Assembly: GCF_003113265.1 (NCBI RefSeq)
Contig: NZ_PUIV01000005.1
Coordinates: 124,001-188,000 of the forward strand
DNA length: 64,000 nucleotides
Direction of reading: 5' to 3'
Origin: Methylosinus sporium
GTDB lineage: Bacteria > Pseudomonadota > Alphaproteobacteria > Rhizobiales > Beijerinckiaceae
Part shown: one piece after another, positions 1 to 64,000 of the stretch
Layout of the letters: every line of letters begins with the position of its first letter
How positions within the stretch are numbered: the stretch's first letter is position 1
The notes under the pieces: generated by a model
What the model saw: only the letters and a program-made list of their open reading frames with translations
What the model was told of the DNA's origin: nothing
Databases searched by the model: none
Program-made: the position numbers and the translations under genes

Positions 1-135
1 GGCGAGGCGCGCATAGGCGTTGCGCGGCGCGAGCTCCGGCATCAGCAGCACGGAGACGATATGAACGGAGCCCGCGACGCAGACGGTCGCGAGCGCCCAG
101 GGCAGCCAGTCGAGATAGGTGCGAGATATTTTCAT
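1..135 (-). CDS. DUF1254-type membrane protein, N-terminal part
   Basis: Partial gene running off the window edge. The reverse strand from the ATG at 135 reads MKISRTYLDWLPWALATVCV and continues with one hydrophobic segment, ending (within the window) ELAPRNAYARLA. Its ATG overlaps the stop of the DUF1214 gene in an ATGA arrangement, so the two are translationally coupled. Small membrane proteins of the DUF1254 group commonly follow DUF1214 proteins in Rhizobiales; the assignment rests mainly on this neighbour and the short N-terminus. Confidence 0.6.
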   Translation of the reverse strand, partial: MKISRTYLDWLPWALATVCVAGSVHIVSVLLMPELAPRNAYARLA

Positions 136-704
136 GCGCAATGCAGTTTCACGATCTTCGGAAATGTCGCGGGGTCGGGCGCCGATTCGATGTCGAGCGG
201 CGTGTCATAGAGGCGCAGCACCAGCGTGAAAGGTTCTTTCGCTACAGGCAGCCAATTGCCCGGACGCGCCTGCGGGCCGATCTCGATCGCGAAGGCGCCG
301 CCCTCGCGACGCAAAATTTCGCTCGAGGTGAAGGCGTGGCGACCGGCGGGATTGTCGATGAGCCGCCCCGCGGCGCTGGTCGCGCCGAGCGTCCAGAAGC
401 GCGCCGTCGGCGTCGAGTCGGAGAGGCGGTAATCGCAACGTCCATCGAGCGGCGCGCCGTTCGAATCCGTATCAGCGAAAAAGGCGAGGCCTTGACCATG
501 GCCGAGCGGCGCCTCGCCCGAGCGCGCCAGCACGGCGCGCGCATAAGGATCGATATCGGAGCCGCCGTGGCGCGGCCAGGCGGTCCAGGGCCCGACATGC
601 ACCGCGCCGAAGCCGCGGCCGAGCCCGAGCGAAACGGCGGTGATCGCAAAGCCGAGCAGAAGACCCGCGATCATCACGGCGAAGGCCCGCACATAATTGA
701 TCAT
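132..704 (-). CDS. DUF1214 domain protein
   Basis: 190 residues with an N-terminal membrane anchor or signal segment (about residues 8-28, FAVMIAGLLLGFAITAVSLG) followed by a soluble domain. The C-terminal stretch with RPGNWLPV and LVLRLYDTPLD is typical of DUF1214 proteins, which resemble the C-terminal part of DUF1254/DUF1214 envelope proteins. The function is unknown; an envelope location is inferred from the N-terminus. It is co-transcribed with the overlapping downstream DUF1254-like gene and lies 10 nt after the penicillin-binding protein gene on the same strand. Confidence 0.75.
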   Translation of the reverse strand: MINYVRAFAVMIAGLLLGFAITAVSLGLGRGFGAVHVGPWTAWPRHGGSDIDPYARAVLARSGEAPLGHGQGLAFFADTDSNGAPLDGRCDYRLSDSTPTARFWTLGATSAAGRLIDNPAGRHAFTSSEILRREGGAFAIEIGPQARPGNWLPVAKEPFTLVLRLYDTPLDIESAPDPATFPKIVKLHCA

Positions 705-714
705 GCGAAATCCG

Positions 715-2940
715 TCAGCGCCGATCGGCGCGCTTGTCGGTGGGGGACGTCTGCGACGACGAGTCGGGGACGGAACGCTTCGGATCGTCGAATTTCATCT
801 TGGACTCGATCTGGCCGAGCGCCTCCAGCGCGCCGCGCGACAGCGCCGCGGGACGCGCCGGCGCGCCGAGCTCCACCGTCTTGGGCTGAGCGGCCGCCGC
901 CGCCGCGAGCGTCGCCGGCGAAGCGAGGCCGCGAATCGGCTTGATGGCTATGCCTTGATGCGCATAGGCCATGATGTCGCGCCATGTCTTCGCCGGCAAT
1001 GTGCCGCCGGTCATATTCGCCATACTCTCATTGTCGTCGTTTCCATACCACACGCAGCCGCCCAAATTGCCGGTAAAGCCGCAGAACCAGGCGTCCTTAT
1101 AGCCGTTGGTGGTGCCGGTCTTGCCGATCACGTCGACGCCCGGGCCGAGATTGGCGCGCCCGCCCGTGCCTTCGTCGATCACGCGCTTCATCATCGTGTC
1201 GAGCTCGGCGACTTTCTCGAAAGGCACGACCTGCTCCTGCGGCGGCGCGTCGCGATCATGCTGATAGAGAATCTCGCCGCGACTGTTGCGCGCCTCCACG
1301 GTGGCGTAGGGCGTCGTCTTCTTGCCGCCATTGGCGAAAGCGGCGTAGCCGGCGGCATGTTCGAGCAGGATCACATCGCTCTGCCCGACGGGCAGAGAGG
1401 GCGTATCCTCGAGCGGCGTGGTGATGCCGAGCTTGCGGCATGTGTCGATGATCTTGGCGCGGCCGGCGCGCGAATCGCCATTGCCGATCGCGATCGACAA
1501 TTGAATGGCGATGGTGTTGAGCGATTTGGCGAGCGCCAATGACAGCGGCAGCGAGCCGGCGTAACCGCCGCTGTAATTGTGGACGCAATAATTGCCGATG
1601 CAGGTCGGGCGGTCGGTGACGACCGTCGTCGGCTTGAATTTATTGGTCATCAATGCTGTGAGATAGACATAGGGCTTGAAGGAGGAGCCGGGCTGGCGCG
1701 CCGCCTCCGTCGCGCGATTGAACTGGCTCGCGCCATAGTCGCGCCCGCCGACGATGGCGCGCACGGCGCCGTCGAGCTCCATGAAGGCGGAGGCGCTCTG
1801 CTTGGCGCGATAGGCGCGGCCGCTCTCGCGCAGATTCTCCTCCACTACTTCGTCGGCGCGCTTCTGCACATTGGGATCGAGCGCGGTGCGGATCGTCAGC
1901 ACGCGGTCATCGCCGAACTTGCCGGCCTCGGCGAGGCGCTGCGCCTCCTTGAAGGCGAAGTCGAGATACCAATCCGGGCTCTGGTCGCGCTTGCGCTCGA
2001 TGGGCGTCGCCGGATTGCGCTGCGCGGCGACGATCTGGCTCTGCGTCATGAAGCCGGCGTCGACGAGATTGTCGAGCACGTCATTGGCGCGCGCGCGCGC
2101 CGCGGGAAGATTGACATGCGGGGCGTATTTGGTCGGCGCCTTGAAGAGGCCCGCGAGCATGGCGGCCTCCGACAGCGACACGTCGCGCACCGATTTGCCG
2201 AAATAGAATTCCGCCGCCGCCTGAATGCCGAAGGCGCCGCCGCCCATATAGACGCGGTCGAGATAGAGCTTCAAAATCTCCTGCTTGGCGAGGCGCTGCT
2301 CGAGCCAGAGCGCGAGAAAGGCCTCGTTGATCTTGCGGGTGATGGTGCGCTCATTGGAGAGGAACACGTTTTTGGCGAGCTGCTGCGTGATGGAGGAGCC
2401 GCCCTGCACCACGCCCGAGGAGCGCGCATTCACGGTGAGCGCGCGTCCCGTGCCGATGATGTCTATGCCGAAATGCTCATAGAAGCGGCGATCTTCGGTC
2501 GCCAGCACCGCCTTGATCACATAGTCGGGATATTGATCGAGCGGCACGGCGTCGTCATGCTTGATGCCGCGCTGTCCGGCGACCGCGCCATAGCGATCGA
2601 GAAACGTGATCGAGAGGTCCTGCTTCTTGAGCCAATCGTCGCTGGTCATGCGCATGGCGGAGATCGACAACGCCAGCGCGACAATGCCGCCGCCGAGCGC
2701 GAGCGTCAGCGACTCGCAGCCCAATTCCACCGCCGCCCGGCGCAGGCCGCGCACCTGGAAGCGGTTCATGAAGGCGGAAAAATTCTCATAGGCCTCGCGC
2801 GCGCCGCGGCTCGAATCGAAGAGGCTCGAGTCGATATAGGCGTCGAGCGCCAGCAGCAGCCTTGCGGCCCGCTTGTATAAGCGCGAGGATCGAATAGTCT
2901 CGAGCAATTGCGCCGCTCCCTTGGGCCCTCCGGGCGTCAT
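715..2940 (-). CDS. Class A penicillin-binding protein (PBP1A type)
   Basis: 741-residue bifunctional peptidoglycan glycosyltransferase/transpeptidase acting in the periplasm. Residues 78-97 form the single membrane anchor after a cytosolic tail. The GT51 domain follows, with EDRRFYEHFG at 149-158 and the GGSSITQQLAKN motif. The transpeptidase domain has the catalytic SxxK (GSSFKPY, near residue 420), SLN (near 470) and KTGTT (near 608). Length and motif order are those of an intact enzyme. The long soluble N-terminus before the anchor is common in rhizobial members. It polymerises lipid II and crosslinks stem peptides. It sits upstream of the DUF1214/DUF1254 pair on the same strand. Confidence 0.95.
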   Translation of the reverse strand: MTPGGPKGAAQLLETIRSSRLYKRAARLLLALDAYIDSSLFDSSRGAREAYENFSAFMNRFQVRGLRRAAVELGCESLTLALGGGIVALALSISAMRMTSDDWLKKQDLSITFLDRYGAVAGQRGIKHDDAVPLDQYPDYVIKAVLATEDRRFYEHFGIDIIGTGRALTVNARSSGVVQGGSSITQQLAKNVFLSNERTITRKINEAFLALWLEQRLAKQEILKLYLDRVYMGGGAFGIQAAAEFYFGKSVRDVSLSEAAMLAGLFKAPTKYAPHVNLPAARARANDVLDNLVDAGFMTQSQIVAAQRNPATPIERKRDQSPDWYLDFAFKEAQRLAEAGKFGDDRVLTIRTALDPNVQKRADEVVEENLRESGRAYRAKQSASAFMELDGAVRAIVGGRDYGASQFNRATEAARQPGSSFKPYVYLTALMTNKFKPTTVVTDRPTCIGNYCVHNYSGGYAGSLPLSLALAKSLNTIAIQLSIAIGNGDSRAGRAKIIDTCRKLGITTPLEDTPSLPVGQSDVILLEHAAGYAAFANGGKKTTPYATVEARNSRGEILYQHDRDAPPQEQVVPFEKVAELDTMMKRVIDEGTGGRANLGPGVDVIGKTGTTNGYKDAWFCGFTGNLGGCVWYGNDDNESMANMTGGTLPAKTWRDIMAYAHQGIAIKPIRGLASPATLAAAAAAQPKTVELGAPARPAALSRGALEALGQIESKMKFDDPKRSVPDSSSQTSPTDKRADRR

Positions 2941-3059
2941 GCGAACCGGGGGCGGATGATAGCACTCCTCGAGCCGCCTTGACGATGGCCGGCCCGCAGG
3001 ATCGCCGGCAGGATGAATAGAGCGCGCGCTGCGCCGCAGACGAGGGTCGAAGACAGAGT

Positions 3060-3557
3060 ATGGCGACGAAGACCGAAAAAGAGGCGGGCGAACCGTTCTG
3101 GATGAGGCCCTTGGACGAATTGACGCGGCCGCAATGGGAGAAGCTCTGCGACGGGTGCGGGCGCTGCTGCCTGGTCAAGCTCGAGGATGAAGATAGTGGG
3201 GAAATCTATCATACGAGCGTCGGCTGCGACCTGTTGGACGGCGACACCGGACGTTGCCGCGACTACGCCGGCCGCCAGACCAAAGTGCCCGATTGCGTGC
3301 GCCTCACCCTGAAGGCGCTCGCCGGGATCGCCTGGCTGCCGCCGACCTGCGCCTATCGCCTGCGCGCCGAAGGCAAGCCGCTCCCCGAATGGCACCCGCT
3401 CTTGACCGGCGATCCGGCCAGCGTCCACACGGCCGGCGTCTCCGTGCGCGGCCGCGTGGCGGCCCGCGAGCAGGAGGTGGAGACCGACGATCTTCCCAAT
3501 TTCATCGTGCTGTGGCCCAAGCGCTGGCCGCGGCGCAAGAAAGGGCGGGCGGCGTGA
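3060..3557 (+). CDS. YcgN/UPF0260 cysteine-cluster protein
   Basis: 165 residues matching the UPF0260 (YcgN) family: it starts with FWMRPLDELTRPQWEKLCDG, followed by the CDGCGRCC cluster, and has conserved cysteines in VGCDLL, GRCRDY, PDCVRL and PPTCAYRLR. The cysteine pattern suggests metal or Fe-S binding; the biochemical role is not established. It is transcribed divergently from the PBP gene, with about 120 nt between them. Confidence 0.9.
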   Translation: MATKTEKEAGEPFWMRPLDELTRPQWEKLCDGCGRCCLVKLEDEDSGEIYHTSVGCDLLDGDTGRCRDYAGRQTKVPDCVRLTLKALAGIAWLPPTCAYRLRAEGKPLPEWHPLLTGDPASVHTAGVSVRGRVAAREQEVETDDLPNFIVLWPKRWPRRKKGRAA

Positions 3558-3615
3558 GGCCTGCTTGCGACGTCTTCGATTTGATTATATTGCGGAAATT
3601 CGAGAGGGCGGCCAC

Positions 3616-3842
3616 ATGTCCAAACCCACGACGATGACCGTTCGCGTGAGCGGCGCATTGAGCGATTTCGTCGCCGCGCCGCGAATGTGGGCGAGAACGG
3701 CGCCTATGAGAATGTCAGCGAATATATTCGCGATCTGATCCGCCGCGACAAGGAGCGCGCGGAGACAGCGGCCTTCGAGCGCTTGAAAGCCGAGCTCGCT
3801 CACGCCTTCGCCGCGACTTCCGCACTTGAGACGTCGTTATGA
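3616..3842 (+). pseudogene. ParD-like antitoxin, frameshifted
   Basis: The ATG at 3616 opens MSKPTTMTVRVSGALSDFVA, the ribbon-helix-helix start of ParD/CC2985-type antitoxins, but this frame stops early near 3736. The rest of the family signature (NVGENGAYENVSEYIRDLIR, then a helix rich in R, E and K, ending SALETSL) is in another frame from about 3679 to the TGA at 3840-3842. A single-base deletion (or two-base insertion) near 3675-3682 explains it. The ATGA at 3839-3842 is where a partner toxin would start, but only a 12-codon ORF follows. It therefore looks like a dead toxin-antitoxin remnant at the edge of the phage-like cluster. Confidence 0.75.
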
Positions 3843-3851
3843 ATTTATTCC

Positions 3852-3878
3852 TTGACAGCGGGATGGTGGTCCTATAGA
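3852..3878 (+). promoter_or_regulatory. Possible sigma-70-like promoter
   Basis: TTGACA at 3852-3857 and TATAGA at 3873-3878 are separated by only 15 nt, shorter than the usual 16-18. It is the only convincing pair upstream of the phage-like cluster, so it is a candidate for driving it. Confidence 0.3.
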
Positions 3879-4007
3879 CAAATCCCATGCTCCAGAATTG
3901 CGCTTGGGGCGAGGGGCTTTGCCCGAGACTGGACCGCGCACCTTCAGGATCGCTCTTTCCGAGACATAGCGCGCGGCTTCCCCCGATCTCTACGTAAACA
4001 GCCGAAA

Positions 4008-4025
4008 GCGAGCCTGAAGGCTCGC
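4008..4025 (+). other. Short perfect hairpin before terS
   Basis: GCGAGCC-TGAA-GGCTCGC gives a 7-bp stem with a four-base loop in the 5' leader of the phage-like cluster, 33 nt before the first start codon. There is no T-run, so it is not an obvious terminator; it may be a leader RNA structure. Confidence 0.4.
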
Positions 4026-4058
4026 GGTCCGGGGCTTTCGTCCCATGGAGGCCGATGC

Positions 4059-4604
4059 ATGGCGCAAAAGTCGGACGCGCGCTCGTGTGACATCGTCACG
4101 CAGGCGAAGCTGCTCTATGACGCGGGCGTTACGCCGATCACGGAGGTGCGCGCGATGCTCGGCATGAGCGAGAGCGCGTTCCGCAGCTTTCGTGAAAGAG
4201 AGGGATGGCCGCTGCGGCCGTCGCCGATCAAGCGCAAGAGCGCCGAAGCGCCCCCCGTGTCGGAGCGACGGAGCGTCGCGCCGCCGCCGAGAGAGTCGCG
4301 CAGCCTCATCGCGCGGCTGGAGGAGGCGGTGGAGCGCGAGTTTCTGCGCGCCGAAACGGCGCTCGCGACATGCGGCGCAAAGGCGGCGCCCAAGACCATG
4401 GAGACGAGCGCACGCGTGCTCGCCAGCCTGGTGCGCAGCTTGGCGGAATTGAAGCGGATGAATCGCGACGCCGGCGCGGCGCGAGCGGAGGACGAGCTTG
4501 ATCGAGACGCTTTCGACGACGAGCCTCCCCGCCAATTGGCCGAACTCCGCGAGGAGCTTGCTCGCCGGCTCGAGCGCATGTGCGGCGAAGGGCCGGCTCG
4601 ATGA
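4059..4604 (+). CDS. Terminase small subunit-like protein
   Basis: 181 residues from the ATG at 4059, chosen because GGAGG lies at 4047-4051. Residues 10-45 (VTQAKLLYDAGVTPITEVRA and following) look like a helix-turn-helix module with a tryptophan after it (EGWPLRPSP), as in small terminase or DNA-recognition subunits of Rhizobiales phages and GTAs. A basic, proline-rich linker and a helical C-terminus rich in Arg and Glu follow. It overlaps the large terminase gene by about 107 nt in another frame. The role, packaging-site recognition or stimulation of TerL, is inferred from position and domain. Confidence 0.7.
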   Translation: MAQKSDARSCDIVTQAKLLYDAGVTPITEVRAMLGMSESAFRSFREREGWPLRPSPIKRKSAEAPPVSERRSVAPPPRESRSLIARLEEAVEREFLRAETALATCGAKAAPKTMETSARVLASLVRSLAELKRMNRDAGAARAEDELDRDAFDDEPPRQLAELREELARRLERMCGEGPAR

Positions 4605-5886
4605 GCTGATCGACGGATTTTCCGCGCGCGAGCTCGAAACGCTGCTCGCCGATTGGGAGTTCTGCGCGCGCGAGGATCAATGGCCGCCCTTGCTGGCGCC
4701 GGGCGGCGAGCCCTGGCGGGTCTGGCTGATATTGGGCGGACGCGGCGCCGGCAAGACGCGCGCCGGCGCCGAATGGGTGCGCGCCATCGCGCGCGGCCGG
4801 CCCCAATTTGCGACGCGACCCTTGTCGCCGATCGCGCTCGTCGGCGAGAGCGCCGCGCATGTGCGCGATGTGATGATCGAAGGCGTCTCTGGAATACTCG
4901 CCGCGCATCCGCGCAGCGAGCGGCCCTTGTGGGAGCCATCGCGCAAGCGGCTCACTTTCGACAATGGCGTCGTCGCGCAGGCTTTCTCGGCCGAAGATCC
5001 CGAGAGTCTGCGCGGCCCGCAATTTTCCGCCGCCTGGTGCGACGAGCTGGCGAAATGGCGCTATGCCGACGAGAGCTGGGACATGCTGCAATTCGGGCTG
5101 AGATTGGGCGAATGGCCGCGCCAGCTCGTCACCACCACGCCGCGCCCCATTCCTTTGCTGAAGCGCCTGCTGAGCGAAGACGGCGTCGTGACGACGCGCG
5201 CGACGACGCGGCAGAACGCCGCCAATCTCGCGCCATCCTTTCTCGAGAGCGTCGTCGCGCAATATGCCGGCACGCGATTGGGACGTCAGGAGCTCGACGG
5301 CGACATTGTCGAAGAGCGCGCCGACGCTCTGTGGTCGCGCGACATGTTGGAGAGCGTCCGCGTCACCGAGGCGCCGCGGTTCGAGCGCATCGTCGTCGCG
5401 GTCGACCCGCCCGCCTCCTCGACCAGGCGCGCCGATCGCTGCGGCATTGTCGCGGCGGGGACGGCGAACGGCATCGTGTTCGTGCTCGAGGATGCGACGC
5501 TCGAGGCGGCGCGTCCAGCGCAATGGGCGCGCGTCGCGGTGGCGCTCTATCACAGGCTCGAAGCCGACGCGCTGATCGCCGAAGTCAATCAGGGCGGCGA
5601 GATGGTGCGCGCCGTCATTCACGAAGCCGATCCGTCCGTTCCTGTGAAAGAGGCGCGCGCGACGCGCGGCAAATATTTGCGCGCGGCGCCGGTCGCGCAG
5701 CTCTATGAGCAGGGCCGCGTGCGCCATGTCGGCGCCTTTCCGGCGCTGGAAGACGAAATGTGCGATTTCGGAACGAACGGACTATCGTCGGGACGCAGTC
5801 CCGATCGGCTGGATGCGCTGGTGTGGGCGGTGACCGCGCTGGCCTTGACGCCGCGCGCGGCCGCGCCGCGTATGCGGCGAGTATAA
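4498..5886 (+). CDS. Terminase large subunit (GTA gp2-like)
   Basis: 462-residue packaging motor. The ATPase domain has Walker A GGRGAGKT at about residues 80-87 and a Walker B-like AAWCDE near 178-183. The C-terminal nuclease domain shows acidic positions in VAVDPP (about 302), DALIAEVNQGG (about 358) and DRLDALVWA (about 438). The TTG at 4498 is the start of the longest frame; the homologous region begins only near residue 35 (DELIDGFSARELETLLADW), so the true start may be internal. The sequence is of the RcGTA g2 type. It is followed by the fibre-like genes rather than directly by the portal gene, which departs from the canonical order. Confidence 0.9.
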   Translation: MIETLSTTSLPANWPNSARSLLAGSSACAAKGRLDELIDGFSARELETLLADWEFCAREDQWPPLLAPGGEPWRVWLILGGRGAGKTRAGAEWVRAIARGRPQFATRPLSPIALVGESAAHVRDVMIEGVSGILAAHPRSERPLWEPSRKRLTFDNGVVAQAFSAEDPESLRGPQFSAAWCDELAKWRYADESWDMLQFGLRLGEWPRQLVTTTPRPIPLLKRLLSEDGVVTTRATTRQNAANLAPSFLESVVAQYAGTRLGRQELDGDIVEERADALWSRDMLESVRVTEAPRFERIVVAVDPPASSTRRADRCGIVAAGTANGIVFVLEDATLEAARPAQWARVAVALYHRLEADALIAEVNQGGEMVRAVIHEADPSVPVKEARATRGKYLRAAPVAQLYEQGRVRHVGAFPALEDEMCDFGTNGLSSGRSPDRLDALVWAVTALALTPRAAAPRMRRV

Positions 5887-6053
5887 GTCTGAATTCGCTT
5901 CTTCGAACGCGTAAGTCGCCTTCCTTCCCCGCTCGCCGAGCGGAGGGGGCTCTTCCTCGAATGTCGAAGCTCTTTCGCTTTGCGTCGCGGCGAGGCAGCA
6001 TAGCCCGCTTCGCTCGACCATTGATTTCGCCCTCTCGTTCATGGAGAAAAATC

Positions 6054-6281
6054 ATGACTGACGCTGTCAAGAAACTCAAAGATCTGGGAGACGGGAGCTA
6101 TGCCGATGTCGTCTCCACCGTCGATTGGCCCGGCCAATGGGATTATCTGGAAAACACCTATTCTGGAACGAATCTGACGCAGACGGTCTATAAGATCGGC
6201 GGCTCGGGCGGAACGATCATCGGCACGCTGACGATGACCTATGACGCTTCCGGCAATCTCCTCACCGTGACGCGGAGCTGA
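6054..6281 (+). CDS. Small phage accessory protein, 75 aa
   Basis: Small protein starting MTDAVKKLKDLGDGSYADVV. The LGDGSY pattern resembles N-termini of many phage appendage proteins, and the C-terminal half (GGTIIGTLTMTYDASGNLL) is predicted beta-rich. The ATG at 6054 was chosen over far-upstream codons because it starts the recognisable sequence and has a purine-rich GGAGAAAA just upstream. It ends 4 nt before the next ORF, so the two are an operon pair inserted between terminase and portal. No specific function is recognised; virion decoration or fibre chaperone are possibilities. Confidence 0.6.
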   Translation: MTDAVKKLKDLGDGSYADVVSTVDWPGQWDYLENTYSGTNLTQTVYKIGGSGGTIIGTLTMTYDASGNLLTVTRS

Positions 6282-6285
6282 CGAC

Positions 6286-7497
6286 ATGGCTTGGCGACTG
6301 AATCCCTTTTCGGGAAAGATCGATTTCGCCGCGGAGGACCGCATCGTCGTGGCGGCGAACAACCCCCAGAAGCTGATGGACATCGGCTTGGACAATGTCG
6401 AAGCCGGCGCGCCTCCTTATCGCCTGCACTATTACGCCGCGCAGGTGGACGACGGCCCCGGCTCCGTCGACCCGCGCACATATTGGATTCACGATCTGAT
6501 CTGGGGTTGGAACACCAATCCCGGCGGAGCGCGAATTCTTTCGGGCGAGCCTGCGTGGTATCTGCATCTCGAGTCGAAGTTCCGGCTCGGCCCTGGGCAA
6601 AATCCGTTCCAGAGCGAATTTCATCTCGCGATGACGACGCTCGGCGATCAGGTCCTCCGGCCGATCACGGTCGGCTGCGCGCATGACGGGTCGTATATCG
6701 CCCATGGCTTTCTGACCGACAGGATGCGATGGAGCCGGCACGACGACAGCATGATCATGCTGCTCGATGCGGGGCCGGGCGGAAAGGCGAACTGGCACTG
6801 GACCGATGTGTTCGTGACGGTCGGCTACAATGATGCGCCGTTCATGTATCAGATCAAGAACGGCGGCGGCGTCCGCGCTCTTCCCTATTACGACGGCGAC
6901 AACGTCTATCAAATCGAAGGCCCGATCAAAATATCTGCGCTGTCGTCGCCTGCGACCGGCGCGGTCCTGTACAGCTTCGTCGCGCAGGAGCCGATGACCG
7001 CCGCATGGCTGCTGAACGGCTATCCCGTCACCGGCAAGGTGTGGGGATTGAAACATCAATTCAACTCGACGCTCGAGGCCTGCGAGCTGCTCGAGCAACA
7101 GAATGCGAGCGCGACTGCTCATGCGGTGAAGCAGTTGCAGACGGCAGGAGCCGGCTCCGGCGACCCGTTCACGCGCTATACGGTCGCCGGCATCGTCGAC
7201 TGGTCGACGGGAATCGACAATTCCGACGGCGATAAATTCAAAATCTCGCGCTCCAGCACGCTCGGCTCCGCCGACGTCGTCCAGAGCGATGGGACGACAT
7301 TCGACTTCCTCGCGCCGCCGAAGCTGCCGAGCTTTGCAGTAGCGGCGTTGCCGTCCGCGGCGACGATAGGCGCCGGCGCCTGCGCATTCGCGACCGATCT
7401 CGACGGCGCGGCCTTCGCCTATGGCGCGGCGGCGGTCGGCGGCGGCTCGCGCGGCGGCAAGGTGTTCTCCGACGGCTCGATCTGGCGCGAGGGCTGA
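6286..7497 (+). CDS. Putative phage fibre/appendage protein
   Basis: 403 residues. The start, MAWRLNPFSGKIDF, is a recurring phage-appendage N-terminus. The C-terminal 60 residues (LPSFAVAALPSAATIGAGAC ... VFSDGSIWREG) match the common fibre tail in which ALPsAA...A.VTD...VYSDG..WR.G recurs. The middle (about residues 45-270) is beta-rich and full of Trp and Tyr (WIHDLIWGW, ANWHWTDVFV), possibly a carbohydrate- or receptor-binding domain that I do not recognise. Its place between terL and portal is not part of the canonical GTA order. Confidence 0.6.
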   Translation: MAWRLNPFSGKIDFAAEDRIVVAANNPQKLMDIGLDNVEAGAPPYRLHYYAAQVDDGPGSVDPRTYWIHDLIWGWNTNPGGARILSGEPAWYLHLESKFRLGPGQNPFQSEFHLAMTTLGDQVLRPITVGCAHDGSYIAHGFLTDRMRWSRHDDSMIMLLDAGPGGKANWHWTDVFVTVGYNDAPFMYQIKNGGGVRALPYYDGDNVYQIEGPIKISALSSPATGAVLYSFVAQEPMTAAWLLNGYPVTGKVWGLKHQFNSTLEACELLEQQNASATAHAVKQLQTAGAGSGDPFTRYTVAGIVDWSTGIDNSDGDKFKISRSSTLGSADVVQSDGTTFDFLAPPKLPSFAVAALPSAATIGAGACAFATDLDGAAFAYGAAAVGGGSRGGKVFSDGSIWREG

Positions 7498-7649
7498 CGC
7501 GAGGAGCGCGACGCCCCTCTCGCATCTCGATCGCGACGCCCAGACCCGTTTTTCCGCCAGGGCGGGTGCGAGCGCGTCGCGAGGGGGCTCGCCTCGCGAC
7601 GCGCTCGAATCGCGCCGAAATTTCCCGAGCCGATCGATCGGACATCGTC

Positions 7650-9407
7650 ATGGCCAATTTCCTCTCACGCCTGTTCGGCGCGAGCGCCTCCGCTCGCACG
7701 CGCGAAGAAAAGGCCTCGCGCGCCGCCGCTACGCTCACACTGCATTCCATCGGCGCGCCGCAATGGACCGCACGCAATAATGTCGCGCTCACTCGCGCGG
7801 GTTATGAGCGCAACGCCGTCTGCTATCGCGCCGTGCGCATGGTGGCGGAAGGCTGCGCCTCCATTCCCTGGCTCGCCTATGAAGGGCGCGTCGAAAGTCC
7901 CGAGCATCCGCTGCTGCGGCTGATCGAGCGGCCGAACCCGAGCGACACGAGCGTCTCCTTCATCGAGGCGCTCGTCTCCAATCTTCTGCTCTATGGAAAC
8001 GCCTATGTGGAAGGCGCTTTCGTCGACGGTCTGCTGCGGGAGGCCTATTGCCTGCGCCCCGATCGCATGAGCGTCGTCGCCGGACGCAATGGCTGGCCCG
8101 CGGCCTATGTCTATTCCGCCGGCGGCGAGGGCGTGCGCTATGAGATACAGGGGCGCGGCATAGAGCCGATCCTGCATATTCGTCTGTTCAATCCGCTCGA
8201 CGATATCTATGGCTTTGCGCCGCTCGCCGCCGCGCAGACGGCGCTCGACACGCACAATGCCGCGAGCTTCTGGAACAAGGCGCTGCTCGACAATAGCGCG
8301 CGGCCCTCCGGCGCGCTGGTCTATGCGGGACCGGACGGCGCGCATTTGACCGACGAGCAATTCGAGCGCTTGAAGCAGGAACTCGAGGAGAATTTCTCCG
8401 GCGCCGTCAACGCCGGCCGCCCGCTGCTGCTGGAAGGCGGGCTCGATTGGAAGGCGCTGTCGCTCTCGCCCAAGGACATGGATTTTTCCGAGACGAAAGC
8501 CTCCGCCGCGCGGGAGATCGCGCTCGCCTTCGGCGTGCCGCCGTTGCTGATCGGCCTGCCGGGCGACAATACATTCCGCAATTACGAGGAAGCCAATCGC
8601 GCCTTCTGGCGCCAGACGATCATTCCGCTCGCGCAGCGATTGCAGAAGGCGTTTCACGCCTGGGCGCAGCCGGGCTTCTCGCCCTTCCGCCTCGATTACG
8701 ACGCCGACCGCATCGACGCTTTGGCCAAAGAGCGCGCGCTCGAATGGAGCCGCATCGGAGGCGCCACCTTTCTCACGGTCGACGAGCAGCGCGAAGCGGC
8801 GGGCTATGGCCTGATGGGCAAGCGCGCGAAATATTCGGCGGATCAGCCGCGCATCGCCGCCGGATCGCCGGAAGGCGGGCAGTGGACGAGCGGCGACGGG
8901 AGTGGCGGCGATCTCGCGCAGATAGCGCTGAACACGATCGCCGGCGTGGTGAGCGATGCGGGCGCGCTGTTTTCGCAGATCGCCGATTTTATCGATCTGC
9001 GGGACGAGGAGGCGAACGGCGGACACGCCATCAGCGAGCATGTCGGCAAGAGCGAAGATTATCTGTTGCGTCGTGTTCAAAGCATGCGTTTCGACTGGGG
9101 GCCGTTCAGCGCGACGCCGCGCGTCGGCTCCTTCCCTTCGCTAGAGGCGGCGCAAAAGCTGATCAATTCGACAATTGCGCAAAACAAGGACATCGTCGAT
9201 CTTGTTGCGAGCGGCGAACTCGGTGTCACGGAAGCCAAACGAATCAATGCCTGGTTCGATTCGCCGACAGGCAGAGAGGGCTATGTCCCGAGCGCACGGG
9301 GACAGCCGGACATTCGCGACACATGGGATGTTGCCGTCGTCGTGAGGCACGATGTAACATCGCCGCGTGGATATCGAGTGCTAACCGCTTTCCCCGCCAA
9401 CCCGTAG
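7650..9407 (+). CDS. Portal protein fused to RNase A-like toxin domain
   Basis: 585 residues from the ATG at 7650, start of the family-like MANFLSRLFG. Residues about 20-390 are an HK97/GTA-type portal (YRAVRMVAEGCASIPW, LLYGNAYVEG, GLPGDNTFRNYEEANRAFWR, FLTVDEQREAAGYG). At about 392-415 is the linker YSADQPRIAAGSPEGGQWTS, a boundary motif often seen before toxin modules in Rhizobiales phage proteins. After a hydrophobic spacer, residues about 450-585 resemble the bacterial CdiA-CT RNase A-like domain (PF18431-type): GGHAISEHVGKSEDYLLRRV, FPSLEAAQKLINSTIAQN, INAWFDSP, VAVVVRHD and C-terminal YRVLTAFPANP. The usual TAY is TAF here. Ordinary portals end soon after the AAGYG region, so about 190 residues are extra. 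An immunity-like gene follows 9 nt later. Confidence 0.85.
   Translation: MANFLSRLFGASASARTREEKASRAAATLTLHSIGAPQWTARNNVALTRAGYERNAVCYRAVRMVAEGCASIPWLAYEGRVESPEHPLLRLIERPNPSDTSVSFIEALVSNLLLYGNAYVEGAFVDGLLREAYCLRPDRMSVVAGRNGWPAAYVYSAGGEGVRYEIQGRGIEPILHIRLFNPLDDIYGFAPLAAAQTALDTHNAASFWNKALLDNSARPSGALVYAGPDGAHLTDEQFERLKQELEENFSGAVNAGRPLLLEGGLDWKALSLSPKDMDFSETKASAAREIALAFGVPPLLIGLPGDNTFRNYEEANRAFWRQTIIPLAQRLQKAFHAWAQPGFSPFRLDYDADRIDALAKERALEWSRIGGATFLTVDEQREAAGYGLMGKRAKYSADQPRIAAGSPEGGQWTSGDGSGGDLAQIALNTIAGVVSDAGALFSQIADFIDLRDEEANGGHAISEHVGKSEDYLLRRVQSMRFDWGPFSATPRVGSFPSLEAAQKLINSTIAQNKDIVDLVASGELGVTEAKRINAWFDSPTGREGYVPSARGQPDIRDTWDVAVVVRHDVTSPRGYRVLTAFPANP
8508..8745 (+). repeat. Portal segment duplicated downstream
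   Basis: Codons about 287-365 of the portal gene. It is the intact partner of the remnant at 9811-10048: same reading frame, no gaps, about 17 differences over about 230 nt, nearly all synonymous. Confidence 0.9.
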
Positions 9408-9416
9408 AGCACAAAC

Positions 9417-9725
9417 ATGACGAGCCCGGACGCATTCAACGAGATTGCGAACTCGTTTCACCAAGACACGTATCTGTTTCACAAGTCGTTAGACAGCGCG
9501 ATCCGTGGGAGCATCGCCGAGTTGACGCCGACGCAGATGCTCATCGCGAAGAATTATCTCGACGAGTTGTTGAGTGGAAAATACAGTCGCGAGCAGCTCA
9601 TCGACATTTGGCTGAAGAGCCCCGCCGGATCCGGCGGCTTCGGCATGCCGGACCCTCCCGAAGGGTTTTTGAACAAAATACGCGCCGCGCTCGAATTCTC
9701 GATCGCGTCGCGCGAAACAGAATAG
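9417..9725 (+). CDS. CdiI-type immunity protein (putative)
   Basis: 102 residues. The pattern FNEIANSFHQDTYLFHKSLD, then a helix, YLDELLSGKYSREQLIDIWL, and C-terminal FLNKIRAALE fits the contact-dependent growth inhibition immunity family of the CdiI_2 type, where an early FHQD and a late FL..IR..L are characteristic. It begins 9 nt after the stop of the portal-toxin gene, the expected place for a cognate immunity gene. It should bind and block the RNase A-like domain in the producing cell. It has more A/T-rich codons than neighbouring head genes, which suggests it moved in with the toxin. The family call is from memory of conserved positions, not a search. Confidence 0.75.
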   Translation: MTSPDAFNEIANSFHQDTYLFHKSLDSAIRGSIAELTPTQMLIAKNYLDELLSGKYSREQLIDIWLKSPAGSGGFGMPDPPEGFLNKIRAALEFSIASRETE

Positions 9726-9810
9726 GTCATCCGAGAGGTTCCCGAAAGCACCCGGGCTTCAGGAATAAGCCGCCGCTCCGGAATTTTCGCGCAGGCGCGT
9801 ATGGGCTCCC

Positions 9811-10048
9811 GCACGAGAGATCGCCCTCGCCTTCGGCGTGCCGCCGCTGCTGATCGGCCTGCCGGGCGACAACACCTTCCGCAATTACGAGGAAGCCAAT
9901 CGCGCCTTCTGGCGCCAGACGATCATTCCGCTCGTGCAGCGCTTGCAAAAGGCGTTTCACGCCTGGGCGCAGCCGGGCTTTTCGCCCTTCCGTCTCGATT
10001 ACGACGCCGACCGCATCGATGATCTCGCGAAGGAGCGCATCGCGTTCA
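9811..10048 (+). pseudogene. Displaced portal gene fragment
   Basis: In-frame copy of portal codons about 287-365 (it starts AREIALAFGVPPLLIGLPGD and ends near ...RIDDLAKER). It is about 93 percent identical to 8508-8745 and lacks both the portal N-terminus and the end of the portal domain. After about 10042 the reading continues into unrelated codons (IAFSVAASTK...) and stops at 10096-10098. Only two residues differ from the intact copy (Ala to Val, Ala to Asp), so the divergence arose mainly under selection on a working portal gene. It is best read as the former portal 3' end pushed downstream when a toxin-immunity cassette recombined in. Confidence 0.85.
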
Positions 10049-10148
10049 GCGTCGCTGCATCGACAAAGAGCTCGAGCTTTGAACGTATCCCGGCGTAACG
10101 ACCGCTCGCGCGAGTGGCCGGCGCGTCTTCGCGTCTGAAAGGCGCCCC

Positions 10149-10334
10149 ATGTCCGAGATCGTCACCTCAATCATCGAGCGCGGCGATCTCGCCCATCTCG
10201 CGCTCTTCCTCTGGGCGAGCGCCGCCACTCTGTTCGCGCTGCGCGCCTTGCGCGAGCTCGGACGATCCACGCGGCGGCTCGACGCCTTCGTGCGCGAGCT
10301 CGCGCGCTTCAACCGCCGTTATGGGAGCGACTGA
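10149..10334 (+). CDS. Small membrane protein between portal and protease
   Basis: 61 residues beginning MSEIVTSIIERGDLAHLALF, with one hydrophobic segment (about 16-32) and an Arg-rich amphipathic C-terminus (LRELGRSTRRLDAFVRELAR). GTA clusters often carry a tiny ORF at this point (g3.5 position), but I cannot show homology. It ends directly before the ATG of the next small gene (TGA at 10332-10334, ATG at 10335). Confidence 0.55.
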   Translation: MSEIVTSIIERGDLAHLALFLWASAATLFALRALRELGRSTRRLDAFVRELARFNRRYGSD

Positions 10335-10508
10335 ATGAGTGTGTCTGTCTTGCCTCTCCGCTTCGCGAAACGTCGCGCGCCGCGCAAGCCGCCGCGCCTC
10401 GAGCCCGAAATCGTGTTCAAGACTTTTGTGCGCGCATTGCAGCGCCTGCGTGAGCCGCCTCATGGCGGCGGCCCTGCCGCAATCGGCGCGGCGCGGGAGA
10501 AAGCCTGA
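10335..10508 (+). CDS. Small basic protein, 57 aa
   Basis: Opens MSVSVLPLRFAKRRAPRKPP and ends AIGAAREKA; strongly basic, with no recognised domain. It abuts the previous stop exactly, and its TGA overlaps the ATG of the prohead protease (TGATG at 10506-10510). This tight packing, not similarity, is the argument that it is translated. Confidence 0.5.
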   Translation: MSVSVLPLRFAKRRAPRKPPRLEPEIVFKTFVRALQRLREPPHGGGPAAIGAAREKA

Positions 10509-11194
10509 TGGACCGAGCACTGAAGCGCGACATTCACATAGCGCGCCCTCGGCTCGAGACGAAGCGCGCGCCGCTTCCCGCAGTGATCCGCGCCGATGGC
10601 GCATTCGAAGGCTACGCGAGTCTTTTCGGCCTGCGCGACACTTGCGGCGATATCGTCGAGCGCGGCGCCTTCGCCGCGAGCTTGCAGCGAAGCGGCGCGG
10701 AAGGGGTGAAGCTGCTCTGGCAGCACCGCGCCGAGGAGCCGATCGGCGTTTGGACGGAGATCGTCGAAGACGCGCGCGGCCTCAAAGTGCGCGGTCGACT
10801 CGATCTTTCCGTTGCGCGGGCGCGCGAGGCGCTATCGCTGATCGGCGCCGGCGCGCTCGACGGACTTTCGATCGGCTTTCGCACGCTGCGTGCGGCGAAT
10901 GACCCCAAGAGCGGCGCACGGCGATTGCTCGAGCTCGATCTCATCGAGATATCGATCGTCACCTTTCCTGCGTTGCCGCAGGCGCGTATCGGCGCCGCGG
11001 CCGCGCCTTCCGCCGCAGAGCCACGCGATGCTGCTGCGGCGTTCGCCCAAAAGCTCGCGCGCCTGCGCATGTCGAGCGCCGCGCAGAGCTTCGAGACGAA
11101 GCTGCGCCGCGCCGCGCTCGCGCTAGAGCGCCGCTCCGTGCGAGCCGGCGCTCATCCCCGAGCGACAGCCGACGCCTCGTCACTGCCCGTCTGA
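10508..11194 (+). CDS. HK97-family prohead protease (GTA gp4-like)
   Basis: 228 residues of the U35/HK97 prohead protease family: FEGYASLFGLRDTCGDIVERGAF near the start, the catalytic His in LLWQHRAEEPIG, and the catalytic Ser in DGLSIGFRT, followed by LIEISIVTFPALPQA. It cleaves the capsid scaffold domain during maturation. The C-terminal 60 residues are an Ala/Arg-rich tail. It starts in a TGATG overlap and is followed after 112 nt by the capsid gene, the standard order. Confidence 0.92.
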   Translation: MDRALKRDIHIARPRLETKRAPLPAVIRADGAFEGYASLFGLRDTCGDIVERGAFAASLQRSGAEGVKLLWQHRAEEPIGVWTEIVEDARGLKVRGRLDLSVARAREALSLIGAGALDGLSIGFRTLRAANDPKSGARRLLELDLIEISIVTFPALPQARIGAAAAPSAAEPRDAAAAFAQKLARLRMSSAAQSFETKLRRAALALERRSVRAGAHPRATADASSLPV

Positions 11195-11306
11195 ACGCCA
11201 TCGCCGCGCGCTAATCGCCTCGCTTTGCCACTCGGCGCCGGACTGCCCGCGCATTCTGCGCGGCGCATCCCCGCGTCTTCCTGCCCGAAAGAAGAGGTCC
11301 CCTTCA

Positions 11307-12536
11307 ATGTCGTCTCTCGAAACCAAGACGCTCTCCGGCGAGGAGGCGCTCGCCGATCTCCATCGCGCCTTCACCGCTTTCAAGGATACGAATGAAGAGC
11401 GCCTCGCGCAGATCGAGACGCGAATGGGCGTCGATGCGCTCACGGAAGAAAAATTGCAGCGAATCGATCGCGCGATCGACGAGACCAAGCGGCGCATCGA
11501 TCGCGTGGCGCTCGATCTCTCGCGTCCGCGCCTCGGCGCTTCGGCGAGTGACGACGCGCCGGCGCGCGAGCACAAATCCGCATTCGCGCTCTATATGCGC
11601 AGCGGCGAAGCGGTCGGCCTGAAGGCGCTCGAATCGAAGGCGCTTTCGGCGGGCTCCGGCCCCGATGGCGGCTATCTCGTGCCGACGCCGGCGGAGCAGG
11701 AGATTTTGCGTCGCCTCACGCGCCTCTCGCCCATTCGCGCCATCGCCAGCGTGCGCGAGATTTCGACGCATTCGCTGCGCAAGGCCTATTCGACGCAGGG
11801 GCCGGCCTCCGGCTGGGTGGCGGAGGCCGATCCGCGACCGCAGACCAGCAGCCAGCAGATCGTCGATCTCACTTTTCCGGCGATGGAGCTCTACGCTATG
11901 CCGGCGGCGACGCAGACATTGCTCGACGATTCCGCCATCGATGTGGAGCAATGGATCGCCGAGGAGGTGCAGACGGTTTTCGCCGAGCAGGAAGGCGCGG
12001 CTTTCGTGAGCGGCAATGGAACCGATAAGCCGAAAGGCTTTCTCGCCTATACGACGGTGGCGGACGCTAGCTGGACGTCGGGCAATATCGGCTATGTGGC
12101 GACGGGCGTCTCCGGCGGTTTCGCGGCGAGCAATCCGTCGGACGCTCTGTTCAATCTCGTCTATGCGCTGCGCGCCGGATATCGGCAGAATGGCAAATTC
12201 GTGCTCAATCGTCAGACCCAATCGACGATTCGCAAATTCAAGTCGTCGACCGGCGAATATCTCTGGGCGCCGCCCGCAACGCTCGATCAGCCGGCGTCGC
12301 TGCTGAATTTCCCGGTGGTCGAGGCCGAGGACATGCCCAATGTCGGCGCCGATAGTCTCTCCGTCGCTTTCGGCGATTTCGCGCGCGGCTATCTCGTCGT
12401 CGATCGGCTCGGCGTGCGCGTGCTGCGCGATCCTTATTCCGCCAAGCCCTATGTGCTCTTTTATACGACGAAGCGCGTCGGCGGCGGCGTGCAGGATTTC
12501 GAGGCCATCAAGCTCTTGAAATTCGGCGCCGCCTGA
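11307..12536 (+). CDS. Major capsid protein, HK97 fold (GTA gp5-like)
   Basis: 409 residues. About the first 90 form a helical, charged delta/scaffold region (LADLHRAFTAFKDTNEERLA, IDETKRRIDRVALD). The capsid fold follows, with KALSAGSGPDGGYLVPTPAE, FPAMELYAMPAATQTLLDDS, AAFVSGNGTDKPKGFL and a C-terminal strand VRVLRDPYSAKPYVLFYTTK. The protease presumably cleaves near residues 95-120, after the scaffold. Length fits phage and GTA capsids. Confidence 0.95.
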   Translation: MSSLETKTLSGEEALADLHRAFTAFKDTNEERLAQIETRMGVDALTEEKLQRIDRAIDETKRRIDRVALDLSRPRLGASASDDAPAREHKSAFALYMRSGEAVGLKALESKALSAGSGPDGGYLVPTPAEQEILRRLTRLSPIRAIASVREISTHSLRKAYSTQGPASGWVAEADPRPQTSSQQIVDLTFPAMELYAMPAATQTLLDDSAIDVEQWIAEEVQTVFAEQEGAAFVSGNGTDKPKGFLAYTTVADASWTSGNIGYVATGVSGGFAASNPSDALFNLVYALRAGYRQNGKFVLNRQTQSTIRKFKSSTGEYLWAPPATLDQPASLLNFPVVEAEDMPNVGADSLSVAFGDFARGYLVVDRLGVRVLRDPYSAKPYVLFYTTKRVGGGVQDFEAIKLLKFGAA

Positions 12537-12621
12537 GGGTGTGACCGGCGCAATAGCGGGCGGCGAGCCGATCTCGCCGCTCGTATCTCGCGTCGTCGCC
12601 AATCAGGCATGGGACAAAGAC

Positions 12622-13203
12622 ATGATTCCCGATCTTCTCACAGGGCCGGGGTCGGAGCCCGTTTCGCTCGACGAGGTCAAAGCTTGGCTTCGGCTCGATT
12701 CCAGCGACGAAGACCAGCTGTTGTCGACGCTGATCGTCTCGGCGCGCATGACGCTAGAAGCCTATACGCGGCGCTTCTTCGTGACGCAGCGTTGGCGAAT
12801 GCGGCTCGACGCCTGGCCGGCGCAGACGCTGCGCCGTCGGACCTTGGCCATTCCATTCGCGCCTCTCTCGGCCGTGTCGGATATTCGCGTCTATGATTCA
12901 TCCAATGTCGCGCAGACCGTCTCCCGCGAATCCTATCGTGCGGCGCCGACGCGCGAGGCCGGGCGGCTGGTGTTCCTCGAGCCGCCAGCGGAGCCGGGGC
13001 GCGCCTATGACGGAATCGAGATCGACATCGATGTGGGATATGGCGAAAGCGCCACGGATACGCCCGAGTCTTTGCGTCGCGCCATTCTGGCGCTCGTCGC
13101 GCACTGGCACGAAAATCGTGGAGACGCGGCGGAGACGGGCGCGGCTCTGCCGACGATCGTCCTGGCCTTGGCCAAGCCGTTTCGACGCGAGCGGCTGACA
13201 TGA
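12622..13203 (+). CDS. Head-tail connector (GTA gp6-like)
   Basis: 193 residues from the ATG at 12622. It is of the gp6/phiE125-gp8 adaptor family: SLDEVKAWLRLDSSDEDQLL, IVSARMTLEAYTRRFFV, then a beta-rich middle and SLRRAILALVAHWHENRGDA near the C-terminus. It docks on the portal ring. The upstream in-frame GTG at 12541 would add 27 unconserved residues and was rejected. It overlaps the closure gene by ATGA. Confidence 0.88.
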   Translation: MIPDLLTGPGSEPVSLDEVKAWLRLDSSDEDQLLSTLIVSARMTLEAYTRRFFVTQRWRMRLDAWPAQTLRRRTLAIPFAPLSAVSDIRVYDSSNVAQTVSRESYRAAPTREAGRLVFLEPPAEPGRAYDGIEIDIDVGYGESATDTPESLRRAILALVAHWHENRGDAAETGAALPTIVLALAKPFRRERLT

Positions 13204-13526
13204 GCGCGCCGAAGATCGGCGAGTTGCGCCTGCGCATGGGCCTCGAAGCGCCGGTCGACACGCCGGACGACAGCGGCGCGATGACGCGCAGCTATGTGAC
13301 GATCGCCGACGTCTGGACGAAATTGACGCCGCTCTCCGGCGAAGCGCGCTTCGTCGAGGAGAGGCAGGAGCAAGCGCTCGAATGGCTAGCGCAGCTCCGG
13401 TGGCGCGCCGATGTGGCGAGCGAGATGCGGCTCGTCGCCGGCGCGCGCAGGCTGCGCGTCCTAGCCGTCTATGATCCGGACGGACGGCGCCGCTTTCTGT
13501 GGTGCCGCTGCGAGGAGATCGCATGA
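13200..13526 (+). CDS. Head closure/stopper protein (GTA gp7-like)
   Basis: 108 residues with the pattern of phage head-tail adaptors: LRLRMGLEAPVDTPDDSGAM, VTIADVWTKLTPLSGEARFV, and VLAVYDPDGRRRFLWCRCEE. It seals the connector after packaging. It overlaps the preceding gene by 4 nt. Confidence 0.85.
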   Translation: MSAPKIGELRLRMGLEAPVDTPDDSGAMTRSYVTIADVWTKLTPLSGEARFVEERQEQALEWLAQLRWRADVASEMRLVAGARRLRVLAVYDPDGRRRFLWCRCEEIA

Positions 13527-13536
13527 GGGGACCCGA

Positions 13537-13947
13537 ATGAGCCGATCGCCGATCATCGTTCTGCGCCGCGTGATTCGCGCCTGCCTGGCGAGCGACGCCA
13601 CTCTCGTCGCAGCGCTCGGCGGCGCGAAAATCTACGACGAGGCGCCGCGCGGCGCCGAAGCTCCCTATCTGCTGTTCGCCGAGGCGTCACTGCGCGACTG
13701 GTCGACCACCGGCAGTCGTGGAGCCGAGCAAATCTTTACTGTCTCGGTCGTCTCGATCGAGCGTGGCGTGGCGCAGGCGCTCACGATCGGCGAGCAGATC
13801 GTCGCGCTGCTCGACGAGGCGCCGCTCATTCTCGATGGGCATCATCTCGTCGATCTGCGTCATCAGGCGAGCGAGACGCGGCGTGAGCGCAATGGTCGCT
13901 TCGCGCGGATCGATCTGCGCTTTCGCGCGACCACCGAATCTCTCTAG
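13537..13947 (+). CDS. Tail terminator, DUF3168 (GTA gp8-like)
   Basis: 136 residues from the ATG at 13537 (SPIIVLRRVIRACLASDATL, APYLLFAEASLRDWST, ASETRRERNGRFARIDLRFR). These are DUF3168 hallmarks: an N-terminal helix, the LVAALGG.KIYDEAP segment, and a late R.D.RF.A strand. It caps the tail tube at the head interface. Confidence 0.88.
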   Translation: MSRSPIIVLRRVIRACLASDATLVAALGGAKIYDEAPRGAEAPYLLFAEASLRDWSTTGSRGAEQIFTVSVVSIERGVAQALTIGEQIVALLDEAPLILDGHHLVDLRHQASETRRERNGRFARIDLRFRATTESL

Positions 13948-13977
13948 CCTCAACGATAGATATTCTGGAGCCATCGC

Positions 13978-14388
13978 ATGTCCGCACAAAAGGGCAAAGA
14001 TCTGCTTTTGAAGGTCGATGACGGCAGTGGAGCCTTCATTTCCGTCGCCGGCCTGCGCACGCGGCGACTTTCGCTGAACGCCGAGGCCGTCGATGTCACC
14101 GACGCGGAATCGAGCGGACGCTGGCGTGAATTGCTGGACGGCGCCGGCGTGAAGCGCGCGAGCCTCGCCGGGACCGGAATTTTCAAGGATCAGGCTTCGG
14201 ACGGTCTCATTCGGCAGCTCTTCTTCGACGGCGTGCTGCGCCAATGGAAACTCGTGGTCCCCGATTTCGGCGTCATGACGGGTTCGTTCCAAATCACGAG
14301 CCTCGACTATCGCGGCGAACACAATGCCGAAATGACCTTCGACATCGCGCTCGAATCCGCGAGCGCGATCTCTTTCACGCCGGCGTGA
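13978..14388 (+). CDS. Major tail tube protein (GTA gp9-like)
   Basis: 136 residues of the TP901-1/GTA tail tube family: AQKGKDLLLKVDDGSGAFIS, AEAVDVTDAESSGRWRELLD, GVKRASLAGTGIFKDQASDG and a C-terminal FDIALESASAISFTPA. It polymerises around the tape measure. Its start follows DUF3168 by 30 nt. Confidence 0.92.
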   Translation: MSAQKGKDLLLKVDDGSGAFISVAGLRTRRLSLNAEAVDVTDAESSGRWRELLDGAGVKRASLAGTGIFKDQASDGLIRQLFFDGVLRQWKLVVPDFGVMTGSFQITSLDYRGEHNAEMTFDIALESASAISFTPA

Positions 14389-14398
14389 GGCTCTCTTC

Positions 14399-14749
14399 AT
14401 GGCCAATCGGAAACGCGGCGACGTCGAGGCGACGCTGGACGGAGAGACCTATCGTCTCTGCCTCACGCTCGGAGCGCTCGCCGAGCTAGAGAGCGGGCTC
14501 GGCGTCGACGATCTCGTCGCGCTCGCGGAACGTTTCGAAGCGCGCCGCCTTTCGGCGCGTGATCTCATTCGCGTCATCGGATGCGGATTGCGCGGCGCAG
14601 GATATGAAATGAGCGACGACGAAGTCGCGCGCATGACCGTCGCCGCGGGGCTCGGCGATTATGTGAAAATCGTCGCAAATCTATTGGCCGCGACTTTCGG
14701 AGATGGCGGCGACGCAAACCCTCCGCCGCCGCGGGACACGAGCGGATGA
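14399..14749 (+). CDS. GTA gp10 family tail assembly protein
   Basis: 116 residues matching the GTA_gp10 family: MANRKRGDVEATLDGETYRL, then LCLTLGALAELESGLGVDDL, and LIRVIGCGLRGAGYEMSDDE. It is a tail assembly chaperone-type protein. Overlap with the next ORF (ATGA) suggests coupled production, as for tail chaperone pairs. Confidence 0.88.
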   Translation: MANRKRGDVEATLDGETYRLCLTLGALAELESGLGVDDLVALAERFEARRLSARDLIRVIGCGLRGAGYEMSDDEVARMTVAAGLGDYVKIVANLLAATFGDGGDANPPPPRDTSG

Positions 14750-14949
14750 GGCCTCAGCCCTTTCCTTGGGCGCGGGCCATGGCCTTCGGTCTCGGCGTGC
14801 TGCGCCTCGCGCCGCGCGACTTCTGGGCGATGACGCCGCGTGAATTGGCCTGTGCGGCCGAAGGCGTCTATGGCCGCGCTGTCGGCGCGCCGTCGCGCGA
14901 CGCTTTGATGGCGCTGATGCGCGCGTTTCCTGATGGAGACGAAAAGTGA
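14746..14949 (+). CDS. GTA gp10.1 tail assembly chaperone (DUF2376)
   Basis: 67 residues with the signature FPWARAMAFGLGVLRLAPRD, FWAMTPREL and DALMALMRAFPD. This is the short protein found between gp10 and the tape measure in GTA clusters. It overlaps both neighbours by 4 nt. Confidence 0.88.
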   Translation: MRPQPFPWARAMAFGLGVLRLAPRDFWAMTPRELACAAEGVYGRAVGAPSRDALMALMRAFPDGDEK

Positions 14950-15536
14950 CCGATTCGACCAGCAACGAAAATGGCGTGCAACTCTCCTTCGATCCGTCCT
15001 TTCATGCGCTCGATCTGAAGACGACGAAAGCGCTGCTGCAAGACATAAATGTCGCCGCCGCCACGGCGACGAAGACATTGTCCAGCGGGCTCGCCGGCGC
15101 GGCGGCGAATGGCAAGAGCTTCGACGCGACGCTCGCTTCCATCGCGCGCTCGCTCGCCGAACTCGGCGTCGACGCAGGAACGCAGGCGTTGACGCAAGGC
15201 CTGACGAGCGGACTGAGCAGATTGCTGTCGGGCGCCTTCGGGACGGGAGGCGGCGCTTCGGTGGCGCCATTCGCAGAGGGCGGCGTCGTCGCCAGTCCGA
15301 CATTCTTCGGCGCGAATGGGGCCGTCGGACTCATGGGCGAGCGCGGGGCCGAGGCGATCATGCCGCTGGCGCGCGGGCCGGATGGACGGCTCGGCGTGTC
15401 GATGCAAGGCGCGCAACAATCCGTCGCCGTGACTGTCAATATCGCTGCGCAGGACGTTGACAGCTTTCGGCGTTCCGAAGGGCAGATCACCGCGGCTTTG
15501 GCGCGCGCGGTGGCGCGTGGCCGGCGCAATATTTGA
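14946..15536 (+). CDS. Short tape measure protein (GTA gp11-like)
   Basis: 196 residues from the GTG at 14946. A helical N-terminal part (TKALLQDINVAAATATKTLS) is followed by the GTA tape-measure C-terminus: GGSxxxPFAEGGVVASPTFF-type segment (here VAPFAEGGVVASPTFFGANG), then LMGERGAEAIMPLARGPDGR. Such a short tape measure implies a short tail, as for RcGTA. The GTG overlaps the previous TGA. Confidence 0.85.
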   Translation: MTDSTSNENGVQLSFDPSFHALDLKTTKALLQDINVAAATATKTLSSGLAGAAANGKSFDATLASIARSLAELGVDAGTQALTQGLTSGLSRLLSGAFGTGGGASVAPFAEGGVVASPTFFGANGAVGLMGERGAEAIMPLARGPDGRLGVSMQGAQQSVAVTVNIAAQDVDSFRRSEGQITAALARAVARGRRNI

Positions 15537-15548
15537 GGATGAGGCGCC

Positions 15549-16190
15549 ATGACGGATTTTCACGAGACGCGCTTTCCGCTGGACATATCGCTGAATGGAC
15601 GCGGGGGGCCGGAACGCCGTACCGATGTGGTCACGCTCGGCTCCAATCGTGAGTCGCGCAATGCGCGATGGGCGCACTCGCGCCGACGTTACGAGGCAGG
15701 CTATGGGGTAAAATCGCTGGCGCAGCTCGCCGCGGTGATCGAATTCTTCGAGGAGCGGCGCGGTCGGCTGTTCGGCTTTCGCTGGCGTGATCGCGCCGAT
15801 TTTTCCTCCGCGCGATCGGGCGGAGCGGTTTCGGCGAGCGATCAGACGCTCGGCGTCGGCGATGGCGCACGCACGCAATTTCAGCTGCTCAAGACCTATG
15901 GCGAGAGCTTCGCGCCTTATGCGCGCGTCATCGCCAAGCCGGTCGCAGACAGCGTTCGCGTCGCCGTCTCCGGCGTCGAAAAGACGTGCGGCGTCGATTT
16001 CGGCGTCGATACGACGAGCGGCGTCGTGACCTTCGCGCCTTCGGCGGCTCCGCCGACAGGAGCCGCGGTGACGGCGGGCTTTCTCTTCGATGTGCCCGCG
16101 CGATTCGATGCGGACTATCTCGAAATCGACGTCTCCTCCTTCGAGGCCGGCGCGATTCCGAAAATTCCGATCATCGAAATCGTTCCTTGA
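15549..16190 (+). CDS. Distal tail protein, DUF2460 (GTA gp12-like)
   Basis: 213 residues of the TIGR02217/DUF2460 family: FHETRFPLDISLNGRGGPER, RTDVVTLGSNRESRNARWAH, FFEERRGRLFGFRWRDRADF and QLLKTYG. It forms the distal tail ring. Length and motifs are complete. Confidence 0.93.
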   Translation: MTDFHETRFPLDISLNGRGGPERRTDVVTLGSNRESRNARWAHSRRRYEAGYGVKSLAQLAAVIEFFEERRGRLFGFRWRDRADFSSARSGGAVSASDQTLGVGDGARTQFQLLKTYGESFAPYARVIAKPVADSVRVAVSGVEKTCGVDFGVDTTSGVVTFAPSAAPPTGAAVTAGFLFDVPARFDADYLEIDVSSFEAGAIPKIPIIEIVP

Positions 16191-16205
16191 ACGAAAGGAG
16201 CCTTC

Positions 16206-17111
16206 ATGCGTTCGCCCTCGACCGCCATGCGGGAGTGTCTCGACGCTTCGGCTTCGACCTTCTGCAATTGCTGGCGCCTCGCGCGCAAGGATGGGACGAT
16301 CGAGGGATTTACCGATCATGATCGCGATCTTTCATTCGGCGGCGTGACCTATCGCGCCGCGTCCGGCCTCACGGCGACGCAAATCGAGGCGAGCGTTGGT
16401 CTCGTGGTCGGGAGCGGCGAGGTGGTCGGCGCATTGCAATCGGACGGTCTTTGCGAGTGCGATCTGGCGGGCGGGCTCTATGACGGCGCAGGTGTGGAGA
16501 TATGGCTCGTCGATTGGCGCGACGCCGACAATCGACTGCTTCTCGATGCGACCACGATCGGCGAGGTCACGCGCAGCGAATTCGCCTTCCGCGCCGAATT
16601 GCGGTCGCTCGCGCATCTCTTCGACGAGACGCGCGGCGAAAGCTTCCAGCGCGGTTGTTCCGCCGATCTCGGCGACGCGCGTTGCAAGGTCGATCTCGGC
16701 GCTGCGTCGTTTCACACGACGGGCGTCGTGCTGGCGCTCGCTCATCTGGCGCTCGCTCATGGCGCGATCATCGCGGGCCTGGAGAGCGAATTCGCCGATG
16801 AGTTTTTCACCGGCGGCTCGCTGACTTTCACGAGCGGCGCCAATGCCGGCGCGCGCGTCACGGTAAAGTCGCATCGGCGCTCTGGCGAAAACGCCGGGAT
16901 AGCCTTGTGGTCCCGCCTCGCGGGGCCCGTCGCTTCGGGCGATACTTTCGCGATCGTGGCGGGATGCGACAAGAGTGCGGCGAGCTGCGAGCGGAAATTT
17001 TCCAATATCGTCAATTTTCGCGGCTTTCCGCATATCCCGGGCAATGATGTGGTGATGTCTTATCCGAGCTCGCTGGCGCCGTCGATGGACGGCGGGAGCT
17101 TTTTCGAGTGA
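16206..17111 (+). CDS. Tail hub protein, DUF2163 (GTA gp13-like)
   Basis: 301 residues. The N-terminal DUF2163 domain has CNCWRLARKDGTIEGFTDHD, LTATQIEASVGLVVGSGEVV and the LRSLAHLFDETRGESFQRGC segment. The C-terminal BR0599-like domain ends with CDKSAASCERKFSNIVNFRG, FPHIPGNDVV. In RcGTA the equivalent protein binds an iron-sulfur cluster through conserved cysteines; several are present here (Cys in RGCSADLGDARC and CDKSAASCERKF). It overlaps gp14 by GTGA. Confidence 0.92.
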   Translation: MRSPSTAMRECLDASASTFCNCWRLARKDGTIEGFTDHDRDLSFGGVTYRAASGLTATQIEASVGLVVGSGEVVGALQSDGLCECDLAGGLYDGAGVEIWLVDWRDADNRLLLDATTIGEVTRSEFAFRAELRSLAHLFDETRGESFQRGCSADLGDARCKVDLGAASFHTTGVVLALAHLALAHGAIIAGLESEFADEFFTGGSLTFTSGANAGARVTVKSHRRSGENAGIALWSRLAGPVASGDTFAIVAGCDKSAASCERKFSNIVNFRGFPHIPGNDVVMSYPSSLAPSMDGGSFFE

Positions 17112-17545
17112 GCGGGCTCGCGCGCGCGGCGATCGTGTCGGAGGCGCGGCGCTGGATCGCGACGCCCTATCGTCATCAGGCGTCGCTCATTCATATCGGT
17201 TGCGATTGCCTCGGGCTGGTGCGCGGCGTGTGGCGCGCGCTCGTCGGGCCGGAGCCGGAGGAGGCGCCGCCATATTCGCCAGATTGGGCGGAGGCGGAAG
17301 GCGAGGAGAGCTTGGCGCTCGCCGCCCATCGGCATTTTTCGTTTGTCGAGCGAGAGGGATTTCGCTCGGGCGACGTTCTGCTGTTTCGCTTTAAAGCGCA
17401 TTTGCCGGCGCAGCATCTCGGCATAGCGACGAGTTCCACGCATATGGTCCATGCGCATGGCGGCGCCTGTGTCGCCGAGGCGCCGATCGGAGCATGGCGC
17501 AAAAGATTGGTCGGCGCCTTCGCCTTTCCCGGCGTCACAGACTGA
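17108..17545 (+). CDS. Tail NlpC/P60 peptidase (GTA gp14-like)
   Basis: 145 residues. The catalytic Cys is in HIGCDCLGLVRGVW and the His in AQHLGIATS. It is a cell-wall peptidase carried on the tail tip that opens recipient peptidoglycan during DNA delivery. It starts at the GTG overlapping gp13's TGA. Confidence 0.93.
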   Translation: MSGLARAAIVSEARRWIATPYRHQASLIHIGCDCLGLVRGVWRALVGPEPEEAPPYSPDWAEAEGEESLALAAHRHFSFVEREGFRSGDVLLFRFKAHLPAQHLGIATSSTHMVHAHGGACVAEAPIGAWRKRLVGAFAFPGVTD

Positions 17546-17558
17546 GCTCGAGGACGAG

Positions 17559-20500
17559 ATGGCCACTTTGTTGTTGCAGGCGGCCGGCGCAGCGATCGCG
17601 CCGGTCGGCTCGATCGTCGGCAATCTCGTCGGCGCCGTCGGCGGCGCGCTCGTCGATGCGGCGCTACAGCCGCGCGGCGCGACGCGCTATGAGGTCGGTC
17701 CGCGTCTCAAAGCGATGGACGGCGTCGCCTCCACCGAGGGCGCAGCCATTCCACGCGTCTATGGTCGCGCGCGCATCGGCGGTCAGATGATCTGGGCGAC
17801 GCGCTTCATCGAGCAGGCCAATGTCTCGTTGGACGGCGGCTCCGGCAATAGCGGCAAGGGCGGGGGCGGTTCGGCGCAGACGATCGGCGTCACATATTCC
17901 TATTACGCCAATTTCGCGATCGGGCTGTGCGAGGGGCCGATCGCTTTCGTGAGGCGCATTTTCGCGGATGGAAACGAGCTCGACATGACGAGCCTTCCCA
18001 TTCGAATCTATTCGGGCGACGAGGAGCAGCTTCCCGATCCGTTGATCGTCGCCAAGGAAGGAGCGGAGAATGCGCCGGCATATCGCGGCCTCGCCTATGT
18101 CGTGTTCGAGCAATTGGCGCTGTCGGCTTTCGGCAATCGCATTCCGCAATTCACATTCGAGGTGACACGGCCGGTCGCCGGACTGGGCCAAGAGATTCGC
18201 GCGATCGATGTCATTCCGGGCGCGACGGAGGCGGGCTATCAGCCGTCGCTACAGCTGAGCTTTTTTTCGCCCGGAGCGACCAGCGCGGAAAATCGGCATC
18301 AGCTGACGGCGGCGAGCGATTGGACCGCATCGATCGACGCGCTGCAGGCGCTCTGTCCCAATCTCGAGAGCGTGGCGCTGGTCGTGGCCTGGTTCGGCGA
18401 TGATTTGCGCGCGGCTCATTGCTCGATCGCGCCGCGCGTCGATGCGACATTCAAGACGATCGGCGAGTTCGACTATATGTTCGGGCCGTTCTGGCCTGCC
18501 GATTGGTCTGTCGCAGAATCGAGTCGCGCGACGGCGCGCCTCGTTTCGCAGATCGACGGACGCGCGGCTTTCGGCGGCACGCCGAGCGACGCATCGGTGC
18601 GCGGCGCCATCGCCGATCTTCGCGTGCGAGGCGTCGCGGTCGTTTTTTATCCCTTCTTGATGATGGATGTGGCGCCGGGCAATGTCTTGCCGGACCCGCG
18701 AGCGGATGGGATCGGGCAGCCGGCTTTTCCTTGGCGGGGACGCATCACCTGCGATCCGGCGCCGGGACGCGTCGGCTCGGCGGATGGAACGAGCGAAGCG
18801 GCGACGCAGGTCGCGGCGTTTTTCGCGCAATATCGCGCGTTCATTCTACATTATGCGGAGCTTTGCGAAGAGGCGGGCGGCGTCGACGCATTTCTCGTCG
18901 GCTCGGAGCTGGTGGGGTTGACGCGCATCCGGTCCGCCGCCGGAGTCTATCCGGCGGTCGCCGCGCTGGCGTCGCTCGCCGCGGATGCGAAGGAGCTCCT
19001 TCGCAGCGGAACGAAAATCGGCTACGCGGCCGATTGGACGGAATATGGCGCGCATGTTCCCACAACGGGCGAGCTGCGCTTTCCGCTCGATCGGCTCTGG
19101 GCGTCGTCGGCGATCGATTTCGTCGGGATCGACGTTTATTGGCCGCTCTCCGATTGGCGCGATGGCGCAGACCATCTCGACGCGCAGATCGCGCGCAATA
19201 TTTATGACGCCGATTATCTTTCGGCGCGGATTGCGTCTGGCGAGGGATTCGATTGGTTCTACGCGAGCGATGAAGATCGTCTGGCGCAGATTCGCACGCC
19301 GATCGTCGATGGGCTCGGCAAGCCATGGACGTTCCGAGAGAAGGATCTCGTCGGCTGGTGGTCCAATTCGCATCACGAGCGCGTCGATGGCGCAGAGCTC
19401 GGCGCGCCGACCGCCTGGACGCCGCAGAGCAAGCCGATCTGGATCATCGAGACGGGATGTCCGGCCGTGGATCGCGGCGCCAATGCGCCCAATGTGTTTC
19501 CCGACGCGCATTCGTCGGAGGGCGGCTTGCCGTTTTTCTCGCGCGGGGGGCGCGACGATCTCATGCAGGCGCGCTTTGTCGAGGCGATGATCGCGCATTT
19601 CGATCCGACGCGCGCGGGCGGCGACGCGCGCAATCCGCTGTCGAATCTTTATGGCGGGCGCATGGTGGATCCGGCGCGCATTCATGTCTGGTGCTGGGAT
19701 GCGCGGCCGTTTCCGGCCTTTCCCGGCTGTTCCGACATTTGGACGGATTCGGCGAATTGGGAGACCGGACATTGGCTCAATGGGCGCCTCGAAGGTGCGC
19801 CGCTCGATCGGCTCATTGCGACGCTCGCCGCGACGATCGCGACCGATGGTCTCGTCGCGGAGCGGCCGGCGATCGACGGTTTCGTCGACGGCTATGTTAT
19901 CGATAGCGCCATGTCGCCGCGCGAGGCGATCGAGCCGCTCGCGTCATTGTTCGGCTTCGACGCGGTGGTGTCCGGCGGAGCGCTGCGCTTTGTTTCGCAC
20001 GCGATGAAAAGCGTGCGGGAGATCGGCGACGACGATCTCGTTCCGAGCAAGGATGGAACGCTCATCGAATTGCGGCGCGCGCAGGAGAGCGAGTTGCCGC
20101 ATGAGATCGCGTTGTCTTTCGGCGATTCGGAATTCGATTATCGCACGGGGCGCGTGCTGTCGCGGCGTCTCGAGGGCTACTCGTCGCGACGCAGCGAAGC
20201 GCAGACGGCGGTGATGATCGGGCGGAGCAACGCTCAGAGATTGGCGGATATTTGGTTGCAGGATATTTGGGCGGGGCGGGAGACGGCGCGCTTTTCGGTG
20301 CGGCCCGGCCTCGTCGCCCTCGAGGCGGGAGATGTGACCTCGTTGGCGAGGATGCCGGGGCGCCTATGGCAGATCACGCGGATCACCGATGGCGCTGCGC
20401 GCGAAATCGAGGCGCGCGCCGTCGATCCCAGCGTCTATGACGTCGGCGAGCGCTTTCTCGGCCGGCGTTCGCTCGCGGCGCCCGCCGTGATCGGGCCGCC

Positions 20501-21425
20501 GCGCATCATCGTTCTCGATCTCGCGATCGCGAAGGAAGGCGCGAAGGCCTTTTCCTATGTCGCGGCTTTTGCCGATCCTTGGCCGGGCGCGCTGGCCATT
20601 CGTCGGAAGATCGGCGCTTCTTTCGAGCCGGTGGGGCTCATCGAGAAGCGTGCGACGATCGGCGAAACGCTGGGTGCGCTCGCCCCCGGTCCGCTCGCGC
20701 GCTTCGATCGCGGCGCGAGCGTGACGGTGAAGCTCGCCTCTGGAGCGCTCGCCTCGGTGGACGACGCCGGCGTTTTCGCTCTGCGCTCGGCGATGGCGAT
20801 CCGCGGAGATGATGGATGCTGGGAGATTTTCGCCTTCACGCGTGCGGAGCTCGTTGCGGCGAGCACCTATCGCTTGTCGCGGCTTCTACGCGGGATCGGC
20901 GGCGAAGACGCACTCGCGTCGCGCAGCGTATCGGCGGGGGCGACAGTGGTGCTGCTCGATGATGCGATCACGCCGCTCGCGGTCGATTTCGCGGAAATCG
21001 ATTCTGCGCGCGTCTATCGGATCGGTCCGGCGGATCGCGATTACAGCGATCCGACCTATGTCGAGCTCGAAGTGACGGCGACGCGCAAATCCGCCTCTCC
21101 GTATTCGCCGAGCCATGCTCATGCGAGACGCATGGCGGAAGGCGTGGCGATTGCTTTCACCCGGCGCGGACGCATCGATGCGGACGCTTGGGAGCCGCTC
21201 GACATTCCGCTTGGAGAAGAGAGCGAGGCCTATGAGATCGTCGTCGCGCTTCCCGGCGGCGCGCGGCGTTCGCTGAGTGTGACGTGCCCTTCGGCGCTCT
21301 ATGCGGCGAGCGATGAGCTTGCGGACTTCGGGGCGCCGCAGACGAGCCTCGCTGTGCAGATATTTCAAATCGGCGCGCGTGTCGGACGCGGCTTCCCGCT
21401 CGTCGCGACGCTGCCTATCGAGTGA
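17559..21425 (+). CDS. Giant tail tip/host specificity protein (GTA gp15-like)
   Basis: 1288 residues from the ATG at 17559; the frame is open 36 codons upstream, but those codons overlap gp14 and are not conserved. The hydrophobic Gly/Ala-rich N-terminus (AGAAIAPVGSIVGNLVGAVG) is typical of megatron proteins. The middle contains the GTA TIM-barrel-like region (FLVGSELVGLTRIR, IDFVGIDVYWPLSDWRDG, KPIWIIETGCPAVDRGANAP, WCWDARPFPAFP). The C-terminal third has the phage-tail-3 type domain. It probably pierces or recognises the recipient envelope. Intact and colinear with RcGTA g15. Confidence 0.93.
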   Translation: MATLLLQAAGAAIAPVGSIVGNLVGAVGGALVDAALQPRGATRYEVGPRLKAMDGVASTEGAAIPRVYGRARIGGQMIWATRFIEQANVSLDGGSGNSGKGGGGSAQTIGVTYSYYANFAIGLCEGPIAFVRRIFADGNELDMTSLPIRIYSGDEEQLPDPLIVAKEGAENAPAYRGLAYVVFEQLALSAFGNRIPQFTFEVTRPVAGLGQEIRAIDVIPGATEAGYQPSLQLSFFSPGATSAENRHQLTAASDWTASIDALQALCPNLESVALVVAWFGDDLRAAHCSIAPRVDATFKTIGEFDYMFGPFWPADWSVAESSRATARLVSQIDGRAAFGGTPSDASVRGAIADLRVRGVAVVFYPFLMMDVAPGNVLPDPRADGIGQPAFPWRGRITCDPAPGRVGSADGTSEAATQVAAFFAQYRAFILHYAELCEEAGGVDAFLVGSELVGLTRIRSAAGVYPAVAALASLAADAKELLRSGTKIGYAADWTEYGAHVPTTGELRFPLDRLWASSAIDFVGIDVYWPLSDWRDGADHLDAQIARNIYDADYLSARIASGEGFDWFYASDEDRLAQIRTPIVDGLGKPWTFREKDLVGWWSNSHHERVDGAELGAPTAWTPQSKPIWIIETGCPAVDRGANAPNVFPDAHSSEGGLPFFSRGGRDDLMQARFVEAMIAHFDPTRAGGDARNPLSNLYGGRMVDPARIHVWCWDARPFPAFPGCSDIWTDSANWETGHWLNGRLEGAPLDRLIATLAATIATDGLVAERPAIDGFVDGYVIDSAMSPREAIEPLASLFGFDAVVSGGALRFVSHAMKSVREIGDDDLVPSKDGTLIELRRAQESELPHEIALSFGDSEFDYRTGRVLSRRLEGYSSRRSEAQTAVMIGRSNAQRLADIWLQDIWAGRETARFSVRPGLVALEAGDVTSLARMPGRLWQITRITDGAAREIEARAVDPSVYDVGERFLGRRSLAAPAVIGPPRIIVLDLAIAKEGAKAFSYVAAFADPWPGALAIRRKIGASFEPVGLIEKRATIGETLGALAPGPLARFDRGASVTVKLASGALASVDDAGVFALRSAMAIRGDDGCWEIFAFTRAELVAASTYRLSRLLRGIGGEDALASRSVSAGATVVLLDDAITPLAVDFAEIDSARVYRIGPADRDYSDPTYVELEVTATRKSASPYSPSHAHARRMAEGVAIAFTRRGRIDADAWEPLDIPLGEESEAYEIVVALPGGARRSLSVTCPSALYAASDELADFGAPQTSLAVQIFQIGARVGRGFPLVATLPIE

Positions 21426-21430
21426 CCTCC

Positions 21431-22840
21431 ATGACCGAAACGACTCATCTCGCTCTGCCCTACATCGATGCGGCGCAAGCGCAGAAGCATGTTACTCACA
21501 ATGAGGCCTTGCAGCTTCTCGACTCGATGACGCAGCTTTCCGTCATCGATCGCCGCGCATCGCCCCCGGCTTCGCCCGAGGAGGGCGATCGACACCTCGT
21601 CGTCGCGACTGCGGCGGGTGGATTCGCCGGGAAGGAACAGATGATCGCGGCGCGCCACGCCGGCGCCTGGGTCTTTCTCGCGCCGAAGGCCGGTTGGCGC
21701 GCTTATGTCGAAAGCGAAGAGGAGCTGCTTCTCTTCGATGGCTCGTCCTGGATCGACGCCGGGCTCGCGCTGCGCGAGCTCGCAAATCTGTCCCGGCTCG
21801 GAGTCGGCGCGACGGCGGATGCGGTGGATCGGCTCGCGGTCAAGACGAATGCGGCTCTCTTGGCGGCGTTGACGGTCGCCGAGGGCGGCGCTGGCGATAT
21901 GCGCCTCAAGCTGGAAAAAGAGGCGGCGGGCGATACGGTTTCGCAGCTCTATCAATCCAATTGGTCCGGCCGCGCGGAGACCGGGCTCATCGGCGACGAT
22001 AATTTTCATGTCAAGGTGTCGGCCGACGGGACCATTTGGCGCGAGGCGCTCATCGTCGACCGGACCAGTGGCCGCGTCGCCTTTCCGAGCGGAATGGGAG
22101 ACGGCGCGCCGGTAGGTTTTCGCAATCGCCTGCGCAACGCCGCATTCGCGATCAACCAGCGCGGCGTCGCCGGAACAGTGACGCTGGCGGCCGGGCAATA
22201 TGGCCATGACGGCGTGAAAGCCGGCGCCGCTGGCGCGACCTATACATTTTCGTCGAGCGGAATCGACACGAGCCTTTCCATTTCCGCCGGCTCCTTGATC
22301 CTGCCGATCGAAGCCGCGCTGATCGAAGGCGGGGCCTTTGCGCTGGCGCATGAAGGAACGTCGCAGGCGCGCGTCTGGCAGGGAAACGGCTTTGCGGGCT
22401 CGGGCGCATATGCGGCGGCTTCGCGCGGCGCGCCGCTTCTCGCCTCGGGGCTGATCGCGAATGCGCAGACCAATGTGGAGTTTTCGGGAGGCTCGATCTT
22501 GCGGCCGCAATTTGAGCCGGGGGCTCATGCGAGCGATTTCGAACGGCGGCCTTCCGGCGTGGAATTGGCGCTGTGCCAGCGATATTTCACGACGCTGTCG
22601 GTCGGCTGGGCCGGGGTCGCGACGGCGATCTACCAGTTTGCGGGCGGTTATATCCCGTTTCCCGTGCATATGCGCGCGACTCCGACCGCGAGCGCGCCGA
22701 CTGGCGGGGTGGGCTACAATGTCGTCGACGAATTTGTGGACCTCATATCGCAATCGGGGTTCCGATATCTGATTCGCGCGGCGGGCGAGGGTTCTTTCAC
22801 CAGCGCCAATTCCATCGTCACTTTCAGCGCGGAGATATGA
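21431..22840 (+). CDS. DUF2793 tail fibre protein
   Basis: 469 residues from the ATG at 21431 (an in-frame GTG at 21422 is an alternative). The start, THLALPYIDAAQAQKHVTHN, and the segment ending LLLFDGSSWIDAG are the DUF2793 module seen in GTA and prophage fibres. The middle is a beta-rich fibre domain, and the C-terminus has jelly-roll-like receptor-binding features (PSGVELALCQRYFTTL). The last 4 nt overlap the next gene (ATGA). Confidence 0.85.
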   Translation: MTETTHLALPYIDAAQAQKHVTHNEALQLLDSMTQLSVIDRRASPPASPEEGDRHLVVATAAGGFAGKEQMIAARHAGAWVFLAPKAGWRAYVESEEELLLFDGSSWIDAGLALRELANLSRLGVGATADAVDRLAVKTNAALLAALTVAEGGAGDMRLKLEKEAAGDTVSQLYQSNWSGRAETGLIGDDNFHVKVSADGTIWREALIVDRTSGRVAFPSGMGDGAPVGFRNRLRNAAFAINQRGVAGTVTLAAGQYGHDGVKAGAAGATYTFSSSGIDTSLSISAGSLILPIEAALIEGGAFALAHEGTSQARVWQGNGFAGSGAYAAASRGAPLLASGLIANAQTNVEFSGGSILRPQFEPGAHASDFERRPSGVELALCQRYFTTLSVGWAGVATAIYQFAGGYIPFPVHMRATPTASAPTGGVGYNVVDEFVDLISQSGFRYLIRAAGEGSFTSANSIVTFSAEI

Positions 22841-23370
22841 GCGCGATGAGCTATTCGATCGCGATCGACATCAGCGGAGCCGAGCGGCGGGACTTCGTGC
22901 GCAGAGACGCCGACGGCGCACGCATCCCCATCGACGCCGACACGGCCGACGGCCGCGTCTATCGGGAATGGCTCGCCATGGGCAATGCGCCGACGCCGCT
23001 GCCGGCGCCGACGCTGGCCGAGGCGAAGCGCGAGAAGCGCGCAGCGCTCGCCGAGCGGCGCTGGCGCGCAGAGACGGCGGGAGCGACCGTGCTCGGAATG
23101 CGCATGTCGACCGACGAGCGGACGCAGGGAAAGCTCACCGCCGCCGTGGTCGCGAGCGTGCTCGATAATAGTTACGCAGTGAATTGGAAGCTGGCGGATG
23201 GAACTTTCGTCACTTTCGATCATGCGACGCTGATCGCCGTCGCGCAGGGCGTGCGCGCGCATGTGCAGAGCTGCTTCGATCGCGAAGCGCAGCTCGTCGT
23301 CGCCATAGAGGCGGCGCAAGACATGGCTGCGCTCGCGGCGATCGACATAGATTCGGCCTGTCCCGTCTGA
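22837..23370 (+). CDS. DUF4376 phage protein (tail fibre assembly-like)
   Basis: 177 residues from the ATG at 22837, which overlaps the stop of the DUF2793 fibre gene. The N-terminal 60 residues have INADTADGR-like content (PIDADTADGRVYREWLAMGN), as in fibre assembly proteins. Residues about 65-175 are DUF4376: AKREKRAALAERRWRAETAG, LTAAVVASVLDNSYAVNWKL, TFDHATLIAVAQGVRAHVQS. It is probably a chaperone or tip of the adjacent fibre. Confidence 0.85.
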   Translation: MSAMSYSIAIDISGAERRDFVRRDADGARIPIDADTADGRVYREWLAMGNAPTPLPAPTLAEAKREKRAALAERRWRAETAGATVLGMRMSTDERTQGKLTAAVVASVLDNSYAVNWKLADGTFVTFDHATLIAVAQGVRAHVQSCFDREAQLVVAIEAAQDMAALAAIDIDSACPV

Positions 23371-23528
23371 CGAGAAGGCGCGCGTCCGGCTGTCATGCAG
23401 AAGACAGTTTCGGTTTTCTGATCATCGGGTTCGCGATGCTGCGAGCGGAGTCGTCTTGTTCAGAAGAACGCGACGAGCCCGATGGACGACTCCGTTATTA
23501 CCGTGAACATCTGGCATAGGATGGAACC

Positions 23529-25133
23529 ATGTTCGTTAGACTTCTGTTAACTTTGGCGACAATCGCTTCTTTGGCGACTGTCGCGCGCGGCGCTCCAGCC
23601 ATTTACCTGACGTGGTCGCAGATACCGACGACGACGATCTCTAGTGAGATTCAGTCATTCGTCACTGCTGGTTATGCGAGTGTGTTCGATGGCGGCGAGG
23701 GTTGCGAATGGACGCGCGCGACGGTTTCCGCTCCTGGCGCTGTTCAATCGGCGGATGGCGCCTATTGGGCGCTATCGCGGGATTCGGCAATCGACATCAA
23801 ATGTGTCGGCGGATTGAGCACATCATCAAACATCTATTCGGCGCTCATCGCGGCGTCGACGATCGCGAAGTCCGAAAACCCGTCGATCAACAGCTATGGC
23901 AAGATCACGCTCAGCGGCAAGCACCCATATTATCAGCTCGGCACGGCTGGATTCACGACAGCCAATGGGCAGTCGATCAGTGGCTGCGATGCCGCGTCGT
24001 CGACCATCGAATTTACTCCGGCGTCCGGCACGGCGCTCACGGTGATGGGCGGCGGGAATATCATCGAATGCATGATCCTGACAGCGAAAAATGCGACGAA
24101 CACTGCGACTGGATTGCAACTCGGGATTGGCGAAAGCGATCAATATGCCGGCGGGCGTCATGTGCGCGATCTGAGTATCTCCGGGTTCGACACGGCCATC
24201 GACAGCCGCAGTGGAGGCGCATGGACTCTCGGTCCGGTGAGCATCTACGGATTTGGCTCGGCCGCGGTGAAAATAGATAATCCTAACGCCGACCATGGAG
24301 ATTGGTCGATCAGCGGTCTCACTGCCTCGTCTAAGTCCGGCGGCCATGGTGCCGGCATAGAGTGGATCGGCTCCGGCGGCGCCAAGATCGGCTTCACGAA
24401 GATTATCGGTGGCGATTACGGCTTTCTCAGCCGACCGAGTGGCGGGACTGTCGATCTACAGTTCTTCGGCGACTCGATCGAGGGCGGGAATATTGCTTGT
24501 TGGATGTTCGATCGGCAGGGCTCCGGCATCGTCGGCCTCGCCACGATAGTCGGGTCCGAGTGCGCGAATGCTCAGACCGGCATTGATTTTTCGAACGGCG
24601 GCGTCGGCTCGTCGCTGGCAATGGGAAATGCATTCAATATTCTCGGGAGCCAGAATATTCATATCGGCCCAGGCGCGAACAATATCGTCGTCGGGCCGAA
24701 TGTATACGACACGAGCAAGCCCGATATCGTCGACGACAGGGTTGGCTTCGATGATGAGTGGGGCGACTTGCATCGCGCCCAAACGCATCCATTCAACTTT
24801 GTGAACGATACCTATGCGACGATGTGGAAGATCGACGAGACGAGCTACCGCGGAGCTCATATAGAAATAGTTTACGAGGGCGTCGTGCAGGGTCTGTCCT
24901 CGTTTGTGCGCACGGACAAAATCGACTTGCTCAACGACGGAACGACGATCGTCGCCGATTTTGTCGATAGTAATACGGTCGGCTCCTATATCGACGTAGT
25001 TTACGACACATCCACGGCGGCGGGATCGCTAATCGTGAAGCTGCGACGCAATCAGAGCTTCGGCGGCACGCATCTCGCCGGCACGGCGAGCATCGCAATC
25101 AAGGGCAAAATGCGTCAATATGTGGCGCAGTGA
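23529..25133 (+). CDS. Beta-helix tailspike-like protein with signal peptide
   Basis: 534 residues. The first 22 form a clear Sec signal (MFVRLLLTLATIASLATVAR, cleavage after GA), unusual for a virion spike. Residues about 100-380 contain repeated short strands with Gly, Asn and Asp turns (GRHVRDLSISGFDTAIDSRS, GPVSIYGFGSAAVKIDNPNA), typical of right-handed parallel beta-helix pectate-lyase-like spikes. The C-terminal 130 residues are a separate beta domain. Codon usage looks more A/T-rich than in the head-tail genes, suggesting separate acquisition. It could be a polysaccharide depolymerase; I see no catalytic motif I can name. Confidence 0.65.
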   Translation: MFVRLLLTLATIASLATVARGAPAIYLTWSQIPTTTISSEIQSFVTAGYASVFDGGEGCEWTRATVSAPGAVQSADGAYWALSRDSAIDIKCVGGLSTSSNIYSALIAASTIAKSENPSINSYGKITLSGKHPYYQLGTAGFTTANGQSISGCDAASSTIEFTPASGTALTVMGGGNIIECMILTAKNATNTATGLQLGIGESDQYAGGRHVRDLSISGFDTAIDSRSGGAWTLGPVSIYGFGSAAVKIDNPNADHGDWSISGLTASSKSGGHGAGIEWIGSGGAKIGFTKIIGGDYGFLSRPSGGTVDLQFFGDSIEGGNIACWMFDRQGSGIVGLATIVGSECANAQTGIDFSNGGVGSSLAMGNAFNILGSQNIHIGPGANNIVVGPNVYDTSKPDIVDDRVGFDDEWGDLHRAQTHPFNFVNDTYATMWKIDETSYRGAHIEIVYEGVVQGLSSFVRTDKIDLLNDGTTIVADFVDSNTVGSYIDVVYDTSTAAGSLIVKLRRNQSFGGTHLAGTASIAIKGKMRQYVAQ

Positions 25134-25149
25134 GCAAAGCGAGAAAGAA

Positions 25150-25809
25150 ATGAAAAGAGCAGCAGAACTAGCACTAGCGCTAGCGGTCACATTCTCGTCC
25201 ACCACGGCGGGCCTCGCTCAGTCGCCGACGCAATTTTCCAATTCATGTGCGAACGGGATTTGCACGAACACACGCGCGACGACATGGGGCGGCGCCAACG
25301 CATTTTCGCAGTCGCCGACCGCGCCGACGCCGTTGACCTCCGATAACTCGACGAAGGTCGCGACGACGGCTTTCTTCGTTGCGCAATTCGGCCAACCGCA
25401 TACATGGTCGGCGGCGCAGACCTTTAGCGCTGGGGTGAAGACGACGCAGGTGGACTTCACCGGCGCAGGCGCGTCGATTCTCGGCAATCTGTATTATGAC
25501 GGCAGCTTCAAATATTACGCCAACGGTTTCGGCGCTCAACTCGCTTTCAACAATAGCACGGGGGGAGTCGCGATCTATGCGGCGCCCAGCAACAGCGGCG
25601 GCGCTGGCGCGCTGGCTACGCCGGCGCTCATTTTCAACCTGCATCAGACCGGCGCATTGCAACTTCCAACCTACACTACGGCCGGCGTGCTCACCAATGA
25701 CGCCTCGGGCAATGTGACGACCACGGTTGGCGTAACGGACTCGGGCGCTTCATGCACGATCATCGCCATCACAAAAGGCGTGATCACCGAGGCGTCTTGC
25801 GCCAAGTGA
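25150..25809 (+). CDS. Exported fibre-like protein
   Basis: 219 residues from the ATG at 25150. A signal peptide (KRAAELALALAVTFSSTTAG, ending LAQ) is followed by a fibre segment with TPLTSDNSTKVATTAFFVAQ, a motif widespread in phage tail fibres, then beta-rich sequence ending GVITEASCAK. It follows the tailspike by 16 nt. Like it, this protein combines a Sec signal with fibre sequence, so the pair may form an exported or surface-bound structure and not only a virion part. Confidence 0.6.
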   Translation: MKRAAELALALAVTFSSTTAGLAQSPTQFSNSCANGICTNTRATTWGGANAFSQSPTAPTPLTSDNSTKVATTAFFVAQFGQPHTWSAAQTFSAGVKTTQVDFTGAGASILGNLYYDGSFKYYANGFGAQLAFNNSTGGVAIYAAPSNSGGAGALATPALIFNLHQTGALQLPTYTTAGVLTNDASGNVTTTVGVTDSGASCTIIAITKGVITEASCAK

Positions 25810-25966
25810 CATCGACCGGCGCCGACGCCGCGCCGCAGATCGGCGCGACGTCGACCAATCTGTTCGCCTTCCTTGTGCTCGCCTGACATCCCGGCGCGCG
25901 TCTCGCGTCCCGAGCTGATCTGCGCTCGGCCGTTCTGACGGTTTCTTTCCCGAAAGGCTCTCCCAT

Positions 25967-26770
25967 ATGACGACGATCTCCGCCCCCGCGGCTTCCGCGG
26001 GGTCTCTCGACATGGGCGCGATTCAGCGCGCGCTCAACGCAGGCGGCGCGCATCTCGCCGAGGATGGCGAGACCGGCCCGGCGACGCGCTCGGCGATCTA
26101 TGCAGCCGTGCAGGCCCGCGTCGGCGGCGTCGCGGCGCCGTGGAGCGCCGAGCGCCTGCGCATCGCCTATGAGCAGATCATGCTGCGCGACGCTGGCCTC
26201 TATCGCGGCGCCATCGATGGCGTCGCCGGCCCGCAGACGCACGCGGCGCTGGCGCAGTGGAGCGCGCCGGTCGCCGCGTCGCCCGCGGCTCTGCCGCCCT
26301 GGCTCGTCGTCGCGCGCTCCTACATCGGGACACATGAAGGCGTCGGCGCGAAGGATAACCCGAAGATCGTCGAACTCTACGCGCTCTCCGGCCATCCGGA
26401 AGTCGAGCATGACGCCGTTCCGTGGTGCGCGGCTTTCGTCGGCGCCTGTCTGCGCAAGTCGGGACTACCGTCGACGGGCACGCTCAGGGCGATCGACTAC
26501 GCCGGGTACGGCGACCGGCTGGCGAGCCCTGTCGTCGGCGCGATCGCGACAAAGAAGCGGGACGGCGGTGGTCACGTGTTCTTCGTGGTCGATTTCGACG
26601 AGACCCAAATCTGGGGCCTCGGAGGAAATCAGTCGGATTCAGTCAATGTCGCGCGCTACTCGCGCTCGGTGATCCACTCTGTGACCTGGCCGCACGGCGT
26701 CCCGCTGCCGGCGCGGCCTCGAGACGGCGCGTTTCGAAAATGCGCCGTCTCGGCTGGAAGCGAAGCATGA
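25967..26770 (+). CDS. Endolysin-like peptidoglycan hydrolase (TIGR02594)
   Basis: 267 residues. The N-terminus (about 12-95) has two weak peptidoglycan-binding-like repeats (IQRALNAGGAHLAEDGETGP; GAIDGVAGPQTHAALAQW). The C-terminal domain is of the TIGR02594/CHAP type: VARSYIGTHEGVGAKDNPKI, the catalytic Cys in VPWCAAFVGACLR and His in GGHVFFVVDF. It has no signal peptide, so it is expected to need the holin encoded next. The role is host lysis for particle release. Confidence 0.85.
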   Translation: MTTISAPAASAGSLDMGAIQRALNAGGAHLAEDGETGPATRSAIYAAVQARVGGVAAPWSAERLRIAYEQIMLRDAGLYRGAIDGVAGPQTHAALAQWSAPVAASPAALPPWLVVARSYIGTHEGVGAKDNPKIVELYALSGHPEVEHDAVPWCAAFVGACLRKSGLPSTGTLRAIDYAGYGDRLASPVVGAIATKKRDGGGHVFFVVDFDETQIWGLGGNQSDSVNVARYSRSVIHSVTWPHGVPLPARPRDGAFRKCAVSAGSEA

Positions 26771-26850
26771 AAGGAGCCGATCGCTCGCGAATATGAATTT
26801 TTCGATCTCGTAACCGAGAAAGCTCTCCTGTCGACCGGAAAGGAATAAGG

Positions 26851-27042
26851 ATGAACATTCCCTCCATCTTCGTTCGGATCATCGACCGCGCCATTGAACC
26901 GTCCACCTGGGCCGGGACCGGCGTCCTTGCGGCGGTCGTGCATTCGATCGCACCGGGCGCGCTCGGCGATGGCGTTCTGGCGGCGGGGGCGGCGATTTGC
27001 GGCCTGATCGCCATCGTCGCGCCCGAGCGCAAGCCGGCATGA
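26851..27042 (+). CDS. Holin-like membrane protein
   Basis: 63 residues with two hydrophobic segments (about 21-36 and 42-57: GTGVLAAVVHSI; LAAGAAICGLIAIVAP) separated by a short Gly-rich turn and a charged tail ERKPA. AAGGAATAAGG lies just before the ATG. Small size, two membrane segments and position after an endolysin fit a holin; family membership was not verified. It is the last gene of the phage-like cluster. Confidence 0.65.
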   Translation: MNIPSIFVRIIDRAIEPSTWAGTGVLAAVVHSIAPGALGDGVLAAGAAICGLIAIVAPERKPA

Positions 27043-27158
27043 CGCGCTCGGCGGCGTCGGAGGCTCGGCCTTCGACGCCGCCCACCCGGCGGGAGCGAAG
27101 CGGCGTTCACTCGGCGTTCAGCAGGCGCATCGCATAGATTTTGCGGGGAAAAGCGAGA

Positions 27159-27485
27159 ATGCGTCGGATCGTGTCGAAACTATTGGCCTTCATCGTCGCC
27201 GTTCTGCCGCCCGCTCTCGCGCCGGCCGCGGATCGGCCCGCATGGCAATGCCTGACCGTCGCCGAGACCCGCCAGCTCATCGCGGATCGGCGGCTCGGCG
27301 ATCCTTTCGCGCTGATGCAGGCGCAGAGCATTTCCGCCCATGCCGAGCCGATCAATGCGCGTTTGTGCCGCGAGCAGGAGGACCTCGTCTATGAGATCAG
27401 CCTGCTGCGCCGCGATGGGCGGGTGATGCGGATTTATCTCGACGCCGCGACCGGCCAGCCCCATGCTGGCCATAAAGAGCGCTGA
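27159..27485 (+). CDS. PepSY-like periplasmic protein
   Basis: 108 residues from the ATG at 27159 (an in-frame TTG lies 18 nt upstream). It has a signal peptide (SKLLAFIVAVLPPALAPA), then a small domain with VYEISLLRRDGRVMRIYLDA and ATGQ, which is the PepSY pattern. Such proteins often sit beside PhoPQ-like two-component genes and may modulate the sensor kinase in the periplasm. The response regulator starts about 140 nt downstream, after a repeat and a long inverted repeat. Confidence 0.65.
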   Translation: MRRIVSKLLAFIVAVLPPALAPAADRPAWQCLTVAETRQLIADRRLGDPFALMQAQSISAHAEPINARLCREQEDLVYEISLLRRDGRVMRIYLDAATGQPHAGHKER

Positions 27486-27502
27486 AAAGACGATTCGCGA
27501 GA

Positions 27503-27543
27503 GCGTTTCCAGCCGAAGTGGACGCGTTCGGCGTCGGAAACGC
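27503..27543. repeat. Nested palindromic intergenic repeat
   Basis: GCGTTTCC at 27503-27510 pairs with GGAAACGC at 27536-27543; inside, GCCGAA (27512-27517) pairs with TTCGGC (27527-27532). The layout and wording (core AGCCGAAGTGGA, tail GCGTCAAAACA) recall a dispersed palindromic repeat common between Rhizobiales genes. That resemblance is from memory. Confidence 0.6.
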
Positions 27544-27561
27544 GTCAAAACAGAAGCCTAG

Positions 27562-27602
27562 AGAGTCTTTCCCGTGTTTCTATGAAGCACGGGAAAGACT
27601 CT
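27562..27602. promoter_or_regulatory. 15-bp perfect inverted repeat before response regulator
   Basis: AGAGTCTTTCCCGTG (27562-27576) and CACGGGAAAGACTCT (27588-27602) flank an 11-nt spacer. The second arm ends 22 nt before the TTG start of the response regulator. There is no T-run. It could be an operator, an attenuating hairpin or another repeat unit; the sequence alone does not decide. Confidence 0.6.
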
Positions 27603-27623
27603 ACGGGGTGACGGAGACGGGGC

Positions 27624-28298
27624 TTGCGGCTTCTGGTCGTTGAGGATGACAAGGATTTGAACCGGCAGCTCGTCTCCGCGCTGGAGCAGGCGGGCTATGC
27701 GGTCGATCGCGCTTTCGACGGCGAGGAGGGCCATTTTCTCGGCGACACCGAGCCCTATGACGCGGTGGTGCTCGACATCGGCCTGCCGAAGAAGGACGGC
27801 GTCACCGTGCTCGAGGAGTGGCGCGCGGGCGGGCGGATCATGCCGGTGCTGATCCTCACCGCGCGCGACCGCTGGAGCGACAAGGTGCAGGGCTTCGACG
27901 CCGGCGCCGATGATTATGTGGCCAAGCCCTTCCATATGGAGGAGCTGCTCGCGCGGCTGCGCGCGCTGCTGCGCCGCGCCGCCGGCCATGCGACCAGCGA
28001 GATCGTCTGCGGCCCGGTGCGGCTCGACACAAAGGCCGGGCGCGTCGTCGTCGACGGCGCGGCGGTCAAGCTCACCTCGCATGAATATCGGCTGCTCGCC
28101 TATCTGATGCATCATTCCGGGCGGGTCGTGTCGCGCAGCGAGATCGTCGAGCATCTCTACGATCAGGATTTCGACCGAGACTCCAATACGATCGAGGTGT
28201 TCGTCGGACGGCTGCGCAAGAAGCTCGGCGTCGATCTCATCCAGACGGTGCGCGGCCTCGGCTATATAGCGGCGCCGCCGGAACCGGCCAAGCGCTGA
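27624..28298 (+). CDS. OmpR/PhoP-type response regulator
   Basis: 224 residues. The receiver domain has acidic pocket EDD (7-9), phosphoacceptor D51 in VVLDIGLPKKDG and the lysine in YVAKPF. The C-terminal winged helix ends with SNTIEVFVGRLRKKLG and VRGLGYIA. The TTG at 27624 is the only start that gives the conserved MRLLVVEDD. It is 5 nt from the sensor kinase gene and is probably activated by it. The PepSY neighbour suggests an envelope or cation stimulus (inference). Confidence 0.93.
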   Translation: MRLLVVEDDKDLNRQLVSALEQAGYAVDRAFDGEEGHFLGDTEPYDAVVLDIGLPKKDGVTVLEEWRAGGRIMPVLILTARDRWSDKVQGFDAGADDYVAKPFHMEELLARLRALLRRAAGHATSEIVCGPVRLDTKAGRVVVDGAAVKLTSHEYRLLAYLMHHSGRVVSRSEIVEHLYDQDFDRDSNTIEVFVGRLRKKLGVDLIQTVRGLGYIAAPPEPAKR

Positions 28299-28303
28299 AG
28301 CGG

Positions 28304-29686
28304 ATGCCGCGGCTCGGCTTTCCGGGGCGATCGATCGCGGCGCGGCTGTTCTTCGCCGCGGCGGCGCTCAGCTCGGTCGTGCTGATGATCGCCGGCCTCG
28401 CCCTCACCGAATATTATCGCCGCACGGCGGAAGACGTGTTCGAGCAGCGGCTCGGCGTCTATCTGCGCGCCATTGTCGCGGATGTCTCCGAATCGGGCGA
28501 GGATGGGCGCAGCGGACCGGGGCAGCTCGGCGATCCGCAATTCGAGCTGGCGCGCTCCGGCTGGTATTGGCAGATCACCCGTCTCGACAATGAGGCGCAT
28601 GAAATAAAGGCCTCGCGCTCGCTCTTCGCCGCCCGCCTGCCCAGACTCTCCGATCTGCATGTTCCGGCGGAGACCGGCGGCGTGCGGCGCGGCGGCGCGC
28701 TCGGGCCGGACGGACGCTGGCTGCGCATTGTCGAGCGCGTCATCGATGTCGGCGACATCGGCGTCTATCTCGTGCAGGTCGCCGCGACGACGGAGGAGAC
28801 GGAGCATCAGATCGCGCGTTTTCGCTGGTCGCTCATCGTCGCTTTCTCGCTGCTCGCCATCGCCTTGGCGCTCGCCACCGCGGTGCAGGTGAGCGTCGGC
28901 CTGCGGCCGCTCAAATTGCTGCAGCGGGAATTGTCGCTCATTCGCCGCGGCGAGCGCGGACACATAGAGAGCGCCTATCCGACCGACGTCGCGCCGCTCG
29001 CCGAAGAGCTCAATCTGATGATCTCGGCCAATCGCGACATTGTGGAGCGCTCGCGCACCCAGGTCGGCAATCTCGCCCATGCGTTGAAAACGCCGCTCAG
29101 CGTCATCGTCAATGAGGCGGACGCCGCGCCCTCGCCGCTCGCCGCCAAGGTGAGCGAGCAGGCGACTTTGATGCGCGACCAGATTTCCTTCTATCTCGAG
29201 CGGGCGCGGGCGGCGGCGCGCGCCGGCGCGATCGGCGCGACGACCGAGGTCGCGCCGGTGGTGGCGGCGCTGCTGCGCACTTTCGGCAAAATCTACGGCG
29301 AGCGCGGCGTCGCCTTTTCGGGCGAGGCGGCGGCGGAGCTGCGCTTTCTCGGCGAGCGGCAGGATTTGGAGGAAATCGTCGGCAATCTGCTCGACAATGC
29401 CGGCAAATGGGCGGCGAGCGAGGTGCGGCTGTCCGTGGCTTTGGAGAATGCCGAAGCCGGGCGCAGCCGGCTCGTCTTCACCATTGACGATGATGGTCCG
29501 GGTCTCGCGGCAGAGTTTCGCGCGCAGGCGACGCGGCGCGGCCAGCGGCTCGACGAGACGAAGCCGGGAACGGGGCTCGGCCTTTCGATCGTCGCGCATC
29601 TCACCGCCGACTATGGCGGCTCGCTCGCCCTCGACGCCAGTCCGCTCGGCGGCCTGCGCGCGCAGGCGCGCCTGCCGGGCCTTTGA
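28304..29686 (+). CDS. Sensor histidine kinase (PhoQ-like)
   Basis: 460 residues: membrane helix about 14-38, periplasmic sensor about 40-170, helix about 172-195, a HAMP-type linker, a dimerisation domain with the phosphoacceptor His in LAHALKTPLSVIV (near residue 260), and the ATPase with N-box NLLDNAGKWA, DDDGPGL and GTGLGLSIV. The H-box with AHALKTPL is the PhoQ-like variant. It follows its response regulator by 5 nt. Confidence 0.93.
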   Translation: MPRLGFPGRSIAARLFFAAAALSSVVLMIAGLALTEYYRRTAEDVFEQRLGVYLRAIVADVSESGEDGRSGPGQLGDPQFELARSGWYWQITRLDNEAHEIKASRSLFAARLPRLSDLHVPAETGGVRRGGALGPDGRWLRIVERVIDVGDIGVYLVQVAATTEETEHQIARFRWSLIVAFSLLAIALALATAVQVSVGLRPLKLLQRELSLIRRGERGHIESAYPTDVAPLAEELNLMISANRDIVERSRTQVGNLAHALKTPLSVIVNEADAAPSPLAAKVSEQATLMRDQISFYLERARAAARAGAIGATTEVAPVVAALLRTFGKIYGERGVAFSGEAAAELRFLGERQDLEEIVGNLLDNAGKWAASEVRLSVALENAEAGRSRLVFTIDDDGPGLAAEFRAQATRRGQRLDETKPGTGLGLSIVAHLTADYGGSLALDASPLGGLRAQARLPGL

Positions 29687-29741
29687 CAGGGCGAAAGCCT
29701 TCCGGCAAGAGGAAAAAAGATTGCGAGAGCGGAGAGGTCTC

Positions 29742-30146
29742 ATGTCGAGAAAGCCGGGGTCGGCGTTCGTCGGAGCGGCGATGGCGTTTTGCGCAGCGCT
29801 CGCGGTTTCCGGCTGCAATTCGACCCAAAACTCCCTTCCGACCGCGGCGGTCGCTGCGGCGCCCGAGCCGCCGGCGCCGGGCGTCGTCGGCGTGACCATC
29901 GGCCGCGAGCTCGCCGCTGCGGATCGCGCGACGGCCGTCGCCGCGCAGCAGGAGGCGGTCGCCTCGGGCGCGCGAAAGAGCTGGCGCGGAACGCATGGCG
30001 CCTATGGCTTCATCGATCCGGGGCCGGAGGCGGCCCTCGGCGGTTGCCGCGATTATACGCATAAGATATTCATCGACGGCCGGCCGCAGCAGGCCAAGGG
30101 GCAGGCGTGCAAGAAGCCCGACGGCGGCTGGCGCGTGACGAGCTGA
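29742..30146 (+). CDS. Small surface lipoprotein (RT0821/Lpp0805-like)
   Basis: 134 residues from the ATG at 29742. A signal sequence ends in the lipobox LAVSGC. The mature part has a Pro/Ala linker, VGVTIGRELAAADRATAVAA, WRGTHGAYGFIDPGP and C-terminal CRDYTHKIFIDGRPQQAKGQ ... ACKKPDGGWRV. This is the pattern of the RT0821/Lpp0805 surface-protein family. It probably belongs to the same transcript as the two-component genes. Confidence 0.75.
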   Translation: MSRKPGSAFVGAAMAFCAALAVSGCNSTQNSLPTAAVAAAPEPPAPGVVGVTIGRELAAADRATAVAAQQEAVASGARKSWRGTHGAYGFIDPGPEAALGGCRDYTHKIFIDGRPQQAKGQACKKPDGGWRVTS

Positions 30147-30189
30147 GCGTTCGCGGGCGGATCGACCGATCGAGGCGCGACGCGGTCGG

Positions 30190-30275
30190 TGGTGCGGACG
30201 GCGGGGATCGAACCCGCATGGGCATGGCCCGAGGGATTTTAAGTCCCTTGCGTCTACCGGTTCCGCCACGTCCGC
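30190..30275 (-). tRNA. tRNA-Leu (TAA anticodon)
   Basis: The reverse strand starts GCGGACGTGGCGGAACCGGT and ends with a T-loop GGTTCGATCCC, acceptor GTCCGC, discriminator A and encoded CCA. The acceptor stem is GCGGAC/GTCCGC. The anticodon loop CTTAAAA, between GGGA and TCCC, gives TAA (Leu). The long variable arm, expected for a class II tRNA, is present. Confidence 0.95.
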
Positions 30276-30285
30276 GATTCGCGCA

Positions 30286-30314
30286 GTGATAGCGCAGCGC
30301 GCAGGCCTCGGCAA
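30286..30314 (-). promoter_or_regulatory. Promoter of tRNA-Leu
   Basis: On the reverse strand TTGCCG (30314-30309) and TATCAC (30291-30286) are 17 nt apart and end 10 nt before the tRNA 5' end. Confidence 0.55.
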
Positions 30315-30413
30315 ACAGCGACCTCAACCTCGGGTTAACCATGAAGGCGATAAGCCTCGACGGTTCGCGCTGGAGCCGCCGCGCGCTTCGGGCCTCGAGC
30401 GCCGGGGAGTCGA

Positions 30414-32360
30414 TTGCTCACCTCGACCGATCACAATTTCCGCGACGACATCGATGGTGCGCGGTCGTCTCGAATCGCCTTCGGAATCATCGCGCCGTTC
30501 GCCGCCTGTGCGGCGATTTTCCTGCTGCTGCGGCCCTATTACGGGCTCGAGCACGACGCGGTCATCTATATGGGCCGCGGTCTCGCCGATCTCGATCCGC
30601 AGGGCGTCGGCCGCGACATCATGTTCCGCTTCGACGGCCAATCGAAATTCAGCGTTTTCTCGCGGCTGGTCGATTTTTCGATTCCCGTTCTGGGCCTCGC
30701 TGTCGCGGCGAAAACGCTCGCTCTCGCGGGTTGCGCGCTCTGGTTCGCGGCGCTAGCGGCGCTGGCCTCGCGATTGGCGCGAGGAAGCGCCCTCTTCGCG
30801 CTGCTGCTGCTAGCCGCCTGTTTCGACAGCTCCTATGGGGGATTCGGCGTCTTTCATTTCGCGGAGCCCTTCGCGACGCCGCGGCCTTTCGCCGAAGCTT
30901 TCGTGCTCGCCGCTTTCGCCGCGCTGCTCGCCGATCGGCGCCGGGCGGCGGCCGGCTGCCTGCTGGCGGCTGCGGCCTTTCATCCGATCATCGCCGCGCC
31001 CGGCGTCGTGGTCGCTCTGCTCTATGAAGGGGTGAGAGACCGGCGGATTTTCCTCGCCGCGCTCATCGCCGGGGCGGCGGCCCTGGTCGCGGCCTTCGCC
31101 GGCGCGCCTCTGCTCGAAAGGCTGACCGCGCGCATCGATCCGCAATGGGCGGCGATCATCTCGGCGCGCAGCGATTATATTTTCCTCTCCGATTGGCCGC
31201 CCGGCACATGGATCGCGACTCTGCGCCAGGCGAGCACGCTGCTGCTCGCCGCGAGCCTCGCGCCGCCTCATGCGCAGCGGCTTTTCTTTTGCGTGATCGC
31301 GGCGGCCTGCCTCGGCCTTTCGGCGAGCTACGTGCTCGGCGATCTGATGATGCGCGAGCTCGGCGCGCAGGCGCAGAGTTGGCGCGCACTCTGGCTCGCC
31401 GCGGCTTTTGCGCCTCTGGCTCTCGGCCTCTGCGCTCCGACGCTGTGGCGGGATGGCGCGCAGGGGCGCATCGCGCTCACGCTTCTCGTGACCAGCTGGA
31501 TTTTGCGCGCGGCGCCGGAGAGCGCCTTGCTCGCGCTCGTCGGCGTCCTCGCCTGGTGGAGCCGAGAGCGTTGGAGCCATATTTCGCTGGCGCTGCTCGA
31601 GCGCGCGCTCTTTGCGCTCTGCGGTCTCTGCGCGGCCGTCATATTCGGCGCGGCGCTCTGGTTCGCATGGGAATATGCGCGCGCCGCGCCGAGCCGCGAC
31701 GGACTATTGTCTTCCGTGCTGCGCGCCGGCGAGCCGGCCTATGTCCCACTTCTCTTCGTCTCGCTCTTTCTGCTCGTCGGGACGCGGCGGCCGCGTCCGC
31801 TGCTCGCTATCTCCACCGCGGCGGTCGTCGCGCCGATCGCAGCCTTCTGCTGGATCTTTGAACCTTTCCCGCTCCGGTCGGCGGATATTCGTCAGCCGGA
31901 GCTGGAGGCGATCGTCGCGAGCCGGGCCGGCGAGGTTCTGTGGCTCAACGACAAGCTCGCGCCCTGGGTTTGGCTCGGCCGCGCCAATTGGGCGTCTGCG
32001 GTGCAGGGGTCTGGAGTCGTGTTCTCGCGCGATAAGGCGCTGATCTGGTGGGAGCGGATGGGCGTTTTGCGCGATCTCGGCTGGGTCGCCGACAGCGCTC
32101 TGCAGCGGCGGACCAATGATGTGATCGATTTTCCGCCCTTCACCCGCGCGTCGCTGGAGAGATTATGCGAGCGGGCGGACGCGCCGGCCTGGGTCGTCGG
32201 CGCGGTCGAATCGCCGGAGGCGCTCGCCGAAGGGCTGGAGGCGCGCTTCTGGCGTGGGCCGACGCGCTTCTCGCTGCATCTTTCCGAGGGGGCCGCGCAT
32301 TGGACGCCGATCGCGCATTATGCCATTTTCGATTGCGCGGTCTATCGGCCCGCGGGATAG
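30414..32360 (+). CDS. Large multi-spanning membrane protein, unknown
   Basis: 648 residues with roughly ten to twelve membrane segments (for example FGIIAPFAACAAIFLLLRPY, SALFALLLLAACF, IAFCWIF-like late helix) and a soluble C-terminal part of about 170 residues (VLWLNDKLAPWVWLGRANWA). The first loop, YYGLEHDAVIYMGRGLADLD, has an acidic pair after the first helix, reminiscent of GT-C glycosyltransferases, but I see no firm family signature. The start is a TTG at 30414 preceded by GGGGAG. It stands alone between tRNA-Leu and the convergent gpt gene. Confidence 0.75.
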   Translation: MLTSTDHNFRDDIDGARSSRIAFGIIAPFAACAAIFLLLRPYYGLEHDAVIYMGRGLADLDPQGVGRDIMFRFDGQSKFSVFSRLVDFSIPVLGLAVAAKTLALAGCALWFAALAALASRLARGSALFALLLLAACFDSSYGGFGVFHFAEPFATPRPFAEAFVLAAFAALLADRRRAAAGCLLAAAAFHPIIAAPGVVVALLYEGVRDRRIFLAALIAGAAALVAAFAGAPLLERLTARIDPQWAAIISARSDYIFLSDWPPGTWIATLRQASTLLLAASLAPPHAQRLFFCVIAAACLGLSASYVLGDLMMRELGAQAQSWRALWLAAAFAPLALGLCAPTLWRDGAQGRIALTLLVTSWILRAAPESALLALVGVLAWWSRERWSHISLALLERALFALCGLCAAVIFGAALWFAWEYARAAPSRDGLLSSVLRAGEPAYVPLLFVSLFLLVGTRRPRPLLAISTAAVVAPIAAFCWIFEPFPLRSADIRQPELEAIVASRAGEVLWLNDKLAPWVWLGRANWASAVQGSGVVFSRDKALIWWERMGVLRDLGWVADSALQRRTNDVIDFPPFTRASLERLCERADAPAWVVGAVESPEALAEGLEARFWRGPTRFSLHLSEGAAHWTPIAHYAIFDCAVYRPAG

Positions 32361-32366
32361 GCGGGA

Positions 32367-32852
32367 TCAGGGCGCGCCTTTGGCGATCGGCGCCTGAAAG
32401 GTGAGGCCAGTGTCCCAGGGGAAATATATCCATGTGTCCTGCGACACTTCGGTGATGAAAGTGTCCACCAGCGGCCGGCCCTGCGGCTTGGCGTAGACGG
32501 TCGCGAAATGCGCCTTGGGCAGCAGAGCGCGCACGACTTTCGCCGTCGCCCCCGTATCGACCAGATCGTCGACGATCAGCACCTCCTCGCTCGGGAGCGT
32601 GAGGATCGTCTCCGAGAGCGGCTTCAGCACGCGAACATCGCCGCGCCGCGTCTCTTCCTCATAGCTCGCGACGCCGATCGTATCGATGACGCGAATGCCG
32701 AGCTCGCGCGCCACAATGCCGGCCGGCACCAGACCGCCGCGCGTCACCGCGACGATGGCCGAAAAGCCGCCGACCGCCGCGAGCCGCCAGGCGAGCGCGC
32801 GCGCGTCGCGGTGGAACGCGTCCCAGGACACGGGAAAGGCCTTGTCTTCCAT
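32367..32852 (-). CDS. gpt: Xanthine phosphoribosyltransferase
   Basis: 161 residues from the ATG at 32852 (the open frame extends 16 codons further, which are not family-like). It has [20 protein letters not shown], the PRPP loop [17 protein letters not shown] and C-terminal [12 protein letters not shown]. These match Gpt, which salvages xanthine and guanine with PRPP. It lies 31 nt downstream of the cinA-like gene on the same strand. Confidence 0.9.
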
Positions 32853-32883
32853 CTGTGACTCCTCGCCGGGATTCTCCCGGCCG

Positions 32884-33636
32884 TCAGATCGGCGTTCCAT
32901 TGGCGGAAAGATGCGTGATCAGCGCGCGGACCTTTTGCGCAGCGGCCTCGAGCTCGGCGCTGTCGCGGCTGCGCAGCACGATCTGATTGCGCACGCCGGC
33001 GCTGGAGAAGGAAGGGTACGAGCCGACCGTCACCCGTTCATGCTCCTTGGCGATGCGCTCGAGATCGGCGGCGTAGCGCCCTTCGGGAATATTATGGGCG
33101 TCGACGGTCGCGACCTGCACCTTCACGCCCTTGACGATGCGCCCGGCGGCGGCGTCCAGCATGGCCTGCATGATGATCGGCACGCCGGCCATGACGATCA
33201 CATTGCCGATCATGAAGCCCGGCGCCTTGGAAATGGCGTTCTCGATGAGATCCGCGCCTTGCGGAATACGGGCCATGCGACGGCGCGCCGGATTGAGGTC
33301 CTGGAGGGCGATGCGTTCCAGCAGCATGGCGATGGCGCGCTCGTCCTCGCCGATCGGCACGCCGAAGGCTTTGGCCACGGCGTCGGCGGTGATGTCGTCA
33401 TGGGTGGGGCCGATCCCGCCCGTGGTGAAGACATAGCCGTAGCGAAAGCGAAGCGCATTCAGAGCCGCGACGATCTCCTCCTCTATGTCCGGCACGACGC
33501 GGACCTCGCGCAGGTCGATTCCCAATTCGCCGAGATATTTGGCGATATAATTGGTGTTGAGGTCCTGCGTGCGGCCGGAGAGGATCTCGTCGCCGATCAC
33601 GAGCACGGCGGCCGTCACTATGTCTTCGCGCTCCAT
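32884..33636 (-). CDS. CinA-like molybdopterin-binding domain protein
   Basis: 250 residues from the ATG at 33636. It is the MoCF-type domain with [40 protein letters not shown] and [18 protein letters not shown]. The C-terminal deamidase domain of full CinA is absent, as in the short alphaproteobacterial competence/damage-inducible protein A family. Role: nucleotide or cofactor processing, not defined. Upstream it is divergent from map. Confidence 0.88.
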
Positions 33637-33793
33637 CTGGCCGCTCCTCGGGGACAATCTGGCCGAAAGTCTATGCCAGCGCCGCCGCCCTGGCCAGCGG
33701 GCGGGCCGGCCGCGCGCCGCGCGCATCTTGCTTTGCGGCGCCAATTTCTTAATTTATAAGCTGAAGCCGGCGACCAACAACAGAGAGCGCAGC

Positions 33794-34648
33794 ATGACAT
33801 TCGTCGAGTCCCATCTCGCGGGCTCGGGCCGCAAAAGCGGCCAGATCAAGCTTCACGGTCCCGAGGATTTCGAGGGGATGCGTCGCGCCGGCCGGCTGAC
33901 GGCCGAGGCGCTGGATATGCTCGTCCCCTATGTGAAGCCCGGCGTCACCACCAAGGCGCTGGACGATCTCGTCTTCGACTTCGCCATAGCCAATGGCGCC
34001 TATCCCGCGCCGCTCGATTATCGCGGCTATCGCAAATCCATCTGCACCTCGATCAATCACGTCGTCTGCCACGGCATTCCGGACGAGAAGCCGCTGCGCG
34101 ACGGCGATATCGTCAATGTGGACGTGACCTTCATCGTCGACGGCTGGCATGGCGATTCGAGCCGGATGTTCGCCGTGGGCGAGGCGCCGCGCCGCGCCCA
34201 GCGTCTCATCGACGTGACCTATGAGAGCCTGATGCGCGGCATCGCCGTGGTGAAGCCCGGCGCGACCACGGGCGACATAGGCGCGGCCATCCAGCGCTTC
34301 GCCGAGGCCGAGCGCTGCTCGGTCGTGCGCGATTTCTGCGGCCATGGGCTCGGCCGTTTGTTTCACGACGAGCCGAATATTCTGCATTACGGCGTCGCCG
34401 GCCAGGGCGTGGAGCTCAGGCCCGGCATGTTCTTCACGATAGAGCCGATGATCAATCTCGGCCGGCCGCAGGTGAAAATCCTCGGCGACGGCTGGACCGC
34501 CGTCACCCGGGACCGCTCGCTCTCGGCGCAGTTCGAGCATTCGCTCGGCGTGACCGAGACGGGGGTGGAAATCTTCACCGCCTCGCCCGCCGGGCTCGAC
34601 AATCCTAATGGAGCCTCGCCGAACAACGCGGCCGCCAGCGCCGAATGA
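33794..34648 (+). CDS. map: Methionine aminopeptidase, type I
   Basis: 284 residues from the ATG at 33794. The substrate His lies in [10 protein letters not shown], and metal ligands appear in [20 protein letters not shown] (Asp pair), [13 protein letters not shown] (His), MFFTIEPM (Glu) and [10 protein letters not shown] (Glu). It removes N-terminal Met from nascent proteins. A C-terminal tail of about 25 residues ([19 protein letters not shown]) is extra. It overlaps radC by ATGA. Confidence 0.95.
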
Positions 34649-35385
34649 GCGAGACGCGCGTCCCCAGGCGGAGACCGGCCGGCGAGAAACCCGCCGACGG
34701 TCTGCGCGAGGAGGCGCCGCATTTTCATGGCCATAGGCAGAGGCTGCGCGACCGTTTCCTGGAGGCGGGCGAGGCCGCGCTCGCCGATTACGAGCTTTTG
34801 GAGCTGGTGCTCTACCGCGCCATTCCGCGGCGCGACGTCAAGCCGCTGGCCAAGGCGCTGATCGCGCGTTTCGGCTCATTCTCCGAAGTGGCGGCGGCGC
34901 GGCCGGAGCGGCTGCGCGAGATCGACGGGCTCGGCGAGGCGGCGATCTGCGAGATCAAGCTGATGGAGGCCTCGGCCCGGCGCCTCGCCCGCGGCGCGCT
35001 GCAGAAGCGGACCGTGCTCGGCTCCTTCATGGATGTGATCGACTATTGCCGCACGGCCATGGCCTATGCCGAGCGTGAGGAGTTCCGCATCCTCTTCCTC
35101 GACAAGCGCAATGCGCTGATCGCCGATGAGGTTCAGGGCGTCGGCACGGTGGATCATACGCCCGTCTATCCGCGCGAAGTGGTGCGGCGGGCGCTGGAAT
35201 TGGGCTCTTCCGCGCTGATATTGGCGCATAATCACCCGTCCGGCGACCCGACGCCGTCCACCGCCGACATACGCATGACGCTGGACATCATCGCCATAGC
35301 GCAGCCATTCGGCATTGCCGTGCATGATCATCTGATCGTCGGGCGCAATGGGCATTCGAGCTTGAAGGGGCTGAAGTTCATTTGA
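34645..35385 (+). CDS. radC: RadC-family JAB1/MPN protein
   Basis: 246 residues: an N-terminal helix-hairpin-helix-like region ([20 protein letters not shown]), then the JAMM domain with the zinc motif [17 protein letters not shown]. It ends [19 protein letters not shown]. Despite the name, a DNA repair role for RadC is doubtful in the literature. It is translationally coupled to map. Confidence 0.93.
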
Positions 35386-35453
35386 CGCGGCCGTTTCGAC
35401 ATTTCCAGCGAACATCGCCATAAACGATCGTCATCGCCAATCGCAGAGGTCCG

Positions 35454-36860
35454 TTGCCTTCCTTCGCCGTCACGCCGCTCATCATCGCCACTGCGCTCTT
35501 CATGGAGAATCTCGACGGCACAGTGCTGGCCACCGCGCTGCCCGCCATGGCCGCCGATCTGCATGAAGATCCCATAGCGCTGAAGCTGGCGCTCACCTCC
35601 TATCTTCTGTCGCTGGCCGTCTTCATTCCGCTCTCCGGCTGGGTCGCCGATCGCTATGGCGCGCGGCGGGTGTTTCGCGCGGCGATACTCGTCTTCACCT
35701 TCGGCTCCATTCTCTGCGGCTTCTCCACCTCGCTGGCCGGCGTCGTTTCGTCGCGAATCGTGCAGGGGCTCGGCGGGGCGATGATGGTTCCGGTGGGGCG
35801 GCTCGTGCTGCTGCGCGTCGCGCCGCGTCACGATCTCGTGCGCGCGCTCGCCTATCTCACCATTCCGGCGCTCATCGGCCCTGTGGTGGGGCCGCCGCTC
35901 GGCGGCTTCATCGCCACTTATTTCCATTGGCGCTATATTTTTTGGATCAATGTGCCGATCGGCCTTCTCGGCGTCACGCTCGTTACCCGCTATATTCCAG
36001 ATCTGCGCGAGGAGAGCGTTCCGCCGCTCGATGTGACCGGCTTTCTGATGTCAGGCTTCGGACTGTCGAGCCTCGTCTTCGGGCTCGGCGCGCTGGGGCA
36101 GGGGATCGTTCCGGCGCCGGCGGCGGCGGGGCTCGTTGCCGCGGGCGTGATCGCGCTTCTCCTCTATGTGCGCCATGCGCGGTGGACGCAGCATCCGATC
36201 ATCGATCTCGATCTCTTACGCGTGCCGACCTTTCACGCCTCCATCGTCGGAGGCTTTCTGTTTCGCATGGGGCTCGGGGCTTCGCCGTTTCTACTGCCGC
36301 TGATGTTGCAGACTGGCTTCGGCCTCACGGCGTTTCAATCGGGCTCGCTGACCTTCATCGCCGCAATCGGCGCCATAGCGATGAAGACGACGGCGCAGCC
36401 CATTCTGAACCGTTTCGGCTTTCGCCGCGTGCTCACCGTCAATGCGCTGATCTCGGCGGGCTTCTTCTGCTTCAATGCGCTGTTCACGCCGGCGACGCCG
36501 CATTGGATCATCATGAGCCTGCTGCTCGCCGGCGGCTTCTTCCGCTCGCTGCAATTCACGGCGCTGAATGCGATCGGCTATGCCGACATAGAGGATGCGG
36601 CGATGAGCAGAGCGACGAGCTTCGCTTCGGCCGGCCAGCAATTGTCGCTGTCGGCCGGCGTCTCGCTCGGCGCCGCGGCGCTGGAGACGGCGCGCGCGCT
36701 GCATGGCGGCGGCGAGTTGCGGCTCGCGGATTTCGATGCGGCGTTTCTCGTCGTCGCGGCGGTCTCGGCCGCTTCGATCGTCGTTTTTCGCGGGCTGGCT
36801 GCGAATGCGGGCGAAAGGCTGACAGGGAAAGAATCGATCGAGGCCGACGGGACGGCCTAA
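35454..36860 (+). CDS. MFS drug efflux transporter (DHA2/EmrB-like)
   Basis: 468 residues starting at the TTG at 35454; the next Met would remove part of the first membrane helix. Helix 1 carries the DHA2 signature [14 protein letters not shown]; the loop 2-3 motif [13 protein letters not shown] is the MFS motif A. There are about 12-14 helices and no signal for a partner gene. A broad drug or metabolite proton antiporter is likely. Its stop overlaps that of the convergent rlmE gene by 4 nt (36857-36860). Confidence 0.88.
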
Positions 36861-37552
36861 CCCCCGCGAAATCCGGTGGCGAGCACATAGAGCTCGGCGG
36901 AATCGGCGCGGCTCGCCGCCGGCTTCACATGGCGCACTTGCGCGAAATCGCGTTTCAGCGCCGCCAGCAATTGGCCTTCCGTGCCGCCTTGCAGCACTTT
37001 GGCGACGAAGAATCCGCCGGGCGCCAGCACATCTCGAGCGAAATCCACGGCCAGCTCGGCGAGCGCGACGATCTTCAAATGGTCGGTCTGCTTGTGGCCG
37101 GTAGCGTTGGCGGCCATGTCGGACATCACGCCATCGGCGCCGCCGCCGAGCATGGCCTTGATCCGCTCCGGCGCGGTCTCCTCATTGAAGTCCATCACGG
37201 TGAATTCGACGCCGGCGATGGGCTCCATATCGAGGAGGTCGATGCCGACGACCTTGCCTTTGCCTTCGGCCGACTTCACCCTCGTCGCGGCGATCTGCGA
37301 CCAGCCGCCCGGCGCGGCGCCGAGATCGACGATGTGTTTTCCTGGCGCGAAGAGCTTGTAGCGCTCGTCCATCTCCAGCAGCTTATAGGCCGCGCGCGAG
37401 CGATAGCCGTCGCGCTTGGCCTGCGCCACATAGGGATCGTTGAGCTGGCGCTCGAGCCAGAGCGTCGAGGACAGCGAGCGCTTCCTCGCGGTCTTCACGC
37501 GCTCCTTCAGCGAGCGGCCGCCTTCTCGTCCCCCTGCGCCCGATTTCGTCAT
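36857..37552 (-). CDS. rlmE: 23S rRNA Um2552 methyltransferase (RlmE/FtsJ)
   Basis: 231 residues from the ATG at 37552. It has the SAM motif [16 protein letters not shown] and the K-D-K-E catalytic set in [31 protein letters not shown] and [10 protein letters not shown]. It 2'-O-methylates U2552 of 23S rRNA in the 50S subunit. Its ATG overlaps the stop of the upstream ABC transporter gene (ATGA). Confidence 0.93.
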
Positions 37553-39636
37553 GCCAGCACCGCTTCGCGCGGCGCGAAGGTTCCGTCCGCCTCCTGCTCC
37601 ATCGCGATATGGCGATGGTGGAAGGCGAGCAGGCTCGAGCGATGGCCGATGGAGACGATCGTCGTATTGGGCAGGCGCTCGCGCAGCATGGCGTAGATCT
37701 CTCCCTCGAGCTTCTCGTCCAGCGCCGAGGTGGCCTCGTCGAGGAAGAGCCAGTCGGGCTCGGCGAGCAGCGCCCGCGCGACGGCGACGCGCTGCTGCTC
37801 GCCGCCGGAGAGGCGCTGGCCCCAATTGCTCTCCTCCTCGAGATGGGCGACGAAGTTCGGCAGGCGCGCGGCCTCCAACGCCTCGGCGATCGCATGGGGC
37901 GAAAAGGTCTCCGGCTCCGCCGGATAGGCGACGGCGCGGGCGAGCGAGCCGATCGGCACATAGGGCCGCTGCGGGAGCAGCATCACGCGCGCATCGGCGG
38001 GAATGTCGATCCGTCCTTCGCAATAGGGCCAAATGCCTGCGACGGCGCGGAACAAAGTCGATTTGCCAGAGCCCGAGGGGCCGGTCAGCAGCACCGATTC
38101 GCCGGACGCGAATTCGAGATGCTTCGCCTCGACGAGGCGGCGGCCGTCCGGCAGGGTGAGCGTCACGTCCAGCGCTATGTCGCGCGTCTGCACGGGGTGG
38201 GTCGGCGTCGCCGCGCGAAGCTCATCGGCGCGGTCGGCGGCCGCGTCGAAAGAGGCCAGTCGGTCGAGCACCGATCGGAAATCGGAGAGCGCGACATAGT
38301 AATCGATAAAAAACGCGAGCGCGCTTTCGACGCTTCCGAAGGCGTCGGCCGCCTGGCGCATCACGCCGAGCTTGATCGTGCCGGCGAAGAAGAAGGGCGC
38401 GGTCAGCGCATAGGGAATGATGATCGACAATTGGCCGTAAGTAGCCGTGAAGGAGACGAGCTTCTTGCGGCGGTCGATGATGGCGAAATAATTGGAGACG
38501 ATCGCGCCGAAGCGTTGCGCGAGCGTCGCGCGCTCCGCGTTCTCGCCGCCGAGCAGCGCGATTTGCTCTCCATATTCGCGCAGGCGCGCCAAAGAGAAGC
38601 GGAAATCGGCCTCGCGGCGCTGCTTTTCGAAAAGCAGAGTGGTGAGCGGCCAGCCGATCAGATGCGTCGTCACCGTGCCGAAGGTCGCATAGATCAGCGC
38701 CGCCCAGAACAGGAAGCCCGGGATGGCGATGTCGCCGAAGGTGAAGGCGCTGGAAATGTCCCAGAGCACGATCGAATAGGAGACGAGAGAGCTGAGCTTG
38801 GAGATCAGCAGGATCGAATAGGAGTAGATTCCATAGCCGGAATCGCCGCCGTCGATGAATCGGTTGACGTCTTCCGCGATGCGCTGGTCGGGGTTGTCGG
38901 TCGCCCCGCCGGCGAGCGCCATGGCGTAGTGGCGGCGTCCGCCCAGCCAGCGCGTGACGTAATGCAGCGTCAGCCATTTGCGCCATCGGATGATCAGCGT
39001 CGACTGCACCACATATTCGATGACGGCGGAGAGAATGGCGACGAAGGCCCAGGGCGTGAAGCCAAAGAGGAACAGGCGCCAGAACTCGGCCGCGTTCATC
39101 TCCTGGAGAGCCGTGTAGTAGTCGCGGCGGATGAAGGAGAGGCGCACGCCGATGGCGACCTGAGCCTGATTGATGAGCACCAGCGCCACGATCATCGCCA
39201 CGGCGATCCAGGTCTCGCGCGTCGCAAAAAGCGAGCGGCCGCGGAGAGCGACGTCGCCTCTCTCCCGCGAATCGAAATAGAGATCGGCGATGCGCGTCAT
39301 CTCGCGCACGATGCGGATGTGCGAAATCGCGAAGACGACGATCGAGAAGACGGCGACGGTGAGCGACATGCTCTCCGGCAGCGTGTAATCGGCGAGGGAG
39401 GCGGGCCACAACCTTTCGACCTCGAGCAGACGCACGAGGCCGAAGACGATGGTCTCTACCGAGAAGATGGAGACGAATATCTTCAGAAAGCTCGAGATGG
39501 CGGCGCTGCGCCATGTGGTGAAGGCGCAGAGCCCGGCTGTCGCGGCGAGGAGGAAGAGGCTTGCGTCGCCGAGGTGAACGCCCGCTGCGAGCGATAGCGC
39601 CGCGAAGACGGCGACGGCCGCGCCGAGTCCCTGCAT
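37549..39636 (-). CDS. SbmA/BacA-type ABC transporter, fused permease-ATPase
   Basis: 695 residues from the ATG at 39636. The membrane domain is of the ABC_membrane_2 type ([55 protein letters not shown]). The ATPase has Walker [12 protein letters not shown], signature [15 protein letters not shown] and Walker [14 protein letters not shown]. Relatives (YddA, BacA-related, Rv1819c) move peptides or vitamin B12. Given the cobalamin genes nearby, B12 transport is a possibility only. Intact. Confidence 0.9.
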
Positions 39637-40027
39637 GTCTTGTCCTCTCAATGGTCGCGCCGCGTGGAGCGTCGCTTTGGGCGCAGTAATCTCGAGAATG
39701 CGCCAATGGCGTGGCCGCCGGCCGCTTTCGCTTTGCGAATAGCGCGCTTTCGGGCGCAAGAGCAAATCGGCTTCCGCCGCGACGTCCCTTCGCCGTGGAA
39801 GGATATTGCTCGAGCGGCGCCGTAGCTGGAAGCGTAGCGCTCCTTCCGGCTCGCGAAGAGAAAAGCCTACGTCGTTCCCCGGCCGACGGAAAAGATTCGC
39901 TGTTCTCCGCCGCCGCGCTCCGTGCGGCGGCGGAGAAACGACGCGTTCTTGACTTCCCGCGCCGTTACGGCCAGTTTTCGCGCCGCTTCGCTAGGCTCCC
40001 GAGCCGCAATCCCGTGTCGTCCGCCTC
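39637..40027. other. Divergent intergenic region with long hairpin
   Basis: 391 nt between the ABC transporter (minus) and accA (plus). It holds a 14-bp perfect stem, TTCTCCGCCGCCGC (39903-39916) and GCGGCGGCGGAGAA (39924-39937), with a 7-nt loop, then TTGACT at 39949-39954 as a possible -35 for accA. No gene-like frame with supporting features was seen. Confidence 0.55.
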
Positions 40028-40978
40028 ATGCGCTCCTATCTCGACTTCGAAAAGCCCGTCGCCGAATTGGAGACCAAGGTGGAGGAGCTGCGCGCGCTGT
40101 CCAAGGGCGACGGCGTGTCCATCGCCGACGAGCTCGCCAAGCTCGAGGCCAAGGCCCAAAAGGCGCTGGCCGATCTCTACGCCAGCCTCACGCCGACGCA
40201 GAAAATCCAGGTCGCGCGCCATGCGCAGCGGCCGCATTTCTCCGATTATGTGCGGCTTTTGTTCAGCGAGTTCACTCCGCTCGCCGGCGACCGCCTGTTC
40301 GGCGAGGACGCGGCCATCGTCGGCGGATTCGCGCGCTTTCGCGGCGAGCCGGTCTGTCTCATCGGCCAGGAGAAGGGCTCCGACACGGAGAGCCGGCTTG
40401 AGCATAATTTCGGCATGGCGCGGCCGGAGGGCTATCGCAAGGCCGCGCGTCTCATGGAGCTCGCCGACCGATTCGGCCTGCCGGTCATCTCGCTCGTGGA
40501 CACTTTCGGCGCTTTTCCCGGCATAGACGCGGAGCAGCGCGGACAGGCGGAGGCGATCGCCCGCTCCATCGACGTCTCGCTGTCGCTGGGCGTGCCCAAT
40601 GTCGCCGTGGTGGTGGGGGAAGGCGGCTCCGGCGGCGCCATCGCCATCGCCAGCTGCAACAAAGTGCTGATGCTGGAGCATTCCGTCTATACGGTCGCCT
40701 CGCCGGAGGCTTCCGCCTCCATTCTGTGGCGCGACTCCTCCAAGGCGCAGGACGCCGCCACCAGCATGAAGATCACCGCCCAGGACCTGCTGAAGTTCGG
40801 CATTATCGACGTCATCGTCGCCGAGCCGCCGGGCGGCGCCCATCGCGACCCGGAGACGGCGGTCGCCGCCGTCGGCGAGGGCATAGACGACGCGCTGGCC
40901 GGCCTCGCCAATCTTTCCCGCCCGCAGATCGTCGAGGCGCGCGCCGAGCGCTTTCTCTCGGTCGGCCGCAAGGTCTGA
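40028..40978 (+). CDS. accA: Acetyl-CoA carboxylase carboxyltransferase alpha
   Basis: 316 residues, full length. N-terminal helix YLDFEKPVAELETKVEELRA, then the crotonase-like core with GRFAGRPVCLIG-type (here FRGEPVCLIGQEKGSDTESR), GMARPEGYRKAARLMELADR, VDTFGAFPGIDAEQRGQAEA, GEGGSGGAIAIA and LKFGIIDVIVAEPPGGAHRD. It works with AccD in the cytosol to make malonyl-CoA. Confidence 0.97.
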   Translation: MRSYLDFEKPVAELETKVEELRALSKGDGVSIADELAKLEAKAQKALADLYASLTPTQKIQVARHAQRPHFSDYVRLLFSEFTPLAGDRLFGEDAAIVGGFARFRGEPVCLIGQEKGSDTESRLEHNFGMARPEGYRKAARLMELADRFGLPVISLVDTFGAFPGIDAEQRGQAEAIARSIDVSLSLGVPNVAVVVGEGGSGGAIAIASCNKVLMLEHSVYTVASPEASASILWRDSSKAQDAATSMKITAQDLLKFGIIDVIVAEPPGGAHRDPETAVAAVGEGIDDALAGLANLSRPQIVEARAERFLSVGRKV

Positions 40979-41228
40979 GCAGACGAGATTCGGCGCCTTT
41001 CAGCATTCGGCGGCCTCGATACCCTGACCCGCTCTGGTCTCCCGGCGTCAACCAATCGTTAACCTCACAGACGATCGCCGCGCTCTTACCGGCGGCGACA
41101 GCCACGCTCTGGCCTTATTCTTCGTCTTGCGTTAGAAGGACGTTGGTAATTCGACGTCTATTGTCATGGTAGGGTCTCCGAGGCGTGATTCGCGCCTTTG
41201 GGCGCGGACCTCGAGAAGCGGGGCGAGA

Positions 41229-42782
41229 ATGAATCTCTTCCGGAACGTGGGGCGGCGGCTCGCCCCTTGGGGTCTCGTCGGCGCGACGCTCGCGCTCTCC
41301 GCCTGCAATGATCTCGGCTCCGGCTCGCAGCGCGCGCTGTCGCCCATTCCACCCGAGACTTTGGCGCTGATGGAGCAGGCCGGCGTCACCAAGGAATCGC
41401 CGACGCTCATCCGCTCCTATAAGAAAGAGGCCGAGTTCCAAATCTGGAAGCAGCGGCCCGACGGGCGCTACGCCTATCTCAAGACCTTCCCCATGTGCCG
41501 CTGGTCCGGCCAGCTCGGGCCGAAGGTTCGCGAGGGCGACCGCCAGGCGCCGGAGGGGTTCTATTCCATCACCCCCGGGCAGATGAATCCGAACTCCGCC
41601 TATTATCTCTCCTTCAACGTCGGCTATCCCAACGCCTATGACCGCGCCTACGGCCATAGCGGCGGCTCCATCATGGTCCATGGCGCCTGCTCTTCCGCCG
41701 GCTGCTTCTCCATGACCGATCGGCAGATCGCCGAGATCTATGCGATCCTGCGCACCTCCTTCAACAATGGCCAGCGCTCGATCCAGATGCAGTCCTATCC
41801 GTTCAAGATGACGGCGGAGAATCTGGCCAAGCATCGGCTCGACCCCAATATCGGCTTTTGGAAGCAGCTGAAGGAAGGCTCCGACCATTTCGAGGTCGCC
41901 GGCAAGGAGCCGAGCGTCGGCGTCTGCAATCGACGCTATGTCTTCGACGCGACCTCCGCCAATGGCCAGCCGCTCGACGCCGGCGCCGCCTGTCCGCCGC
42001 TGCGCCGCAATGCGGAGATAGAGGCGCAGGTCGCGCAAAAGGCGGCCGCAGACGACGCCAAAGTGGCGGAACTGGCGGCGGCTGGCTTGCGGCCGGTGCG
42101 CGTCGTCTATCAGGACGGCGGTCAGCATCCCGATTTCTACGCCCGCGTCGCCGAGGTGAGTCGGCCCGAGGCGCTGGTCGCGCCGGTCGAGATCGCGCTC
42201 GACGAGAAGATCGGCAAATCGCGTTCGCCGGTCATCGCCATGAGCGCGGCCAAGCTCGCCGCCAAGGCCAAGAAGGAGGCCGAGGTCAAGGTCGCGGCGC
42301 ATGAGGCCACGATCGTGAAGCAAGCGGAAGCCGCCCCGCCGGCCGAGCCGGCCAAGGCCGGCGCTTTCGCCGTCGCGACGGATTCGATCGGTGGTCTGCT
42401 CGGCCTCGCCAAGGAGCCGCCGGCCGCGCCCGCGGTCCAGAGCGAGCCTGTCGCCAAAACCGAGCCGATCAAGGCGAGCGCCAAGACGGAGGTTTCCAGC
42501 ATCAAAGCCGATGCTTCCAAGACAGAGGCGACGAGGGCCGGCAAAGCTGTTTCGGTCAAGCCGGCGGTGATCGCGACCGCGGTCGTCGCCAAGTCGAGCG
42601 GGGCGAAGCCCGCCGCGACTTCCTCTCAGGCGCCGGCGTCGCTGCCGTCGCATCGCGCCGCCGATCCGGCGAAAAAGCCGCAGGCCTCACTCGGGGCCGA
42701 GCGACGCGCCAAGGTCGCGGCGGCCATGGGCGGCGCGCCGGGACTGCGCGAGGCCTTGCCGCCGGTTCCCGCGCGGCCCTGA
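41229..42782 (+). CDS. YafK-type L,D-transpeptidase lipoprotein
   Basis: 517 residues from the ATG at 41229. A signal ends in lipobox LALSAC, so it is probably lipid-anchored. The YkuD-type catalytic domain has IWKQRPDGRYAYLKTFPMC, APEGFYSITPGQMNPNSAYY and the active site SIMVHGACSSAGCFSMTD (catalytic Cys near residue 157). Residues beyond about 270 are a low-complexity Ala/Lys/Pro-rich tail (KTEPIKASAKTEVSSIKADA), probably spanning periplasm or binding the wall. It acts on murein crosslinks or lipoprotein attachment; YafK relatives detach lipoproteins from peptidoglycan. Confidence 0.85.
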   Translation: MNLFRNVGRRLAPWGLVGATLALSACNDLGSGSQRALSPIPPETLALMEQAGVTKESPTLIRSYKKEAEFQIWKQRPDGRYAYLKTFPMCRWSGQLGPKVREGDRQAPEGFYSITPGQMNPNSAYYLSFNVGYPNAYDRAYGHSGGSIMVHGACSSAGCFSMTDRQIAEIYAILRTSFNNGQRSIQMQSYPFKMTAENLAKHRLDPNIGFWKQLKEGSDHFEVAGKEPSVGVCNRRYVFDATSANGQPLDAGAACPPLRRNAEIEAQVAQKAAADDAKVAELAAAGLRPVRVVYQDGGQHPDFYARVAEVSRPEALVAPVEIALDEKIGKSRSPVIAMSAAKLAAKAKKEAEVKVAAHEATIVKQAEAAPPAEPAKAGAFAVATDSIGGLLGLAKEPPAAPAVQSEPVAKTEPIKASAKTEVSSIKADASKTEATRAGKAVSVKPAVIATAVVAKSSGAKPAATSSQAPASLPSHRAADPAKKPQASLGAERRAKVAAAMGGAPGLREALPPVPARP

Positions 42783-42812
42783 TCGAAGAAAACCCACAGA
42801 TTTTGTGATCTT

Positions 42813-42836
42813 ACGATCCGCCAGATGGCGGATCGT
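42813..42836 (+). terminator. Hairpin after L,D-transpeptidase gene
   Basis: ACGATCCGCC-AGAT-GGCGGATCGT makes a 10-bp perfect stem 31 nt after the stop, followed by CTCAATTTT. It is likely a terminator, although the T-run is short. Confidence 0.6.
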
Positions 42837-42964
42837 CTCAATTTTGCCTGCATTCGTCGGAAAAAGACGTCGCGAGCGTTGCTGTTCGCTGTGGCCGCGC
42901 GTCGGAAATCGCCGCCGAAATATCGCTCTCGATGCGACATTGTGGCGGTCCTCCAAAAAGGCGC

Positions 42965-42993
42965 TTGACACTTGTGCGCCGCAGCAATACAAC
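42965..42993 (+). promoter_or_regulatory. Sigma-70 promoter of candidate sRNA
   Basis: TTGACA (42965-42970), a 17-nt spacer and TACAAC (42988-42993), near consensus. The predicted start is near 43000. No ORF follows before a strong terminator. Confidence 0.65.
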
Positions 42994-42999
42994 AGTGCG

Positions 43000-43090
43000 A
43001 CGCAGCGAGAACTTCTCTCGCTCCGTAGCCCTCCTTGGGCGTTTCCTCCCTTGACTTGGGCCGCTGGCGTTACCGGCGGCCCTTTTTTTT
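43000..43090 (+). ncRNA. Candidate trans-acting sRNA with anti-SD loop
   Basis: A near-consensus promoter and a strong intrinsic terminator delimit about 90 nt without an ORF. Three stems can form: AGCGAGA/TCTCGCT (43004-43022), GCCC-TCCTT-GGGC (43028-43040), whose loop is an anti-Shine-Dalgarno TCCTT, and the terminator (43058-43082). Between stems 2 and 3 is an unpaired TTTCCTCCC. This three-hairpin layout with CCTCC motifs resembles alphaproteobacterial alpha-r14/NfeR-type and cuckoo sRNAs that pair with ribosome binding sites. Family identity is not verified. Its terminator runs into the 3' end of cobB on the other strand. Confidence 0.6.
43058..43090 (+). terminator. Rho-independent terminator of sRNA
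   Basis: GGGCCGCTGG-CGTTA-CCGGCGGCCC (one T-G wobble) followed by eight T residues (43083-43090). Confidence 0.85.
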
Positions 43091-44395
43091 CGTCATTGCG
43101 TGGAAGAAGCTTCCCGTGACCAGTCCCGCCCGCAGCCCCGCCGGCCGCTCCTCCTGCGAATAAGCGTCTGTAACCATCGCAAAGGGCTGGCCCTTCTCGC
43201 TCACGATGGTCGCGTAGCGGAACTCGTGTCCGGCGAGCGCATCGCCCGCCGCGCCCAATGCGCAATCGCCGAGGAGTCGCGCGCGCCTATAGCCCAAATG
43301 AAGTTTGCGCTGCGCAAAACTCGTCGTCAGATCGAGCAGGCCCGCCATCTCGTGAGCCGCGCCGGCGGCGTCGATCAGCGTCCGCCCGAGCGTCATATAG
43401 CCGCCGCACTCGCCATGGATCGGGCGCGTTGCGGCGAAGCGACGGAGTCCGCCGAGAAAGCGCTGCGCCGCGGCGAGGCGGCCCGCATGAAGCTCGGGAT
43501 AGCCGCCGGGCAGCCAGCAGGCGTCGCAATCTTCGGGCGGCGGCTCGTCGGTGAGCGGCGAGAAGAAGACGATATCGGCGCCCGTCTCGCGCCAGCCGCG
43601 GGCGAGATGCGGATAGAAGAAGGAGAAAGCTTCGTCCCGCGCCACCGCGATGCGTCCGCCTCGCGGCCGTGGAATGTCGAGAGGCGCGTGGCCGACATCG
43701 GGCGATCCGCCCGCCGCGGCGGCGATCAGCGCGTCGATGTCGACATGGGACTCGATATGTTCGGCCAGCCGATCGAGCAAGGAGTCGAGGCCCGGCGTTT
43801 CGCCAGCCTGAACCAGGCCCAAATGACGCTCGGGCAGGGCGATCCCCTGATCGCGCGGCAGCGTCCCGAATATTTTTATCCCGATCGCTTCGATCGCCTC
43901 CTGCGCGAGCTTGCGGTGGCGCTCGGAGCCGACGCGATTGAGCAGCACGCCGGCGAGCTTCACCCGCGCGTCGTAGAGCGCGACGCCATGCGCTATGGCG
44001 GCGGCGCTCTGCGCCTGTCCCGAAACATCCATCACCAGCAGCACGGGCCAGCCGAGATGGGCGGCGATGTCGGCGGAAGCGCCGGTCTGCGCCGGCGCGC
44101 CGGGGACGCCGTCGAAAAGCCCCATCGCTCCTTCCGCGACGATGATATCGGCCTCCTCTCCAGCGCGTAACGCGAGCTGGCCCAAGAGTTCGGTCTCCAT
44201 CGTCCAGGAGTCGAGATTGAAGCTCTCGCGTCCGGTCGCGGCGGCGTGAAAGGCGGGATCGATGTAATCCGGCCCGCATTTGACGCCCGAGACACGCAGC
44301 CCCCGCCGCGCGAGCGCGCGCAAAAGGCCGAGCGTCACGGTGGTCTTGCCGGCGCCGGAGCGGAGCGCGGCGACGAGAATTCCGGGGGCGGTCAG
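43070..44395 (-). CDS. cobB: Cobyrinate a,c-diamide synthase
   Basis: 441 residues from a proposed CTG at 44395. The family N-terminus [20 protein letters not shown] needs this start: the first ATG/GTG/TTG in frame (GTG at 44338) lies after Walker A (SGAGKTT) and would remove it. The CTG overlaps the stop of cobM as CTGA, parallel to the ATGA overlaps elsewhere in the operon. Further motifs are [20 protein letters not shown], the [13 protein letters not shown] loop and the glutaminase triad region [11 protein letters not shown]. It amidates the a and c side chains with glutamine and ATP. The last codons (TKKKGRR) lie over a convergent terminator. Confidence 0.92.
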
Positions 44396-45159
44396 CGCCC
44401 GGCTCCCATCGGCCGGAAGCGGCGGTCATAGCCCGCGTCATAGAGCGCGCTCTCGCGGAAATCCTCGGACGCCAGCGCTGCGCCGACGAGAATGAGCGCG
44501 GTGCGCTCCATGGGCGCGGCGCCGGCCAGCGCTTCGATCGTGGAGAGCGTTCCGCGGAAGATGCGCTCGTCGGCCCAGGAGGCGCGATAGACGAGCGCTA
44601 TAGGGCAGTCTGCGCCATAGAAGGGCGTCAGCTCGGCGACGACGCGCGAAAGCGCATGGATCGAGAGATGAATGGCCATGGTCGCGCGCGTCGCCGCAAA
44701 GGCGGCGAGCGTCTCGGGCTCCGGCATGGCCGATGCGCGGCCCGAGGTGCGGGTCAGCACCACCGATTGCGCCACTTCCGGCAGCGTCAGCTCGCGTTTC
44801 AGCGCGGCGCTGGCGGCGGCGAAAGCCGGCACGCCGGGGGTGATAGTGTAGGGAACGCCGAGCGCCTCGAGTCGCCGCGTCTGCTCGCCGACCGCACTCC
44901 AGATCGAGAGGTCGCCCGAATGCAGCCGCGCGACATCCTGCCCGGCCTCCGTGGCCTTTTGCATTTCCGCGATGATGGCGTCGAGGGAGAGCGGCGCAGT
45001 GTCGACGATGCGCGCGTCCGGCGGGCAATGGGCGAGGACTTCCGGCGCGACCAGAGAGCCCGCATAGAGGCAGACAGGGCAGCGCGCGAGAATATCGCGG
45101 CCGCGCAGAGTGAGCAGATCGGCGGCGCCGGGGCCGGCGCCGATGAAGTGAATGGTCAT
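44392..45159 (-). CDS. cobM: Precorrin-4 C11-methyltransferase
   Basis: 255 residues of the tetrapyrrole methylase fold: [81 protein letters not shown]. It methylates C11 of precorrin-4 to precorrin-5 using SAM. It overlaps both cobE (45156-45159) and cobB by 4 nt. Confidence 0.95.
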
Positions 45160-45644
45160 GGCGCTTCCTCTAACGCATTTCGCGCGATCGCGCAGGTGAC
45201 GCCGGCGCTGGCGAGGCGCGGCCCGAAGAGACGGCTTCCCGCTCCTGCGCCGACCAGCGCCGCAGCCTCCGCCACGCTGCCGACGCCGGTGAGCGCCTCC
45301 ACGCGCAGCGATCGGGTGAGAAGCTCGTCCTTGCGCGCGAGGAGCGTATCGAGCGGAAGAAAGACGAGCGGCAAATTCAGCAATCGTGCGGCTTCTTCGA
45401 GTCCGCTCTCGCCGTGCTTCGATTCGATCGTAAAAAGCGCAATCTCTGCGTTCGGATGAGGGTCCGCGCCGCCCTCATCCGACCCGGATACGCCGGGCCA
45501 CCTTCTCCCGCGAGCGGGAGAAGGACCGCTCACATAAATTTCGCGAGCTTTCTCGATCAACGCGACGGCCTCGCGCGCCTCCACGCCGCAGCGCGCGCCT
45601 AGGCCGATGGCGTAGCGCGCGCTCAAGCCTTCACCGCGCGCCAT
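45156..45644 (-). CDS. cobE: CobE/CbiG C-terminal family protein with repeat insert
   Basis: 162 residues. [20 protein letters not shown] opens the CobE fold, and [40 protein letters not shown] and [11 protein letters not shown] complete it. Between them, residues about 37-64 ([20 protein letters not shown] and following) are not part of the family: they are encoded by a palindromic genomic repeat read in frame. CobE is required in the aerobic pathway, probably binding precorrin-8x or cobalamin intermediates. It starts inside the 3' end of cobL (22-nt overlap). Confidence 0.85.
45455..45530. repeat. Palindromic repeat inserted in frame in cobE
   Basis: The core is CCTTCTCCCGC-GA-GCGGGAGAAGG (45501-45524, 11-bp stem). 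It is flanked by sequence (CCCTCATCCGACCCGGATAC ...) that recurs between genes in many Rhizobiales genomes, by memory. The outer limits are approximate. Translated, it adds about 28 residues without a stop or frameshift. Confidence 0.8.
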
Positions 45645-46831
45645 TGCAGCGCCGGCAGCGCCGGCTCCAACGCGTGATAGGAGCCGATCGGCCGCGCTTT
45701 CGAGATCGCAATGCTCACCAGCTCGCCGCCCATGCGCCCGAAAGCGTCGATCAGCAGCGCCTGCGTCTCAATCGTCACCGCATTGGCGACGATGCGTCCG
45801 CGCATGGGTAGCGCGTTCCACGCCGCCTCTATGATCTTTGCTTCGCCGCCGCCGCCGATGAAGACCACATCCGGCGTCGCCAATCCCGCGAGCGCTCCCG
45901 GCGCCGCGCCTTCGACGATCGCGAGATCGGGAACGCCGAGCGAAACCGCGTTGCGCGCGATGCGGGCGGCGCGCGTCGCATTGCGCTCGATCGCAATGGC
46001 GCGATTGGCGGGATCGGCGAGCATCCATTCGATCGCGATGGAGCCGGAGCCCGCGCCTATGTCCCACAAGCATTCGCCGCGGCGCGGCGCGAGCGCCGCC
46101 AATGTCACAGCGCGAATGTCGCGCTTGGTGATCTGCCCGTCATGCTCGAACCAATCATCCGGCAGGCCCGGCGTCAGCGGCAGAATGCGCGCATTCGGCC
46201 CTGCGACGACTTCGACCGCGATGGTGTTGAGCGGCGCGATGTCCCGAAAAGAAAAGTCCTGCGCGGGCGCGCTGCGAATGCGCTCCTTCGCTCCGCCCAT
46301 ATGTTCGAGCACATGGATACGCGATTCGCCCATGCCGAGCGTCATGAGATGCGCGGCGAGACGCGCGGGCGTCGTCTCGTCCCAGGACAGGATCAGCAGT
46401 TTCCGGGATGGTTGAAGATGCGGCGTCACGCGCTCGAAAGCGCGGCCATGCAGCGACAGCAGCGCGCAATCCTGCTGGCTCCAGCAGAGACGCGCCGCGG
46501 CTAGGGCGAAAGCGGAAGGCGCCGGAAGGCAGAGAATTTCTTCCGCTGCGACATTGCGCGCGATCATATCGCCGACGCCGAAGAAGAACGGATCGCCGCT
46601 CGCGAGAATCGCGGTCGGCGCGCCACGATGCGCGACAATCGTCTCCATCGCGGCGGAGAGCGGCGAAGGCCAGCGCAGCGTTTCGCCCTTTTGCGGGCCG
46701 ATCAATGCGAGATGACGCGCGCCGCCGACAATCAGCGACGCGTTGGCGATGAGCGTGCGCGCGGCGGGCGACAGCGCATCGACCCCATCCTCGCCTATGC
46801 CGATCAAAGAGAGCCAGCGCGCCGCGCTCAT
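45623..46831 (-). CDS. cobL: Precorrin-6Y C5,15-methyltransferase (decarboxylating)
   Basis: 402 residues, two domains. The N-terminal CbiE-like methylase is at about 1-205 (RWLSLIGIGEDGVDALSPAA, ILASGDPFFFGVGDM). The C-terminal CbiT-like domain has TKRDIRAVTLAALAPRRGEC, LWDIGAGSGSIAIEWML and VFIGGGGEAKIIEAAW. It adds methyls at C5 and C15 and decarboxylates C12. It overlaps cobJ by 4 nt, leaving no room for cobK. Confidence 0.95.
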   Translation of the reverse strand: MSAARWLSLIGIGEDGVDALSPAARTLIANASLIVGGARHLALIGPQKGETLRWPSPLSAAMETIVAHRGAPTAILASGDPFFFGVGDMIARNVAAEEILCLPAPSAFALAAARLCWSQQDCALLSLHGRAFERVTPHLQPSRKLLILSWDETTPARLAAHLMTLGMGESRIHVLEHMGGAKERIRSAPAQDFSFRDIAPLNTIAVEVVAGPNARILPLTPGLPDDWFEHDGQITKRDIRAVTLAALAPRRGECLWDIGAGSGSIAIEWMLADPANRAIAIERNATRAARIARNAVSLGVPDLAIVEGAAPGALAGLATPDVVFIGGGGEAKIIEAAWNALPMRGRIVANAVTIETQALLIDAFGRMGGELVSIAISKARPIGSYHALEPALPALQWRAVKA

Positions 46832-47595
46832 GGCGCCTTCCGCGACGTGTAGACGAAAGGCCGCGCGCCGTCGCGTGGAACGAGCTTGGCTCCGCTCGCG
46901 CCGATGAGCACGAGGGTCGACATGTCGACGACGCTCGGATCGGCTTCGCCGAGCGTGGTGATGATGAATTGCTCTTCGGCGCGGCCGACGGATTTCGCGA
47001 AAACGACGATGCGATCCTGTGGCAATTCACGGCGCAGCAACGCGAATGCGTCGTGAATGCGCTGCGGCCGCGCGCGCGAGGCGGGATTGTAGAAGGCCAT
47101 GACGAAATCGGCGCGCGCCGCCAGCTCGAGACGATTTGCGATCGTCTCCCAGGGCTTCAGATTATCGGAGAGCGAGATCACGCAGAAATCATGGCCGAGC
47201 GGCGCGCCGAGCCGGGCCGCCGCCGCCTGCATGGCGGAAATTCCGGGTAGGACTTCGATGTCGAGATCGCGCCAAGCCGGATCGCCATTGTCGATCGCCT
47301 CGAAGACGGCCGCCGCCATTGCGAAAATTCCAGGGTCGCCGCCCGACACCACAGCGACCTCATATCCGCTCGCGGCGAGGCGCAGCGCCTCTTGCGCGCG
47401 CGCGATCTCGACGCGATTGTCGCTGGCGAGGCGCGTTTGTCCGGGCGTCTCGGGAACGCGCGCGACATAAGGCGCATAGCCGACGATATAGCGCGCCGCG
47501 CACAACGCCTGCTGCGCTTCCGATGTGAGAAAGCGGGCGTCGCCCGGGCCGAGACCGACGATGGAGAGACGCCCGCGCCGATTTGTCTGCGTCAT
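46828..47595 (-). CDS. cobJ: Precorrin-3B C17-methyltransferase
   Basis: 255 residues: LSIVGLGPGDARFLTSEAQQ, YIVGYAPYVARVPE, VAVVSGGDPGIFAMAAAVFE, VLPGISAMQAAAARLGAPLG, MAFYNPASRARPQRI. It catalyses C17 methylation with ring contraction. It overlaps cobI and cobL by 4 nt each. Confidence 0.96.
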   Translation of the reverse strand: MTQTNRRGRLSIVGLGPGDARFLTSEAQQALCAARYIVGYAPYVARVPETPGQTRLASDNRVEIARAQEALRLAASGYEVAVVSGGDPGIFAMAAAVFEAIDNGDPAWRDLDIEVLPGISAMQAAAARLGAPLGHDFCVISLSDNLKPWETIANRLELAARADFVMAFYNPASRARPQRIHDAFALLRRELPQDRIVVFAKSVGRAEEQFIITTLGEADPSVVDMSTLVLIGASGAKLVPRDGARPFVYTSRKAP

Positions 47596-48365
47596 GGCCG
47601 GCGTCCATCGCCGGGCACGAGGACGAGCGCGAAATAGGGCGCATCGTCGTCGCGCTTGTCCGTCAGGCGCATGATTTTTTCATCCGCCATCGTGCCGCGC
47701 TCGACATAGATGGCGCGCTCGGTGAGCTTCGCATCTTGGAGCGCGAGGCGCAGCTTGCCGAGATTGCCGCCGAGCTTCATCACCACCGCCGCATCGGTGG
47801 CGGCGAGACGCATGGCGAGCGCTTCGCGCGGCAGAGTGGCGGGAATGACGGTCAGAACATCGTCGCCCCATGTCATCGGCTGGCGCGCCGAGGCGAAGCA
47901 GCCAGACATGCCGGAGACGCCCGCGCAGACCTCCACGCTGAAGCGCGACGACAAGCGCGTCTGCAGATGCATGAAGGAGCCGTAGAGCATCGGATCGCCC
48001 TCGCAGAGCAGAGCGACGTCGCGGCCGAGCGAGAGATGCAGAGCGAGGCGTTCCGCGCTCTCTTCATAAAATGCCGCGAGCGCGGCGACATAATCGGGAT
48101 GATCGAAGGGAATCTCGGTCGTCAGCGGATAGGTGAGCGGAAGTTCCGCGCAATCCTTCGCGATGAAGCGCGCGGCGATGGCGCGCGCATGGCTCGGCTT
48201 TCCGCGCTTGGAAAAATAGGCGACGATCTTGGCTTCGCTCACCTGACGCGCCGCTCTCAGCGTCATCAGCTCGGGATCGCCGGGGCCGAGGCCGACGCCG
48301 CGCAGAACGCCGAGCGTGATGCGCGACTCTCGATCTACGTGCAGATTCGGATCGACGATATTCAT
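47592..48365 (-). CDS. cobI: Precorrin-2 C20-methyltransferase
   Basis: 257 residues from the ATG at 48365, which overlaps the cobH stop. Motifs: LRGVGLGPGDPELMTLRAAR, VAYFSKRGKPSHARAIA, DVALLCEGDPMLYGSFMHLQ, VEVCAGVSGMSGCFASARQP and VVMKLGGNLGKLRL. It converts precorrin-2 to precorrin-3A. The frame is open far upstream, but only this start fits the family. Confidence 0.95.
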   Translation of the reverse strand: MNIVDPNLHVDRESRITLGVLRGVGLGPGDPELMTLRAARQVSEAKIVAYFSKRGKPSHARAIAARFIAKDCAELPLTYPLTTEIPFDHPDYVAALAAFYEESAERLALHLSLGRDVALLCEGDPMLYGSFMHLQTRLSSRFSVEVCAGVSGMSGCFASARQPMTWGDDVLTVIPATLPREALAMRLAATDAAVVMKLGGNLGKLRLALQDAKLTERAIYVERGTMADEKIMRLTDKRDDDAPYFALVLVPGDGRRP

Positions 48366-48994
48366 TCTTTCTCGCTCGCCAGCGCATTGATCGCAGCGGC
48401 CGCCATGGCGCTGCCGCCCTTGCGTCCGCGTACTATGGCGGTCGGAACGCGCCCATCGGCGAGCGCCGCCTCTTTCGATTCCGCCGCGCCGACGAAGCCG
48501 ACCGGCATTGCGATGACCGCAGCGGGCCGCGGCGCGCCTTCGTCGAACAGCTCGAGCAGTCGGAACAGCGACGTCGGCGCATTGCCGATAGCGACGACGG
48601 CGCCCGCGAGTCTTTCTCGCCACAGCTCCATCGCCGCGGCGCTGCGCGTCGTTTTCATCTCTTCGGCGAGCGCGCGCGTGCGCGGATCGGCGAGGGTGCA
48701 GATCACCTCATTATTCGCTGGCAGACGCGCGCGGGTGACGCCGTGAGCGACCATATTGGCGTCGCAGAGAATAGGCGCGCCATTGCGCAGCGCGGCGCTC
48801 GCCGTTTCCGCGAAGCCGGGCGAAAAGACGATATCGTCGGCGATCTCCACCATTCCGCAAGCATGGATGATGCGCACGGCGACGCGCTCCTCCTCGCGCG
48901 AGAAACGCTCGAGCCGCGCCTCCGCGCGAATAATGGCGAAGGAGCGGTCGTAGATCGCGGCGCCGTCGCGTATATAGGTCAATGCGCCGGACAT
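48362..48994 (-). CDS. cobH: Precorrin-8X methylmutase
   Basis: 210 residues: YIRDGAAIYDRSFAIIRAEA, the catalytic His in RIIHACGMVEIADDI, GAPILCDANMVAHGVTRARL, VAIGNAPTSLFRLLELFDEG and IVRGRKGGSAMAAAAINAL. It moves the C11 methyl to C12, giving hydrogenobyrinate. It overlaps cobG by 16 nt and cobI by 4 nt. Confidence 0.96.
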   Translation of the reverse strand: MSGALTYIRDGAAIYDRSFAIIRAEARLERFSREEERVAVRIIHACGMVEIADDIVFSPGFAETASAALRNGAPILCDANMVAHGVTRARLPANNEVICTLADPRTRALAEEMKTTRSAAAMELWRERLAGAVVAIGNAPTSLFRLLELFDEGAPRPAAVIAMPVGFVGAAESKEAALADGRVPTAIVRGRKGGSAMAAAAINALASEKE

Positions 48995-50280
48995 TGTGGC
49001 TCCTTGCTCGTAGCAAGCGCGATGCGCGCTTTCATTGCGTCTTCTATCTCGTTCACGCCGAGGCCTCGCAACGTCGGCGCATCGCTCGCGCGTCCATCGT
49101 CGATGAGATCGAATCCTCGCGGCGTCGCCACCAACGCGACCTGCGCCGTAGTGGGAGAGGCGCAGCCCTTGGCGCAGCCCGATATGTGCAGCCTCGCGCC
49201 CTCCGACGCAAGCCGCGCCGCGAGAGGGGCGAGAATTTCGGCGAGATCACGCGTCGGCGCATGCGCCTGCGGACATTCCGGCGCGCCGGGACAGGCGATG
49301 ACGGAAAGGCGCGGATCATCCGCCACAATGACGAGGCCGCGCCCGGCCGCGTCCTCGACGATTTTTTGCGCGACATCGAGATCGGCGCAGGGCAGCAGCA
49401 GCGCGCGCCAGGGCGTGAGACGCAACTCGTTAAGGCCATGGACTTCGGCCAGCGCCGCGAGCGCGTGAAGATCATCCGCACGCAATCGTCCAGAGGGCGC
49501 GCCTATGCCGGCGAAGGCCCTCACTCCTTTTTCGCCGCTATCACGAGACAGAAGCGCTCCGAAAATCTCTGCTGCAGAGGCTGCGCGACAGAGCGATTCA
49601 TACGGCGTCGACGTGAGAGCAGCCGCCTCGGCCAGCGCCTCGAGGCCGAAGGCGGCGACGACATTGCGTATGCGACGCAATTCGAATTCACGGCCTTTCC
49701 GCAAGACGAGAAAAGCGCGCGCGAGCGCGAGCGCCACATCGCTCGCCGTTTCCGGCGTCGCGAGAAAAGCATGCGCGCGCGCGCCATCGGCGATAACGGC
49801 GACAGTGTCGCCATGCGCCTCGAGGCGAATATCCATTGTCGAGGCGGAAAGGCCGAGCGCGCCGCCATCATCGACGAGAAAGCCGAACTTTCCTGGCAAC
49901 GCCAGCAGAGCAGCGTCCTTCACGAGCGATTGCGCGAGACGCGCGACGAGGGCGCTCGCCTGCGCGCCGGCGAAAGGCGAGACGAGAAAATTGAGCACGC
50001 TCTCCGTCGCCGCATCTTCGGCGAGCAGGCCGAGCGCGGCGAGGCGGCGTTGCGCCTGCTCGAGCTTGGCTTCGCTCACGCCGCGCAATTGCAATTGCGC
50101 GCGCTGCGAGAGATCGATGAGGCCATTGCCGCAATCCCGCGCGATCGATGCGATCTCGCGCGCGTGCTGCGCCGAAAGACGCGGATGCGTGGTTTTCGCG
50201 CGCAAGAGAAGGCCGTCCCCGCTCTGCATCGGCCGCAGCGCGCCGGGGCACCAGCCTTGGATTTTCGGCGCGGCGGTCAT
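48979..50280 (-). CDS. cobG: Precorrin-3B synthase
   Basis: 433 residues of the nitrite/sulfite reductase-like fold: GWCPGALRPMQSGDGLLLRA, GLIDLSQRAQLQLRG, and the Fe4S4/siroheme cysteine set in VIACPGAPECPQAHAPTRDL and LHISGCAKGCASPTTAQVAL. It is the oxygen-dependent hydroxylase that marks the aerobic pathway. It starts in the 4-nt overlap with cobN. Confidence 0.93.
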   Translation of the reverse strand: MTAAPKIQGWCPGALRPMQSGDGLLLRAKTTHPRLSAQHAREIASIARDCGNGLIDLSQRAQLQLRGVSEAKLEQAQRRLAALGLLAEDAATESVLNFLVSPFAGAQASALVARLAQSLVKDAALLALPGKFGFLVDDGGALGLSASTMDIRLEAHGDTVAVIADGARAHAFLATPETASDVALALARAFLVLRKGREFELRRIRNVVAAFGLEALAEAAALTSTPYESLCRAASAAEIFGALLSRDSGEKGVRAFAGIGAPSGRLRADDLHALAALAEVHGLNELRLTPWRALLLPCADLDVAQKIVEDAAGRGLVIVADDPRLSVIACPGAPECPQAHAPTRDLAEILAPLAARLASEGARLHISGCAKGCASPTTAQVALVATPRGFDLIDDGRASDAPTLRGLGVNEIEDAMKARIALATSKEPQCPAH

Positions 50281-53200
50281 AGCGACAGCCCTTCCAGCGC
50301 TGCGGCGACGCTATTGCGCCGCGTGCGCCACAAGCCGCGCGCTATGGCGCGCTGGAACATATCGCGAATGGCCTCCGCCGCGCGCGGATTGGCGGTGAGC
50401 AGAAAATCGCGAACATTTGGCGCGCCGAGCGTCGAATCGAAGACGATATCCCATTGCGCGTCGCGCACATGCGGCGTCGTCGCGGCGAAGGCGAAGAGAT
50501 TGTCGAGCGTCTCGGCGATTTCCGCCGCGCCGCGATGGCCGTGGCGCATCTGCCCCTCGAGCCAGCGCGGATTGGCCGCGCGGCCGCGAATGACGCGCGC
50601 GATCTCTTGCTCGAGCGAGCGCAGCTTCAATGCTGCGGGCCGCGTCGCGTCGATATGGGTGATCTGCGCCGAGCCGCCGAGCGCTGCGTTGGCGGCGGAA
50701 AATCCGCCTTCGAATTCCGCGAAGGCGGCGCCGGTGAGCACATCTGTCTCCGCCATATCCTGCACATGCAGCAGAGCGTCGGCGAGGCCGACGCGCTCGC
50801 CGAAAGCCTCGCGCGCCGGCGCGCTCTCGCCATTGCGCGAGACGGCATGGCCGCCGGCCGCGAGAAAAGCCTGGCCCAATTCGTCGCGCGTCTCGCCGCG
50901 GGCGATGGCCTCGGAAAGGCCGAGGCCATAGCTTCCCTGCGCGGCGCCGAAGACGCGCTCGAGCGCGCGGCCGTCGCGACGCGCGGCGGCGAGCGGATTG
51001 GACCCGTCCTCTTCATCGAGCACAGCGACGGCTGCGACAACATCGTGGTAGAGCGCGATGAGGCCGGGGAACATGTCGCGAAAGAGCCCCGATATATGCA
51101 GCGTGACGTCCACGCGCGGAAAATCGCGGCGCGCGAGCGGCAGAATCTCGAAGCCGCAGACGCGCGCGCTGGCGTTGTCCCAGAGCGGCGTGACGCCCAT
51201 CAGCGCCAGCGCTTGCGCGAAATCCTCGCCGCCGGTGCGGATGGTCGCGCTGCCCCAGAGATCGAGCACGATATTGCGCGGCCATTCGCCATGCTCTTGC
51301 GCATGACGCAGCATCACCTCGCGCGCCGCGCGGACGCCGATATCATGCGCGATGCGCGTCGGAACATGGCGCGGATCGATGCAGAAGAGATTGCGCCCCG
51401 TGGGCAGAACATCGGCGCGGCCGCGCGAGGGCGCGCCGGCCGGGCCGGGCTCGACGAAGCGGCCTGCGAGCGCGCGCAGCAAGCCGCTCGCTTCGGCCGC
51501 GCCGCATAGCCCCTCGCCGAATATGTGCAGCCCATCGCCGATGCGCATTTCCTTCACATCGCAGAGCCAAGCGTCGAGCCGCGCCAATGCTTCCGCGCGA
51601 TCCGTGTCGCGTGTGACGCCGCAGTCCTGCGCGAGGCCGCTGCGTTCGGCGACATCGAGAATCGTTTCCGCCACCAGCTTGGCGCGGCGCGGATCGAGAG
51701 TCGCGGCGCTCGCATATTCGTCGAGCAGGCTCTCTATCTCCTCCGCCTCGGCGACGAGTCCAGCTTCGACGAGCGGCGGAGTCATATGGCCGATCGTCAC
51801 CGCGCCGGCGCGGCGCTTGGCTTGCGCCGCCTCGCCCGGATCATTGGCGATGAAAGGATAGACGAGCGGCGTGGCGCCGAGCAAAACCTGTGGCGCGCAA
51901 GACGGGCCGAGCATCGCCGATTTGCCGGGTAGCCATTCCAGCGTGCCATGCGTGCCGAGATGGATCAGCGTGTCTATGCTTCGACTGTGGCGCAGCCACA
52001 GATAGAAAGCGATATAGGCATGGCGCGGCGCGAGCTCGGCGTCGTGATAGGTCTCGCGACGTTCGGCTCTGCTTCCGCGATCCGGCTGCAATGCGACGAC
52101 GAGCTTGCCGGTCTCTATGCAGGAAAAGCGAAAGGCGCCTTTCGCGAGCGCCGGATCTTCTTCCGGCGCACCCCAGGCGGCGAGAACTTGCCTTGCGAAA
52201 TCGTCTGGCAGATCGGCGAAGAGGCGCTGATATTCGGCGAGCGGCAGCTCGGCGCAATGCGCGGCGTCCTCGAGCGCGCGCATGACGAGATCGGGAGCTG
52301 TCGTCTCTCCGCCGTCATGATCGAGAGATCCGATTTCGTAACCGGCGTCGCGCAGCAGATCGCAAATGGCGAGCACGCTTTGCGGCGTGTCGAGGCCGAT
52401 CGCATAGCCGCCGCGTCCCCGTCGGGCCGGATAATCGGAGAGCACCAGCGCGAGATTTTTCTCGCGATGCCCGAGGCGGCGCAGGCGCGCCCAATTTTGC
52501 GCGAGCGCCGCGACGTGATCTATGCGCGACGGCTCGGGCGAATGGCGGATTTCCGCGAATTCGCTCGCTGCGCGTTCGCGCGTTTGCGCCTTGAAGGAGA
52601 CGGCGCCGGCGAAGATGCGGCCGTCCACCTCGGGCAGCACGACATTCATCGCGAGATCGGCGCCATTGGCGCCGCGCTTGGAGTTCTCCCAGGCTTCGCG
52701 CGTCGAAGTGGCGAGCGCGATTTGGAGAACAGGCGCGTCGGCGCGATCGAGCACCGAGCCGCCTGCAGTGCGCGCGGAGAAGGCGGTGGCGTTGAGAATC
52801 ACATCGGGACGGAATTCTGCGATCGTCTGCGCGAGCAGCGTCTCGCATGCGGAGTCCTTGAGACTGGCGACAAAATAGGCTTCGACGCAGAAGCCGCGCT
52901 TATGCAGCGCATCGGCGAGCGCGACGATCGGCGCAAAATCGCCGGCGAGCCAGGCGGAGCGGTAGAAGGTGACGAGCGCGCGCGGAGCCGACGCCGCTTG
53001 TGCGCCGCTCGATTGGCCGGAGGTTCCCTCATCTTGAGGAGCCCGCGCAGCGGGCGTCTCGAAGGACGGGGGGGCCGTCCCCCTCGTGCTTCGAGACGGC
53101 GGCTGCGCCGCCTCCTCAGCATGAGGGGGAGGGTTAGCGCCGAGGGCGGTGCGGCAGGCTTGCTCACAGCGGCCGGCGAGCGGCGCGGGCGCGCTCTCGC

Positions 53201-53699
53201 TCCAGGGCGTGGGCGTGCCTGCGAGAGTCGCGGAGTAGCCGAGGAAGGAACGCAGATTGTCCGGGCCGCCGTCGCGGAAGAAGGACCAGATGCGCGTGAG
53301 CGCGTCGGAAGAAAGCGTGGAGGCGCGCTCCAGTCTTTCATCGCTGTGCATATCGCCCGGAACGATCGCCAGCGCGAAGCCCTGCATTCTCGCTGCGGTC
53401 GCGAGCTCATCGACGCCATAGGCCCAATAATCCTTGCCGCCGAGCAGGCGCACGACCACGAGCCGCGCATGACGGGCGACCTTGTCGATATAGAGATCGA
53501 CTGAATAGGGGTGCTTCAGTCTGGCGAGCGAGGCGCAGCGCAGCGATGGGAGCGCGGCGTTCTGCTCATGCAACTCGGCGAGGAGGGAAAGCTCGGCGTC
53601 GGAGAAGGAGAGGAAGACGATCTGCGCGGGAGTCTGCCCGAGGTCGACCGCCGCCTCATTATCGTCGAGGCCATGGAGATCGCGCGCGAGCAGATGCAT
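50277..53699 (-). CDS. cobN: Cobaltochelatase subunit CobN, with repeat insert
   Basis: 1140 residues, the large H subunit that inserts cobalt into hydrogenobyrinate a,c-diamide with CobS and CobT. Motifs: LNATAFSARTAGGSVLDRAD, HLGTHGTLEWLPGKSAML, GEGLCGAAEASGLL-like, ATIRTGGEDFAQALALMGVT and YHDVVAAVAVLDEEDGSNPL. Residues about 190-224 (Pro/Ala/Ser-rich, with PPSRSTRGTAPPSFETPAAR) are encoded by a dispersed repeat read in frame between the N-terminal region and the next domain. No cobS or cobT is in the window. It is 9 nt downstream of cobW. Confidence 0.95.
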   Translation of the reverse strand: MHLLARDLHGLDDNEAAVDLGQTPAQIVFLSFSDAELSLLAELHEQNAALPSLRCASLARLKHPYSVDLYIDKVARHARLVVVRLLGGKDYWAYGVDELATAARMQGFALAIVPGDMHSDERLERASTLSSDALTRIWSFFRDGGPDNLRSFLGYSATLAGTPTPWSESAPAPLAGRCEQACRTALGANPPPHAEEAAQPPSRSTRGTAPPSFETPAARAPQDEGTSGQSSGAQAASAPRALVTFYRSAWLAGDFAPIVALADALHKRGFCVEAYFVASLKDSACETLLAQTIAEFRPDVILNATAFSARTAGGSVLDRADAPVLQIALATSTREAWENSKRGANGADLAMNVVLPEVDGRIFAGAVSFKAQTRERAASEFAEIRHSPEPSRIDHVAALAQNWARLRRLGHREKNLALVLSDYPARRGRGGYAIGLDTPQSVLAICDLLRDAGYEIGSLDHDGGETTAPDLVMRALEDAAHCAELPLAEYQRLFADLPDDFARQVLAAWGAPEEDPALAKGAFRFSCIETGKLVVALQPDRGSRAERRETYHDAELAPRHAYIAFYLWLRHSRSIDTLIHLGTHGTLEWLPGKSAMLGPSCAPQVLLGATPLVYPFIANDPGEAAQAKRRAGAVTIGHMTPPLVEAGLVAEAEEIESLLDEYASAATLDPRRAKLVAETILDVAERSGLAQDCGVTRDTDRAEALARLDAWLCDVKEMRIGDGLHIFGEGLCGAAEASGLLRALAGRFVEPGPAGAPSRGRADVLPTGRNLFCIDPRHVPTRIAHDIGVRAAREVMLRHAQEHGEWPRNIVLDLWGSATIRTGGEDFAQALALMGVTPLWDNASARVCGFEILPLARRDFPRVDVTLHISGLFRDMFPGLIALYHDVVAAVAVLDEEDGSNPLAAARRDGRALERVFGAAQGSYGLGLSEAIARGETRDELGQAFLAAGGHAVSRNGESAPAREAFGERVGLADALLHVQDMAETDVLTGAAFAEFEGGFSAANAALGGSAQITHIDATRPAALKLRSLEQEIARVIRGRAANPRWLEGQMRHGHRGAAEIAETLDNLFAFAATTPHVRDAQWDIVFDSTLGAPNVRDFLLTANPRAAEAIRDMFQRAIARGLWRTRRNSVAAALEGLSL
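53026..53130. repeat. Dispersed inverted-repeat element inside cobN
   Basis: The ends are CCCTCATCTTGAGGAG (53026-53041) and CTCCTCAGCATGAGGG (53113-53128), inverted repeats with two mismatches in 16. Inside are GCAGCGGGCGTCTCGAAGGA and CTTCGAGACGGCGGCTGCGC, again mutually inverted. This wording matches a repeat family widespread in Rhizobiales intergenic regions (memory). The span is about 105 nt, a multiple of three. Confidence 0.8.
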
Positions 53700-53708
53700 G
53701 GCGCGTCC

Positions 53709-54743
53709 TCAGCTCGTCAGCATGGCCGTCACGCCCGCGCGATCGAGACCCTTCTCGCCGATGACGACGAGACGGCTGGCGCGATTCTCATCGGCGCGCC
53801 AGGGGCGGTCGAACTGATGACGAAAGCGCGCGCCGACGCCCTGCACCAATAGGCGCATCGGCTTGCCGGCGATCTCGACGAAGCCTTTCATGCGCAAAAC
53901 ATCATGCGCCTCGGCGACGCGCGCCAAGCGCTCGATCAGCTCGGTCGGGTCGCGCGCGGCGGCGATCTCGACGATGAAGCTCTCGAAATCGTCGTGATCG
54001 TGGTCCTCTTCCGTATCATGGTGAGAGGGGCGATTGGCGAGATCGTCTTCCGCCGCGGCGCCGAGACCGAGCAGAATGGCGGGGTCGAGCCTGCCCTCGC
54101 TGGCGTACAGCAGCTTTACCGCGCGTGGCGCAGTGGCGCGGATTTGCTCCGTGACTTGCGCTTCCTCTTCCGCACTCAGCAAATCGGTCTTGTTGAGCAC
54201 GATGAGATCGGCGCAGAGCAGTTGATCCTCGAAAACTTCTTCCAGCGGATTGTCGTGGTCGATCGCGAGGGTTTCGGCGCGCTCTTTCGCGATGGCGTCG
54301 AGATCGTCGGCGAAGCGGCCCGCCGCCACCGCCGGGCCGTCCACCACGGCGATGACGCCGTCAACGGTGAGATGCGGGCGGATCGTCGGCCATTCGAAGG
54401 CTTTGACCAGAGGCTTGGGCAGAGCGAGGCCGGAGGTCTCGATGATGATGTGCTCCGGCCGGTTCGGATGCGCGAGCAGCGCCTCGATCGCCGGCGCGAA
54501 ATCGTCGGCCACCGTGCAGCAGAGGCACCCATTGGCCAGTTCGACGATGTTTTCCTCCGGGCAATTCTCCACGCCGCAGGCGCGAAGAATATCGCCGTCG
54601 ACGCCGACATCGCCGAACTCGTTGATGACGAGTGCGAGGCGGCGGCCACGCGCCGTCTCGAGGATGTGGCGAATCAGCGTCGTCTTGCCGGCGCCGAGAA
54701 ATCCGGTGACGATGGTCGCGGGGATTTTGGCGAATGTGCTCAC
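53709..54743 (-). CDS. cobW: CobW-type metallochaperone GTPase
   Basis: 344 residues from the GTG at 54743 (GTGA overlap with cbtA); the open frame continues far upstream but is not family-like. Motifs: IVTGFLGAGKTTLIRHIL (Walker A), VINEFGDVGVDGDIL, metal-binding GCLCCTV, ETSGLALPKPLV, VVDGPA and VLNKTDLL. A His/Asp-rich linker (HHDTEEDHDHDD) precedes the C-terminal domain and may buffer metal. It delivers cobalt to the chelatase, judging by its place between the transporter and cobN. Confidence 0.94.
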   Translation of the reverse strand: MSTFAKIPATIVTGFLGAGKTTLIRHILETARGRRLALVINEFGDVGVDGDILRACGVENCPEENIVELANGCLCCTVADDFAPAIEALLAHPNRPEHIIIETSGLALPKPLVKAFEWPTIRPHLTVDGVIAVVDGPAVAAGRFADDLDAIAKERAETLAIDHDNPLEEVFEDQLLCADLIVLNKTDLLSAEEEAQVTEQIRATAPRAVKLLYASEGRLDPAILLGLGAAAEDDLANRPSHHDTEEDHDHDDFESFIVEIAAARDPTELIERLARVAEAHDVLRMKGFVEIAGKPMRLLVQGVGARFRHQFDRPWRADENRASRLVVIGEKGLDRAGVTAMLTS

Positions 54744-55447
54744 GCCGCGGCCTCCGCGCTGGTCTTTGTCGAGAGATGCCGCCAGACGAAGCCGACCGCC
54801 GCGCCGACCAGAATCCAGGTGATCGCGTGAATGGCGAGAGAAGCGGCGGCGAAACGCGCGGCCAGTTCGGCCGGCGCGGTGCTCTCGGGCGCGGGCGGCT
54901 GCGGCGCGCCGATGAGATGCGGCGCGAGAATCAGCGCGGCGCCGAGCGCTTTGACGAGCGGACGCTCGACGCGCAGCACGGCGAAGAGCCCGGCGCCGGT
55001 CGCGGCCGCCGTGCCGATCCACCAGAGCTGGCGCGCGGCGAGATCGCCCGCGGCGCTGCCCGGCAGTTCCGGCGCGAGGCCGAGACTGGTGGCGAGGCCG
55101 GTGGAGGCGAAGGCGCAGGCGCCCCAGAGCGCGGCGCGCTTGGGTTCGATCGTCTCGCCGGAGAGCAGCATCAGCGCGAGCAGCACGAAAGCGTAGCCGA
55201 CCGCGGTGACGCTCGTCGCGACGCTGGTCGCGGCGGTGCGCTGGAGGCCCGGCGCGGGCTCCCAAGCGGGCTCGGCGGCGTGCTCGTGCTGATGCGCCTC
55301 GCCTCCCGCATGAGCCTGCTCGGCCGCGGTCTCATAGACCTCGGCGGCGAGGATCAGCGGAGTCGTGGTGACATTCTGCAGGGCCGCGACCGCGAGCCCC
55401 GCGAGAAGGCCGGCCAATAGGCCGACCGCGAGGAGTCGCTGGATCAC
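54740..55447 (-). CDS. cbtA: CbtA cobalt transporter subunit
   Basis: 235 residues from the GTG at 55447, which gives the usual CbtA N-terminus (VIQRLLAVGLLAGLLAGLAV) 7 nt after the cbtB stop. An ATG at 55492 would overlap cbtB. About five membrane helices (LLALMLLSGE, WWIGTAAATGAGLFAV, ITWILVGAAVGFVW) plus a periplasmic His-rich loop (GGEAHQHEHAAEP) suited to cobalt. It acts with CbtB under a B12 riboswitch. Confidence 0.88.
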   Translation of the reverse strand: MIQRLLAVGLLAGLLAGLAVAALQNVTTTPLILAAEVYETAAEQAHAGGEAHQHEHAAEPAWEPAPGLQRTAATSVATSVTAVGYAFVLLALMLLSGETIEPKRAALWGACAFASTGLATSLGLAPELPGSAAGDLAARQLWWIGTAAATGAGLFAVLRVERPLVKALGAALILAPHLIGAPQPPAPESTAPAELAARFAAASLAIHAITWILVGAAVGFVWRHLSTKTSAEAAA

Positions 55448-55454
55448 CGCTGCG

Positions 55455-55640
55455 TCAGTGGCAGGGGAAGCCGAGCGAATGGCGCGAATCATGCGCGGCG
55501 TTATGCGCGACGCTCGCATAGGAGAAGCCGGCGAGATAGACGAGGCCGGCGCCGAGCGTGAAGACGACCAGCGCGGCGCGCAGGATCTCGAGGCGGCTGG
55601 CGGAGAGAATCGCGGCGGCGGAAAGGGTCTTCGTGGTCAT
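55455..55640 (-). CDS. cbtB: CbtB cobalt transporter subunit
   Basis: 61 residues from the ATG at 55640: one membrane helix (ALVVFTLGAGLVYLAGFSYA) and the CbtB C-terminal metal motif VAHNAAHDSRHSLGFPCH. It is the first gene after the cobalamin riboswitch. Confidence 0.93.
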   Translation of the reverse strand: MTTKTLSAAAILSASRLEILRAALVVFTLGAGLVYLAGFSYASVAHNAAHDSRHSLGFPCH

Positions 55641-55688
55641 GTTCTGCTCCTCGCCGCCCCACCGGCGGCATTCGTGGTTTCGCTGGAC

Positions 55689-55848
55689 GGCAGGTCTCCT
55701 GGCTCGCGGGTCGCTGCGCTCGCCGCCTTCCCGGGCTTTCACCCAGTGGCCTCACGGGCTCGCGCTCGCCGCTCACAGTTGCGGGGGCAGCCGCGGATCA
55801 GGGGCGAGCCCCATACCGCATTCCCTCTTCGCCTCCTTGCGGAGGACC
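55689..55848 (-). promoter_or_regulatory. Cobalamin riboswitch
   Basis: The reverse strand carries the B12 box GCCACTGGGT (55750-55741), preceded by CCCCGCAACTGTGAGCGG and GGGAATGCGGT, and followed by AAGCCCGGGAAGGCGG and a 3' GAGCCAGGAGACCTGCC (ending about 55689). These are the standard adenosylcobalamin aptamer elements. It ends 48 nt before cbtB, so it should repress the whole cbt-cob operon when B12 is sufficient. Confidence 0.93.
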
Positions 55849-55941
55849 GTCGCGAACAGTCATAATCTGGCGCTCGGGCGCCGTCAAACGGCTAGGACGT
55901 CGGAATTGAGCCGAGTCATGTCGGCTGCGAGGAGTTGACGA

Positions 55942-56271
55942 ATGTCCACCCTGGTCTTCCCCGACTCGGAGGCGTTGGCCGCCGTCTGCCGTCGGCATCA
56001 TATCCGCAGGCTCTCCTTGTTCGGCTCCGAGCTCTCGGGCTCGGCGCGGCCGGATAGTGATATCGATCTCTTGGTCGAGTTCGAGCCGGATCGCGAGCCG
56101 GGGCTGCTCGGAATGGCCCGCATCGAGACGGAACTGTCCGAGCTGCTCGGCGGACGGACCATCGACCTGCGAACGGCTGGGGATCTCAGCCGATATTTCC
56201 GAGAGGAAGTCGTACGCGAGGCCGAGATTCAGTATGCCGCCCTGACGATGCGATACGCATTCGCCACATGA
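55942..56271 (+). CDS. MntA-like minimal nucleotidyltransferase antitoxin
   Basis: 109 residues with the nucleotidyltransferase motif [20 protein letters not shown] (GSx10DxD) and then [20 protein letters not shown]. It is the MntA partner of HepT RNases, which it inactivates by AMPylation. Family proteins usually stop after IQYAA; here the frame runs on (LTMRYAFAT) to a stop overlapping the hepT ATG. Confidence 0.85.
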
Positions 56272-56573
56272 TCGAGGCTGCGGAAGACGCCGGCCGTTTC
56301 ATCGCGGGACGCGTGCGCAGCGATCTCGATAGGGATCGAATGCTCACCTTCGCGCTGGCTCGCGCAATCGAAATCATGGGCGAGGCGGCTTCCAAAGTAA
56401 GTATCGAGACTCGCGTCGCCGCGCCCTCGGTGCCCTGGCGCGAGATCACGTCGATGCGCAATCGTTTGATTCACGCGTATTATGACGTCGACTGCAATAT
56501 CTTATGGAAGACAGCGACGGAGGAAATCCCGGCGCTTCTGTCGTTGCTGACGGCAATCTCGACAGATGCCTAA
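56268..56573 (+). CDS. HepT-like HEPN RNase toxin
   Basis: 101 residues of the HEPN/DUF86 family: [33 protein letters not shown], and the catalytic Rx4-6H in [19 protein letters not shown]. The same frame upstream of the ATG still reads DDAIRIRHM, which is the usual HepT N-terminus, without a start codon. So the gene may have been shortened or moved its start. It lies 20 nt before cobO. Confidence 0.85.
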
Positions 56574-56593
56574 CCCTGCGCTTTATTAAAATC

Positions 56594-57232
56594 ATGACCG
56601 ACAGCAACGAGCCGCTCGAAGAAGACGCCGCCCGCCGCCATCGCGAGAAGATGGAGAAGCGCAAGGCTGTGCAGGACGCCGAGGTCGCCGGCAAGAGCAT
56701 CGCCGAGAAGGGCCTGCTGATGGTCCACACCGGTCCCGGCAAGGGCAAGTCGACTGCGGCCTTCGGCCTCGCGCTGCGGGCGATGGGGCATGGGCTGAAG
56801 GTGGGCGTCGTGCAATTCGGCAAGGGCGCCTGGGACACCGGCGAGCGGCGAATCCTCGAGAAGCTCGGCACAGAGGAGGAGCTGCTCTGCTGGCGCACGC
56901 TCGGCGAGGGCTTCACCTGGGAGACGCAGGACCGCGTCCGCGACGAGGCTGCGGCCCGCCGCGCCTGGGACGCCGCGAAGGAGATGATGGCCGATGCGTC
57001 GATAAGACTGCTGGTGCTCGACGAATTGTCGATCGCGCTGCGCTATGAGCATCTGCCGCTGGCGGAGGTGGTCGAGGCGCTAACGGCCCGGCGCGGCGAT
57101 CTGCATGTCGTCGTCACCGGCCGAAACGCCAAGCCCGAACTGATCGCCATCGCCGATCTCGTCACCGAGATGACGCTGGTGAAGCATCATTTCCAGGCCG
57201 GGGTGAAGGCGCAGAAGGGCGTCGAGTTCTGA
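56594..57232 (+). CDS. cobO: Cob(I)yrinate a,c-diamide adenosyltransferase
   Basis: 212 residues from the ATG at 56594. P-loop VHTGPGKGKSTAAFG, then GHGLKVGVVQFGKGAWDTGE, GEGFTWETQDR, LLVLDELSIALRYEHLPL and VVVTGRNAKPELIAIADLVT. It transfers the adenosyl group to the corrinoid cobalt. It is on the opposite strand to the main cob operon and directly follows the MntA/HepT pair. Confidence 0.95.
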   Translation: MTDSNEPLEEDAARRHREKMEKRKAVQDAEVAGKSIAEKGLLMVHTGPGKGKSTAAFGLALRAMGHGLKVGVVQFGKGAWDTGERRILEKLGTEEELLCWRTLGEGFTWETQDRVRDEAAARRAWDAAKEMMADASIRLLVLDELSIALRYEHLPLAEVVEALTARRGDLHVVVTGRNAKPELIAIADLVTEMTLVKHHFQAGVKAQKGVEF

Positions 57233-57286
57233 GAGCGGCGTCCCGGCCGGCCGAGGCCTCGCCGGGAGCCGATCGACGAGCCGCGA

Positions 57287-57616
57287 TCAGCAGACCCAGT
57301 GACGGCGGCCGTTCCACCAGCGCCAGCAGGCGTTGGGGGCGACGCGCGGCCCCGCGTAATAGCGTGGTCCCGCATAATAGGACCGTCCATAATACCCCCC
57401 GCCATAACCGCCGCCCCATCCGGCGTGGCGCCCGGCGTGATGGCCGTGATGGCCGTGATGATGATGGCGGCCGTGATGATGATGATGGTGGCGGTGGTGG
57501 TGGTGGTGGTGGCCGTGATGGTGATGGCCGTGATGATGGTGGCCGCGGGCGGAGGCCGCGCCGGGCAGCATCAGCGCGCCGATCAGAGCCGTTGCATAAA
57601 CCATATGTCGAATCAT
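57287..57616 (-). CDS. Histidine-rich secreted protein
   Basis: 109 residues, of which about 30 are His. A signal peptide (VYATALIGALMLPGAASA) is followed by runs of four to six His separated by Gly or Arg, then a Gly/Tyr-rich stretch (GGGYGGGYYGRSYYAGPRYY) and a WRWWNGRRHWVC end. It is probably a periplasmic or surface metal binder (Ni, Co or Zn). AAGGAAAG precedes the ATG. It sits between cobO and the Nramp transporter, which supports a metal role. Confidence 0.8.
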   Translation of the reverse strand: MIRHMVYATALIGALMLPGAASARGHHHHGHHHHGHHHHHHRHHHHHHGRHHHHGHHGHHAGRHAGWGGGYGGGYYGRSYYAGPRYYAGPRVAPNACWRWWNGRRHWVC

Positions 57617-57756
57617 GCCGTTCTTTCCTTGCTTTGATCGAGGAGGCTCTCGGCGCCGCCTCGGCTGGGAAAGAACGTCGCGCGCAAAGGGATTGTTCCG
57701 GCGCGCGCATGGTAAACGCCGCCTTGCCGGACCACATGGTCAAGGGAGGGTTAAGA

Positions 57757-59082
57757 TCAGCCGAGGATCGCGTCGAGGATGAGCTTGCCGTTGAGCGCGA
57801 TAATGGCCAGCGCGATGACGGCCGCGACGGCGGTGGTCGCCCGCGGCGCCGTGAGTTCGCCCATGAATTTGCGCGAGGCGGTGAACCAGACCAGGGGCAC
57901 GACGGCGAAAGGCAGAGTGAAGCTCAGCACCACCTGGCTCAGCACCAGCAGATGGGCGGTCGCCTCTTCCCCGGCGATCAGCGTGACGGCGACGGCCGGG
58001 ACGATGGCGATGAGCCGCGTGATCAGGCGCCGCAGCGCCGGCCTCATGCGCAGCTCGAGGAAGCCCTCCATCACGATCTGCCCGGCGAGTGTCGCAGTCA
58101 CCGTGGAGTTGAGGCCGCAGGCGATGAGCGCGATGGCGAAGAGCTTGGCGGCGATCGGCGCGCCGAGCAGCGGGGCGATCAGCGTATAGGCCTGGCCGAG
58201 CTCGGCGACCTCAGTATGGCCGGAGGCGTGGAACACCGACGCCGCAAGCACCAGAATCGAGCCATTGATGACGAGCGCGAAGAGCAGCGCCAGCGAGCTG
58301 TCGAAAATGGCGAAGTCGATCGCCTCGCGGCGGTCGGCCGGGCCGGAGCCGACGTCGCGCGTCTGCACGATATAAGAGTGCAGGAAGAGATTGTGCGGCA
58401 TCACGGTCGCGCCGAGAATGCCGAGGCCGATATAGAGCATCTCGGGATTTTCGATCAGCGCCCGGGTGGGGACCAGGCCGGCGGCGACCGCGCCGAGATC
58501 GGGCCGCGCCAGCAGCAGCTGGCCGCCGAAGGCGAGCGCGATGATCCCCAGCATGGCGACGACGAAAAGCTCGATCTTGCGAAAGCCGAGGCGCTCGAAG
58601 GCGAGCACGAGGAAAGTATCGAGCAGAGTGACGACGACGCCGAAAGCGAGCGGCAGGCCGAACAGCAATTGCAGGCCGATCGCCGTGCCGATGACTTCGG
58701 CGAGATCGGTCGCCAATATGCCCGCCTCGGCCAGGAGCCAGAGCCCCACCGAGGCCGTGCGCGGAAAACGGCGGCGGCAGGCGCTGGCGAGATCGAGCCC
58801 TGTGGCGAGGCCGAGCCGCGCCGTCAGCGATTGCAGCACGATCGCCATCAGGCTGGACAGGACGGCGACGAAGAGCAGAGCCGTGCCGAATTTGGAGCCG
58901 CCGGCGAGGGCGGTCGCCCAATTGCCGGGGTCCATATAGCCGGTGGCGACGAGATAGCCCGGGCCGAGGAAGATGAACAGGCGGCGAAAGCCGACGGTCT
59001 CGCGCGGGACGCGCACCGAACCGCGCATATCGCCGCGCGCCGAAATGAGCGTGGCGGAAAAATCGGGCGAGACGGCGTGCAT
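57757..59082 (-). CDS. mntH: Nramp family divalent metal transporter
   Basis: 441 residues, about eleven helices. The metal-site motif of helix 1 is GYMDPGNWATALAGG, and that of helix 6 is ILGATVMPHNLFLHS; both are intact. It imports Mn(II), Fe(II) or Co(II) with protons. The nearby cobalamin genes make cobalt a candidate, but Nramp specificity cannot be told here. The symbol follows family usage. Confidence 0.9.
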   Translation of the reverse strand: MHAVSPDFSATLISARGDMRGSVRVPRETVGFRRLFIFLGPGYLVATGYMDPGNWATALAGGSKFGTALLFVAVLSSLMAIVLQSLTARLGLATGLDLASACRRRFPRTASVGLWLLAEAGILATDLAEVIGTAIGLQLLFGLPLAFGVVVTLLDTFLVLAFERLGFRKIELFVVAMLGIIALAFGGQLLLARPDLGAVAAGLVPTRALIENPEMLYIGLGILGATVMPHNLFLHSYIVQTRDVGSGPADRREAIDFAIFDSSLALLFALVINGSILVLAASVFHASGHTEVAELGQAYTLIAPLLGAPIAAKLFAIALIACGLNSTVTATLAGQIVMEGFLELRMRPALRRLITRLIAIVPAVAVTLIAGEEATAHLLVLSQVVLSFTLPFAVVPLVWFTASRKFMGELTAPRATTAVAAVIALAIIALNGKLILDAILG

Positions 59083-59546
59083 CGGGCGACCTTCGGCTTC
59101 GCTCGCCTTCCTCCGAGGCGGACCTTCCTCGAACGATATAGGCCCCTCCCGCCGCGAGCGCCAGCGATCGGCGCCGGCGGCCGCGCAGGCGCAATGTGGA
59201 CTGGGTCGTTTCTATGTCGCAATGCGTAGCCGGATGCGTCGTGGAGGCGTCCCGCATGTGGCGAAACGCGAAAACTTGTGACCTTGTTGCAACAGTCGTC
59301 GAGATAGTTTTCCGCAGAGCGCGCAAAGCGCCACATGCCCCTTTTCAGCCATAAACGCTGCGCTAATCTCGGCTGGTCACAAGGTCATCGAGGACATGGG
59401 GACGCCTCCCGCGCCGGCTCGTCGCGCGGGAGAACGTTCTTCTCGTTTTTGAACGACTGTCGTCGAACTTTCGACAGTGACGCATGGCGGTGGTGGTGCG
59501 CGGCGTTTTTTCGAACGCCAGCGGCGTTGAGAAAGTCAGATCCTCG
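59083..59546. other. Divergent regulatory region mntH/exoR
   Basis: 464 nt between the divergent genes. CTTGTGACC (59275-59283) and its inverse GGTCACAAG (59375-59383) lie exactly 100 bp apart. Nearer exoR, ACTGTCG (59456-59462) and CGACAGT (59472-59478) form a short palindromic site. No supported ORF except the optional upstream start of exoR at 59484. Confidence 0.5.
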
Positions 59547-60428
59547 ATGATCGTGTTTCTCCAGGCGATTGCGTCGACGGTAGGGCCGCGCGGGCGTCTC
59601 GGGACGCTCTATCTCGCGCTCGGCTGCGCGACGGTCGGGGCTGTTTCCGCGGAGCGGGCCCTCGCCTTCGACGGGAAGGAGCCGCGCTCCCTCGCCGCCG
59701 CCACACAGCCGCTCACCATCTTCAAGGATCCGCGAGCGGCTCTGCGCGCCGGTCTCGAGAGCTATCATGCCGGCAACGCCAAAAAGTCGGTGGAGGCGCT
59801 GCGCTACGCCGCCGATGGCGGGGAATCGCTCGCTCAGTGGAAGCTCGGCCGCATGTATGCGGAGGGGGACGGCGTCACCCGCGACGACGCCAAGGCCTAT
59901 GCCTATTTCTCCAAGCTCGTCGATCATTTCGCCGATGACGAGCCGAGCCCGCGCGAGCGGTTGATGGCGGCCGGCGCCTTTGTGGCCGTCGGCGTCTATT
60001 ATCTCGAGGGCATCGCCGCCGCGAAGATCGAGCCGGACGCCGGCCGCGCCTTCGATCTCTTCCGTTACGCCGCGACCTATTTCGGAAACGCCGACGCTCA
60101 ATATAACCTCGCGCGCATGTATCTCGACGGCAATGGCGTCTCCAAGGATGCGCGCCAGGCCGCCAATTGGCTCGATCTCGCCGCGCGCAAGGGCCATGCG
60201 CCGTCGCAGGCGCTGCTCGGCCATCTTATGTTCAACGGCGAGGCCGGCGGTCCGCCGCAGCGCGCCCGCGGGCTGATGTATCTCACGCTGGCGCGCGAGG
60301 CCGCCGGCGATCGCCCGACCGATCAATGGATCGTCGAGCTGCATTCGCGCGCGCTGGCGCGGGCGAGCGAGGGGGACCGCAAAGCGGCCGTGGCCATGCT
60401 CGAATATTACCTGACGCGCCGGGACTGA
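59547..60428 (+). CDS. exoR: ExoR-like Sel1-repeat periplasmic regulator
   Basis: 293 residues from the ATG at 59547 (an in-frame ATG at 59484 adds 21 residues). A signal peptide (LGTLYLALGCATVGAVSAER, ending ALA) leads to a Sel1/TPR array: LRYAADGGESLAQWKLGRMY, AEGDGVTRDDAKAYAYFSKL, FRYAATYFGNADAQYNLARM, LDGNGVSKDARQAANWLDLA, RGLMYLTLARE. The repeat order and C-terminus match rhizobial ExoR, which binds the ChvG sensor in the periplasm and represses ChvG-ChvI signalling. chvG and chvI are not in the window. Confidence 0.8.
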   Translation: MIVFLQAIASTVGPRGRLGTLYLALGCATVGAVSAERALAFDGKEPRSLAAATQPLTIFKDPRAALRAGLESYHAGNAKKSVEALRYAADGGESLAQWKLGRMYAEGDGVTRDDAKAYAYFSKLVDHFADDEPSPRERLMAAGAFVAVGVYYLEGIAAAKIEPDAGRAFDLFRYAATYFGNADAQYNLARMYLDGNGVSKDARQAANWLDLAARKGHAPSQALLGHLMFNGEAGGPPQRARGLMYLTLAREAAGDRPTDQWIVELHSRALARASEGDRKAAVAMLEYYLTRRD

Positions 60429-60517
60429 GGCGCCTTCCTTCTCGCATAATGCGACATGAGGCGATCCTGGAGCCGTCGGGCCTCGGGGTCGCCTTTTTGC
60501 GTCCATGCTTCCGTTGC

Positions 60518-60568
60518 GCATTGAAACTGACTAATTTTGTCGCGCGCCTACATGCCGCATTGAAACTG
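60518..60568 (+). repeat. Two 12-bp direct repeats upstream of small gene
   Basis: GCATTGAAACTG occurs at 60518-60529 and 60557-60568, period 39 bp. Both lie 85-140 bp before the start of the 60-residue membrane peptide, so they may be regulator or promoter elements. Confidence 0.55.
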
Positions 60569-60654
60569 GAAACGAGATGGTGTAGGCTTGCGCCGATGCG
60601 CCGCATCAAGTGCAAAAAAAACAAAATAAGCACCAACATTCGGAGGATCGTCAC

Positions 60655-60837
60655 ATGTCTATCGGCACTCACAGCAGCGCGGATATCGGCAAAACCGTGC
60701 TTTGGATCGTCGGCATCACGGCGTTCGTCATTATCGCTCTGACGAAGGTTCCGGACTGGATTTCGCCGGCCGGCACCAATGGCACCGGCAACGGCTCCGA
60801 TCCGGGCGTCGGCCGCACCGTGAAGATGATTCAGTAA
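60655..60837 (+). CDS. Single-pass membrane peptide, 60 aa
   Basis: Opens MSIGTHSSADIGKTVLWIVG, with one helix (about 14-30, VLWIVGITAFVIIALTK) and a Gly/Asn-rich tail (AGTNGTGNGSDPGVGRTVKM). GGAGG lies 7-11 nt before the ATG, which decides the start. I do not recognise the family. It is monocistronic between exoR and a large palindrome. Confidence 0.7.
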   Translation: MSIGTHSSADIGKTVLWIVGITAFVIIALTKVPDWISPAGTNGTGNGSDPGVGRTVKMIQ

Positions 60838-60935
60838 TAGAGACGATCCTTCGCCTTTCGGCTGTGGCTTCACTCCCTTCTCGTGAAGCTCGCGGCTCGG
60901 CGTCGATCGTGGACTTTTGAAAAGTCGTCACTCGA

Positions 60936-60984
60936 TCCGCCTCCTCCGCCTCGATGTCGCGACATCGAGGCGGAGTGAGGCGGA
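60936..60984. terminator. Large palindrome, probable bidirectional terminator
   Basis: CTCCGCCTCGATGTC (60944-60958) and GACATCGAGGCGGAG (60961-60975) form a 32-bp self-complementary sequence. The arms TCCGCCTC (60936-60943) and GAGGCGGA (60977-60984) extend it after one unpaired base. It lies between convergent transcripts (small peptide and serA) but has no long T-run. Confidence 0.55.
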
Positions 60985-61058
60985 CGAGGAGGCGCCGGGT
61001 AAACGCTCCCCGTCTGCAGCCGAGGCGTTCCGCCTTGTGAAAAGCGCCGCTCTTTCCG

Positions 61059-62645
61059 TTAAAATCTCATAGTCGTGGCGAAGCGCACGCCGGGAAGCGC
61101 GGCGATCTCCCGCATCGTCTCGCGTGGCGCAGGCTCGTCGATCGCGACGAGGGCCACGGCCGAGCCGCCCGGCCGATCGCGTCCCAGAGCGCAAGTGGCG
61201 ATGTTCACGCCCGCCGCCCCGAGCAGCCCTGCGAAACGTCCGATGAAGCCGGGCCTGTCGGCGGTGGAGACGAAGATCATCCGTTCGGCGAATTCCGCTT
61301 CCACGCGCACGCCCTCCACCGCGACGATGCGCGGCCTTTCATCGTGGAACACAGAGCCGGCGATCCTTCTCTCCCCCGCGCGCGTTATTACCGAGACGGC
61401 GACGAGAGAATCATAATCGCTCTCGCCGGAGCGCGTCGCTTCGTCGATCGCGATCCCGCGCTCCTTGGCGATGGCGAGCGCCGAGACGAGATTGACCTCG
61501 GCCAGCGCCGGACGCAGCACGCCGGCGATGGCGGCCGCCGTCATCGCCGCGATATTGCGCTGCGTCGCCGCGCCTTCGTAGACGACGGAGATGCGCTCGA
61601 TCGGCGCTTCCGTCGCCTGGCCGAGGAAGGAGCCGAGCTTTTCGGAAAGATCGACGAAGGGCGCGAGCCGCGGCGCTTCCTCGGCGCCGATCGAGGGAAA
61701 GTTGACGGCGTTGACAATCGCGCCGCGTGTCAAAAAATCCGACATCTGCTCGGCGATTTGCACGGCGACCTTCTCCTGCGCTTCTATCGTCGAAGCGCCG
61801 AGATGCGGCGTGCAGACGACATTGGGGCGCGAGAACAGCGGATTTTCGCGCGCCGGCTCGGTCTCGAACACATCGAGCGCGGCGCCGGCCACATGGCCTT
61901 CATCCAGCGCCGCGACGAGCGCCGCCTCGTCGAGAAGGCCGCCGCGCGCGCAATTGACGAGGCGCACGCCGCGCTTCGTCCTGCTCAGCGATTGCGCGTT
62001 CAGCAGATGCCGCGTCTTGGCGGTGAGCGGCGTGTGCAGAGTGACGAAATCGGCGCGCGCCAGCAGCTGTTCGAGATCGACCGGCTCGACGCCGAGCCTT
62101 ATGGCGCGCTCCTCGGTGAGGAAGGGATCATAGGCGATGACGCGCATCGAAAAGCCGAGCGCGCGAGTCGCGACATTGGCGCCGACATTGCCGCAGCCGA
62201 TGATTCCGAGCGTCTTGCCGGCGAGCTCGACGCCCATGAATTTGCTCTTCTCCCATTTGCCGGCGCGTGTGGAGGCGTCGGCGGCGGGAATTTGCCGCGC
62301 CAGCGAAAGCATCAGCGCCATCGTATGCTCGGCGGTGGTGATCGAATTGCCGAAGGGCGTGTTCATCACGATGACGCCGCGAGCCGTCGCTGCGGCCACA
62401 TCGACATTGTCGACGCCGACGCCCGCGCGGCCGACGACCTTCAGCCGCTCGGCACGCGCGAGCAGCGTCTTGTCGACTTGCGTGGTCGAGCGAATGGCGA
62501 GGCCGTCATAGGCGCCGATGGCGGCGGCGAGCGCGCTCGGCTCCTTGCCGAGCTCCGGCCGATAATCGGACTCTATCTCGCGCGAGCGGAACAGCTCCAG
62601 CGCGGTGGGCGAAAGCGCGTCGGAAACGAGCACGCGTATTGGCAT
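61059..62645 (-). CDS. serA: D-3-phosphoglycerate dehydrogenase
   Basis: 528 residues from the ATG at 62645. Motifs: GLAIRSTTQVDKTLLARAER, VGRAGVGVDNVDVAAATARG, NAD-binding LGIIGCGNVGANVATRALG, NCARGGLLDEAALVAALDEG, and the catalytic His in TPHLGASTIEAQEKVAVQIA. The intervening ASB domain and C-terminal ACT domain (RMIFVSTADRPGFIGRFAGL) are present, so it is a long-type enzyme. It oxidises 3-phosphoglycerate in serine synthesis. It is about 100 nt downstream of serC. Confidence 0.97.
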   Translation of the reverse strand: MPIRVLVSDALSPTALELFRSREIESDYRPELGKEPSALAAAIGAYDGLAIRSTTQVDKTLLARAERLKVVGRAGVGVDNVDVAAATARGVIVMNTPFGNSITTAEHTMALMLSLARQIPAADASTRAGKWEKSKFMGVELAGKTLGIIGCGNVGANVATRALGFSMRVIAYDPFLTEERAIRLGVEPVDLEQLLARADFVTLHTPLTAKTRHLLNAQSLSRTKRGVRLVNCARGGLLDEAALVAALDEGHVAGAALDVFETEPARENPLFSRPNVVCTPHLGASTIEAQEKVAVQIAEQMSDFLTRGAIVNAVNFPSIGAEEAPRLAPFVDLSEKLGSFLGQATEAPIERISVVYEGAATQRNIAAMTAAAIAGVLRPALAEVNLVSALAIAKERGIAIDEATRSGESDYDSLVAVSVITRAGERRIAGSVFHDERPRIVAVEGVRVEAEFAERMIFVSTADRPGFIGRFAGLLGAAGVNIATCALGRDRPGGSAVALVAIDEPAPRETMREIAALPGVRFATTMRF

Positions 62646-62745
62646 GAAGGCCTCCCTCGGGCCGAGCCCGAGATTTCGCCCCCTGCGGCGCCGCGCTGGC
62701 GCGGCGGCCGTCCCTTTCCCTAGATCGTGACGAGCGGCGCGCGAC

Positions 62746-63918
62746 TCAAGCCGCTTTGGCCGCCTGCGCCGCCGCCTCGGCATAGGCCCAGTCGATCCAT
62801 TGCGTCAGCGCCGCGACGTCGCTGGCCTCCACCGTGGCGCCGCACCAGATGCGCAGGCCGGGCGGAGCGTCGCGATAGGCGCCGAAGTCGAAGCCCGCGC
62901 CTTCTTTTTCGATGAGGCCGACGATGCGCGCGGCGAGCGCCGATTGCTCGGCGCGCGGCAGGGCGGCGACGGCGGGATCGGCGAAGACGAGGCAGACGCC
63001 GGTGTTGGAGCGCGTCGCCGGATCCTGGGCGAGATGGGTGAACCAGGGCGTTTTCTCGACCCAGTCATGCACCACTTTGGCGTTGGCGTTGGCGCGCGCG
63101 AAGAGCGCGTCGAGACCGCCGATCGATTTGGCCCATTTCAGCGTGTCGAGATAATCCTCGACGCAGAGCATGGAGGGCGTGTTGATCGTGTCGCCCTCGA
63201 AAATGCTTTCGATCAGCTTGCCGTTTTTGGTGAGGCGGAAAATCTTCGGCAGCGGCCAGGCGGGCGTGTAGCTCTCGAGCCGCTCGACGGCGCGCGGCGA
63301 GAGAATCAGCATTCCATGCGCCGCCTCGCCGCCCATCACCTTCTGCCAGGAGTAGGTGACGACATCGAGCTTGTCGAAATCGAGCGGCTGCGCGAAAGCG
63401 GCCGAGGTGGCGTCGCAGATGGTCAGCCCCTTGCGGTCGGCGGGGATGAAATCCGCGTTCGGCACGCGCACGCCGGCGGTGGTGCCGTTCCAGGCGAAGA
63501 CGAAATCATTGTCGAAGTCTATCTTCGAGAGGTCGGGCAATTCGCCGAAGGGGGCGACGAAGCTGCGGGCGGCGCCCGGCTTCAACTGCTCGATGATGTC
63601 GGTGACCCAATCGGCGCTGAAGCTCTCCCAGGCGGCGACATCGACGCCGCGCGCGCCGATCAGCGACCACAGCGCCATTTCGACGGCGCCGGTGTCGGAG
63701 GCGGGGACGATGGCGATGCGATGGCTCGCCGGCACGCGAAGCACCTCACGCGTCAGATCGATGGCTTCCTTCAGCTTCGCCTTGCCGGCCGGGGAGCGAT
63801 GCGAGCGGCCGAGGGCCGCGCCCGCGAGCGCGTCCAGCGTCCAGCCGGGACGCTTGGAGCAGGGACCTGAAGAAAAACGTGGATCGGCCGGCTTCACGCC
63901 GGGCTTTTGAACGGGCAT
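62746..63918 (-). CDS. serC: Phosphoserine aminotransferase
   Basis: 390 residues from the ATG at 63918 ([18 protein letters not shown] follows closely). Motifs: [60 protein letters not shown], and the PLP lysine in [16 protein letters not shown]. It belongs to the alphaproteobacterial SerC type and supplies phosphoserine from the SerA product. First gene of serC-serA. Confidence 0.96.
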
Positions 63919-63999
63919 TTTCGTGCTGCCTCCCCGGGGCATGGATTTTCGGAGCCTGCGCTACGCGCAACACGTCTTCGCGTCAAGTCGGGCGCGAGC
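63919..63999 (-). promoter_or_regulatory. serC leader, possible serC RNA motif
   Basis: On the reverse strand TGCGC-GTA-GCGCA forms a small hairpin, and TGCC-CCGGGGA-GGCA forms a second one covering the GGGGAGG ribosome binding site. A conserved serC leader RNA with two hairpins is known in Alphaproteobacteria; the match was not checked against its consensus. TTGACG lies upstream as a possible -35. Confidence 0.35.
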
Positions 64000-64000
64000 T

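Follow-up and report, generated by a model that had tools for sequence, protein, structure and literature searches.

Among described systems, the toxin reported here most resembles that of the Yersinia kristensenii CdiA-CT/CdiI pair (PDB 5E3E; PF18431), an RNase A-like toxin with active-site residues H175, R186, T276 and Y278 (PMC9086364). It is borne by the exoprotein CdiA, and an all-helical immunity protein is encoded directly downstream. Orphan cdiA-CT/cdiI and rhs-CT modules form downstream arrays in which a 3' fragment of the carrier, a boundary motif (VENN), a toxin and an immunity gene follow each other, and these modules are exchanged between loci (Poole et al., 2011, PMC3150448). In temperate phages, the head-associated MuF protein bears polymorphic toxins for which packaging inside the head is predicted (Jamet et al., 2017, PMC5576092; Zhang et al., 2012, PMC3482391). 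Among phage head proteins, MuF, the portal and the capsid-processing peptidase also occur fused to Nudix, 2H and ART domains, effectors for which injection has been proposed (PMC9503650). In the model for RcGTA, the gene transfer agent (GTA) of Rhodobacter capsulatus, DNA is ejected into the periplasm and taken up by the competence system (PMC7296036). A literature search of open-licence articles found no earlier report of toxins on GTA portal or capsid proteins. Telomere phages with interbacterial weapons are reportedly the subject of one published study.

In the window (the whole stretch of 64,000 nucleotides analysed), whose host bacterium is probably a methane-eater, one ORF of 585 aa (7650-9407, forward strand) joins an N-terminal portal to a C-terminal RNase A-like domain. 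Around it lies a cluster that shares with RcGTA the portal, the gene order and the GTA-specific domains (Table 1). PF11836 (GTA-gp10), PF13547 (GTA_TIM), PF23666 (Rcc01698_C) and others occur in order, and nine of the ten proteins of the gp6-gp15 stretch have a Pfam match, none being found for the protein at the gp11 position (14946-15533). By predicted gene content and order, the cluster meets the description of an RcGTA-like gene transfer agent; particle production and DNA transfer are inferred. Within the ORF, Phage_portal covers residues 57-383, and the nearest PDB match, the RcGTA portal Rcc01684 (396 aa), aligns to residues 17-385, which places the start of the C-terminal extension where GTA portals end. 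The 396-residue RcGTA chain, unlike the window portal, has no toxin domain. Three cut or stop-ridden portal frames were excluded; of the 34 usable ones, from loci partly chosen for long frames, 24 stop no more than 45 residues from position 388. These results agree with the earlier note, which had described a portal of GTA type that stops at about residue 390. An assembly artefact or frame error was considered and rejected, because Methylosinus sp. Ce-a6 shares the in-frame fusion, the immunity gene and the displaced portal piece at the identical spacing of 1303 nt, and because purifying selection acts on both the toxin and the immunity gene.

Table 1. Positions of the predicted GTA genes and of the portal-borne cassette in the window.
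Feature	Position	Strand	Basis
GTA terminase large subunit	4498..5886	+	PF03237, PF17289
GTA portal domain, RcGTA g3 type, residues 1-390	7650..8819	+	PF04860 E 1.3e-84; TIGR01537; Rcc01684 6tba E 7.7e-110
Repeated portal segment, copy 1, inside portal	8506..8735	+	Direct repeat, 93%, spacing 1303
Junction linker KYSADQPRIAAGSPEGGQWTSGDGSG	8829..8906	+	Linker DNA pattern; shared linker before other C-termini in relatives
Predicted CdiA-CT RNase A-like toxin domain, residues 458-582	9021..9395	+	PF18431; 5e3e_B by sequence and fold
Likely immunity gene, CdiI-Ykris type, 102 aa, all-helical model	9417..9725	+	Model matches 5e3e_A/C; toxin co-divergence
Displaced portal 3' fragment, copy 2, open as ORF 9838-10098	9809..10038	+	93% identical to 8506-8735
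Small conserved ORF, 61 aa, between portal and protease, next to cassette	10149..10334	+	Read by hand; homologues at the corresponding position of L065, L076, L097
GTA prohead protease; alternative toxin carrier in G078, L085	10508..11194	+	PF04586; fusions in relatives
GTA major capsid protein	11307..12536	+	PF05065
Remaining RcGTA-type cluster, gp6 to gp15	12541..21425	+	GTA-gp10, GTA_TIM/Rcc01698 domains

The Pfam model RNAse_A_bac matched the C-terminal domain along its full length of 113 positions (E 1.7e-14; score 55.1 bits, curated cut-off 27). A phmmer search of the PDB (E up to 1) returned a single match, the Y. kristensenii CdiA-CT chain 5e3e_B (E 1.1e-5), also matched by profile (E 5.9e-12). 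The modelled domain aligned to the 5E3E toxin with a VIA Z of 15.8 (rmsd 1.7 Å, 113 of 113 residues; next entries Z ≤ 4.8) and a Foldseek E of 3.2e-9. Profile search and structure prediction, both proposed in the earlier note, thus bear out the C-terminal CdiA-CT RNase A-like domain that it had recognised, and its reading of the motif LTAFP, with TAF for the TAY of the family, was correct. The window toxin retains the equivalents of H175, R186 and T276, while Phe replaces Y278, unlike the Y. kristensenii toxin. Sequence and modelled fold together support an RNase A-like toxin of CDI type at the C-terminus; RNase activity and toxicity are inferred. The carrier sets the locus apart from CDI proper, which is defined by a CdiA exoprotein and a CdiB transporter, a definition not met by a phage portal domain. 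It also differs from the MuF toxins in that the portal itself is the carrier, the element is a GTA and not a temperate phage, and the cassette arrays are flanked by carrier sequence. A Pfam search of the ORF (E up to 1) found no MuF domain, only Phage_portal and RNAse_A_bac. The phage Nudix, 2H and ART fusions involve the same head proteins, but these enzymes do not belong to a GTA and the accessible part of their source mentions no paired immunity genes.

The gene at 9417-9725 begins 10 nt past the toxin stop. Its modelled structure best matched the CdiI chain of 5E3E (VIA Z 11.8, rmsd 2.1 Å, 89 of 94 residues; next Z 5.9), although in helical bundles a Z below about 13 may reflect a common arrangement, and Foldseek gave a probability of 1.00 with an E of only 0.016. 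Identity to CdiI is only about 22%. PF18593 (CdiI_2) matches four of the 18 proteins in the immunity alignment; the protein encoded in the window, which had no Pfam match, is not one of them. A profile of this alignment searched against the PDB (E up to 5) did not retrieve the CdiI of 5E3E, so the link is not visible by sequence alone. It did retrieve 16 distinct PDB sequences, most of them designed helical proteins or myosin light chains. These matches were judged compositional and set aside; the best of them (E 5.8e-9) is spread across the repeats of a designed protein. An ORF of 80-160 aa starting between -25 and +30 nt of the toxin end follows 34 of 40 toxin copies compared with 466 of 2400 random points (19%). 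A looser rule discriminates weakly (38 of 40 versus 1233 of 2400, or 51%); at least two of those 38 ORFs (L089 and the second copy of L100) look wrong-frame, and L080 contributes two near-identical copies. On its position and its modelled fold, the product is likely the cognate immunity protein of the adjoining toxin, as had been suggested earlier; protection is inferred.

In the genome from which the window comes, the linker DNA pattern has a single match, at this junction, and a reversed control pattern has none. Downstream of the immunity gene, the displaced portal fragment is probably the scar of cassette entry. The earlier note had mentioned neither this fragment (9809-10038) nor the arrays of cassettes in relatives nor the prohead protease fusions. 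Cassettes of relatives consist of a 3' piece of the carrier, the linker QPRVPAGxPxGGQWTSG, a toxin and an immunity gene, and some relatives carry them in tandem arrays behind the GTA portal, sometimes behind the prohead protease. In L080, this portal 3' piece and linker lead into a different CDI toxin (PF18451, CdiA_C), and in G078 (L064) the prohead protease bears the same linker and toxin. The survey of relatives' portals for alternative C-termini that had been suggested earlier thus found RNase A and CdiA_C domains and unidentified C-termini behind portal and linker. No Pfam family scored above its cut-off for the C-termini of L057 (both), L052, L093, L158 and L049 (G109). In L148, L101 (11137-12633), L082 (2619-3458) and L085 (2955-4454), none did so past the domain of the portal or protease. 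The order-wide survey comprised 20 regions; two of these (L208, L209) showed no toxin using five query cores, and two weak matches in G247 were left out. Some RNase A-type toxins with this linker are encoded by stand-alone genes, and the stretches examined around these showed no GTA gene; the linker therefore cannot be taken as specific to GTA delivery. In draft or metagenome contigs, assembly may account in part for some of the arrays: L080 contains two copies of a 3.4 kb unit (97% over 3373 nt), and the portal frame of L101 is cut short. With C-terminal toxins that can be exchanged on a conserved carrier, and with immunity genes linked to them, the locus meets the definition of a polymorphic toxin system. 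It is one of the CDI/Rhs/MuF kind whose carriers are GTA head proteins, particle delivery being inferred. The arrays resemble the orphan modules, from which they differ in the boundary sequence and in having the portal or prohead protease as carrier.

We consider that a toxin-immunity cassette has been placed on the C-terminus of an RcGTA-type portal so that the toxin is enclosed in the particle and delivered to recipients. We give this reading a probability of roughly two in three; delivery and toxicity are inferred from sequence comparison and models. The crown end of the portal would point into the head interior, and twelve toxins would be enclosed per particle, while the immunity protein would shield the producer during assembly. 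After attachment, the toxin would probably be released at or near the linker and enter the recipient behind the DNA, where it would cut RNA unless the matching immunity protein is made. The benefits of the particle could in this way be reserved for kin retaining the same cassette. The earlier note had put forward as inference twelve armed copies per particle, action against non-immune recipients and punishment of cells that lose the cluster, and inferences they remain. Recombination between portal- or protease-flanked cassettes, by way of the repeated carrier sequence, might generate new specificities, a route already suggested for the CDI orphan modules. The main doubts are the broken fusions of some relatives, the replacement of Tyr278 by Phe and ejection into the periplasm only. 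Arg at the R186 position in only 12 of 27 toxins and the weak Foldseek E of 0.016 for the immunity model also speak against the reading. Since the RcGTA model takes DNA no further than that compartment, the RNase would still have to cross the inner membrane. If the toxin is delivered, armed particles could help explain the retention of costly GTAs, and GTA head proteins would join the known carriers of polymorphic toxins. More tentatively, and here we are more inclined to doubt than to believe, GTAs could be policed DNA-sharing devices whose particles kill or inhibit recipients lacking the cluster or carrying another cassette. The embedded immunity gene would then make GTA loss lethal among kin, a greenbeard mechanism that would maintain the GTA without relying on recombination benefits and would be diversified by the tandem portal- and protease-borne arrays.

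The toxin domain is present on 8 of 87 GTA portals of the family sample. The outcomes that would have refuted the proposal according to the earlier note, namely no significant match to a toxin fold, or the same extension in all relatives and no immunity gene, were not observed. Across the ten genomes of the genus, which form a natural experiment, the fusion is uninterrupted in five, interrupted by stops in two and without the domain in three. Stops or frameshifts break it in G042 and G187 of this genus and also in G114 and G064, so the fusion is dispensable. Such frequent decay would suit cassettes that are selfish, landing at the 3' end of conserved GTA or phage head genes, spreading by recombination and persisting by addiction with no role in the particle. 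So would the displaced carrier scars, the occurrence of cassettes on the protease and as stand-alone genes, and the drop in GC along the locus (portal 0.65, linker and toxin 0.62, immunity gene 0.56). We nevertheless find it unlikely, since a mere landing site needs no in-frame toxin and the cassettes are fused in frame to head proteins through a conserved linker. Toxin and immunity are also under purifying selection (dN/dS 0.19 and 0.22, G000 versus G105). Toxin and immunity diverge together, and portals follow less: toxin distances correlate with immunity distances (Mantel r 0.77, n = 21) and with portal distances (r 0.50, n = 13), the latter indicating that cassette exchange is not independent of ancestry. 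The comparison used 21 toxin copies out of 40, hand-chosen for helical-type immunity; L101:8061 is missing and shared ancestry was not corrected for. Between G187 and G174, portals are 95% identical, toxins 43% and immunities 22%.

Enclosure and delivery to recipients also has to be weighed against action in the producer. There the RNase would halt translation or aid cell death once assembly outruns immunity, or would serve as an anti-phage alarm on disturbed head assembly. The producer makes the toxin in its own cytosol, the immunity gene lies 10 nt downstream, and stand-alone versions lie between GTA genes (between gp7 and gp8 in L079, between protease and capsid in L099 and L103), but such a role favours neither diverse exchangeable toxin-immunity pairs nor silent second cassettes, and we regard it as improbable. 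Least credible is an inactive relic, in which Phe for Tyr278 and encapsidation would leave a structural tail without RNase activity. Of 27 aligned toxins, 22 have Phe and 5 have Tyr at the Tyr278 position, and only 12 have Arg at the R186 position. Yet all 27 have His at the H175 position, 25 have Thr and 2 have Ser at the T276 position, and the immunity-like ORFs that follow most copies co-diverge with the toxin.

Programmed readthrough at the linker, or the arming of only a minority of subunits, was considered and set aside without being excluded. Decay is simpler because G187 carries a second stop, G042 has a frameshift further on, and Gln and Trp codons mutate easily to stops. It is at the Gln or Trp of the linker GGQW that the stops of G187, G042, G025 and G010 lie.

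The portal gene of the RcGTA-type cluster encodes a single protein of 585 residues. Pfam assigns residues 57-383 to the phage portal family (E 1.3e-84), and the PF18431 model, which describes bacterial RNase A domains of the CdiA-CT kind, is covered in full by residues 458-582 (E 1.7e-14, over its cut-off). The nearest solved structure to the portal half was Rcc01684, the GTA portal of Rhodobacter capsulatus (E 7.7e-110), with residues 17-385 aligned to positions 18-389 of its 396. Around the fusion, the order is terminase, portal, small conserved ORF, protease and capsid, then gp6 to gp15. Nine of the ten proteins in the gp6-gp15 stretch had Pfam matches, including the GTA-named models PF11836 (GTA-gp10), PF13547 (GTA_TIM) and PF23666 (Rcc01698_C), and only the protein at the gp11 place had none. 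Terminase and portal are separated by an ORF of unknown family (403 aa) without a Pfam match, which Methylosinus sp. Ce-a6 lacks at this place (loci L075 and L095), the gap there being approximately 140 nt. The window's own GTA cluster also has an entry as a virus in IMG/VR (L074, IMGVR_UViG_2839752880_000001, 100% identity).

Coordinates of the features discussed, in the window or in loci (L) fetched from relatives
Sequence	Positions	Feature
Window	6286-7494	ORF of unknown family
Window	7650-9407	Portal-toxin fusion
Window	9417-9725	Immunity gene
Window	8506-8735	Portal segment
Window	9809-10038	Repeat of portal segment
L064	211-1812	Protease-toxin fusion
L085	4885-6003	Protease piece with toxin
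L099	8683-9609	Stand-alone linker-toxin gene
L103	8632-9420	Stand-alone linker-toxin gene
L057	6187-6795	Stand-alone linker gene
L057	10421-11047	Stand-alone linker gene
L080	2292-3824	Carrier with DPxWxPxP-like pre-toxin region
L085	2955-4454	Carrier with DPxWxPxP-like pre-toxin region
L101	11137-12636	Carrier with DPxWxPxP-like pre-toxin region

When the toxin domain sequence was compared with the PDB (E up to 1), the only match was 5e3e_B (E 1.1e-5), the CDI toxin of Yersinia kristensenii crystallized with its CdiI immunity partner. A profile of 27 toxin sequences retrieved the same chain at E 5.9e-12, with three other matches far weaker. The AlphaFold model of the domain (pLDDT mostly >90) superposed on 5e3e over all 113 residues (VIA Z 15.8, 1.7 Å), while the runner-up structures, RNase A family proteins, reached Z 4.8 or less. 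By sequence and predicted fold, the extra domain thus belongs with the CDI toxins of the Y. kristensenii type. A review lists H175, R186, T276 and Y278 as the active site (PMC9086364), and the equivalent residues here are His, Arg, Thr and Phe. Across the 27 aligned sequences, the first position is always His, the second is Arg in 12, the third is Thr in 25 and Ser in two, and the fourth is Phe in 22 and Tyr in five. Since Phe prevails at the Y278 position, the alignment indicates a subfamily trait and not a local defect; its effect on activity is unknown.

The next gene starts 10 nt past the toxin stop codon. Its product had no Pfam or NCBIfam match and no credible PDB match from sequence; four of the 18 members of the immunity alignment matched PF18593 (CdiI_2, best E 3.5e-7). 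The best Foldseek match of its predicted structure (pLDDT 83) was the CdiI chain of 5e3e (probability 1.00, TM 0.71/0.73, E 0.016), and VIA aligned 89/94 residues at 2.1 Å with Z 11.8, the next entry scoring 5.9. Judging from the models, this product is very likely the immunity protein of the adjoining toxin. The strongest single argument in our analysis is that the models of two adjacent genes match both partners of the same solved complex.

We treat toxin and immunity genes as parts of cassettes, composed of the 3' piece of a carrier gene, a linker (QPRVPAGxPxGGQWTSG), the toxin and the immunity gene. Toxin and immunity distances were correlated across 21 cassettes (r 0.77), a value reached in none of 9,999 permutations. 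For the 13 cassettes with a full portal, the correlation was 0.87 between toxin and immunity, 0.50 between toxin and portal, and 0.32 between immunity and portal. The portals of relatives G187 and G174 share 95% identity, their toxins 43% and their immunity proteins 22%; the corresponding values are 97, 38-40 and 16-17% for L065 and L101, and 81, 57 and 51% for G174 and a silent cassette of G078, a MAG filed as Methylocystis. By these distances, the toxin travels with its immunity gene more than either does with the portal. Between the window and Methylosinus sp. Ce-a6, dN/dS was 0.096 in the capsid and 0.115 in the portal domain, against 0.181 in the protease, 0.194 in the toxin core and 0.219 in the immunity gene. 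As estimated from these ratios, purifying selection keeps toxin and immunity, which evolve faster than capsid and portal and similarly to the protease.

Directly past the immunity gene, a 230-nt portal segment is repeated with 93% identity. Because strain Ce-a6 has the same arrangement with the same spacing (1303), the repeat-forming event probably predates their split. We performed self-comparison of 15 loci, chosen for extra carrier pieces or second toxin copies already seen in protein searches, and all 15 contained a repeat including the 3' part of a carrier gene, either portal (13 loci) or prohead protease (L064 and L085). In the G078 locus L064, one frame contains the whole protease domain (PF04586), the same linker and the RNase A toxin (PF18431), followed by a displaced protease piece. 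In L085, a protease 3' piece reads in frame through the linker into an RNase A toxin, and displaced protease fragment(s) lie downstream; its full protease continues into the linker and a C-terminal part without a family name. The silent cassette of G078 comes after its active cassette and is accompanied by a separate immunity gene and another portal piece. L101 (a Methylocystaceae MAG) harbors, between portal and protease, several portal 3' pieces together with three RNase A toxins and as many immunity-like genes. L082 has a second toxin and two more portal pieces. A portal 3' piece and linker of L080 run into another CDI toxin (PF18451, CdiA_C, E 1.1e-16), and the C-termini after portal and linker in G109, G190 and L093 had no Pfam name. 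As measured by hand, the repeated carrier DNA in the L063, L080 and L101 arrays stops approximately 40-105 nt short of the toxin domain. This layout is shared with orphan cdiA-CT/cdiI modules, described as retaining variable carrier lengths upstream of a boundary motif (PMC3150448).

Our query matched 107 of 149 genomes in the family survey. RNase A-type sequence was found at the portal in eight of the 87 genomes counted among the listed matches with a portal at E <1e-100, and formed one uninterrupted frame in five (the window's own genome, Ce-a6, G078, G135 and G038). All ten genus genomes have a GTA portal: five carry an uninterrupted fusion (own genome, Ce-a6, Methylosinus sp. Sm6, G174, G078), two have internal stops (G187, G042) and three are without the fusion (G146, G128, G199). 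Order-wide, the toxin profile matched 16 of 397 genomes, the window's own included, and 20 regions were fetched from the other 15. Two were GTA clusters, one with an open portal-toxin frame (G550) and one in which a portal piece and the protease flank the toxin (G528); in two others no toxin was found with the query cores used. In 14 of the remaining 16, nothing but short open frames of 16-163 residues preceded the toxin, and the linker occurred in several. The IMG/VR contigs L081 and L086 carry RNase A toxins on phage portals that do not match the GTA portal. Afipia massiliensis (L099) and Nitrobacter winogradskyi (L103) have stand-alone linker-toxin genes between GTA protease and capsid, with an RPDAxRWIRP stretch common to their N-termini.

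In general portal architecture, the crown end lies inside the head. The RcGTA portal is reported to be a dodecamer built of clip, stem, wing and crown (PMC7296036). With the crown inside, each head would enclose up to twelve toxins. The toxin could then be freed and enter a recipient along with DNA, and recipients without immunity would be inhibited. Carrier, linker, toxin fold, immunity fold and signs of exchange are shown by our data; enclosure in the head, release, entry and recipient inhibition are inferred. Since the RcGTA study proposes DNA ejection into the periplasm followed by uptake through the competence system (PMC7296036), the toxin would need its own inner-membrane passage. This crossing is the main difficulty for the delivery mechanism. 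CDI toxins have their own way across the inner membrane. Toxins on two head proteins, portal and protease, would be expected if they serve to be packaged in the head; in phages, Nudix, 2H and ART domains are described on such head-protein carriers, and their injection has been suggested (PMC9503650). MuF proteins of temperate phages are known to bear polymorphic toxins in the head (PMC5576092, PMC3482391). As far as open-licence literature searches reach, a GTA as toxin bearer, a portal-borne toxin with paired immunity, and cassette arrays flanked by portal or protease pieces are new. GTA maintenance has been described as unexplained (PMC6209664), and a toxin-armed portal offers a concrete, testable candidate.

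A DNA pattern for the linker (PR[VI]xAGxxxGGQWT) matched the window's genome once, at its portal gene, and gave 35 matches in 32 of 199 family genomes; the reversed control pattern gave 0 in both searches. Of 30 linker loci returned, each 3 kb or less, nine were portal fusions or portal 3' pieces and two were stand-alone genes on stretches that also contain GTA genes. Because the other 19 mostly join a short N-terminus to C-termini of various kinds and show no GTA gene within the returned stretch, the linker is, at the sequence level, a motif that marks the boundary to many different C-termini, and its presence does not prove delivery by a GTA. In this role it resembles the VENN boundary motif described for CdiA (PMC3150448). 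In L126 (G187), L054 (G042), L060 (G025) and L072 (G010), a stop codon falls exactly at Gln or Trp of GGQW, cutting off the C-terminus of an otherwise open portal. Repeated disarming or readthrough is possible; decay seems the simpler reading. In the GTA cluster of G048 (L057), two stand-alone genes encode a short N-terminal part followed by the linker and by a C-terminus whose DIHHIVEQ stretch looks by eye like an HNH-type nuclease, without a Pfam match above cut-off. A pre-toxin region with a DPxWxPxP-like stretch, without a Pfam name, recurs after the linker in L080, L085, L101, L148 and L158-L160. Small Cys-rich C-termini of two related kinds, some out of frame, follow the same linker in L061 (G051), L060, L093, L141 and L156 and possibly represent another effector family.

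What the first reader, a model, noticed from the sequence alone, without database searches (positions are those of the whole stretch)
9417..9725. Immunity-like gene directly after the portal-toxin fusion
The 102-residue product shows the FHQD ... LDELL ... IW ... FL.KIR..L pattern of CdiI_2-type immunity proteins, and the gene follows the toxin-bearing stop by 9 nt. A toxin-immunity pair embedded between portal and protease genes of a GTA-like cluster would be a self-protecting cassette.
Basis: partly seen in the sequence, partly recalled or inferred. Interest (0 to 1): 0.8.

Follow-up and report, generated by a model that had tools for sequence, protein, structure and literature searches.

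The report
Immunity gene of toxin-armed gene-transfer particle
In a Methylosinus bacterium, the gene for the DNA-entry ring of a gene transfer agent (a domesticated phage that ships host DNA between cells) ends in an RNA-cutting toxin, and the small gene behind it very probably makes the antidote; related toxin-antidote pairs sit at the same place in many relatives, so these particles may poison cells that lack the antidote.

Summary
In detail: 9417-9725 encodes an intact 102-aa protein whose ATG lies 9 nt after the stop of a portal-RNase A toxin fusion (7650-9407), inside a complete RcGTA-type cluster. The product misses every Pfam/NCBIfam cut-off. Its predicted structure (pLDDT 88) has one clear match in the PDB: CdiI of Yersinia kristensenii (5e3e), the immunity protein of the CDI toxin that is the closest solved relative of the toxin domain next door. 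The gene is under purifying selection and co-diverges with its toxin; in ten Methylosinus genomes the family occurs only at GTA toxin loci (seven with it, three empty sites). It is best read as the cognate immunity gene of a GTA-borne polymorphic toxin. The wider finding goes beyond the lead: GTA portal genes in several Rhizobiales families, and prohead protease genes in probably two genera, carry a QPRxPAGxxxGGQWT linker followed by varying C-terminal domains, with varying immunity-type genes and displaced carrier fragments, the signature of a polymorphic toxin system. No open-access paper found describes this for GTAs; MuF phage toxins are the nearest kind. Toxicity, binding and delivery by particles are inferred, not shown.

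The parts
9417..9725 (+). immunity gene (P0001, 102 aa, all-alpha, CdiI(Ykris)-like fold)
7650..9407 (+). GTA portal protein (g3-like) with C-terminal linker and RNase A-type toxin domain, 585 aa
7818..8798 (+). portal domain PF04860 (aa 57-383)
   Evidence: E 1.3e-84; TIGR01537 portal_HK97 E 2.6e-65
8844..8888 (+). linker motif QPRIAAGSPEGGQWT shared by toxin-bearing GTA portals and proteases and by effector-type proteins of phage contigs
9021..9395 (+). RNase A-type toxin domain PF18431 (aa 458-582); H464, R475, T579, F581 align with H175, R186, T276, Y278 of CdiA-CT Ykris
9809..10038 (+). displaced portal-gene fragment (relic), 93% identical to 8506-8735
4498..5886 (+). large terminase (Terminase_6N/6C)
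10149..10334 (+). small membrane-protein gene conserved after the GTA portal in relatives; marks the far border of the cassette
10508..11194 (+). prohead protease Peptidase_S78; its homologue is a second toxin carrier in G006 and probably in G056
11307..12536 (+). major capsid protein
12541..21425 (+). rest of the RcGTA-type cluster: connector, head completion, tail completion, tail tube, GTA-gp10, TAC, DUF2460, baseplate hub (16206-17111), NlpC/P60, GTA_TIM/Rcc01698

Best explanation
9417-9725 encodes the cognate immunity protein of the RNase A-type toxin domain carried at the C-terminus of the GTA portal protein. Inferred mechanism: the portal assembles as a dodecamer in the GTA head, so toxin domains are built into the particle; the toxin is delivered with DNA (possibly after cleavage in the QPRxPAGxxxGGQWT linker) and cuts RNA in recipients. 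The downstream immunity protein, translated by coupling at the toxin stop, binds the toxin at its active site in the producer and in kin that carry the same module. Shown by computation: gene, fold, cluster, co-divergence, module turnover. Inferred: toxicity, binding, packaging, delivery.
For: Toxin domain PF18431 E 1.7e-14; closest PDB sequence is 5e3e chain B, the Y. kristensenii CDI toxin. Immunity model pLDDT 88, pTM 0.81; top PDB fold 5e3e CdiI, Foldseek TM 0.71/0.73-0.76, rmsd 2.5, probability 1.00, third-ranked entry 0.28; VIA Z 12.1, rmsd 2.0 over 89 residues, next 5.8. A profile of 22 such immunity proteins finds 5e3e_A at E 0.025; six of the 22 hit CdiI_2, best 2.2e-17. In ten Methylosinus genomes all ten hits of the family lie at GTA toxin loci and the three genomes without the toxin have none. 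dN/dS where computable: immunity 0.14-0.27, toxin 0.14-0.22. Toxin and immunity distances correlate (Mantel r 0.74, n 17; 0.54 for 13 after dropping near-duplicates). In G005 the toxin is broken but the immunity gene is intact. The cluster is a GTA: GTA_TIM E 1.9e-135, Rcc01698_C, GTA-gp10. Other cargo and immunity types occupy the same slot in other genera.
Against: No direct evidence of binding; the joint model left the two domains' placement uncertain (pTM 0.57). The protein misses all Pfam/NCBIfam cut-offs, and in the PDB profile search chance helical hits (myosin light chains, E 0.0012) outscored 5e3e_A. The Y278-equivalent is Phe, and the R186-equivalent is not kept in all relatives. Toxins are broken or detached in G002 and G005, so the fusion may be costly or dispensable. 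GTA particles of Methylosinus were not examined.
Confidence: 0.86

Rival explanations
1. The toxin-immunity cassette is a selfish addiction-like module that uses the conserved GTA portal gene as a safe landing and recombination site; it stays because its loss is harmful, and no toxin is ever delivered by particles. (The small gene would still be an immunity gene.)
For: Modules differ in divergence from the portal: G005/G001 immunity dS 0.05 against portal 0.33, G000/G002 immunity dS 1.27 against portal 0.40; portal relics flank the modules; toxin and portal are separated by stops in G002 and G005.
Against: Fusions are in frame and open in G000, G004, G001, G009, G006 and G047; both carrier genes, portal and prohead protease, code for proteins that act in the phage head, which chance landing does not predict; the linker is shared with effector-type proteins of phage contigs.
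Confidence: 0.25
2. The toxin domain is not a competitor-killing toxin but an injected early effector (as proposed for the PBECR, 2H and InPase domains fused to phage portals) that dampens recipient RNA-based defence to help DNA uptake; the immunity gene only protects the producer.
For: Portal-effector fusions are described in phages (PMC5512222); phage contig L233 has a portal-like ORF with the same linker.
Against: Diverse cargo types, dedicated immunity genes and immunity arrays (G406, G009, L103) look like kin-discrimination polymorphic toxins.
Confidence: 0.15
3. 9417-9725 is a GTA structural or accessory gene, or a spurious ORF, unrelated to immunity.
For: No family hit for the sequence itself.
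Against: Absent from the three Methylosinus GTA clusters without toxin; purifying selection; CdiI fold match; most GTA clusters elsewhere in the family have no room for a gene there.
Confidence: 0.03

Closest known systems
CdiA-CT/CdiI of Yersinia kristensenii (PDB 5e3e; bacterial RNase A superfamily)
   Same: Toxin domain homologous in sequence (E 1.2e-5) and fold (target TM 0.86); catalytic His conserved; immunity protein of the same all-alpha fold encoded directly downstream here.
   Different: Carrier is a GTA portal protein, not a CdiA adhesin; Y278 replaced by Phe; immunity only about 20-24% identical.
MuF polymorphic toxins of temperate phages (PMC5576092; Bxa, PMC11699363)
   Same: [quoted passage not shown] delivery in the capsid proposed.
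   Different: Carrier is the portal itself (or prohead protease), in a GTA conserved across the family rather than a prophage; no MuF domain was found in the window fusion.
Polyvalent/portal effector fusions of phages (PBECR-, 2H-, InPase-portal; PMC5512222)
   Same: Effector domain fused to a portal domain, presumed to enter the recipient with DNA.
   Different: The passages read mention no immunity gene and no GTA; here the C-terminal domain varies and is paired with immunity genes.
Orphan cdiA-CT/cdiI modules of CDI systems (own knowledge)
   Same: Displaced toxin/immunity modules with fragments of the carrier gene between them, allowing module exchange by recombination.
   Different: The repeated fragments are portal or protease gene pieces inside a GTA cluster.
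RcGTA of Rhodobacter capsulatus (structure PMC7296036)
   Same: Gene content; portal gp3 forms the dodecamer at the head vertex.
   Different: The word toxin does not occur in the structural paper; here the portal has a C-terminal extension of about 185 aa.

Membership tests
CdiI_2 (PF18593) | Match of this protein above the Pfam cut-off | tested here: not met
   No Pfam hit up to E 10 for P0001; four of the ten members of A1 hit CdiI_2, best E 5.6e-4, and in the wider set A2 six of 22, best 2.2e-17.
CdiI(Ykris)-type immunity proteins of RNase A toxins | Same all-alpha fold as 5e3e CdiI | tested here: met
   Foldseek TM 0.71, probability 1.00; VIA Z 12.1 over 89 residues.
CdiI(Ykris)-type immunity proteins of RNase A toxins | Encoded directly downstream of an RNase A-type toxin domain | tested here: met
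   9 nt after the toxin stop here; same arrangement in relatives.
CdiI(Ykris)-type immunity proteins of RNase A toxins | Binds and blocks the toxin active site | tested here: inconclusive
   Read-through single-chain model pLDDT 81, pTM 0.57; domain placement not confident.
Bacterial RNase A toxin domain (PF18431) | Profile match above cut-off and conserved catalytic His | tested here: met
   55.1 bits against cut-off 27; His invariant in the alignment, Thr/Ser and Phe/Tyr at the T276/Y278 positions.
RcGTA-like gene transfer agent | RcGTA gene set in order including GTA_TIM/Rcc01698 and GTA-gp10 | tested here: met
RcGTA-like gene transfer agent | Conserved within the lineage (not a sporadic prophage) | tested here: met
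   Portal relative in 10 of 10 genus genomes and 78 of 119 family genomes.
RcGTA-like gene transfer agent | Particles that package random host DNA | not testable with these tools
   Needs induction and particle sequencing.
Polymorphic toxin system | Constant N-terminal carrier with varying C-terminal domains plus varying downstream immunity genes | tested here: met
   Portal plus linker with RNase A-type, L103/G119-type and other unassigned C-terminal domains; CdiI-like, SUKH, DUF6968, DUF4279, DUF7336 genes in the slot. Toxicity of the unassigned domains is inferred.
MuF toxin family | MuF domain in the carrier | tested here: not met
   Fusion hits only PF04860 and PF18431 in Pfam.

The most novel reading that the evidence does not exclude
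Gene transfer agents of Rhizobiales are armed: their portal (and in some genera prohead protease) doubles as carrier of a polymorphic toxin system, so that particles deliver a toxin along with DNA and only recipients with the matching immunity gene survive to use the DNA, making GTA exchange kin-restricted.
Probability: 0.45. Interest if true: 0.93.

Novelty: new variant of a known kind. Interest (0 to 1): 0.8.

Why it matters
GTAs are usually treated as vehicles of gene exchange, and what keeps them is an old open question. A toxin-immunity pair built into the portal would give producers a direct advantage over non-kin and would tie gene transfer to kinship. It turns the question of what GTAs are for into a simple experiment with defined genes, and adds a carrier to the known routes of polymorphic toxin delivery.

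Tried and rejected
Direct HMM assignment of P0001 (Pfam, NCBIfam, PHROGs) and phmmer against the PDB gave nothing. Plasmid and phage collections have no relative of the immunity protein, and the phage collection none of the toxin region. Profile search of the PDB alone was not decisive: myosin light chains score better than 5e3e_A and are taken as chance helical matches. Comparison with a single unrelated CdiI_2 protein was weak (probability 16.5). Joint folding of toxin and immunity through the stop codon (TAG read as Gln, possible because the two genes are in frame) gave good single domains but no confident interface; an alignment that mixed in unpaired immunity rows was dropped because they aligned to the toxin. 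The alignment A1 could not be used in genome contigs; a single-protein scan named one relative, Methylosinus sp. Ce-a6. Most GTA portals in the family census end within about 50 nt of the next gene, so the cassette is an addition, not a normal part of GTAs. Literature searches for GTA with polymorphic toxin, or GTA with toxin and immunity protein, gave nothing on this subject; only open-access papers were searched.

Full report
What is there. ORF 9417-9725 (102 aa) is real and starts 9 nt after the TAG of a 585-aa protein (7650-9407) made of an HK97-type portal (PF04860, E 1.3e-84), a short linker with the motif QPRIAAGSPEGGQWT and a bacterial RNase A-type toxin domain (PF18431, E 1.7e-14). 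[quoted passage not shown] The active-site residues of that toxin are His175, Arg186, Thr276 and Tyr278 (PMC9086364); the window has His464, Arg475, Thr579 and Phe581 in these places (read; the pairing with the published numbers rests on their spacing). The catalytic His is invariant in the alignment; the Arg is not kept in all relatives.

The setting is a gene transfer agent. From large terminase to host-specificity protein the genes have RcGTA-type families in order: Terminase_6, portal, Peptidase_S78, capsid, connector, head completion, tail completion, tail tube, GTA-gp10, TAC, DUF2460, baseplate hub, NlpC/P60, GTA_TIM with Rcc01698_C. A portal relative is in 10 of 10 genomes of the genus and 78 of 119 of the family. 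One near relative is named Methylosinus sp. Ce-a6, so the genus is taken to be Methylosinus.

The small protein. It matches no family model by itself. With 21 relatives AlphaFold2 gives an all-alpha model of pLDDT 88 and pTM 0.81. The one clear PDB match is CdiI of 5e3e, the immunity protein of the very toxin that is closest to the neighbouring domain: Foldseek TM 0.71 (0.73-0.76 by target), rmsd 2.5, while the next entry has 0.28; VIA-align Z 12.1, rmsd 2.0 over 89 residues, next 5.8. Sequence evidence agrees but is weak: a profile of 22 immunity-type proteins, most of them encoded behind RNase A-type toxins, finds 5e3e_A at E 0.025, below chance helical hits, and six of the 22 hit CdiI_2. 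Membership of PF18593 is therefore not claimed for this sequence; kinship with the RNase A-toxin immunity proteins is.

It behaves as an immunity gene. In the ten Methylosinus genomes the family is found ten times, always at a GTA toxin locus, and not in the three genomes whose portal lacks the toxin. Toxin and immunity distances correlate over 17 pairs from Rhizobiales (Mantel r 0.74; 0.54 for 13 less similar pairs); the second module of G006 is closer in both toxin and immunity to G001 than to the first module of its own genome. dN/dS, where it could be computed, is 0.14-0.27 for the immunity genes and 0.14-0.22 for the toxin. In G005 the toxin frame is broken while the immunity gene stays intact. 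The window's immunity gene has no clear ribosome-binding site before its ATG, so translation coupled to the toxin stop is likely (inference).

Modules move. Behind the window's immunity gene lies a portal fragment, 9809-10038, 93% identical to 8506-8735, and portal fragments lie behind the modules of G004, G002, G001 and G006 too. The G002 fragment is 99% identical to its own portal; the G001 fragment is closer to the portal of G005 (94.7%) than to its own (91.9%). Module and portal divergences disagree in both directions: immunity dS 0.05 against portal 0.33 for G005/G001, 1.27 against 0.40 for G000/G002. Toxin and immunity have lower G+C (0.59, 0.56) than the portal (0.65). Three relatives (G008, G007, G003) keep the empty site: portal end followed by the small membrane-protein gene. 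This is how orphan CDI modules look (own knowledge): new toxin-immunity cassettes recombine into the 3' end of the carrier gene and displace the old end.

The system is polymorphic and wider than the genus. G006 has two modules in tandem behind its portal and a third fused to the prohead protease, followed by a protease fragment. A further Methylosinus-like contig, L227, has two modules and a portal fragment. In the family census most portals end within about 50 nt of the next gene, but G059, G406, G019, G034, G115, G072 and G047 have cargo of about 1-3 kb, nearly all with the linker. G047 has an intact portal-RNase A fusion (PF18431 E 5e-12). Cargo genes include DUF6968 (G019, G059), DUF4279 (G115) and DUF7336 (G047); G033 (and by sequence G071) has a SUKH protein in the slot without a linker. 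G056 carries the linker and a C-terminal domain in an ORF at the place of the protease end, followed by DUF2019; Pfam found no domain in that ORF. Outside the family, G180, G489, G312 and G119 have the linker at or near the GTA portal end. L103, a GTA contig filed as viral, has a portal with another C-terminal domain, followed by a small gene, a SUKH gene and a CdiI-like gene. The same linker occurs in effector-like ORFs of phage contigs, in one case in a portal-like ORF (L233), which suggests a common head-associated effector architecture.

Mechanism. Portal gp3 of RcGTA is a dodecamer at the head vertex (PMC7296036). Both observed carriers, portal and prohead protease, act in the (pro)head, which points to loading of the toxin into the particle; release by cleavage in the linker is a guess. 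Delivery with DNA, RNA cleavage in recipients and protection of kin by the immunity protein are inferred by analogy with MuF toxins (PMC5576092, PMC11699363) and CDI. A joint model of toxin and immunity did not fix their interface.

Novelty. Phage portal-effector fusions (PMC5512222) and MuF toxin-immunity pairs are known. A polymorphic toxin-immunity system on GTA structural genes was not found in the open-access literature. I rate it a new variant of a known kind; if particles deliver the toxin it would change how GTAs are viewed.

Noticed in passing
window 5760-6281 and 6286-7497: Two ORFs (173 and 403 aa) between large terminase and portal; the 403-aa one had no match in the other Methylosinus GTA loci and neither has a Pfam hit.
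   Followed up: partly
L080 (G002) about 4315-4440; L083 (G005) about 4095: In two relatives in-frame stops at or just after the GGQW motif separate portal from toxin; in G005 the toxin is also frameshifted.
   Followed up: partly
L082:1237-2334: Toxin plus immunity gene fused to the GTA prohead protease in G006, followed by a protease-gene fragment.
   Followed up: yes
L125:1910-3516: ORF at the GTA protease end of G056 with the linker and a C-terminal domain with an IHHIVEQ stretch, overlapping a DUF2019 gene: probably another toxin type on a protease carrier.
   Followed up: partly
L103:1488-4693: IMG/VR 'viral' contig that is a GTA cluster: portal with another C-terminal domain, then a small gene, a SUKH gene and a CdiI-like gene; G119 (L217) has the same domain type.
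   Followed up: partly
L228-L238: The linker QPRxPxGSPEGGQW also occurs in effector-like ORFs of phage contigs, in L233 at the end of a portal-like ORF before what looks like an ADP-ribosyltransferase domain.
   Followed up: partly
L166 and L167 (portal to membrane-protein gap): A SUKH-1 type protein sits in the same GTA slot in G033 (and by sequence similarity G071) without linker or visible toxin.
   Followed up: partly
L122 (G082): Fragments of the major capsid gene are repeated downstream of the GTA capsid gene; cause not examined.
   Followed up: no
L010-L028: Stand-alone RNase A-type toxins, most with the same linker, many with a CdiI-like or other small gene downstream, in other Rhizobiales families; their N-terminal carriers were not identified.
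   Followed up: partly
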